Below are positions 1-32,132 of a stretch of 32,132 nt of DNA, one piece after another. Source of the DNA: Armatimonadota bacterium (lineage in GTDB: Bacteria; Armatimonadota; Zipacnadia; UBA1398; JAKPQA01). The stretch spans positions 1 to 32,132 of the forward strand of contig JAKPQA010000146.1 of NCBI GenBank assembly GCA_029547025.1, written 5' to 3'. The notes under the pieces were generated by a model. That model worked only from the letters and a program-made list of their open reading frames with translations, was not told the DNA's origin and did no database searches. Every line of letters starts with the position of its first letter. The first letter of the stretch is position 1. The position numbers were made by a program, and so were the translations under genes.

Positions 1-93
1 GCGCCCAGAGGGCGCGGGGCCCCTGACCGGCCCGAGGTTGGGGCGTGCGGATCGGGCGCGTTGGGGGCCCACCACGCTGGGAGACGCGTGGTT

Positions 94-122
94 CCCCCCA
101 TGGCGCCCCTCCGCAACCAGGC
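94..122 (+). repeat. 29-nt dispersed direct repeat, copy 1
   Basis: Matches 20099-20127 at 28 of 29 positions; both copies start CCCCCCATGG and end CCGCAACCAGGC. Both lie upstream of large exported-protein genes, in the same orientation as the gene. Flanks do not match. Confidence 0.65.
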
Positions 123-314
123 GGATGGGCCACGGGAGCCCTAAGCTACCGCCAATGGGGCGGCGGCCTGACCCGCGGCTCCACCCCCAACTTGGTCCTT
201 GGGGAAGGAGCCGGGCGAGTAAGGGGGAAAAGGCTCTGTGGCCAGCAGCAGTCACCCGCACCAGCCGGGTGCCGGCGGCCACGGACTGGCCGGACCATCC
301 GTACCATCACACAC

Positions 315-330
315 TCGGACCCCGGTCCGA
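315..330. promoter_or_regulatory. Dyad just upstream of the oxidoreductase RBS
   Basis: TCGGACCCCGGTCCGA has 7-bp perfect arms around a CC centre and ends 5 nt before the GGAGG of the next gene. The 13-nt core GGACCCCGGTCCG recurs at 14230-14242, also between genes. It could be an operator. The two-base centre is too short for an RNA hairpin loop unless the inner pairs open. Confidence 0.3.
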
Positions 331-347
331 CGCTTGGAGGCTCCTCA

Positions 348-1649
348 ATGAGCAAGGACACGCAGGCGAGCTCGACGCCGAGCTCCGTCACGCGCCGCGA
401 GTTTCTCAAGACGTCGACCGCCGCAGCGGTTGCCGGCGCCATGGCGACACAGCTTCTCACCCGTGCGTATGCCCAGGAGAACAACGTTCTCAAGATCGGG
501 CTTATCGGTTGCGGAGGCCGGGGCACCGGTGCCGCGGCGAACGCTCTGGAGGCCGACCCGAATACGCAGCTCGTCGCCGTGGGAGATGCATTCCAGGAGC
601 GGCTTGAGAGCAGTCTGGCGAACCTCAAGGACACCGAGTTTGGTGACCGGGTCCTGGTGGACCCCGACCACCAGTTCGTGGGGCTGGATGCCTATCAGAA
701 GGTCATCGACAGCGGAGTCGATGTCGTCCTGCTGACGACCGTGCCGCACTTCCGCCCCATGCACATGGAGGCTGCCATCGCGGCAGGCAAGCACGTGTTC
801 GCCGAGAAGCCGGTGGCCGTCGATCCGGTAGGCGTGCGCAAGGTGCTGGCACTGAGCGAGGAGGCGAAGCAGAAGGGCCTGGCCGTCGTATCCGGTCTGT
901 GCTGGCGCTACGAGCTGGGCATGCGCGATGTCGTGAAGCGGGTGCAGGATGGCCAGATCGGCGACATCATCGCGGTCCAGAGCACCCGCTTCTCGGGGAG
1001 CGTGGGCACACCCACCCCACGTCAGCCCGGGTGGGGTGACTTTCGCTTCCAGCTGAAGAACTGGTACTACCACACCTGGCTCAGCGGCGACTTCAACGTC
1101 GAGCAGTTTGTGCATGAACTCGATAAGGTGGCCTGGGCCGTCGGAAGCTATCCTACGTCGTGTCTGTGCACCGGCGGCAGACAGGTGCGCACCGGGCCCG
1201 AGTTCGGCGACATCTTCGACCACTTCGACGCCATATATGAGTGGCCCAACGGTATCAGGTACTTTGCCGCCAATCGCCACTGGGACGGGTGCTCCGGCAT
1301 CCACCGCGACTACGTCATGGGCACCCAGGGCGCGGCCGACCTCATGGCCTATACCATAACCGGGGCCAACCCGTGGAAGGGCGAGGGCAACCTCGGCCCC
1401 GCCTACGTGCGCGAGCACCGCGAGATGTTCGAAAGCATCCGTGCCGGCGAGCCCAAGAACGATGGCGAGTTCATGGCTCACTCGACCCTGATGGGCATCA
1501 TGGCGCGCATGTCCGCCTACACGGGGCAGCAGCTGTCCTGGGACCAGGTCATGAACTCACAGCTCGATCTCTCGCCGCCCGTCTACGACATGGATGCCAC
1601 GCTGCCGGAACCCGAGGTGGCCAAGCCCGGCGTGACGCCTTTCGTCTAG
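348..1649 (+). CDS. Tat-exported Gfo/Idh/MocA-family oxidoreductase
   Basis: Predicted NAD(P)-dependent sugar or polyol oxidoreductase of 433 residues, exported folded by the Tat system. A twin-arginine motif TRREFLK (15-21) is followed by an alanine-rich hydrophobic stretch and a likely cleavage site after A42. The Rossmann fold starts at once with IGLIGCGGRGTG (50-61), and FAEKP (141-145) is the family's EKP motif that positions the nicotinamide and substrate. The C-terminal half is the family's alpha/beta domain. ATG 348 is chosen because GGAGG lies at 336-340 and the Tat signal starts directly after it; the longer open frame upstream is unsupported. Exported members are common in Planctomycetota and Armatimonadota, where the substrate is usually unknown. 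The GH16 gene follows after a strong hairpin. Family assignment is secure; the substrate is not. Confidence 0.93.
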   Translation: MSKDTQASSTPSSVTRREFLKTSTAAAVAGAMATQLLTRAYAQENNVLKIGLIGCGGRGTGAAANALEADPNTQLVAVGDAFQERLESSLANLKDTEFGDRVLVDPDHQFVGLDAYQKVIDSGVDVVLLTTVPHFRPMHMEAAIAAGKHVFAEKPVAVDPVGVRKVLALSEEAKQKGLAVVSGLCWRYELGMRDVVKRVQDGQIGDIIAVQSTRFSGSVGTPTPRQPGWGDFRFQLKNWYYHTWLSGDFNVEQFVHELDKVAWAVGSYPTSCLCTGGRQVRTGPEFGDIFDHFDAIYEWPNGIRYFAANRHWDGCSGIHRDYVMGTQGAADLMAYTITGANPWKGEGNLGPAYVREHREMFESIRAGEPKNDGEFMAHSTLMGIMARMSAYTGQQLSWDQVMNSQLDLSPPVYDMDATLPEPEVAKPGVTPFV

Positions 1650-1671
1650 CCACGGCCATGGTGGGTGTATG

Positions 1672-1702
1672 GGCCGGAGCGCCGCCTGAGTGCGCTCCGG
1701 CC
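1672..1702 (+). terminator. GC-rich hairpin after the oxidoreductase gene
   Basis: An 11-bp perfect stem (1672-1682 with 1692-1702) closes a 9-nt loop, 22 nt after the stop codon. No U-tract follows, so this is terminator-like but not a textbook intrinsic terminator. It could also protect the 3' end of the oxidoreductase message. Confidence 0.5.
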
Positions 1703-1726
1703 TGTGTCTACCGGGGGTGTTCGACG

Positions 1727-2506
1727 ATGGGGATGATCTTCACACTGGCACTGTGTGCGGCCTCGCTGGCCGCGGGCGATCTGGACCCTGCCGACGAGCT
1801 TCCGCTCCCGCCCGAGGGTAAGCAGTTCCGCCTCGTGTGGAACGATGAGTTCGATGGCACCGAGCTCGACGAGACCAAGTGGGAGGTCCCACCTGATGCA
1901 CCCCGGCGCGACGGATGGTGGATGCGCCAGGCCATCACGCTGGATGGCCGGGGCCACCTCGTCATCAGCACGCTCAAGGATGGCGACCGTTACGTCGACG
2001 GCTGTGTGCGGACGCGCGGCAAGTTCGAGCACGCGTTCGGCTACTATGTGGCGCGCATCCGGCTGCAGAGCGAACCCGGCCACTGGCCCGCCTTCTGGCT
2101 GTACAACCACTGTGAGGGCAACATCGGCAACGGGGGCGTCGACGGCGCCGAGATCGACATCATGGAGAAGCCCTGGCTCGATGGTCGCGTCAACCACGCG
2201 ATCCACTGGGATGGCTACGGGGCGGAGCACCAGTCGGAGGGCAAGGTGGCCGATGTGGCCGGCCTCATGGATGGGTACCACACCTATGCCCTGTGGTGGT
2301 CGCCCACAGACTATGTGTTCTACATCGACGGTCAGGAGACGTGGCGGACGCGAGCTGGGGGAATCTGCAGGGAGCCACTGTACATCAAGCTGAGCGACGA
2401 GATCGGCACATGGGGCGGCGACATCGGGGCGGCCAACCTACCCGACTCCTTCCTTGTGGACTACGTGCGCGTCTACGACATGGTCGACGCGGGTCCCGCC
2501 GAGTGA
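1727..2506 (+). CDS. Exported glycoside hydrolase family 16 protein
   Basis: Predicted endo-acting beta-glucanase or galactanase of GH16, 259 residues. A short N-terminal signal peptide (about 1-17, ending ASLAAG) is followed by a single jelly-roll catalytic domain. The signature GAEIDIMEK carries the nucleophile E142 and acid/base E147 in the ExDxxE arrangement. The N-terminal WNDEFDG motif (38-44) and the C-terminal DYVRVYD strand (245-251) are also typical. The length matches a lone GH16 domain, with no binding module. ATG 1727 or ATG 1733 could start translation; the upstream ggggg is a weak ribosome binding site. The larger frame beginning at 1241 overlaps the oxidoreductase and is rejected. 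The specificity (laminarin, agar, carrageenan, xyloglucan) cannot be read from the motif. Confidence 0.92.
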   Translation: MGMIFTLALCAASLAAGDLDPADELPLPPEGKQFRLVWNDEFDGTELDETKWEVPPDAPRRDGWWMRQAITLDGRGHLVISTLKDGDRYVDGCVRTRGKFEHAFGYYVARIRLQSEPGHWPAFWLYNHCEGNIGNGGVDGAEIDIMEKPWLDGRVNHAIHWDGYGAEHQSEGKVADVAGLMDGYHTYALWWSPTDYVFYIDGQETWRTRAGGICREPLYIKLSDEIGTWGGDIGAANLPDSFLVDYVRVYDMVDAGPAE

Positions 2507-2516
2507 GGGCCGCGAC

Positions 2517-2531
2517 CCTCGGTGGCCGAGG
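2517..2531 (+). terminator. Short hairpin after the GH16 gene
   Basis: CCTCGG and CCGAGG pair around a 3-nt loop 10 nt after the GH16 stop. It is short and has no U-tract, so this is only a weak terminator candidate. Confidence 0.25.
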
Positions 2532-2586
2532 AGACTCAGGGCCTCGCGGACGACCGAGATGGCTCGGGTGCCGGGCCGCGGCCGTG

Positions 2587-2616
2587 TTGACGGTCCAGCT
2601 CGCTCGCTGGTATACT
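2587..2616 (+). promoter_or_regulatory. Sigma70-like promoter of the hydrolase/GNAT pair
   Basis: TTGACG (2587-2592) and TATACT (2611-2616) are separated by 18 nt, the best housekeeping-type promoter on the plus strand of this window. The expected start point, about 7 nt after the -10 box, falls at or next to the GTG at 2623, which implies little or no 5' leader. Confidence 0.6.
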
Positions 2617-2622
2617 CAGTAG

Positions 2623-3501
2623 GTGACTACGGGTATCCTCGCATCGGCAAGCACTTCGTACTACGCCCTCTCGGCGTTGGCAGTGCGGGTTCATTCCTCG
2701 GTGGACGATGGGCCGGGCGTCTGTGCGTCCACGGGCCCTTCTCCTGCCGACCCGTTCCCGCGGATCGAGCGCGGCCAGGGCGAACCGGTCGTTCTCCTAC
2801 CGGGCATGTTCGGGCAGCCCTCCAACTGGCAGCACCAGCTGGATCACCTGTCCGACGGCTACCGTGTCATCACTCTGGATCTGCCGCTGTTCGACCCGGG
2901 CTTCAGTGAGTGTACGGTTCACGGCTTGGGTGACTACGTTCGGCGCTTCCTGGACTGGGCGGGCATCGCGCGTGCGGTGCTGGTTGGGAACTCGCTGGGG
3001 GGGCATGTGGCGCTCGACATCGCCACGCGGTACCCCTCGCGCGTCCGAGCGATGGTTCTCGCCGGGTCCTCCGGCCTTTTCGAGCGCGGCTTCGAGCGGG
3101 GCGTCCCCACCCGGCCCGATCGGGCGTGGATCGAGACTCGAATCCGCGAGGTCTTCTGTCATGAATCGAGCATCCCGGCCGGGCAGGGCGATGAGATCGA
3201 ACGGATCGTGCAGTCCCGGGCCAACAAGCTGCGCATATTGCACTGGGCCAAGTCCGCCAAGCGGACTCACATGGGCGCGTTGCTGAGTCGAATCGCCGCG
3301 CCGACGCTCTTGATCTGGGGCAAGCAGGACAGCATCACACCTCTCGAGGTGGCGGTGGAGTTCCTGCGTGGCATCCGCCACTCGGAGCTCGTGCTGTTCA
3401 ACGAGTGCGGCCACGCGCCCATGATGGAGCATCCCGCGCGTTTCACCGAGGTTCTCCGGCACTTCCTGCACCGGCACGCCCCGGTGGCTTGTGATGCGTA
3501 G
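2623..3501 (+). CDS. Alpha/beta hydrolase, possibly leaderless
   Basis: Predicted serine hydrolase of the MhpC/meta-cleavage hydrolase-like group, 292 residues from GTG 2623. The catalytic elements are in order: oxyanion-hole loop LLPGMFG (58-64), nucleophile elbow GNSLGGH with S124, acid D236 in WGKQDSITP, and H264 in ECGHAPMMEHP. The conserved fold begins only near residue 45, so the first 40 residues (small, polar, proline-rich) are not clearly part of it. No Shine-Dalgarno precedes GTG 2623, and the predicted transcription start coincides with it; either the message is leaderless or translation starts at a later GTG near 2683-2710, none of which has a good ribosome binding site. The GNAT gene follows after 44 bp, so they probably share a transcript. 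The substrate is unknown. Confidence 0.85.
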   Translation: MTTGILASASTSYYALSALAVRVHSSVDDGPGVCASTGPSPADPFPRIERGQGEPVVLLPGMFGQPSNWQHQLDHLSDGYRVITLDLPLFDPGFSECTVHGLGDYVRRFLDWAGIARAVLVGNSLGGHVALDIATRYPSRVRAMVLAGSSGLFERGFERGVPTRPDRAWIETRIREVFCHESSIPAGQGDEIERIVQSRANKLRILHWAKSAKRTHMGALLSRIAAPTLLIWGKQDSITPLEVAVEFLRGIRHSELVLFNECGHAPMMEHPARFTEVLRHFLHRHAPVACDA

Positions 3502-3545
3502 TGGTCGTCTGACCGAGGGCGCGGCGGCATGGGAGTGAGGGGCTC

Positions 3546-4055
3546 GTGGCGTTGGGCGACAGGGCCGCGGTATGTGTCATGCGGGCCGGTGAGGCCGACC
3601 TTCCTGAGATTCTGGCCGTCCAGAAGCGAGCGTTTGCGAGTGAGGCCGAGCGCTACGGCGACCCCAACCTCCCGCCTCTGCGTGAGACTCTCGACGAGAT
3701 CCGCGAGCAGCTCGCGACGCACGTCGTGCTGAAGGCGGTGTGGGACTGCCAGATCGTTGGATCCGTGCGGGGGCACCTCGAGGCCGGTTCATGCCACGTG
3801 ACACGGCTGGCGGTGCGTCCGGACGTTCAGGGCCGCGGTATCGGGTCCCTGCTCGTTGGGGCGCTGGAGGAGCAGTTCCCGAATGCCGAGTCCTTCGTGC
3901 TATTCACGGGGCACAAGAGCCACCGAACCATCGCCCTCTATGAACGTCTGGGCTATCGTGTCACTCACTCGACAGTCGAGAGTGACCGGGTGACTCTGGT
4001 GCATATGGCTAAACACTCCGGCTCGGAACGGCCGGGCGCGGAGCGGCAGGGGTAG
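3546..4055 (+). CDS. GNAT-family N-acetyltransferase
   Basis: Predicted acetyl-CoA-dependent acetyltransferase, 169 residues, cytoplasmic (no signal peptide). The acetyl-CoA loop of motif A is visible as VRPDVQGRGIGSLLVGAL, with the QGRGIG pyrophosphate-binding turn after beta-4. The C-terminal ALYERLGYRV is the usual motif B Tyr region. The start is GTG 3546 with a gggagtgagg purine stretch upstream. An internal ATG at about 3579 would remove the first beta strand and is less likely. It is probably the second gene of a two-gene unit with the alpha/beta hydrolase. The acceptor (protein N-terminus, amino sugar, small amine) cannot be inferred. Confidence 0.9.
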   Translation: MALGDRAAVCVMRAGEADLPEILAVQKRAFASEAERYGDPNLPPLRETLDEIREQLATHVVLKAVWDCQIVGSVRGHLEAGSCHVTRLAVRPDVQGRGIGSLLVGALEEQFPNAESFVLFTGHKSHRTIALYERLGYRVTHSTVESDRVTLVHMAKHSGSERPGAERQG

Positions 4056-4232
4056 CCCACGGCGGAAGGAAACGCCGGGGCCATGGGGAATCACGAGGTG
4101 TACGGCGGCTCCAGCGCGACGCATCGTCCTCACCGATCGTCTCGGATGCTGCCCCGAACTGGGTAGCCCGGTGTGGGTGGATCGCCCTGCTCTCCCGGAC
4201 TCTTGGCCCCATGGTGTGGGTGTTGTGTTGTT

Positions 4233-4260
4233 GGACGAGCGCAGCGGTGGGGGCTCGTCC
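4233..4260 (+). promoter_or_regulatory. Inverted repeat upstream of the small unknown gene
   Basis: GGACGAGC (4233-4240) and GCTCGTCC (4253-4260) form a perfect 8-bp stem with a 12-nt loop. It ends about 8 nt before the gaggagga ribosome binding site at 4269-4276. The placement fits an operator or a 5' leader hairpin that controls access to the binding site. Confidence 0.35.
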
Positions 4261-4280
4261 GCACCGACGAGGAGGATCGC

Positions 4281-4556
4281 ATGTCCGAAGAGCGGCTCTC
4301 GCCCGAGGAAGTCATCCTACAACTCCGGATGGCGGGGAATGCCAACTGGACTGAATGCTATCGGAGCTTGCTCTCTGACACGGAGGCGGCCTGCATCCGC
4401 GACGAGGCCACTCGTTTCCTGGACCGCAACACCCCGGGGGCCTGGGCCGACGCGCGACGCGTCGTCGGCCAGGTGTGTGGGCCGAGCCCTGAGGGCTTCC
4501 GGGCCCTGTTCGAGGCCGTCACCGTCATGCGGGCGCGAGGCCCCGAAGCCTGGTAG
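4281..4556 (+). CDS. Small hypothetical protein (91 aa)
   Basis: I do not recognise this protein. It has 91 residues, no signal peptide and no membrane segment, and looks mainly alpha-helical and acidic at the N-terminus (MSEERLSPEEV). Two cysteines lie in the middle (near 25 and 38), without a metal-binding spacing. Support for a real gene comes from the strong gaggagga ribosome binding site 4-5 nt before ATG 4281 and the inverted repeat just upstream. The open frame extends back to 4173 but without a binding site there. It sits between the GNAT gene and the large LamG protein gene, 72 bp from the latter, with no clear functional link. Confidence 0.65.
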   Translation: MSEERLSPEEVILQLRMAGNANWTECYRSLLSDTEAACIRDEATRFLDRNTPGAWADARRVVGQVCGPSPEGFRALFEAVTVMRARGPEAW

Positions 4557-4628
4557 ACGCTCCGCGGCAGGTATCGCCCCGTCCCGCCAGAAGCCTGCCT
4601 GTGCTCGGAGACATCGGTCACCCAGCTG

Positions 4629-7600
4629 ATGCCGGGCATGGGGGTCGCAGTGAGCCATGCAAGGTTCGCTCTGCTGTGTGTTGTCTCGTGGCTCGGGTCC
4701 GGCGTGTGCGCCCTGGGTGTTGATACGCCGCTCGAGCCCTTTGCCTCCGACGGCCACACCGTTTTCCTCTACCACTTCGACGAGGGCCAGGGCGGTGTGG
4801 CCCGCGATTCGGGCCCGCACGGCTATGAGGCCGAGGTGCGCGGGGCCCAGTGGGCACCCGGGCGTTTCGGCTCGGCCCTCCGGTTCGATGGGCGCGACGA
4901 CAGCGTTTTCCGCGATGTCCCCGAGGCCGCACGCGGCCTGGCCGCGTTCACCATCGAGTGCTGGTTCCAGCCTCACGCCCCCCAGGGCCGCAGGTTCCTC
5001 GTCGGCCAGGACGTGGGTTTCCACTTCGAGGTCGACGACGGCGGCGCTTCCGCCCTCTCGCTCTACAACCAGGGCGGCGGCGTCCCCAACGCCGACGGTG
5101 TCTCGCATCGCCAGGTCGGGGCTCCCACCGGCCCGCTGCGCCTCGGGCGATGGCACCACCTCGCCGCAACCTATGACGGCGCGCTCGTGAGCTTCTTTGT
5201 GGACGGTGCGCTCACGGGGCGCATGCCCGCCGCCCGCGACTTCTGTACCGGCGTCCCCTCCCGCGGCCTGTGGATCGGCTGCTACGTGGGCATGGACTAC
5301 TGGTTCTCCGGGTTGATCGATGAGGTCCGCCTGTCCGACTGTGTGCGCTATGACCCCGAGGGCGTGCTGGCTCCGGGCGGGAGGGTATTCGATATGCCGG
5401 TGCACCGGGTTGCGGCTCGTGCAGTGCGCGTGCCGAGGGAGACCGGCGGCGCCTCCCTCGATCTCACACTCCGCAAGCTACATGGCACGACTGCCCGTGG
5501 TTTCGTGTGCATCAAAGCCCCTGGCTCGTCCGCGGTGGCCGTGGGTGAGTACTCGATCGAAGACGTGCACGATGGCGGGACGGTGGCCCTCACCTTCGAC
5601 GTCTCCGACGAGGCCGGCGGCCCGGGCACCTACGTCGTGGGACTGGATCCCACCGACTCCTCAGCCTACTTGGCCGTGGTGCGCGCCGGCCTGCGGGCGG
5701 GTGACCGGGTCCTCGCCGAGTGGACGGGTGAGGTGCGCTCGCGCCGGACCTTCTCGCCGCCGGTGCTCGTGCCCCTGGTGGTCGGCGATCCGTCGCCGCC
5801 GGTGGGAGACCTCGTCCTGTGGCCGGGGCAGGCCGACCGGATCACGGGACAGCTGGAGGTCGACGCCGAGGGGACCGACCCACAGCCCGCGCTCCTGGGA
5901 CGGGGCTGGATCGAGCATTGGGTTCATGTCGACCAGGAGGCGGTGTACCGTGTGCATCTGCGGTACGCGGCCTCCGCTCCCCGGCCATGCGACATCGTCA
6001 TCGACGGAGCCGACCTCAACCCGTATGACATGTGCGCCCCGAACAGCACGGCAAGCCTCGGGGTGGGTCCCGACGCGGCCCAATGGGAGTACCAGGGTAC
6101 CGTCCGCCTCGCACCGGGGGTGCACTGGATTCGCCTGCAGGACGAGCTCCCCGAGGTCTCTGGGTTGTGGCTCCAACGGACGACTCCACGGCCCGCCCGG
6201 GTGGATTGGGCGCGCTTCGGGGTGCCCGGACCGGACTTCGCGGCCGCGGCCACAGACTGGCGCGCGGTGGCGCAGTTCGGAGACGTCCGTGAGCCCGTGG
6301 CGGAGGCCGACGGCCACGGTTCCCTCTCGCTGAGCTGTGTGTTCGCGAACTCCGACCCGGGACACCTGGTCGCATCGGATCGTGTCCGCTTCTCGCTGCC
6401 GGGGCAGTGGGATCTCGAGCCCTTTGGCCGGCTCCGGTTCACGCTCCATGGCTCTGGGAGCGGCCACGTGGTCGCCCTGTGGGCCATCGACTCCAAGGGC
6501 GACGAGAAGCTCCTGTGGCGCGGCCGTGACGACTCGACCGATGCCGTGTCCGTCAGCGCCCCGCTGGGGTGGGAGGGCAATGACGTGTTCGACCCGGGCC
6601 GCGTGGTGGCCCTGTGCGTGGATCTCGACGAGGGCAATACGCGAGCGACTGCCGAGAACCGCTTCGCCGTGCGGCTCGACCGCATCGCCCTCGACCGGCG
6701 CGACGCGCTCGAGTTCCCGGTGGACTATGCGCAGGCCCTGGCCGACGCCCGGGCAGCACTCGCCGTCGTGCTGGGTCGGATCGGCCCGGGCGCGGCGACT
6801 CTCCGCTCGCCGGGCTTCCACCCGTGGACTCAGCCGGTCGTGCCCGAGCGGCACCCTCTGTTCGCCACCGCCGAGCCGAAGCCCGTCACGCGCGAGACGC
6901 TGGGCTACGGACTCCACTTCACCGGTGCCCGAGGGATTGACGCCGCGACGCTCGACCAGTTCCACACCACATACGACTTTGGCGACATCTGCTGGCCCCA
7001 CATCGGCATCCTGCCGCTCCGCGAGAAGCACGCCTCCGATGCCGACTATGAGGCTGCCCTGGGCGAACTCGAGTCGCGCCTGGAGGATGTGAAGCGGCGG
7101 GGCCTCTTCCTGTTCGATATCTGGGGCTACGTGCCCGACATGCCCGAGTACCCCTGGCGCGTGGCTCCCGAGCACATCGCTCTGCTGCAGCGAGTCCTGG
7201 GCGATCGGTTCCTCGGGTGCGACAATGGCGAGCAGGACGGCCGGTACATCGGGTCTTACGCGGACCGCGATCCGCACACGAACCGGCGCGAGGGATGGGA
7301 CAGCTTCGTGCGCTGGGACCAGCGCATCGCCGGCGACAACGGTAACTACATCAATGCCACGGGCTCGCTCAACTTCTCTCACTACTACGGGGAGCGCGGG
7401 GCGAGGACGCTGGGGCTCGAGACGGCACAGGGCCTCCCCAGCGACACACTGATGTTTGCATTCCTCCGGGGGGCCGCCAAGCAGTACGGCCGGCTGACGA
7501 CCCAGGCCACCTCAGTGTGGAACCGTTACGGCTACAACATGTACAGCGACCGGCGCACCGAGGGACCCAACGGCTATGGTCTAGGCCCCAGCAAGGGCTG

Positions 7601-8747
7601 CTCGCTGAGCCTCCACAAGCGCCTGATGCTCTCGAGCTACTCCGGCGGCGACAGCATCGTGGGCACCGAGACAGCGCAGTTCACTGCCGACACCACAGAC
7701 GCGGGCTCACCGGAACTCAGTCCGCTCGGCGCCCAACACCTGGCGATCAGGCAGTGGGCCGACGCCCATCCCGACCGTGGGGTCATGTACACGCCCGTGG
7801 CTCTCATGCTCGACTTCCACAGCGGCTGGACGGTCCCGCGTCACCTGTACCGCGGCGACAAGTACAAGGTGTGGGGCAAGCTGCCCTATGAGAAGGGCGA
7901 CTACCTGGCCGACAACGTCTTCCGCATGGTCTGGCCGGGCTATGAGGACTGCAGCTACCTGCGCAACGAGCGGGGCTTCCTCACACCCACGCCCTATGCC
8001 GACCTCTTCGATGTCATCACGAACCGATGCCACGCGGACATCCTCAAACAGTACACGGCGGTCGTGTTGCTGGGCGATGTTGAGATGCCGCCCGACGTGG
8101 TCGAGCGCCTCAGCTCCTTCGTGCGGGCAGGGGGTGACCTGGTCGTCGATGCCCCTCGCGCCCGCGGGCTGGGGGAGGAACTGGCCGGGCTCACGGTGGG
8201 CGACCCCGAGCGGGGTGTGCTCAGCCATGTCCTCGCCTCGGGCCAGACCTACGACGAGGCGCCCTACACCTATGCACGAGTGCAGCTCACCACGGCCCAG
8301 CCCCTGGTGGTCGGCGAACGCGGCGACGCCCTGGTGGCCGTCAACCGTGTGGGCGGTGGCCGCGTGATCGTCATCACCCCCGACTACTGGATGACCGATG
8401 CCCTGCCCTACCGCAACCCCGACCTGGTGAACATGGAGCCTCCCTATCAGATCCTGCGGGGCGTCCGGGAGGTCCTCGATGGCTACTTCGCCTCGTTCAG
8501 CCCTGTCCGGATCGAGCCCGCGGGCCTCAGCGTCCGGGTGAACTGCTTCGACGGCGACGATGAGCGGCTTCTCGTCACGTTGATGAACAACGACCTCTTC
8601 GCCGACTGGACCGGCACAGTACACCTCGAGCGGGACATCGCCCGGGCCACCGATATCTGGCACGGGGCCGAGTTGCCCCCCGGGCGCGATCTGCAGCTCG
8701 CGATCCCTGCAGGCGACGTCGCCGTGCTCGACCTGCGTCAGGAGTAG
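4629..8747 (+). CDS. Exported 1372-aa LamG/multidomain glycan-active protein
   Basis: Large exported protein, probably carbohydrate-binding and perhaps hydrolytic. The order is: signal peptide (about 1-29, ending GVCA); LamG/concanavalin-like jelly roll at about 42-240 (HTVFLYHFDEG...LIDEVRLSD); a beta-rich stretch to about 380; a CBM6/35-like domain at 380-525; a second beta-sandwich resembling a CBM11-type module at 541-698; a region at about 750-1070 that looks like a TIM barrel but matches no family I can name; an amidotransferase-like alpha/beta domain at 1137-1256 (VVLLGDVEMPPDVVERL...GGDLVVDAPRA); and a C-terminal beta domain. Barrel, amidotransferase-like domain and beta domain in that order resemble GH42 beta-galactosidases, which is my best structural guess. 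ATG 4629 lacks a good ribosome binding site; GTG 4650, preceded by ggggg, would give a cleaner signal peptide. The partner hydrolase starts 8 bp downstream. Confidence 0.88.
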   Translation: MPGMGVAVSHARFALLCVVSWLGSGVCALGVDTPLEPFASDGHTVFLYHFDEGQGGVARDSGPHGYEAEVRGAQWAPGRFGSALRFDGRDDSVFRDVPEAARGLAAFTIECWFQPHAPQGRRFLVGQDVGFHFEVDDGGASALSLYNQGGGVPNADGVSHRQVGAPTGPLRLGRWHHLAATYDGALVSFFVDGALTGRMPAARDFCTGVPSRGLWIGCYVGMDYWFSGLIDEVRLSDCVRYDPEGVLAPGGRVFDMPVHRVAARAVRVPRETGGASLDLTLRKLHGTTARGFVCIKAPGSSAVAVGEYSIEDVHDGGTVALTFDVSDEAGGPGTYVVGLDPTDSSAYLAVVRAGLRAGDRVLAEWTGEVRSRRTFSPPVLVPLVVGDPSPPVGDLVLWPGQADRITGQLEVDAEGTDPQPALLGRGWIEHWVHVDQEAVYRVHLRYAASAPRPCDIVIDGADLNPYDMCAPNSTASLGVGPDAAQWEYQGTVRLAPGVHWIRLQDELPEVSGLWLQRTTPRPARVDWARFGVPGPDFAAAATDWRAVAQFGDVREPVAEADGHGSLSLSCVFANSDPGHLVASDRVRFSLPGQWDLEPFGRLRFTLHGSGSGHVVALWAIDSKGDEKLLWRGRDDSTDAVSVSAPLGWEGNDVFDPGRVVALCVDLDEGNTRATAENRFAVRLDRIALDRRDALEFPVDYAQALADARAALAVVLGRIGPGAATLRSPGFHPWTQPVVPERHPLFATAEPKPVTRETLGYGLHFTGARGIDAATLDQFHTTYDFGDICWPHIGILPLREKHASDADYEAALGELESRLEDVKRRGLFLFDIWGYVPDMPEYPWRVAPEHIALLQRVLGDRFLGCDNGEQDGRYIGSYADRDPHTNRREGWDSFVRWDQRIAGDNGNYINATGSLNFSHYYGERGARTLGLETAQGLPSDTLMFAFLRGAAKQYGRLTTQATSVWNRYGYNMYSDRRTEGPNGYGLGPSKGCSLSLHKRLMLSSYSGGDSIVGTETAQFTADTTDAGSPELSPLGAQHLAIRQWADAHPDRGVMYTPVALMLDFHSGWTVPRHLYRGDKYKVWGKLPYEKGDYLADNVFRMVWPGYEDCSYLRNERGFLTPTPYADLFDVITNRCHADILKQYTAVVLLGDVEMPPDVVERLSSFVRAGGDLVVDAPRARGLGEELAGLTVGDPERGVLSHVLASGQTYDEAPYTYARVQLTTAQPLVVGERGDALVAVNRVGGGRVIVITPDYWMTDALPYRNPDLVNMEPPYQILRGVREVLDGYFASFSPVRIEPAGLSVRVNCFDGDDERLLVTLMNNDLFADWTGTVHLERDIARATDIWHGAELPPGRDLQLAIPAGDVAVLDLRQE

Positions 8748-8755
8748 AGGAACCC

Positions 8756-11173
8756 ATGCGTGGTGTGCTCTGCCTGGTTGGCGCGACCGTGGTTGCCTTC
8801 GGTGGGCCAGCGAACGCCACACCCGTGGTGCTGTTCGATGACGATGCCGAGGGTGAGATCTCGGTCGTGGACTCCGCCGGTGCCACCAAGGTCGAGCTGA
8901 CCCGCGTGGGCGTCGATGGCGGCGTTGCACCCGTACGGGGCGAGCGCATGCTTCGCCTCGCCGGCACATCCGAGGCACCCGCCGGTGGTGGCGGGTCCCG
9001 AGCCTACATCCGGTTCTGGACCGGGCACGTGCCCGTCACCGCTGGCATGCGGCTGAGCTACTGCGTCTACGCTCGGCCCGAGTCCGTGGCCCATGGGTTC
9101 GCCATCGACTTGGCCGCGCCCGACTTCTACCCGAACAACCTGCGCGACCAGCCTGCTGCTGTGGACCAGAACGGCGTCCGCGCGCACCCGTCGCTTGGCT
9201 TCCTGGCCGACCGCAGCATCGGCCAGTGGTGCTACCGCGAGATCAGCCTCGAGGCGATCGCCGGCCGCGAGATCACTGCCGCCTACGCCGCATGGGACGC
9301 CGGCGGCCCCGAGTCCGGGCCGTTTGCGGGATACTTCGACCAGGTGATGCTGTGGACGGCTGGCGACACCGAAGCGCAGGCCCTGGCCGATCGGTGCCGG
9401 GCAGCGTGCGCGCCCGGGGCGATGGCCGAGGAGGATCTGTCCGCCTTCGGAGTCCCCGTGGGCCTCGGGGCGCCCGCCCCTCTCGCCCCCGTCTCCCCCA
9501 CCCTTGCGCCTCCGCCGGCCGATGCCGGTCTCGTCGTGCTGGGCGCGAACGGCTACTTCCAGTTCAGCAACGGGCGGCCGTTCCTGCCCTGGGGCATGTT
9601 CGGCAGCGAGATCTACACTCAGTTCGGCCGCGATGGGCTCACCGGCCCCGGCCCCTGGTGGTCACACGTGCCGCCGGCGGGGGATGTGGGGGACAACTCC
9701 GAGCCGGTGGAGATCTCCGAGGACGACTGGACCGCCTACTTCGCCGAGTGCCGACGGCGAGGCATCACGGCCCTGCGACTGTTCACCTACGGGCACGCCA
9801 CGCCCGAGGGCGAGCCCGGCTACTACTTCCCGCTGGATGCCGTGGGCAAGGTCCACCCCGTGCTGTGGGGCAAACTCGACCGGTTCATGCAGGCCGGCTA
9901 CGAGCAGGGCATCTTGTTCCTGTTCACCCTGATCGCCTCACCCGATTGGATGCCCTATGTCAGCCATCCCCGGCCGGACTCGCCCGCGAACCAGGTACTG
10001 CACGAGGCCCGGCGGCAGTACGCTGCCGAGGAGCTCACAGGCCTCGATGCCGCGCGCCGCCGGTTCCTGCTGGCTGAGCGCACCGTCAGCATTGGCGACG
10101 CGTTCCGCAACGATGCCTTCTTCGAGGATGCCGACATCGCGGCGTGTGTCGAGAACTACCTGCGGGACTTGTTGCGGCGGCTCGCCGCGGACCAGCGCGT
10201 GTTTGGTCTCGAGATCATGAACGAGACATTCCCGACGAAGTATGCCCAGTGGGCGCGGGACCATGTCGTCCGGCTCTGCCGGGAGTTGGCCCCCGGCCGG
10301 CCCGTGACGGTGAGCCACACGCTCGGCTCGGGCGTCCAGAGTCTCGAGGCTGCCTCCTTCGTTCGGACCGCCGGGCTGGACTTCTACAACTGGCACTCCT
10401 ACCTTCGCCAGAACGCCCCCGTGACGATGGAGTTGGCCTCGAACTGCCTCTTCTACAACGCGCCGGTCCCCGGGTTCCCCACCGAGGGCCCGGCCTACTA
10501 CGGCGGCATCGACCCGGGGCAGGTGGACGAACGATCCCGCCGGCTCGCCATTCGCGATTACCTCTGGCTCCCTCTGGTGACCGGTTGTCCCGGGTCCATC
10601 CTGTGGGCGCCGGAGAACAGCCGCATCGCGCCAGCCGAGTGGGAGGAGCTGGGGCGGTTCCATGCCGTGCTGGCCGAGATCTCGGGTGGCATCGACTTCG
10701 CCGCGCTTCGCCGCGAGCCGCCCGCCATCGAGCTGGCGGTCGACCTTCCGCCGGGCCTGCGCCTGGCCTACACGACCCGTTGCCTGCGGCACGGCACGGC
10801 CGTGGGCTTCGGCGTCGATGGGAGCACGGGCGCCGCCGTCAGGATCTCGGAGCCAGAGCCTCTGGCAGACCTCACCACCCTACCCCGTCCGGTCCGCGCA
10901 GTCGGTTGCGACCTGGCGCCCTACCTGGCCCGTGAGGGCTACGCCGACGTAATCGCATACCTGCCGAACCGGCTCAGGGAGGCCCGTGGCACGGCCGCGA
11001 GACCCGTCGAGCTGGTCCTGAACCTCCCGCCCGGCCGCTACCGAGCCCGAGCCTACGCCATCGGCGAGCAGACTCGCGCTGAGGGCATCGTAGACGCCCA
11101 CTGCCGCGTGGCGATCGCGGAGTCAACCACCGACGACTACGTCGTCTGGCTGCAACGACTCGACTCACTCTGA
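8756..11173 (+). CDS. Exported clan GH-A (GH5-like) glycoside hydrolase
   Basis: Predicted exported retaining glycoside hydrolase of 805 residues. Signal peptide 1-21 (ending ANA), then a beta-sandwich, probably carbohydrate-binding, to about 215, a proline/alanine linker (about 238-262), and a (beta/alpha)8 barrel at about 265-640 that opens with FQFSNGRPFLPWGMFG, the usual first strand of GH5-type enzymes. E490 in GLEIMNE is the Asn-Glu acid/base of clan GH-A. E577 (PTEGPAYYGG) and E620 (LWAPENS) are candidate nucleophiles; I cannot decide between them. A C-terminal beta domain follows. agagg lies 6 nt before ATG 8756, and the gap from the LamG protein gene is 8 bp, so the two are almost certainly cotranscribed. 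Its 3' end overlaps the convergent SIS gene by 37 nt. Family GH5 or a GH-A relative; substrate unknown. Confidence 0.87.
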   Translation: MRGVLCLVGATVVAFGGPANATPVVLFDDDAEGEISVVDSAGATKVELTRVGVDGGVAPVRGERMLRLAGTSEAPAGGGGSRAYIRFWTGHVPVTAGMRLSYCVYARPESVAHGFAIDLAAPDFYPNNLRDQPAAVDQNGVRAHPSLGFLADRSIGQWCYREISLEAIAGREITAAYAAWDAGGPESGPFAGYFDQVMLWTAGDTEAQALADRCRAACAPGAMAEEDLSAFGVPVGLGAPAPLAPVSPTLAPPPADAGLVVLGANGYFQFSNGRPFLPWGMFGSEIYTQFGRDGLTGPGPWWSHVPPAGDVGDNSEPVEISEDDWTAYFAECRRRGITALRLFTYGHATPEGEPGYYFPLDAVGKVHPVLWGKLDRFMQAGYEQGILFLFTLIASPDWMPYVSHPRPDSPANQVLHEARRQYAAEELTGLDAARRRFLLAERTVSIGDAFRNDAFFEDADIAACVENYLRDLLRRLAADQRVFGLEIMNETFPTKYAQWARDHVVRLCRELAPGRPVTVSHTLGSGVQSLEAASFVRTAGLDFYNWHSYLRQNAPVTMELASNCLFYNAPVPGFPTEGPAYYGGIDPGQVDERSRRLAIRDYLWLPLVTGCPGSILWAPENSRIAPAEWEELGRFHAVLAEISGGIDFAALRREPPAIELAVDLPPGLRLAYTTRCLRHGTAVGFGVDGSTGAAVRISEPEPLADLTTLPRPVRAVGCDLAPYLAREGYADVIAYLPNRLREARGTAARPVELVLNLPPGRYRARAYAIGEQTRAEGIVDAHCRVAIAESTTDDYVVWLQRLDSL

Positions 11174-11721
11174 TGCTTCAGATACTGGGATAGCACGTGG
11201 TCGAGGATGAGGTGCAGGTCCTCCACACATCCGTAGTTGCGGCTGGACACGGTGATGTCGAGGTCGACGAGCGCCTTCAGTTTGCCACCGCCGAAACCGA
11301 TGAGCCCCACGGTCCACAGCCCGCGCTGCTTAGCGAACTCAACGGCCTTCAGGATGTTGGGCGAGTTGCCGGAAGCCGTGATGGCAATCAGGACGTCGCC
11401 GGCTCGCGCCAGTACGTCCAGCTGCTCGGAGAAGATGCTGTCGTAGTCGATGTCATTCCCCACAGCACTGATCATCGACGTGTTGTCGGTGAGCGACAGG
11501 GCGCGGATCCTCGGCAGGCCCTCGATCGAGGCGCCCTTGGCGAGGTCGCAGCAGAAGTGTGAGGCCGTGGCCGCACTGCCGCCGTTGCCGATGATGAACA
11601 CCGTCTGGCCGGCCATTCGCGCCTCGTTCACGCGATCGGCGAGCTGCTGTAGGCGGTCGGGGTCGAGTTCGTCGAGCACGGCGCGGAGCTGCGCCACGTA
11701 GTCGGCCAGGAATGCTCTCAT
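11137..11721 (-). CDS. SIS-domain isomerase, phosphoheptose isomerase-like
   Basis: Predicted cytoplasmic sugar-phosphate isomerase of the GmhA/DiaA branch of SIS proteins, 194 residues, close to the usual GmhA length. FIIGNGGSAATASHF (42-56) is the phosphate-binding loop and TASGNS (115-120) the second SIS motif. By alignment with GmhA from memory, the metal ligands would be H55, D59, E167 and H175, where the E. coli enzyme has His, Glu, Gln and His; two ligands are therefore conservatively changed. GmhA makes D-glycero-D-manno-heptose 7-phosphate for LPS or S-layer heptose. ATG 11721 is preferred over ATG 11727 because GGAGG is 8 nt upstream of it. The C-terminus overlaps the convergent hydrolase gene. 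A DiaA-like or other sugar-phosphate role is possible. Confidence 0.85.
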   Translation of the reverse strand: MRAFLADYVAQLRAVLDELDPDRLQQLADRVNEARMAGQTVFIIGNGGSAATASHFCCDLAKGASIEGLPRIRALSLTDNTSMISAVGNDIDYDSIFSEQLDVLARAGDVLIAITASGNSPNILKAVEFAKQRGLWTVGLIGFGGGKLKALVDLDITVSSRNYGCVEDLHLILDHVLSQYLKHQSESSRCSQTT

Positions 11722-11747
11722 GCACATGTCCCTCCGGGTCGTGTGGA

Positions 11748-11784
11748 CTGCCGGCGGCGCCGCGATGGACGGCACCGCCGGCAG
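11748..11784 (-). terminator. Long GC-rich hairpin between lipoprotein and SIS genes
   Basis: CTGCCGGCGG (11748-11757) pairs perfectly with 11775-11784, and after one mismatch four further pairs form, leaving a 7-nt loop. On the minus strand it lies 35 nt after the lipoprotein stop and 27 nt before the SIS ribosome binding region. It may end the upstream transcript, or attenuate or stabilise the boundary. No U-tract follows. Confidence 0.5.
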
Positions 11785-11819
11785 CATGACCCGAAAGGCG
11801 CTGGTGTGCAAGAGGCAGC

Positions 11820-12035
11820 CTACTGTGTGGCAGGGCCGCCCTGGGAGCGCGTGCCGGGCATGGTTCCACTCTGCATCTTCTGCTTCATGAACTCGGCCTG
11901 CTTCATCCCGAACGCTTTGCCCTGGGCCTGGGCTTCCTCGGGTGTGGTCGCCTGCTTGCCTTTGCATCCCCCGGCAACCATCAGCGCGGCGACCTGGACG
12001 CCCAGCAACGCCCGCTTCATCACACGGATCCACAT
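11820..12035 (-). CDS. Small predicted lipoprotein (71 aa)
   Basis: Predicted membrane-anchored lipoprotein of 71 residues with no recognised domain. The N-terminus MWIRVMKRALLGVQ leads into a hydrophobic stretch ending VAGGC, a plausible lipobox with the modified Cys at position 24. The rest is short, rich in Lys, Gln and Met (AQGKAFGMKQAEFMKQ) and probably helical or disordered. ATG 12035 is chosen because gagagg lies 5 nt upstream; the open frame to 12056 has no support. It begins 48 bp after the pseudopilin gene on the same strand, so it may be part of the same transcript. Small lipoproteins next to such pseudopilins look familiar to me in Armatimonadota-like genomes, but their role is unknown. 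Confidence 0.75.
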   Translation of the reverse strand: MWIRVMKRALLGVQVAALMVAGGCKGKQATTPEEAQAQGKAFGMKQAEFMKQKMQSGTMPGTRSQGGPATQ

Positions 12036-12083
12036 GGTGACCTCTCCACTTCGCATGGGACGGGGCCGACCGCGCCCCCGCCG

Positions 12084-12857
12084 CTACTGCTTCATGCCGT
12101 CACAGGACACACGGATGGTTCCCTGCCAGCTATACCCGGGGCACGCCAGGATCGTCTTGGCCGCGGGGAACCACTTGGCGTGCCCGTCAGCGAACGCGAT
12201 GTTCGACCCGCCGTTGTGCCGCGTGTACTTCTGGATGGCGAGGTCCAGGTTGGTGATCTGCGGCCAGCAACCGCACGTGAACGCATCTTGCGCCCCTCCA
12301 GCCGTCCAGTTCGCGAAGGCGACCATGACGGATATGCCGGACTGCGGGTCGGGGGATGAGACCCACCGGGTGGTGAAGCAGTCGGCCAGAAGGCCCACTT
12401 CGGCGGGGCGCTGATGGCTGGCCATGCTCCACACGCCGTTGTCGCCCCAGTTGCGGAAGGGCGCCTCCTGGATCTGCACATTGTAGCCGTAGTGGACAAT
12501 GTAGTTCGGACGTCCGAACTGCCCGCCGTAGCAGTTGCCCATCCACTCGTCCATCTGGACGGCGCTCGGGCACTGGAACACAGCGGTGTTCTTGATATAG
12601 GGCTGGAGCTGCTCGAACCACTGCAACGACTGCGTCACGCCATAGGAGCACTGGGTGGCGTGCGTCGGGAAGCCCTCATCACTGTCCTGGGCGTACTGTA
12701 GCATGGCGTTGGCGAGTTGCTTGAGGTTGGAGAGGCACGAAGTCTGGCGGGCTTTGGCCCGGGCCTTGGCGAAGACGGGGAACAGGATGGCGGCCAGGAT
12801 CGCGATGATGGCGATCACCACGAGAAGCTCGATGAGCGTGAACCCCCTGCATCGCAC
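12084..12857 (-). CDS. Type II secretion-like pseudopilin (DUF1559-like)
   Basis: Predicted pseudopilin of 257 residues with a class III prepilin signal: MRCRG, cleavage after G5, then [20 protein letters not shown] with the conserved Glu at +5. This segment anchors the protein in the membrane and packs it into a pilus-like filament. The soluble part contains SCLSNLKQL (40-48) and the C-terminal motif [16 protein letters not shown] (214-229), both typical of large expanded families in Armatimonadota and Planctomycetota. The start is GTG 12857; the overlapping ATG at 12859 is out of frame. ggaaggg lies about 9 nt upstream. The gene lies 45 bp after the LacI regulator on the same strand. Such proteins are usually encoded as scattered single genes without a secretion operon, as here. 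Function beyond filament or surface display is unknown. Confidence 0.92.
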
Positions 12858-12902
12858 ATGAACCAGTCCCTTCCTGGCGGAGCCCCGTCGGCCCCGCGTT
12901 GC

Positions 12903-13931
12903 TCAGGAGTCTCCGACTTGCCGTCGGGACGACTCCCGGATACACAAAGATGCCGTCAGCTCCGCGCCCTGGAGCGGGAGGTCCGGCTGATCGATGCGGC
13001 GCTGCAGGAACCCAATGCCCTGTTCGCACATCTGGGCGACCGGCATCACGATGGTGCTGATGGGGCGGTCGACGTACTGCGTCTCATCGGTGCCATCGCA
13101 TCCGACAAGGGCCACGTCTTCGGGAATGCGAACGCCCAGGTCGCGCAGCGCTCGGTACACGCCCAAGGCCGTCACGTCATTGCAGCAGAAGAGACCATCG
13201 GGCAGTCGTCGGCGTTCGGCCGCATGGGCCAGAAACGCCTCTCGAGCACCCCGGCGGGTGCCTTTGGGGAAGACGACGAGCTCCGGCTCGAGCCCGGCAG
13301 CTGCCATGGTGGACTCATAGGCCAACCGTCGTGCCTCGTGCGGGTGAGCGGAGATCTGGGGCACGACGTACACGATGCGGCGGCAGCCCTGCTCAATGAG
13401 GTGACTCACCGCGTCCGCCGCCCCGCGTCCCAGCTCGATGCTCACGTGATCCACTCCGCGGTAGCAGTCCGAGCCGACACTCACCACCGGCTTGCCAAAC
13501 CCGGGCGGGTCATCGACCAGGGCCTGCACCAGGTCGCAACGATCGACGGTGAGAATGCCGTCGACCTGTCCCTCGAGCCGGCGCACGCCATGGAGGAACC
13601 ACTCGCGGTCGCCTTCAGTGCCTTCGACCACCATGCCCCACCCAAGAGGTTCGAGCCGCTGCTGGACGCAGTCCATGACATCTGTGGCGAAGGGGTACCA
13701 GCGGTATGGAACGACGACCCCAACCATGTGCGTGCGCCCGGTGACCAGGGCCTGCGCGATCCGGTTGGGCTCATAGCCCAGACGCTCGGCGATGCGCAGG
13801 ACCCGGTCGCGCGTCGCGGACGCAATGCGACTGTCCAGCCGGCCGTTGAGGACCCGCGAGACCGTGGCCGGGGAGACTTGGGCCTCCCGGGCAATGTCGT
13901 GGAGCGTGCGGCGGCTGCCGGCTTGCCTCAC
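12903..13931 (-). CDS. LacI-family transcriptional regulator
   Basis: Sugar-responsive DNA-binding repressor of 342 residues, the normal LacI/GalR length. The helix-turn-helix is TLHDIAREAQVSPATVSRVL (9-28), followed by the hinge region (PNRIAQALVTGRT, 55-67) and a periplasmic-binding-protein-like ligand domain (68-342) with VALVGCDGTDE near the dimer interface. GTG 13931 is chosen over ATG 14000 because cggagg lies 6 nt upstream and the HTH then starts at the usual residue 9. The extra 23 codons from ATG 14000 would also run across the operator and promoter. A palindrome at 13966-13983 overlaps its own predicted start point, so autorepression is likely. The pseudopilin, lipoprotein and SIS genes follow on the same strand. 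The effector is unknown. Confidence 0.94.
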   Translation of the reverse strand: MRQAGSRRTLHDIAREAQVSPATVSRVLNGRLDSRIASATRDRVLRIAERLGYEPNRIAQALVTGRTHMVGVVVPYRWYPFATDVMDCVQQRLEPLGWGMVVEGTEGDREWFLHGVRRLEGQVDGILTVDRCDLVQALVDDPPGFGKPVVSVGSDCYRGVDHVSIELGRGAADAVSHLIEQGCRRIVYVVPQISAHPHEARRLAYESTMAAAGLEPELVVFPKGTRRGAREAFLAHAAERRRLPDGLFCCNDVTALGVYRALRDLGVRIPEDVALVGCDGTDETQYVDRPISTIVMPVAQMCEQGIGFLQRRIDQPDLPLQGAELTASLCIRESSRRQVGDS

Positions 13932-13965
13932 CGTCGTCCTCCGAGCCCCGAATGGCGCTACGCAC

Positions 13966-13983
13966 TGCGCAAACGTTTGCGCA
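13966..13983. promoter_or_regulatory. LacI-type operator, 18-bp perfect palindrome
   Basis: TGCGCAAACGTTTGCGCA is perfectly symmetric with the central CG and the AAACGTTT core typical of LacI/GalR/PurR operators. It lies 35 bp upstream of the LacI GTG start, directly after the predicted -10 box, centred near +4. The neighbouring LacI protein is the obvious ligand. A 12-nt half of it with flank (13963-13974) recurs at 16459-16470. Confidence 0.85.
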
Positions 13984-13984
13984 T

Positions 13985-14013
13985 ATGGTACCGTGCCCAT
14001 CCTGAGCCGTCAA
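13985..14013 (-). promoter_or_regulatory. Predicted promoter of the LacI gene
   Basis: Read on the minus strand, TTGACG (14013-14008) is followed after 17 nt by TACCAT (13990-13985). The start point would fall near 13978, inside the operator palindrome, so a bound repressor would block initiation. Confidence 0.65.
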
Positions 14014-14258
14014 GTAGGCCGGCGAAACAGGGGGCACGAGCTGGGGTAGGTATGGTCACTGGCTGCGGCAGCCCACACGCCGCCGGAGCGTACCGACAAC
14101 GGTGTCAGCCTGAGTGCCGCATCCGCGGCGCGAGGAATCTCGAGCGGCGCCTGCTCTCGACCGAGGGCACTGGGCCGGTGCCCCTTGCGCCTTGGCCGAC
14201 AGAGGAAGCCCATTCGGGCGTCAGTGCATGGACCCCGGTCCGCGCGCTCCACTACCCC

Positions 14259-16322
14259 CTACTGTCGGAAGCACGTCAGCGTCGCAACGAACTCGTCGCT
14301 GTCGCGCCCGACCATGAAGGCGCCCCCGTCAGATGAGAGAGCCGGGCTCGACCGCTCCAGGTGGCCGTCGCCCCACAGATCGTTGCTGTTCCACTGGACC
14401 GTGCCGGCCGACGTCAGGCAGTAGAGCCGGTCGTTGTTGCACCCCACATAGACCTTGCCGTCACTGCCCAGGGCGGCGCTGCTGTAGATGGGGCTCGGAA
14501 GTGAGTCGGTCCACCGAGGCGTCCCGTTGGCCTCCAGCACGTAGAACGTGCCATCGCTCGAGCCGACGTACACGGCCCCGTCGGCCCCCACGGCCGGGCA
14601 GGCCTCGACCACGCCACCCGTCTCGTAGGACCACACGAACGCCCCGTCGGGCCCCAGAGCGTAGACGCGGCGATCGTCACTGCCGAAATGGACGGTGCCG
14701 TCGTCGGCGATGGATGGGCCGCCCCGGATCCGGCTCTGCGCCTCGAAGCTCCACGCCAGGGCGCCATTGGGGAGGACGGCATAGAGGTGACCGTCCTCGC
14801 AGCCCACGTGGATGACCCCGTTGAGCCCGATGGCCGGGTCGCTACGGATCTCCGTTCCCGCGTCGTAGCTCCAGAGCACCGCCCCAGCCGGGCTGATCGC
14901 GTACAGCCGGCCGCCGGCGGCGGTGTAGACGGTACCATCCTGAGCCACGACCGGGCTGCTGCGTACGGCGCCACTCAGCTCGACACTCCACTTCGCGCCG
15001 CCCGAAGGGTCGAGTGCATACAGGTGGCGATCCCAGCTCGGCACGTAGATGGTCCCGTCCTGCGCCACCGCCGGGCAGCCCTCGAAGACGCGATCGACGG
15101 TCGGCGCCGTAGACGGGAACTGACCGATGAACGCCCCGGTGTCCCCGGCGAACGCGTGGGCGTACTCGTGCCCGCCGACATAGACATCACCATCGACAGC
15201 GAGTGCCATCCGGTAGGCGTAGGTGCTCTTCGCCGCGCTGGCCGGGGCCGGCCGCAGCTCCGACGTCCAGTCGACGTGGGCCGTCTGGGGTCCGACGTGG
15301 GGGGACCGCCCCGTGTGCCGTGGATCGTGCATGAACATGGGCCAAGCACTGGCGGCAAGCCCCGAGCCATCCTCGCTGTGATGGGTGCCTACGAAGTCCT
15401 GACCGACCTGGCTCGGTCCGACGGCAGCCGTGCGGCTCACGGGCACGAACGTCGTGCACTGCGTGGCGCTCAGCCTGCTCGGTGTGACCGTGTACGTGCC
15501 CGGGGCCAGATCGCCGGCGACGAAGAACCCGTGGGCATCCGTCGTGACCGTCGCGAGATGGCCGCTGCCGTCTTCGACGGTGAGCCGGACCCCGGCGATC
15601 GGTGCATCGGCGCCATCGAGGATGGTGCCCGAGACGCTGAACGTGTTGCTGGTGCTGGGCACACCAGTGAAGTCAATCGCCGAGATGCTCCCCGATACGT
15701 CGATCGAGCGCGACGCCGGCTCGAACACGTGCCCGGCTAGGCTCAGCGTGACCGTATAGGTCCCCGCGGGCAGGTTGATGATCTCGTAGGTGCCGTCGCC
15801 GGCGGTGAGGGCGTGGCCGCGCTTCAGGGCCCCAACCACGTGGACCATTACACCCGACAGGGCCGACCCAGTCCGGCCAACGATGGTCCCGGAGATCGAG
15901 AAGGTGCCTGGGACGGCGGCGGAGCCAGTGAAGTCGAGGCCCGTCTGGCTCGGGCCGACGGTGATCTGCCGCGAGTCGGGCTCGAACGATGTGGCGGCGC
16001 GAGTCGGCGTGATGGTGTACACGCCTGCCGGGAGGCCGGCGACCGCGAATGCGCCAGTGGCATCGGTGACTGCGGTCCCCGCTACACCTGCGGCGCCCGA
16101 GACCGTCAGTGTCACGCCGGCAAGCGCCTGGCTGGCGCCATCCAGGATCGTGCCGGCCAGACTGAAGACGTCGCCGCCGTTGTTGCCCCCATTGTTCCCG
16201 CCATTGCCGCCCGGCCCGCCGCCGCATCCTCCGAACGCGGCCGCTGCCGCCATCGCCGCCAGAACCCGGGAGAGAAGCCACTTCGGGTGCCGCTCCGAGC
16301 GAACGGGGCCACGCGGTGCCAC
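14259..16322 (-). CDS. Lipoprotein with three Ig-like repeats and a PQQ-type propeller
   Basis: Predicted surface lipoprotein of 687 residues. The signal ends AAAAAFGGC with the lipidated Cys at 33, followed by a Gly/Asn linker (34-50). Three tandem carboxypeptidase-regulatory-like/Cna-B-like repeats lie at about 52-133, 141-220 and 228-312; each starts FSxxGTI and ends in an F-[TV]-G strand, two of them preceded by GPSQxGxD. A beta-propeller follows from about 325, opening with AWPMFMHDPRHTGRSP, a common start of PQQ-like propellers, and continuing in about 40-residue blades such as GTVYTAAGGRLYAISPAG. No enzyme active site is visible, so a binding or structural role is likelier than dehydrogenase activity. 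GTG 16322 is preferred because GAGG lies 8 nt upstream; GTG 16331 abuts that site. Confidence 0.88.
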   Translation of the reverse strand: MAPRGPVRSERHPKWLLSRVLAAMAAAAAFGGCGGGPGGNGGNNGGNNGGDVFSLAGTILDGASQALAGVTLTVSGAAGVAGTAVTDATGAFAVAGLPAGVYTITPTRAATSFEPDSRQITVGPSQTGLDFTGSAAVPGTFSISGTIVGRTGSALSGVMVHVVGALKRGHALTAGDGTYEIINLPAGTYTVTLSLAGHVFEPASRSIDVSGSISAIDFTGVPSTSNTFSVSGTILDGADAPIAGVRLTVEDGSGHLATVTTDAHGFFVAGDLAPGTYTVTPSRLSATQCTTFVPVSRTAAVGPSQVGQDFVGTHHSEDGSGLAASAWPMFMHDPRHTGRSPHVGPQTAHVDWTSELRPAPASAAKSTYAYRMALAVDGDVYVGGHEYAHAFAGDTGAFIGQFPSTAPTVDRVFEGCPAVAQDGTIYVPSWDRHLYALDPSGGAKWSVELSGAVRSSPVVAQDGTVYTAAGGRLYAISPAGAVLWSYDAGTEIRSDPAIGLNGVIHVGCEDGHLYAVLPNGALAWSFEAQSRIRGGPSIADDGTVHFGSDDRRVYALGPDGAFVWSYETGGVVEACPAVGADGAVYVGSSDGTFYVLEANGTPRWTDSLPSPIYSSAALGSDGKVYVGCNNDRLYCLTSAGTVQWNSNDLWGDGHLERSSPALSSDGGAFMVGRDSDEFVATLTCFRQ

Positions 16323-16423
16323 AGAGACCACCTCACGGTAGGATCGGCCAACTCGCGGCCAGCACGTGGACTGGCGGCCTCATTCCCGGCCACCGCATGG
16401 CCCTCCTGCTCCGGCAGAAGCAG

Positions 16424-16453
16424 GGGGCCGCGGACGAAATGCCCCGCGGCCCC
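16424..16453 (-). terminator. Strong hairpin after the thioredoxin-fold gene
   Basis: A perfect 10-bp stem (16424-16433 with 16444-16453) with a 10-nt loop lies 34 nt after the minus-strand stop at 16488. It is terminator-like, without a U-tract. It separates the thioredoxin-fold gene from the propeller lipoprotein gene. Confidence 0.55.
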
Positions 16454-16487
16454 AGAGCCACTGCGCAAACCCGGTGACGGCGCCGAG

Positions 16488-17720
16488 TTAGAGCTGCGCC
16501 ATCGTCTCGTCGTCGAAGAAGCTCGTCCACAACTCGAGCACGTCGGGGTCCAGCCCCTCGAGCGCCAGGAGTTCGTCACGGGTCGCCTTGGCCTCGTCGG
16601 TCCGTGTGGCTGCCGCCAGTGCCAGCGTCTTCGCCGCCAGCAGAAGCCCCTTGGCCTGGCCAGTGACCTCCCCCTCGAGCGCCGCGTTCGCGGTCTCCAG
16701 GGCCGTGGCCGGCTTGCCGGCCGCCACCTGCGCGGCCACCAGGTCGGCGGCCGATGCGGGCCCGCCTCTCTCAAGGTACGGCATCGCCAGGTCGGTCAGC
16801 GAGAACTGGCACAGCAAGTGACCGATCCTCGCCGCCTCTTCGGCCGTACACCCCGCCGGATCAGGGAGGGCCTGCAGCGTCGTCACCGCCGCGAGAAACG
16901 CCTTCTGCCCCTCCATCTCGCCGGGAACGATGCACAGGCCCGTCTGGTCCTGCATGCTGAAGGATACGATCTGCCCCCCGGTGATGACGTCCAGCCAGAG
17001 CATGGCAACGCCCCGCAGAGCGCGCTTCAGGGTGGCCGAGTCGCTGGGGTCGAACTCCGTCACCCTCAGGCCCGGCGCGATGCGCCTCCCGAGGAGCGCG
17101 GTGGCCTTCTCCATGTCGTTGCTGCCGATGGCACCGAGCGCCTGGCTCAGGTCCACGGACCGGAGCTGCTCGTCGGTGAGCCCTTGGCGGGCCTCCAGGG
17201 CCTCAAAGATCCGGCCGGCCTGCCCCCCGTTGCCCCACTGGAGCCACAGCTGCGCCGTAGCCAGCGCATCGTCGAGCGTCATCGCGCCCACATCGGCGTC
17301 CAGCTTGCCGCGCAAGCTCTTGGCCTCGTCCAGCATGGCGACATAGGCCTCGACGGGCATGTAGCCGGACCGGGCACACAGAAGCCTCCCGTCGGGCAGC
17401 AGAAACGCGGTGGTGGGGAGGCCCTCCTGTCCCGTCTTCTCGAGATACCCCTCATTGGCGTCGCTATCGACCTTGAGCAGAACGAAGTCCTTGGCGGCCT
17501 CGGCGAACTCAGGCTTGGTAAAGACGTCCTGGTCGAGTTTCTTGCACCAGCCACACCAGTTGGCCCAGATGTCGACCAACACGAGTTTGTCCTCGGCCTT
17601 GGCTCTGGCGAGAGCCGCTGCCTCGTCCTCTCGAATCCATTCTGGCTCCTGCGCCGTGACCACGGATGCCGAGATGGAGAGCAATACTACGCAGGCTGTC
17701 CCGAGCAGACATGTACGCAA
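16488..17720 (-). CDS. Exported thioredoxin-fold protein with helical C-terminal domain
   Basis: Predicted periplasmic thiol-disulfide protein of 410 residues. Signal peptide 1-23 (MRTCLLGTACVVLLSISASV, ending TAQ), thioredoxin domain about 24-140 with the active site WCGWCKK (C56, C59) and the cis-proline loop GLPTT (100-104). The CGWC motif after VDIWAN resembles Thioredoxin_7/DsbD-gamma-like reductases. The remaining 270 residues are alanine- and leucine-rich helices, probably TPR-like, which may bind a client. The start is TTG 17720: ggagg lies 7 nt upstream and the signal peptide begins exactly there. The longer frame to 17882 has no signal or binding site and runs through the promoter region. 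It probably maintains reduced cysteines or haem-ligating thiols in exported proteins; the client is unknown. Confidence 0.88.
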   Translation of the reverse strand: MRTCLLGTACVVLLSISASVVTAQEPEWIREDEAAALARAKAEDKLVLVDIWANWCGWCKKLDQDVFTKPEFAEAAKDFVLLKVDSDANEGYLEKTGQEGLPTTAFLLPDGRLLCARSGYMPVEAYVAMLDEAKSLRGKLDADVGAMTLDDALATAQLWLQWGNGGQAGRIFEALEARQGLTDEQLRSVDLSQALGAIGSNDMEKATALLGRRIAPGLRVTEFDPSDSATLKRALRGVAMLWLDVITGGQIVSFSMQDQTGLCIVPGEMEGQKAFLAAVTTLQALPDPAGCTAEEAARIGHLLCQFSLTDLAMPYLERGGPASAADLVAAQVAAGKPATALETANAALEGEVTGQAKGLLLAAKTLALAAATRTDEAKATRDELLALEGLDPDVLELWTSFFDDETMAQL

Positions 17721-17777
17721 GTGATCCCCTCCCAGGGGGTAGGTGGACTCAAAGCGGTGCGGGGTCCAGATGGTTCC

Positions 17778-17783
17778 AGTATA
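17778..17783 (-). promoter_or_regulatory. Possible -10 box for the thioredoxin-fold gene
   Basis: On the minus strand TATACT stands 58 bp before the TTG start, in the 161-bp gap after the ceramidase-like gene. No good -35 hexamer is present at 16-18 nt (TCCGTT at best), so the call is weak. Confidence 0.35.
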
Positions 17784-17881
17784 GCCGACGGCGGGCAGCA
17801 ACGGAGCGAAAGCCGAACTGGAGTTCCCACAGATCTGGTCCCTGGGGCGGGCCGGGGAGTGAAGCTCGATGGTGCCCGCCA

Positions 17882-19186
17882 CTACAGGAACATGGAGTCG
17901 AGCATCGATAGGGCGGCATCCACCATGAGCTCCCCCGCCACGGGAGACAGGCGGCTCGACGTCGCCGTTCGCTGCTCGTACCCTTTGCCCGCGAAGGCTT
18001 CCCGCGTCGGAACGTAGCCCACGACGCCGTTTGAGAGCTCCACCACGAAGGTCCGTTGCGCGGGCGAGTTGAGCTTGATGTCGAGCCCAAACTCGACGAA
18101 CACCTCGCCCGGCAGCATGACCACGCCCACATCGCCGATCCGCAATGCCTGGACGATCCCTGGGAATGTGGGCGAGGAACGCACCTCCTCGCGCAGCTCG
18201 AACGCCATGCCCGCGTAGGTGCTATCGACGATGTTCTGAAGCTCCGGTTTCTGCTGGACCTCGCGCGCCCAGTCGAGCAACGAGTCGGGGATGCGCCGCA
18301 TCGGGAGTTGCAGCTCGACGAGGCGCGAATCGAGCTTGAGCTCACCGGTGTAGGCCATCCCGGCCTCGATCTCCAGCACGTCATCGGCCAGGCGCTCACC
18401 CATGTAGTGGGCCCACTCATGGCCCCAGTCCTCGAGGTCGGGGTCGTAGACATCGATCTGGCACAGGTTGCCGCAGCATCCGTTGGCGAAGAGCCCCACA
18501 TGGCCCGCCCCCTGCCGCGCCTTCATGGCCGCCGCGAACTGGCCCGGGTAGTCGGCCGAGACCTGGCTCCCCCCGACCACGTTCACGTGGCACGCGAAGT
18601 TCAGCAGGCACCCCATGGGCTGACCGTCTGGCGTCCGCGCCGAGATGACGCCCACCTCGGGATCGACCTTGCCCTCCTGGTAGAGGATGTCCGTGCTGCC
18701 CTTGGGAGGGTGCATGACGACCTCTTTGGTGCTGCGCATCATGAAGCGGCGGTTATGTGAGAGCTTGCCCTCGAATCCCCATCCCACGCCGAGTTCGGCC
18801 GGCCGACGATTCGCCCACGCGGCCGTGGCCGCGGCCGGCAGGTCGCGGGCGAGCTGAGCCACGTACTCCTCGCTCGGCGGGCGCAGGAAGATGCGGGATG
18901 TAGCCGGCCCCGTGTGGGTGTGTGTCGCACTCATGGCGATGCCATCGGGCGCCACCCCCGTTGCCGTCGCGATGGCCTCCCGCGCCGCATGCACCGTTGC
19001 GCCCTTGAGCGAGAGCAGGTCGCACGTCAGGATGATGAGCGGATGCTCGCCGTTGTCGATGGCCATGGCCCGGCAGAAGAGCGGGTCGTGGATGCCCTCG
19101 ACCCGACGGTCCTCGAAGAAGCCAGCCATGCGGGTGCCAAGCGGGGGGGTGATATCGACCTCGGCGAAGCCAATCCTCAGCGGCAT
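17882..19186 (-). CDS. Neutral/alkaline ceramidase-like hydrolase
   Basis: Predicted zinc-dependent amidase-fold protein of 434 residues related to the neutral/alkaline non-lysosomal ceramidase family. The N-terminal GFAEVDITPPLGTRMAGF (6-23) is the family opening. MSATHTHTGP (85-94) supplies the H89/H91 metal-binding pair, and LNFACHVNVVGG carries a further conserved His. FANGCCGNLCQID corresponds to the conserved NGxxGD-like loop. There is no signal peptide, whereas true ceramidases are exported and longer, so this belongs to the short cytoplasmic-looking relatives common in Planctomycetota and Armatimonadota, whose substrates are not known. ATG 19186 has GGAGG 7 nt upstream; the 13-codon extension is unsupported. 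Confidence 0.87.
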   Translation of the reverse strand: MPLRIGFAEVDITPPLGTRMAGFFEDRRVEGIHDPLFCRAMAIDNGEHPLIILTCDLLSLKGATVHAAREAIATATGVAPDGIAMSATHTHTGPATSRIFLRPPSEEYVAQLARDLPAAATAAWANRRPAELGVGWGFEGKLSHNRRFMMRSTKEVVMHPPKGSTDILYQEGKVDPEVGVISARTPDGQPMGCLLNFACHVNVVGGSQVSADYPGQFAAAMKARQGAGHVGLFANGCCGNLCQIDVYDPDLEDWGHEWAHYMGERLADDVLEIEAGMAYTGELKLDSRLVELQLPMRRIPDSLLDWAREVQQKPELQNIVDSTYAGMAFELREEVRSSPTFPGIVQALRIGDVGVVMLPGEVFVEFGLDIKLNSPAQRTFVVELSNGVVGYVPTREAFAGKGYEQRTATSSRLSPVAGELMVDAALSMLDSMFL

Positions 19187-19290
19187 GGGGCACCTCCGCG
19201 AGTCATCGCGACGGCCCCCGCGCAACCGAGACCGTCACCACCCGCGGGTTCGACCCCCATCGGCCGACGGCCTCCACCCCATCCGCTTCT

Positions 19291-19755
19291 CTACCGCCAG
19301 GCTGTCTCCTCGGCGCCTGCCTGGCGGAGCAGCATACTGACCTCACCGAGGTGGTACAGGAGATGCCTGAGGTTGTAGCAGCCAGTGTCCAGCATCGTGC
19401 GGCCCGTCCAGTGGAACGGCGTGGGGCCGAGCCAGGCATCGTCCGAGACCGTGGCCATCCACTCCCGCGCTCGGCCAGCCACGCGTCCCAGGTACTGCAG
19501 AGCCCACTGCTGGTCCGGGATCGCGTCCGCGGGCCCTGCCCAGTCGATGTGGCGGACCTCCGAAGCGAAGCCCTCAACTTCGGACCGGCTGTAGAAGTCC
19601 GCGGCGTCCAGAGCGTGGAGGGCCCAGCGGGCCGGAACGAGGCCCGGGCTGTGGCCCGAGCGCCACTCATCGGCCCCAAAGCCCCCGATCAGCTCCCGGG
19701 CCATATCCCACGCGCGGCCATACTGCTCCATCAGCACATCCGAGATCGTGCCCAA
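19291..19755 (-). CDS. DinB/YfiT-family four-helix protein
   Basis: Predicted DinB-superfamily metalloprotein, 154 residues, the usual family length. The expected three-histidine metal site is present: H47 in LHALDAADFY, and H131 and H135 in YNLRHLLYHLGEVSMLL in the last helix. Relatives include thiol-S-transferases that use bacillithiol or mycothiol, and many of unknown activity. The start is TTG 19755, with gagagg 7 nt upstream; a later ATG (codon 9) would cut into helix 1. It is the first gene of the minus-strand block and sits 104 bp before the ceramidase-like gene. The leader lies in the 470-bp structured intergenic region. Reaction unknown. Confidence 0.85.
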   Translation of the reverse strand: MGTISDVLMEQYGRAWDMARELIGGFGADEWRSGHSPGLVPARWALHALDAADFYSRSEVEGFASEVRHIDWAGPADAIPDQQWALQYLGRVAGRAREWMATVSDDAWLGPTPFHWTGRTMLDTGCYNLRHLLYHLGEVSMLLRQAGAEETAWR

Positions 19756-20225
19756 AGGCGCACCTCTCTCCGCGGGTCGCGAGCCCGCTCAGTCGGTCCG
19801 TTTGAGTACGGGCTCCATCAGCACCCGCTGCCGTACGGTGCAGACGTCGCCGTGGCGGAGCCCCTCCCAAAGCAGCCGCGGGCCGCCTGCAGACCGGGCT
19901 TATCGCATGGGGGTCTCCGAATGGAAAAGAGCCGAGCGCGGCACTCTGCCCTCATCCGGACAACACCGACCGGCGGTCGGGGCGCAGCCCTGCGGAGCCC
20001 TGTCCTCCAGCTGGATAACAAGGGGCGCATCCCCTCCCCGCGAAAGAGGCAATCGCCTCGTGGAGGCGCCCAAGCGTGACCCATGTGCCCGGTGCGCGCC
20101 CCCCATGGTGCCCCTCCGCAACCAGGCCTCTGGCCCCCTGGCGAGGAATGCCACCACCGCCTCGCGAATCCCTCTCACCAGATAGGCATCCATCCCACTA
20201 CCCTCCCGTCCATGCGAGGCCGCCC
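19756..20225. other. Divergent intergenic region rich in stem-loops
   Basis: This 470-bp gap separates the divergent DinB-like and HzsA/FGE-like genes. I see no credible ORF or RNA gene. It contains a stem-loop at 19781-19815 (11 pairs with a 2-nt bulge), a 6-bp stem at 19966-19980, a 4-bp stem at 19983-19994, a perfect 6-bp stem with 3-nt loop at 20054-20068, and a 29-nt sequence at 20099-20127 shared with 94-122. It may be a 5' leader or structured RNA, but the GC-rich composition also makes chance hairpins likely. Confidence 0.4.
20099..20127 (+). repeat. 29-nt dispersed direct repeat, copy 2
   Basis: Second copy of the sequence at 94-122, 99 bp before the start of the HzsA/FGE-like gene. 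The only difference is C versus T at the eleventh base. Function unknown. Confidence 0.65.
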
Positions 20226-23200
20226 ATGTGCTTGCGATCCCTTGCCCTCGTGCTGCTTGCCACCGCTCCGGCGGCGCTCTCGGCGCCCGTCGACGGCCTT
20301 GGCTTCGTCGCCACCGATCCGGCCGGGCCCGGCGAGGCCGCCGCTCGAGCCCTGGCCACGGGCAGTTTCGGCGCCCGGGTGCTGGCCGCCACTGCCGACG
20401 GCGCCCTCAACATCCCCGCCGACGTCCGCGCCCTGTGGTGGCATTGCGAGCGATGGCCCCTGCCCGCCCCCATGGACTCCCCCGGGGCGAAGCAGGCGCT
20501 GCTGGACTGGATCAGCCGCGGCGGAGGGCTGTTCCTCTCCGGCACCGCGCTGGCGTACGTCGTGCCGCTGGGGCTCGAGTCCTCGTCCCCGCGCGTGGGT
20601 CCTACGGCGGGCGATGACACCGTGACCGCCGGCGTGTGGCCGAACCCACCCGACCACCCGGTCTTCGCGGGCTTCGAGCCGGGCCAGCCCGTCCTGCTGA
20701 CTGGCGGAGGCTACCCGGCCTTCGCCGACTTCTACCCGGGCGGCCCCGCCGGCGCCCACGTCCTGGGCCGAGCCTATGGCGGTACGACCGAGGCGCCGCT
20801 GGTCGAGTACAGCTGCGGCAAGGGCCGCGTCATCGCCCTGGGCTGGCGCTGCCCGCACTACTCCAAGACCGGTGACCAGTGGCGCGGCAACCTGGAGCGA
20901 CTCACGGGCAACATCCTGGCCTACCTGAGCCGGGGCGAGTGGTTCGGCACCGTCGAGGACGCCCACACGCGCTCGGTCCGCGCCACGCTGGGCCGGGTCG
21001 ACATCGACGCCATGCGCCGCGCCGTGGCCGATCTATCAGAGACATTCGGCGAGCGCTATCCCCGCGGCCGTGAGTACTCGGCCCTCATCCACCGCTACGC
21101 CGAGCTCTCCGCCAAGGCGCTGGCCGGCGACGAGGGCGCTCTCGCACAGGCCGGCGAGCTACTGCCGCGGCTCAACGCCATGATGCTCGACAACCCGCTG
21201 CTCGACTTCGCCGAGCTCCTGCTCGTGAAGCGTTCCGCCGGCAACCTGGGCCTGCCCGCCAACTGGGAGAGCAACTCGAGCCTGCCTCGCAGTGGCTTCG
21301 ACAACGAGATCGATGCCCTCTCTCCGCTCCGCCCCGATGGCGACCTGCGCACCGTCTACCGGCCCCAGCGTGATGTGTTCGTCGGCGATGTCGATCTGCA
21401 CTTCGATGCCGGCCGGATGCTGTTCTCATCGGTCGCCGACGATGGCCGCTGGCAGGTGTTTGAGTCGAACCTGGCGAGCACCCCGCCCCAACCTTTGCCG
21501 CTGATCCGCGAGCCAGACGTGGACAACTACGATGCCTGCTACCTGCCGAGCGACGACATCATCTTCACATCAACTGCACCCTTCGTCGGCGTCCCGTGCG
21601 TGACCGGCTCGGCCCATGTGTCGAATCTCTACCTCTACCGCCGGAAAACGGGTCAGATCCGCCAACTGGGGTTCGGCCAGGACCATGAGTGGTGCCCCAC
21701 CGTCATGCCCAACGGACGTGTCATGTACCTCCGCTGGGAGTACACCGACATCCCGCACTTTGTCTCGCGAATCCTGTTCCACATGAACCCCGATGGTACC
21801 GAGCAGATGGAGTACTACGGCAGCAACTCCTACTGGCCGAACTCAATGTTCTATGCTCGCCCCATTCCCGGCAGCACGACCCGGTTCGTCACCGTCGTGG
21901 TCGGCCACCACGACAACCCTCGCATGGGCGAGCTGGTGCTCTTCGATGCCAGCAAGGGCAAGACCGAGACCGACGGCGTCATCCAGCGCATCCCCGGGTG
22001 GGGCAAGCGCGTCGATCCCATCCTCCTCGACGGCCTGACCGCGGGGAGCTGGCCCAAGTTCCTCCACCCCTACCCACTCAGCGACAAGTACTTCCTGGTC
22101 TCGTGCAAGCCCACACCCGCATCGGACTGGGGCATCTACCTGGTCGATGTGTTCGACAACCTGACGCTGATCAAAGAGGTACCCGGCTACGCCCTGCTCG
22201 AGCCGATCCCGCTTCGCCCCACACCTCGCCCGCCGGTTGTGGCCGACCGCGTCGACGCGACGCGAAAGGACGCCCTGGTCTACCTGACCGATGTCTACGC
22301 CGGACCGGGGCTGAAGGGCGTGCCACGCGGGGCCATCAAGAAGCTGCGGTTGTTCACCTACCACTTCGCCTACCACAACATGGGCGGGCAGATCAACCGC
22401 GTGGGCATCGATGGCCCCTGGGATGTGAAGCGCATCATGGGCACGGTGCCCGTCGAAGCCGACGGCTCAGCCCTCTTCCGCGTGCCGGCGAACACGCCCA
22501 TCGCCGTTCAGCCGCTCGATGAGGACGGTCAGGCCCTGCAGCTCATGCGCTCGTGGATGACTGCCATGCCCGGCGAAGTGCTCTCGTGCGTCGGCTGCCA
22601 CGAGAAGCAGCACACGGCGCCGCCCACGACTGCCACGACCATGGCTTCGACTCGCGGGCCGGCTGAGATCACCCCATGGTACGGCCCGACCCGCGGATTC
22701 TCATTCGTGCGTGAGGTCCAGCCCGTGCTCGACCACTACTGCGTGAGCTGCCACAGCGGGGCGGCGGGCGCGCCCGAACCGGACTTCCGCCAGGCGCCTC
22801 TCGTCCATCCGCCCGGGCCCGACAACGGCTACCAGCAGGGCTCGCAGTTCCCACCGGCCTACTTGGCGCTCAAGCCGTTCGTCCGCAATGCCACCATCGA
22901 GAGTGACATGCACCTGCTGATGCCCGGCGAGTTCGCCGCCGACACCACTCGTCTGATCCAGATGCTCCGCCAGGGCCATTACGGGGTTGTGCTCGACCCG
23001 GAGTCGTGGGACCGGCTCATCACGTGGATCGACCTCAACACACCCGCTCACGGCACCTGGCACGAGATCGTGGGCCACGGCTTGGTCGACCCCATGCGCG
23101 ACCGCCGCCGAGCCATGCTGAGCAGGTACGCGGGCATCGACGAGGACCCCGAGGCCATCTGGATGCCCGAAGGCGGCGTGCGGCCCGGCGAGGCCGGCCC

Positions 23201-24092
23201 ACCGACGTCGGCGGCTCCGGTTGCCGCGCCTGAGCAGCGGTCTGGGACCCCCATCCTCACCGCCGATCGTGGCGCACCTGCCGCCGGCGCGATGCAATCG
23301 ATCGACCTGGGGGATGGGGTGACGCTCGAACTCGTCTACATCCCCGCCGGGCCCTTCCCCATGGGGCCCGCCAACCCCGACGATGACGGTCGCCCGCTGG
23401 CGCCCGAACGCATGGATCATGCCTTCTGGATGGGCCGGTTCGAGGTCACCAACCGCCAGTACGCGGCATTCGATCCCTCTCACGACAGCCGCCTCGAGGA
23501 GGGCGACTACCTCCAGTTCGGTATCGAGGAGCGCGGCTATCCGGTCAACGCGCCCGAGCAGCCCGTGGTCCGCGTCTCTTGGGACGCGGCCAACGCCTTC
23601 TGCCAATGGGCATCCCGGCGGACCGGCCTTGCCATCGGTCTGCCGACCGAGGCCGAGTGGCAATACGCCTGCCGCGCCGGCACCGCCACACCGCTATGGT
23701 TCGGCCAGCTGGATGCCGACTTTTCGCCTTTCGCAAACCTGGCCGATGCGTCATTGCGCGCCGTCGACACCTATGCCCCTTGGGGGTTGCCCTCAGGCGC
23801 CATTGCCCCCTGGCGGCCGGCCGTCGAGACCGCCAACGACGGCTACCGCGCCTCAGCTCCGGTGGGCTCCTACCGACCGAACCCCTGGGGCCTGTACGAC
23901 ATGGTGGGCAATGTGGCCGAGTGGGTCCAAGCTGCCTATCGACCTCCGCACGGTCCGCGTGACCTTCGCCTGGCCCTGGGCGGCTCCTGGTATGACAAGC
24001 CCCAGCGCGCCCAGCCCACCTTCCGCCAGGGCTACCCACCCTATCGCGGCGTCTATGACGTGGGCTTCCGCGTGATGTGCCGGGCGGAGTAG
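20226..24092 (+). CDS. Exported HzsA-like dihaem protein fused to an FGE-like domain
   Basis: Predicted exported protein of 1288 residues with three parts. After a signal peptide (1-20, ending ALSA), residues about 20-240 resemble a ThuA/amidotransferase-like alpha/beta domain (ALLDWISRGGGLFLSG). Residues about 300-960 match HzsA-related proteins: a propeller region from about 385 (DAGRMLFSSVADDG, FTSTAPFVGVPC) and two haem-c motifs, CVGCH (788-792) and CVSCH (839-843). Residues 1023-1288 are a formylglycine-generating-enzyme-like (SUMF1) domain (YIPAGPFPMG, LPTEAEWQYACRAG, GLYDMVGNVAEWV). Where genuine FGE has its two catalytic cysteines, this protein reads LALGGSWYDKPQRAQ, so sulfatase activation is unlikely. 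ATG 20226 has GAGG 6 nt upstream. HzsA-related proteins are widespread outside anammox bacteria and of unknown function; no HzsB/C partner is present. A redox or binding role at the cell surface is inferred. Confidence 0.9.
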   Translation: MCLRSLALVLLATAPAALSAPVDGLGFVATDPAGPGEAAARALATGSFGARVLAATADGALNIPADVRALWWHCERWPLPAPMDSPGAKQALLDWISRGGGLFLSGTALAYVVPLGLESSSPRVGPTAGDDTVTAGVWPNPPDHPVFAGFEPGQPVLLTGGGYPAFADFYPGGPAGAHVLGRAYGGTTEAPLVEYSCGKGRVIALGWRCPHYSKTGDQWRGNLERLTGNILAYLSRGEWFGTVEDAHTRSVRATLGRVDIDAMRRAVADLSETFGERYPRGREYSALIHRYAELSAKALAGDEGALAQAGELLPRLNAMMLDNPLLDFAELLLVKRSAGNLGLPANWESNSSLPRSGFDNEIDALSPLRPDGDLRTVYRPQRDVFVGDVDLHFDAGRMLFSSVADDGRWQVFESNLASTPPQPLPLIREPDVDNYDACYLPSDDIIFTSTAPFVGVPCVTGSAHVSNLYLYRRKTGQIRQLGFGQDHEWCPTVMPNGRVMYLRWEYTDIPHFVSRILFHMNPDGTEQMEYYGSNSYWPNSMFYARPIPGSTTRFVTVVVGHHDNPRMGELVLFDASKGKTETDGVIQRIPGWGKRVDPILLDGLTAGSWPKFLHPYPLSDKYFLVSCKPTPASDWGIYLVDVFDNLTLIKEVPGYALLEPIPLRPTPRPPVVADRVDATRKDALVYLTDVYAGPGLKGVPRGAIKKLRLFTYHFAYHNMGGQINRVGIDGPWDVKRIMGTVPVEADGSALFRVPANTPIAVQPLDEDGQALQLMRSWMTAMPGEVLSCVGCHEKQHTAPPTTATTMASTRGPAEITPWYGPTRGFSFVREVQPVLDHYCVSCHSGAAGAPEPDFRQAPLVHPPGPDNGYQQGSQFPPAYLALKPFVRNATIESDMHLLMPGEFAADTTRLIQMLRQGHYGVVLDPESWDRLITWIDLNTPAHGTWHEIVGHGLVDPMRDRRRAMLSRYAGIDEDPEAIWMPEGGVRPGEAGPPTSAAPVAAPEQRSGTPILTADRGAPAAGAMQSIDLGDGVTLELVYIPAGPFPMGPANPDDDGRPLAPERMDHAFWMGRFEVTNRQYAAFDPSHDSRLEEGDYLQFGIEERGYPVNAPEQPVVRVSWDAANAFCQWASRRTGLAIGLPTEAEWQYACRAGTATPLWFGQLDADFSPFANLADASLRAVDTYAPWGLPSGAIAPWRPAVETANDGYRASAPVGSYRPNPWGLYDMVGNVAEWVQAAYRPPHGPRDLRLALGGSWYDKPQRAQPTFRQGYPPYRGVYDVGFRVMCRAE

Positions 24093-24117
24093 TCGGGGGG
24101 GCATGCCGCCAAACGCC

Positions 24118-24440
24118 ACATCCCGCTTCCCGCAGGCGAGGCTTCAGCCTCGCGCGCTACAGGCCGTAAGGCAGGTGGCCACATCCCGCTTCCCGTAGGC
24201 GAGGCTTCAGCCTCGCGCGCACCCATTGTCGCCGGAGGCCCTCCGTACCGAGGCTGAAGCCTCGGCTACAGGCCGTAAGGCAAGTGACCACATCCCGCTT
24301 CCCGTAGGCGAGGCTTCGGCCTCGCGCGCGCCCATTGTCGCCGGAGGCCCTCCGTACCGAGGCTGAAGCCTCGGCTACAGGCCGTAAGGCAGGTGGCCAC
24401 ATCCCGCTTCCCGTAGGCGAGGCTTCAGCCTCGCGCGCAC
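24118..24440. repeat. Tandem REP (BIME-like) array, 109-bp units
   Basis: Four units begin at 24118, 24181, 24290 and 24399. The two complete ones are 109 bp; the first is 63 bp because the 46-bp second half is missing; the last is truncated by the RAYT gene end. Each full unit contains palindrome GCGAGGCTTCAGCCTCGC with GTAG directly 5' of it, a 31-nt spacer, and palindrome CCGAGGCTGAAGCCTCGG with CTAC (GTAG on the other strand) directly 3' of it. Two inverted, GTAG-tagged palindromes are the layout of a bacterial interspersed mosaic element. The first unit has GCAG instead of GTAG. Confidence 0.88.
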
Positions 24441-24973
24441 TGCCTCCGTGTGGCCGAAGAGCACGCACTCGGGGGCGGCGGCTGCCCGAACGTGCGCACG
24501 TAGCGCTCAGCGAACTCCCCACACGATGACGCCGGGTAGTCCTCGGGCCGCTCCACGATCCCAGCGCGGACGGGATTCGCGTGGGTGTAGTCGGCCATCT
24601 CGCGCAGTGCCTGCTCATCACGAACGGTGCGCTCCCAGTAGGAGGGTTGCCACACCCGGCCTTCGCGTCCGAGCGCTACGTTAAGCTCGCGCGCGAACCT
24701 GCCTTTGAGCCGACGGACACCGTCCGCCACAGCGTGCCCGTGCGGCAACCAGATGACCATATGGAGGTGGTCCGGCATGAGCACATAGGCCAGGCAGCTG
24801 AACAGGCCTTGGGTCTCGCAGTCCGCGAGACACCGAGCGAAGATCGCCCGTGCCTGGTCAGTTCGGAGAAGCGGCCTCCGGCCATCCGTTACGGTGGTCA
24901 CATGGTACACGCCTGTCCCTCGGAACAGACTCGACCGTAACGGATTCCTACCGCCGTTCGGTGGCGCGGCCAT
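24425..24973 (-). CDS. REP-associated tyrosine transposase (RAYT, Y1/HUH)
   Basis: Predicted single-domain HUH endonuclease of 182 residues, of the IS200-like TnpA_REP group, which nicks single-stranded REP DNA. The fold opens with GVYHVTTVTDG. The HUH motif is MPDHLHMVIW (H69, H71) and the likely nucleophile is Y129 in DYTHANPVRAGIV, the family's conserved Y-x-H-x-N-P-V segment. ATG 24973 has gagg 7 nt upstream. REP palindromes flank it on both sides, and its stop codon (24425-24427) lies inside the palindrome at 24417-24434, so the last residues (QCARG) are read from the repeat. RAYTs are domesticated, normally single-copy, and do not move as classical IS elements. No terminal inverted repeats or target-site duplications are seen. 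Confidence 0.92.
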   Translation of the reverse strand: MAAPPNGGRNPLRSSLFRGTGVYHVTTVTDGRRPLLRTDQARAIFARCLADCETQGLFSCLAYVLMPDHLHMVIWLPHGHAVADGVRRLKGRFARELNVALGREGRVWQPSYWERTVRDEQALREMADYTHANPVRAGIVERPEDYPASSCGEFAERYVRTFGQPPPPSACSSATRRQCARG

Positions 24974-24998
24974 TTCCAGACCTCTCGATCACTTATGT

Positions 24999-25070
24999 GC
25001 GAGGCTTCAGCCTCGCGCGCACCCATTGTCACCCGAGGCCCTCCGTACCGAGGCTCAAGCCTCGGCTACA
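24999..25070. repeat. REP pair upstream of the RAYT gene
   Basis: This 72-bp stretch corresponds to the palindrome-spacer-palindrome part of the array units. Palindromes lie at 24999-25016 and 25048-25065, and CTAC follows the second at 25066-25069. The GTAG before the first palindrome is replaced by ATGT. With the array it brackets the RAYT gene, forming a REP-RAYT-REP module. Confidence 0.85.
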
Positions 25071-25120
25071 GTGAGCACCGCGAACGCCGGCCTCACTCCC
25101 CAAATGGAGAGGTGCTCCGC

Positions 25121-26098
25121 CTATCCACCCAACCCTCTAAGCTCATCCTCGAGCCGGAAGGCCGCCAGCGCCAGCCGGCGGAGCGACACGCGCCGCGCTT
25201 CGTCCTGGTAGCCCGGGGGGAGCGGCGGTGCATCCGCCGGCGGACGCGACCGTAGGCGGCCGTCGGCATCCCGATAGCTCTCCGCCCGCGCCCCACTGAG
25301 CTCACCCCTGAGATAGACGGAATCGGCTGCCACCTGGCGGCTCTCGAGCGCCCAGGCTTCGGGTGTCGTGTCGCGCTCGAGCTCGGGCAGCTTCGCCCGC
25401 GCCAGCTCCGGGTCCGCCGCCATCTTGCCGGCGCGCCCCAGAAGCCGCATGGTACGTTCCGTCAAGCCCACGGCATCATCCCAGAACGCGTGGAGTTTCA
25501 CGGGCCGATCGCCATCGCGAACGCAGAAGAGGTTCCCTCCCGCATCGCCCTCCGGGTACGGATCACTGAAGAACGCTGTGCAGTGAAGCGGCTGGTGGAT
25601 GTCGGCCACCAGGTGCACGAGCCATGCCAGGTGTGCGGCACGCTCGACTGCCGTGGGCACACGGTCACCGATCACCGCCCTCGTACGCTCCGTCACCCTG
25701 CCCTCAACGATGTCGTGGCTGCACATCAGGCCGAAGATGATGTCATTCCCCGGTTCGGGCCGGGGCTCGATGGCGAAGTCCGGCGCACGCAGGGGGTAGT
25801 TGACATAGTGCCACTCGGCGTGGTCGAACGGGCTTCCGCTGCGCCGGATCTCATCGGGCCACGGGCTCGCCTTCATGAACACGTAGAGCCCGACATCGTC
25901 GATGTCGCACGCTTCGACCCACCGGGTGTAGTCCGGATGGTCCCTGAGGACCACGTCCACCCACTCCCGCGCGGGCCCGGGCAGCGCTCGATAGGCCGCC
26001 GCGGCCACAATCTGGTGCCCGGTGGCGTTCCACGCCTGCGCGGCCGTCGCGCCAGCCAGGGCCACTATCGCGAGTGGCACCGCCAGAGACCTGCGCAT
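25121..26098 (-). CDS. Exported S1/P1-type nuclease
   Basis: Predicted exported zinc-dependent nuclease of 325 residues. The signal peptide ends TAAQA (22) and the mature protein would begin W23-N-A-T-G-H28, the same Trp-x4-His spacing as W1 and H6 of P1 nuclease, where the freed amino-terminal Trp itself binds zinc. Other metal and active-site segments are FDHAEWHYVNYP, MCSHDIVEG, HLVADIHQPLH and GDAGGNLF. The length is typical. ATG 26098 is preferred (ggagg 9 nt upstream) over ATG 26104, which is too close to the same site. The enzyme would degrade single-stranded DNA and RNA or release 3' phosphate outside the cytoplasm, for nutrient use. It diverges from the URO-D-like gene; the gap contains palindrome GTCCCGCGGGAC at 26155-26166. 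A phospholipase C-like relative is less likely. Confidence 0.93.
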   Translation of the reverse strand: MRRSLAVPLAIVALAGATAAQAWNATGHQIVAAAAYRALPGPAREWVDVVLRDHPDYTRWVEACDIDDVGLYVFMKASPWPDEIRRSGSPFDHAEWHYVNYPLRAPDFAIEPRPEPGNDIIFGLMCSHDIVEGRVTERTRAVIGDRVPTAVERAAHLAWLVHLVADIHQPLHCTAFFSDPYPEGDAGGNLFCVRDGDRPVKLHAFWDDAVGLTERTMRLLGRAGKMAADPELARAKLPELERDTTPEAWALESRQVAADSVYLRGELSGARAESYRDADGRLRSRPPADAPPLPPGYQDEARRVSLRRLALAAFRLEDELRGLGG

Positions 26099-26154
26099 GG
26101 CCATCGCCCTCCGCTGCCCACTGGTGTCGGGTTTCCTGGTGGCTTCGGTCGCGC

Positions 26155-26166
26155 GTCCCGCGGGAC
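26155..26166. promoter_or_regulatory. Perfect 12-bp palindrome in the divergent promoter region
   Basis: GTCCCGCGGGAC lies 57 bp before the nuclease start and 150 bp before the URO-D-like start. It could be an operator. It is GC-only apart from its ends and may be chance. Confidence 0.25.
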
Positions 26167-26315
26167 CTGTCTCCCCTTTACGCGGCATCCGTGCGGCGGA
26201 GTGAGCGTCTCGGCCGGCCATTCCCGTGTGAGGTCCTCGGCAACGAACTGAAGAACAGACCGCGGCGCGCCGGAATCGGGCGGCGCGAAGACCTGGGCCG
26301 TGGGGGGTACCCGGC

Positions 26316-27581
26316 ATGACTGCGCGCGAACGGATGCGAGCCGTGTTTCGGCGGGAGCCTGTGGACCGGCTGCCCTATGTCTTTGGTGGACCGCGGGCGT
26401 CAACGTTCGCCGCGTGGCGGAAGCAGGGACTGTCCGAGGAGCTGCAGCGAAACTGGGGCCACTTCGTCGGCTCCGACGGCGCGATGGGCATCGGGAAGCT
26501 CTACCAAGGCCCACTGCCGCCGTTTGAGGAGCGCGTCATCTCGGTGGAGGGCAATGTGCGCACTTGGGTCGACGAGTGGGGCGTGACGCGCGCCGATGCT
26601 GTGAACCAGCCCACCGACGGCTTCGCGACCCGAAAGTACCTCGACTTCCCCGTCAAGACGCCAGCGGATTTCGAGGAGATGAAGGGCCACTTCGACCCGC
26701 ACACGCCCGAGCGTACCCTTCCCGTCGACACGGTCACCCCAAGCCTCAACCCCGATGGCTACCGCCACCACACCCCCGGCGGGGTCCACTGGCGCGACCT
26801 TGTCGACGCGTGCAACCAAGCCGATGTTCCCGTGATGGCCTCCGTCTCCGGGCTCTACTGGACGGCACGCGACTGGTGCGGGTTTGAGGGGCTCTCCTAC
26901 ATGGTCTACGACCAACCCCTCCTCGTGCACGAGATGATGGAGTATTGGACCTGGTTCATCATGGAGCTGCTGCGGGAGCCGCTTTCGCACATTCAGGTCG
27001 ACGTGATGGTCATCAACGAGGACATGGCCTTCAAGCCACAGGCCATGCTCTCGCCTGCATCGATACGCGAGTTCATGCGGCCGCGTTACGAACGGCTGTA
27101 CGAGTTCCTCAAGTCGCACGGCGTCGGGACGGTTCTGATGGACTCCGACGGCTACAACGGCCAGATCCTCGAGGTGTTGTACCCCACCGGGCTCGATGGA
27201 ATCTGCCCCGTCGAGATCGCGGCCGGCAACGATCCCGAGGAGATGCTGACGCGCTTTCCCGGCGTGGTGCTTCAGGGCGGGATCGACAAGCGCGAGCTGC
27301 GCTTTGGCCGCGACCAGCTCCGGGCCGAGGTGGCGAAGCGCTACGCCGCGGCCCGGAGGCATGGCGGCTATGTGCCCCATGTCGACCACGGTGTGCCGCC
27401 GGACATCCCGCTGAGGAACTTCCTATACTATGTCGAGCTCGCACGCGGCTACTGCGATGGTGAGGATCTCGAGAACTACGAGCCGCCCTGCGAGCTCGAG
27501 AAGCAGCTTGGCCCCATCGAGGAGATGTTCGACCCGCGGTCGGCCATCGCCGCCGCGTTCGCCATGGACAAGGCCGAGTAG
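26316..27581 (+). CDS. Uroporphyrinogen decarboxylase-like protein
   Basis: Predicted TIM-barrel protein of the URO-D superfamily, 421 residues, without signal peptide. The opening [20 protein letters not shown] is the usual N-terminus of URO-D-like and corrinoid methyltransferase-like proteins. The C-terminal motifs GGIDK (about 322-326) and [13 protein letters not shown] (about 350-362) are shared with the second copy at 29659-30774. True HemE is shorter and carries a different N-terminal arginine cluster, so haem synthesis is unlikely. Relatives include MtaA/CmuA-type methyl transferases and many uncharacterised members expanded in Planctomycetota, Lentisphaerota and Armatimonadota. ATG 26316 has a ggggggt stretch upstream. 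An esterase gene follows after 22 bp, so they are probably cotranscribed. Substrate unknown. Confidence 0.88.
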
Positions 27582-27603
27582 CGCCCGGAAGGAGGCGTCT
27601 GGG

Positions 27604-29628
27604 ATGCACGTGCACTGCGCAGCAGGACTGCTCGGGACCATGATGGCCGCGGCGGCGTTGCCCGCCGAGGATCTGACGGTCCTTCCGCATGGGGAGGGGG
27701 CCGCGGCACCGCCGGTCATGCTGACGCAGTACCTCAAGGCGCGCGCGAGCCAGGCCCTGCGCGCGCGGCTGGACGGCTACGAGGCCATCAAGTCCGCCGC
27801 CGACGTGCTCGCCTACCAGGACCGCATGAAGGCGTTCATGGCCCGGCAGCTCGGTGGACTCCCGGAACGCGGCCCGGTGGTGTCCCGCGTGGTCGGGCGC
27901 ATCGGGCGCGAGGGGTTCCACATCGAGAAGGTGCTGTTCGAGAGCCAGCCAGGCATCTGGGTCTCCGGGCTCTTGTACGTTCCGGCCGGGCAGGGGCCGT
28001 TCCCCGCCGTGCTGGTCGCCTGCGGACACAGCGACAACGGCAAGGCCTATGAGCAGTACCAGCGGGCGCCATCACTGCTGGCTCGGAACGGCATCGCAGC
28101 CTTCTGCTACGACCCCATCGGCCAGGGCGAGCGGGGCCAAATCCTCGACGAGCAGGGCCGGCAGAAGTACCCCTCGACCCTCGAGCACACGCTGGTGGGC
28201 GTGGGCGCCATGCTGATCGGCCGCAACACGGCTTACTACCGCGTCTACGATGGCATGAGGGCCATCGACTACCTTCAGAGCCGAGCGGACATCGATGGCA
28301 CGCGCATCGGCTGCACAGGCACGTCGGGCGGCGGAACGCTGACGAGCTACCTGATGGCGCTGGATGACCGTATCGTGGCGGCGGCGCCGAGCTGTTACCT
28401 GACCTCACTCGAACGACTGTTCGTTACCGAGGGGCCACAGGACGCGGAACAGAACATCGCGGCGCAGCTCGCCTTCGGCATGGACCACGCCGACTACATC
28501 ATCATGCGCGCGCCGAGGCCCACGCTGATCTGCTGTGCCACGAGAGACTTCTTCGATATCCTCGGCACGTGGGACAGCTTCCGCCAGGCCAAGCGTGCCT
28601 ACACGCGGCTGGGTGCCGCCGAAGCCGTAGACCTGATCGAAAGCGACGACGAGCATGGCTTCAACGCGCCGCACCGAGTAGCCATGGTCCGCTTCATGCG
28701 GCGCCATCTGCTAGGCGTAGACGGCCCAGTTGAGGACATCGACATGCCGATGCTGACCGATGAGGAGCTGCGCTGCACGCCCGAGGGGCAGGTCCTCCGG
28801 ATGGACGGGGCTCGGTCGGTACTCGCCCTCAACGCCGACCACGAGGCCGCGCTGGCCGCCAACAGGCAGGGGCTTTGGGAGTCCTCACCCCTCCCGGAGA
28901 TGCTCCGCGCGGTGCGCAACGCCTCACGCATCCGGCCTCTCGCCGAGCTCCCCGAGCCCGTCGCCGAGCGGCGCGAGTGGATCGAGCGCGACGGCTACCG
29001 CATCGAGAAGCTCGTGCTGTCGACCGAGCCCGGTATCGATCTGCCGGCACTGGCCTTGGTGCCCCCCGCCGTTCGAGGCCCGGCCGTCCTATGGCTCGAT
29101 CCACAGGGCAAGCAGGCCGGCGCACAGCCCGGCGGCCCCATCGAGGCCCTCGTCCAACAGGGCCGCCTCGTGCTGGCCGTTGACCTGCGCGGCGAGGGCG
29201 AAACCCGCCCCGCCTCCCGGTATGGCGAGGAGTGGGCGAGGCTCTTCGGGGCCGACTGGCAGGAGGCGTTCCTCGCCTACATGCTCGACAAGCCCCTGTT
29301 GGCCCAACGTGCCGAGGACGTGCTGGTGTCGGCCCGGTTCCTGGCAACCTACCCAGGCCTGGCGGCGCGCATCCCAGTCGACGTCGTCGCCATCGGGGAG
29401 TTGGGACCACCGGCCCTGCACGCCGTGGCGCTTGAGCCGGATGTCTTTGGGGTGCTGACACTCCGCCGGTGCATCGAGTCATGGGCGACGGTGGTGCGGA
29501 ACCCGGAGCTCACGGGCCAGTTGGCCAACGCGATCCATGGAGCGCTCAAGACCTACGACCTGCCGGACTTGGTGCGGTCACTGCCGGTCGGCCGAGTGGT
29601 CATCGAGGAGCCGGTGACGGGGACGTAG
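27604..29628 (+). CDS. Tandem alpha/beta hydrolase (esterase-like), second domain degenerate
   Basis: Predicted exported esterase or deacylase of 674 residues, of the acetyl-xylan-esterase/dienelactone-hydrolase-like group. The N-terminus (MHVHCAAGLLGTMMAAAALP) looks like a short signal peptide. Domain 1 (about 90-375) has nucleophile S241 in GTSGGG, acid D315 in CCATRDFFDI and H351 in SDDEHGFNAPH. Domain 2 (about 455-674) repeats the same opening: REGFHIEKVLFESQPGI in domain 1 matches RDGYRIEKLVLSTEPGI in domain 2. Its elbow reads GELGPPALHA, with no serine, so it is probably inactive and perhaps binds ligand. ATG 27604 has GGAGG 8 nt upstream. It lies 22 bp after the URO-D-like gene and converges on the second URO-D-like gene. 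Confidence 0.88.
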   Translation: MHVHCAAGLLGTMMAAAALPAEDLTVLPHGEGAAAPPVMLTQYLKARASQALRARLDGYEAIKSAADVLAYQDRMKAFMARQLGGLPERGPVVSRVVGRIGREGFHIEKVLFESQPGIWVSGLLYVPAGQGPFPAVLVACGHSDNGKAYEQYQRAPSLLARNGIAAFCYDPIGQGERGQILDEQGRQKYPSTLEHTLVGVGAMLIGRNTAYYRVYDGMRAIDYLQSRADIDGTRIGCTGTSGGGTLTSYLMALDDRIVAAAPSCYLTSLERLFVTEGPQDAEQNIAAQLAFGMDHADYIIMRAPRPTLICCATRDFFDILGTWDSFRQAKRAYTRLGAAEAVDLIESDDEHGFNAPHRVAMVRFMRRHLLGVDGPVEDIDMPMLTDEELRCTPEGQVLRMDGARSVLALNADHEAALAANRQGLWESSPLPEMLRAVRNASRIRPLAELPEPVAERREWIERDGYRIEKLVLSTEPGIDLPALALVPPAVRGPAVLWLDPQGKQAGAQPGGPIEALVQQGRLVLAVDLRGEGETRPASRYGEEWARLFGADWQEAFLAYMLDKPLLAQRAEDVLVSARFLATYPGLAARIPVDVVAIGELGPPALHAVALEPDVFGVLTLRRCIESWATVVRNPELTGQLANAIHGALKTYDLPDLVRSLPVGRVVIEEPVTGT

Positions 29629-29629
29629 G

Positions 29630-29644
29630 GACCGCTTGCCGGTC
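29630..29644. terminator. Short hairpin in the convergent gap
   Basis: GACCG and CGGTC pair around a 5-nt loop between two converging genes 30 bp apart. It could end transcription from both sides, but the stem is only 5 bp and no U-tract is present. Confidence 0.25.
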
Positions 29645-29658
29645 GCCCGGCCTGCCCC

Positions 29659-30774
29659 CTACGGCGGCCCGGCCTCCTGGAACGGGGCCGGCGGTGCCCC
29701 GCAATGCTGCCGGATGCGGTCCATCATGTGCCAGAAGGGCCGGTAGTGGCAGATGGGTGGCAGACCGTGGTCGATGCTCGGCAGATAGCCGCCGCTCCGC
29801 ACCAGTGGCGGAACCTTCGCGTCCACCTCAGCAATGGCCATAGCCGGGTCCGGGTCCACCGTGGCGTGCTTGTCGATCCCACCGCAGATGATGAATCGGG
29901 GCAGCTCCGCCCGGATCCGTAGCACGTCGGAGCCGCCGTGTGTCGGCTCGAAGGCGTGGCACATGTTCACACCCGAGCGCCACAGGCAGTGGACGAACTC
30001 CGTGATATCGCCATCGCAGTCCACATCGACCACGGCCGCGCCGATGCGGCGGGCGAAGTCGGCAACCTCGCGGTAGTAGGGTGCGCAGAACTCGTCGAAG
30101 GCCGCCGGCGAAATGAGCATGCCACTGCGGTAGCACATGTCCTCCCAGCCGATGATGGCGTCCACCTGCACCTTCCGTGCCACCTCCCATGCCTGATCCA
30201 GGAACAGGTCGGTGAACGCGCGGCTCATCTCGTGGAGCAGCTTCGGGTCGTCGTGCATGAGGTAGGATATGCGGTCGAGCCCGAACCAGCTCCGATAGAC
30301 TCCAAAGTAGCTCGGGCAACTGATGGCCAGCGGTTGCTCGGGCTGCTCGGCCGGGACCTCGGGCCTCGGACGGTCAGGATGCGCCGGGTCGAGCCGCGGC
30401 CGCATGTGCTCCTCGAAGTCGCGGCGATCCTCGAACATGTAGGTCCGGAACTCAGGCATGGTGTACAGATCCCAGTTGTTGGCCAGTTCGCGCGTGGTCG
30501 CCTTGTGCTGGCGGATCAGCACATAGCCGTCGCCCAGATCCTCGGTCTCGACGGGAAAGTCAGGAACGAACCCCGTGTGAAGTCCGACTCCCGCATAACC
30601 TTCGGCACCAAAGAACTCGACGATCGAATCGTAGTCACTCGGGTAGCCCTCTTCGGCGACCCACCGCTCGACCGTCTCCTTGTGGGCGATGCCGATGCCC
30701 GGCGGGTACCAGTAGGGCACGTAGTCGGGTGTCTCGAAGTGGACGATCGACAGAAACCGTTCGCGCGTCGTCAT
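29659..30774 (-). CDS. Second uroporphyrinogen decarboxylase-like protein
   Basis: Predicted URO-D-superfamily TIM barrel of 371 residues, cytoplasmic. It opens MTTRERFLSIVHFETPDYVP and shares GGIDK (298-302) and GGYLPSIDHGLPP with the protein at 26316-27581, but the two are otherwise diverged and this one lacks about 50 residues. It is rich in cysteine and histidine in the barrel (EDMCYRSGM, VNMCHAFEPTH), which would suit a metal-bound thiol substrate as in MtaA-like methyl transferases; this is inference. Its ATG overlaps the stop of the formate/nitrite channel gene in an ATGA arrangement, so translation is probably coupled. gaagggg lies about 8 nt upstream of the start. Substrate unknown. 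Confidence 0.88.
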   Translation of the reverse strand: MTTRERFLSIVHFETPDYVPYWYPPGIGIAHKETVERWVAEEGYPSDYDSIVEFFGAEGYAGVGLHTGFVPDFPVETEDLGDGYVLIRQHKATTRELANNWDLYTMPEFRTYMFEDRRDFEEHMRPRLDPAHPDRPRPEVPAEQPEQPLAISCPSYFGVYRSWFGLDRISYLMHDDPKLLHEMSRAFTDLFLDQAWEVARKVQVDAIIGWEDMCYRSGMLISPAAFDEFCAPYYREVADFARRIGAAVVDVDCDGDITEFVHCLWRSGVNMCHAFEPTHGGSDVLRIRAELPRFIICGGIDKHATVDPDPAMAIAEVDAKVPPLVRSGGYLPSIDHGLPPICHYRPFWHMMDRIRQHCGAPPAPFQEAGPP

Positions 30775-31652
30775 CGGCGCGGCCCCTTCTCTTGTGTCGT
30801 GCCCTCGCCTCTACCATAGATCAGCCAGTACACCCCGGCCACGAACCCGGCACCCCCGACGATGTTCCCCAGAGTCACGGGCAGCAGATTGGCCCCGGCG
30901 AAGTTCGCCCAGGTCAGGTCGGCAAACTGCCCGGGTGACGCGCCGGCCGTGGCCCAGAAAGCCGCCGGGCCCCCGTGCTTGATGAACAGGGCCACGGGGA
31001 TGAAGTACATGTTCGCCACGCTGTGCTCGAAGCCACATGTCACGAACGCGGTGATGGGAAACAGAATCGCCAGAATCTTGTCACCTGTGGTGCGGCAGGA
31101 ATACGTCATCCACACGGCGAGGCAGACAAGGGCATTGCACAGCACTCCACGCGAGAGGGCCACCGTGAACGGGAGTCCGCACTTGGCGCTGGCCGTGGTC
31201 AGCGCCTGGAGCCCGACAGCTCCGTCGGCCATCGTGTGCTGCTGAGCCAGATAGACCAGATAGGCCACAGCCACCGAGCCCACCAGGTTCCCGACGTACA
31301 CAACGATCCAGTTCCGAATGAGTAACACGAAGGGTAGCCGACGGTCGGCCCAGCCCATGACCAGGAACATGTTCCCCGTGAACAGCTCGGCCCCGCCGAC
31401 CACAACCAGAATCAGGCCCAGACAGAATGCGAGGCCGCCGAGGACTCGAGCCGCCCCAAAGGGGACGATGCCATTGGCCCCCGTCATCGCCGTGGTGTAC
31501 AGGGCGGCCCCCATGGCGATGTAAGCACCCGCGAGGACCGACAGCAGCACCATGGGCCCGAAGGGCAAATGGGCCTTGTTGACACCCACTTCCGCCGCGC
31601 GCCGAGCCATCTCCGGCGGAGGGAAGGAGTCGATGGACGAGGGGCTGGTCAT
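30771..31652 (-). CDS. Formate/nitrite transporter family channel
   Basis: Predicted FNT-family pentameric channel, 293 residues with six membrane segments, conducting formate, nitrite, hydrosulfide or a similar small acid. VGGAELFTGNMF (85-96) is the FNT signature in the second re-entrant half-helix. TCGFEHSVANMYFIP (205-219) carries the conserved central histidine H210 that gates and protonates the anion. ATG 31652 has GGAGG 5 nt upstream, inside the perfect palindrome GGAGGCCTCC. The longer frame to 31856 is arginine/proline-rich and unsupported. The stop overlaps the start of the URO-D-like gene by 4 nt. FocA, NirC and HSC types cannot be told apart from the motif alone. Confidence 0.93.
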   Translation of the reverse strand: MTSPSSIDSFPPPEMARRAAEVGVNKAHLPFGPMVLLSVLAGAYIAMGAALYTTAMTGANGIVPFGAARVLGGLAFCLGLILVVVGGAELFTGNMFLVMGWADRRLPFVLLIRNWIVVYVGNLVGSVAVAYLVYLAQQHTMADGAVGLQALTTASAKCGLPFTVALSRGVLCNALVCLAVWMTYSCRTTGDKILAILFPITAFVTCGFEHSVANMYFIPVALFIKHGGPAAFWATAGASPGQFADLTWANFAGANLLPVTLGNIVGGAGFVAGVYWLIYGRGEGTTQEKGPRR

Positions 31653-31823
31653 GGAGGCCTCCGGGCGCCTGAGGCATGGCGGCATCGCGCGGCGCCGCCT
31701 TCGTGTACCGCAGCGGCGCACCTTTGGCAAGGGGCAACTCGAGGCACTAAGCAGCGCAGACGGCGGATACGGCCTGCCGCGGGCGCAAGTCCGAGGTGTC
31801 GGCCTGGGCGCGTGACCATGGGG

Positions 31824-31861
31824 CGGAAACCGCTGACAGTCACGAATGGTTCGCACCTAAG
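31824..31861. repeat. 38-nt direct repeat, copy 1
   Basis: Shares the core GACAGTCACGAATGG and the end CGCACCTAAG with the copy at 31960-31997. Function unknown. Confidence 0.7.
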
Positions 31862-31959
31862 GCCTGGGCCCGCCCGGGGACCTACGACACGCATCAGGCA
31901 AGGGTGTCATCCTGAGCGCGTCTACGGGCGGTGCCCGCAGGCTGAGGTCAGCACTCGGC

Positions 31960-31997
31960 CGAAAACCGCCGACAGTCACGAATGGCACGCACCTAAG
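31960..31997. repeat. 38-nt direct repeat, copy 2
   Basis: Same orientation as the copy at 31824-31861, 136 bp downstream. The 98 bp between them does not repeat within the window. Confidence 0.7.
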
Positions 31998-32030
31998 CCC
32001 AATGCCAGAGGCGTATGTCGCATCACCTCT

Positions 32031-32102
32031 GTAGCCGGGGCTTTAGCCTCGGCTCACAATGGCCTGTAGAGCCACTTCGCGCGAGGCTGAAGCCTCGCCT
32101 AC
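32031..32102. repeat. Solitary REP pair (BIME-like)
   Basis: GTAG (32031-32034) precedes palindrome CCGGGGCTTTAGCCTCGG (32035-32052), then a 28-nt spacer, palindrome GCGAGGCTGAAGCCTCGC (32081-32098) and CTAC (32099-32102). Read on the minus strand it has the same order as the array at 24118-24440. It shows that the REP family is dispersed away from the RAYT gene. Confidence 0.85.
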
Positions 32103-32132
32103 GGTTGGGTGTGCGTGGGTGCCGACCCTAAG

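Follow-up and report, generated by a model that had tools for sequence, protein, structure and literature searches.

A predicted exported HzsA-like dihaem protein fused to an FGE-like domain, a candidate subunit of a hydrazine-synthase-like complex outside anammox bacteria

A 1288-residue fusion protein encoded by an Armatimonadota bacterium is, in the reading we favour, the alpha (HzsA-like) subunit of a hydrazine-synthase-like multi-haem complex that probably works outside the cytoplasm. We favour this because the protein matches HzsA along most of the chain and carries two haem motifs, because relatives have tandem HzsBC-like genes and show co-occurrence of the two gene types, and because accessory domains are swapped among family members. 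Hydrazine synthase is the nitrogen-joining enzyme of anammox bacteria and, to our knowledge, is usually regarded as anammox-only, its genes being used as anammox markers. Here, every one of its parts has relatives, rearranged and joined to binding domains, in polysaccharide-degrading phyla and in the gut symbiont Akkermansia muciniphila. The gene lies in a 32,132-nucleotide stretch (contig JAKPQA010000146.1 of assembly GCA_029547025.1; hereafter the window), with these features:

20226..24092, + strand: HzsA-like/FGE-like fusion gene for a predicted exported dihaem protein of 1288 aa (frame, Pfam, profile and fold matches)
20226..20285, + strand: putative Sec signal peptide MCLRSLALVLLATAPAALSA (sequence inspection)
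20286..20960, + strand: N-terminal DUF4960/ThuA-like domain, about residues 21–245 (Pfam, weak profile match, low-confidence model)
20976..22328, + strand: HzsA-like beta-propeller region, about residues 251–701 (profile, fold match, alignment)
22329..22604, + strand: HZS_alpha middle domain, residues 702–793 (Pfam)
22587..22601, + strand: haem site 1, CVGCH, residues 788–792, with no Tyr at +4 (sequence, alignment)
22740..22754, + strand: haem site 2, CVSCH, residues 839–843 (sequence, alignment)
22977..23033, + strand: conserved H918, W934 and D936 (alignment)
23328..24074, + strand: FGE-like domain, residues 1035–1283, with the catalytic cysteines absent (GGSWYDKPQRAQPTFRQG) (Pfam, Foldseek, alignment)

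Translation of the window gave an uninterrupted frame with 0 stops. The ATG at 20226 is preferred as its start over the program-made GTG at 20076, because the signal peptide begins there and the G027 homologue begins at the matching place. A single exported frame of this length, as an earlier note on this DNA had described, was thereby borne out, with the signal peptide recognized by inspection. That note had named an assembly error joining separate genes as one ground for doubting the fusion; this was ruled out, since the same fusion is present in independent genomes at 59–68% identity over nearly its full length. Upstream of the fusion gene the nearest confident genes point away from it, the DNA after it holds repeats and an IS200-like transposase, and no conserved neighbours were evident among the loci compared.

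Pfam placed HZS_alpha (PF18582) on the middle domain with E = 5.3e-32, above the gathering score, and this match, the HzsA-like propeller and the dihaem C-terminal part together assign the protein to the HzsA superfamily. The single window sequence matched HzsA weakly; a profile built from the 12 HzsA-like proteins of the same genome matched HzsA of K. stuttgartiensis (5c2v_A) in four stretches covering most of the chain (E = 3.1e-34). An AlphaFold model of residues 237–1288, made from 20 sequences without haem or partner and of modest confidence (mean pLDDT 66.7, pTM 0.61), returned HzsA first in Foldseek (E = 1.6e-20), followed by PvdO and FGE. Whole-chain profile, fold and both haem motifs thus agree with the HzsA-related propeller and CVGCH and CVSCH sites that the earlier note had read from the sequence.

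In an alignment of 70 cores, where a few genes take up two rows each, the two haem motifs are invariant, as are C458, R503, W504, Y506, G739, G747, R775, H918, W934 and D936, one gapped row excepted. H561/H562 in the propeller region is nearly invariant, and E793, C458 and H562 count among the family-conserved residues; haem 2 may have H918 as its distal ligand. In true hydrazine synthase, zinc is bound by the His of the haem alpha-I motif, and the iron is ligated by Tyr591, four residues further along (PMC12607021). Of the 69 sequences covering this site, the window protein among them, none has a Tyr four positions after the His of haem site 1. The window protein also scored 33 bits against the NCBIfam model for hydrazine synthase alpha (NF052339), whose equivalog cut-off is 800 bits. 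It therefore belongs to the HzsA superfamily, yet lacks a defining feature of hydrazine synthase: it has the domain order of 5c2v_A (propeller, HZS_alpha, two c-type haem motifs) but differs from it in the missing tyrosine, in its extra N- and C-terminal domains and in a score far below the curated cut-off.

At the N terminus, DUF4960 was found at residues 57–124 (E = 2.1e-8, above the cut-off when residues 1–255 were scanned alone). A low-confidence model of this domain (pLDDT 55.6) found its best fold match in one of the chains of the levan utilisome from Bacteroides (8aa2, E = 1.6e-4); the profile search gave a weak match to the DUF4960-domain protein of the same utilisome. The window domain has the Pfam match and the weak profile match in common with the utilisome protein and, unlike it, is fused to a cytochrome; the statistics of this comparison are weak and the model is of low confidence. 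Elsewhere in the genome (G000:C284), a rhamnosidase-like protein carries a related domain of 41% identity. These are hints that the domain may bind glycans. An active class I glutamine amidotransferase was ruled out, as inspection of the likely elbow, LFLSGTAL, revealed no nucleophile Cys; DUF4960/ThuA-like accordingly describes the domain better than the ‘amidotransferase-like’ label it had first been given.

The C-terminal domain matched FGE-sulfatase in Pfam with E = 2.2e-42, which assigns it to the FGE fold. With the HZS_alpha match, this also answers the other ground for doubt in the earlier note, that HzsA or FGE profiles might give no significant match. The SUMF1/FGE-like fold claimed there holds, but the catalytic cysteines do not: the Cys pair of FGE, which we take to be human Cys336/Cys341, is present in 0 of 40 sequences, 34 of which (the window's among them) have no Cys and 6 one stray Cys. 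An active FGE was ruled out by these missing residues, and the domain probably serves in binding or as a scaffold. It thus has the fold in common with formylglycine-generating enzyme/SUMF1 and PvdO, and differs in lacking the catalytic cysteines and in its fusion with a haem protein.

At thresholds that differ between phyla (1e-150 or 1e-100), the window protein had strong matches in 21 of 291 genomes of Armatimonadota. In the phylum to which an Akkermansiaceae MAG belongs, 32 of 195 sampled genomes had such a match, as did 32 of 68 in that of a Hydrogenedentota MAG and 12 of 294 in that of a Planctomycetaceae MAG; most of the matches listed span both core and FGE-like domain. HzsA–FGE fusions are present in at least four phyla (Armatimonadota, Hydrogenedentota, Verrucomicrobiota and Planctomycetota), and at least seven genomes have the form that includes the N-terminal domain. 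A tree of the 70 cores unites 39 of the 40 FGE-associated tips in a single clade (support 0.97); the tip outside it, L131, is cut by a contig end. The fused members group with support 0.999, and five pairs in which HzsA-like and FGE-like proteins are encoded by adjacent genes form a clade beside them (support 0.95). The joining of an HzsA-type dihaem protein to an FGE-like fold is thus real, but it is not a singular fusion; the taxonomic survey that the earlier note had proposed found it in at least four phyla.

The window genome (6.3 Mb in 369 contigs) contains 12 HZS_alpha genes, 11 besides the window gene, and several of these HzsA-like paralogues carry F5/8C, LamG or NPCBM domains, which are of glycan-binding type.

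In several genomes the FGE-fused gene adjoins a gene of about 620 codons that encodes a beta-propeller and a MauG-like dihaem domain and matches CCP_MauG. The best NCBIfam model for this partner is the hydrazine synthase beta–gamma fusion (E = 2e-32 to 1e-63), followed by gamma and beta, all below cut-off. Its profile matched HzsB at 2.3e-51 and HzsC at 9e-46, with HzsC far ahead of other dihaem enzymes. Propeller and MauG-like dihaem domain stand in the same order as in the HzsBC fusion protein of Scalindua type (NF052342), for which the partner scores 112–215 bits against a cut-off of 1250. In 17 fetched loci, an HzsA-like and an HzsBC-like gene share a strand and are spaced by −101 to 278 nt. 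An FGE-fused HzsA-like gene is present in 8 of these, which are not independent (3 come from closely related Akkermansia-type genomes and 2 are near-identical Hydrogenedentota loci); in 2 more, a separate FGE gene adjoins the HzsA-like gene.

The two gene types also co-occur. HzsBC hits (≤1e-100) were found in 24 of the 31 Armatimonadota genomes with HZS_alpha and in 0 of the 260 others (Fisher p = 3e-29, shared ancestry ignored). The corresponding figures in the Verrucomicrobiota sample were 31/32 and 8/163 (p = 2e-27, shared ancestry ignored), those 8 having been screened for close relatives of the window protein only. Five HZS_alpha genomes, some of them incomplete, gave no HzsBC hit. Many genomes have from several to at least about 26 HzsA-like genes against, usually, one or two HzsBC-like hits (the counts being lower bounds, as each scan scored a limited number of candidates), so not every HzsA-like protein need have an HzsBC-like partner. 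Beside the window fusion gene there is no HzsBC-like neighbour. The single strong HzsBC hit in that genome is an N-terminal fragment at the edge of contig C57, for which no convincing second fragment was found; given this fragment, an HzsBC-like partner in the window organism is likely.

Such a pair is encoded by genome G409, which we take as A. muciniphila ATCC BAA-835 (one contig of 2,664,102 bases). At its locus L176, 14 nt separate the end of the HzsA-like/FGE-like fusion gene (7375–10968) from the start of the HzsBC-like gene (10983–12845). PF13447, a multihaem family unspecific for hydrazine dehydrogenase, has no match in this genome and is present in some others; HAO-type multihaem genes were dropped as a sign of anammox on these grounds.

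We suggest that the separately encoded HzsBC-like protein, with its propeller and MauG/peroxidase-type dihaem part, would be the other half of a complex assembled with the HzsA-like subunit. By analogy with HzsC of anammox bacteria, which is proposed to reduce NO (PMC12607021), the dihaem part of the partner may make or pass on a small reactive species of nitrogen or oxygen, NO or peroxide for example. The HzsA-like haem could then apply the reactive species to a second substrate, or couple it with one. The FGE-like and DUF4960-like domains would bind this substrate and hold it in place, or would tether the complex to a surface or glycan. Since the Tyr ligand of haem alpha-I is missing, the product is probably something other than hydrazine. 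More tentatively, and with less assurance than the subunit assignment itself, we propose a widespread modular system outside anammox in which one HzsBC-like dihaem engine would serve exchangeable HzsA-like subunits, each with its own targeting domain (FGE-like, DUF4960-like, F5/8C, LamG or NPCBM), in a new redox reaction on extracellular substrates; A. muciniphila would hold its minimal, one-plus-one form. Of the ‘new extracytoplasmic redox or peptide-binding machine’ once suggested for the window protein, the redox part remains reasonable, and its context now extends to an HzsBC-like partner and a paralogue family with interchangeable domains.

It is unlikely that the fusion acts alone, moving electrons to or from an extracellular substrate as a dihaem cytochrome targeted to glycans or surfaces, with the HzsBC-like protein being a separate peroxidase encoded nearby. 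Such a role would suit the excess of HzsA-like genes over HzsBC-like hits in most genomes, the many solitary HzsA-like genes (the window's included) and the paralogues with carbohydrate-binding-type domains, but it fits poorly with the tandem placement in many loci of several phyla, with the tight co-occurrence and with a partner that resembles HzsB and HzsC specifically and not a generic peroxidase. We regard as decidedly improbable a complex for detoxifying NO or peroxide on the cell surface, in which the HzsA-like part would donate electrons or act as a scaffold and the added domains would be just anchors. The life of A. muciniphila near host mucus would be in keeping with this, as would the CCP_MauG match of the partner and the NO reduction proposed for HzsC (PMC12607021). 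Detoxification leaves unexplained, however, why there are many HzsA-like paralogues with differing binding domains and why C458, H562 and R503-W504-Y506 are conserved.

Modification of proteins by the complex, with the MauG-like unit oxidizing a residue of a peptide or protein held by the FGE-like domain, seems very unlikely. MauG and MbnH do oxidize protein side chains and FGE binds peptides, and a sulfatase gene adjoins one HzsA–FGE/HzsBC locus (L187). The FGE catalytic cysteines are missing, however, other HzsA-like paralogues have no FGE domain, and sulfatase neighbours, sought with a crude motif, are no general feature; with one such neighbour caught, a general sulfatase link is unsupported. 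That the complex is a real hydrazine synthase, in a host with an anammox-like reaction, we find scarcely credible, even though relatives of all three HZS parts are present and one study proposes hzsABC-like sets in Phycisphaerae as possible anammox genes (PMC10732223). No match comes near the curated HZS cut-offs, all 69 sequences that cover the site lack an equivalent of Tyr591, and A. muciniphila lacks a PF13447 multihaem match.

The preferred reading, an HzsA-like subunit of a hydrazine-synthase-like complex, carries the warning that hzsA-like or hzsBC-like hits are not to be taken for anammox. The open-licence PMC literature searched held no report of the FGE fusion or of HZS-like genes in Akkermansia. 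As far as that search reached, the FGE and DUF4960 fusions are new, as are the evidence from split and fused forms, the spread over so many phyla, the expanded set of paralogues with exchanged domains and the A. muciniphila pair. As a cultured and completely sequenced organism, A. muciniphila offers a tractable setting in which to ask about the role of the wider hydrazine-synthase family and the origin of hydrazine synthesis. The part of PMC10732223 available to us, which has no mention of an FGE/DUF4960 fusion or of Armatimonadota, Hydrogenedentota or Verrucomicrobiota, reports hzsABC-like genes outside Brocadiales, in Phycisphaerae (UBA1845) and KSB1 MAGs, and suggests a wider family with other substrates. 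By its description, the HzsA-like gene of Phycisphaerae adjoins a fused HzsBC-like gene, as in the tandem loci described here (PMC10732223).

In genome G014, a stretch of ~31 kb (L125/L126, G014:C5:64000-95000) contains five clustered HzsA-like genes together with a single HzsBC-like gene and a single FGE-like gene. HzsBC-like matches of moderate strength (1e-75 to 1e-97) were also found in genomes G038, G039, G040, G045 and G049, all of one Armatimonadota family, but no HZS_alpha gene was found in any of them.

At the A. muciniphila ATCC BAA-835 locus (L176), the HzsBC-like gene is directly followed by an FkbO/Hyg5 chorismatase-like gene with a RidA-like end (12860-13987), counterparts of which were present in loci L175 and L177; no chorismatase-like gene was seen adjoining the HzsA-like/HzsBC-like pair in the other genera examined.

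Besides the fusion gene, the window carries the following features:
4629-8747 (+), large, exported LamG-domain protein
8756-11173 (+), 805-aa protein, next after the LamG-domain protein, with no Pfam match
24115-24482, tandem array of ~109-nt units with GAGGCTTCAGCCTC palindromes
24425-24973 (-), IS200-like (Y1_Tnp) transposase gene
25121-26317 (-), gene for a member of the S1/P1 nuclease family (E=1.2e-29)
26316-27581 (+), URO-D family gene, possibly methyltransferase-type
29659-30774 (-), URO-D family gene, possibly methyltransferase-type
30771-31856 (-), gene for a member of the formate/nitrite transporter family (PF01226, E=7.5e-77)

The repeat array and the transposase gene that adjoins it, 3' of the fusion gene, together look like a REP/RAYT element. 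The formate/nitrite transporter gene may be of interest, since the genome also has hydrazine-synthase-like genes.
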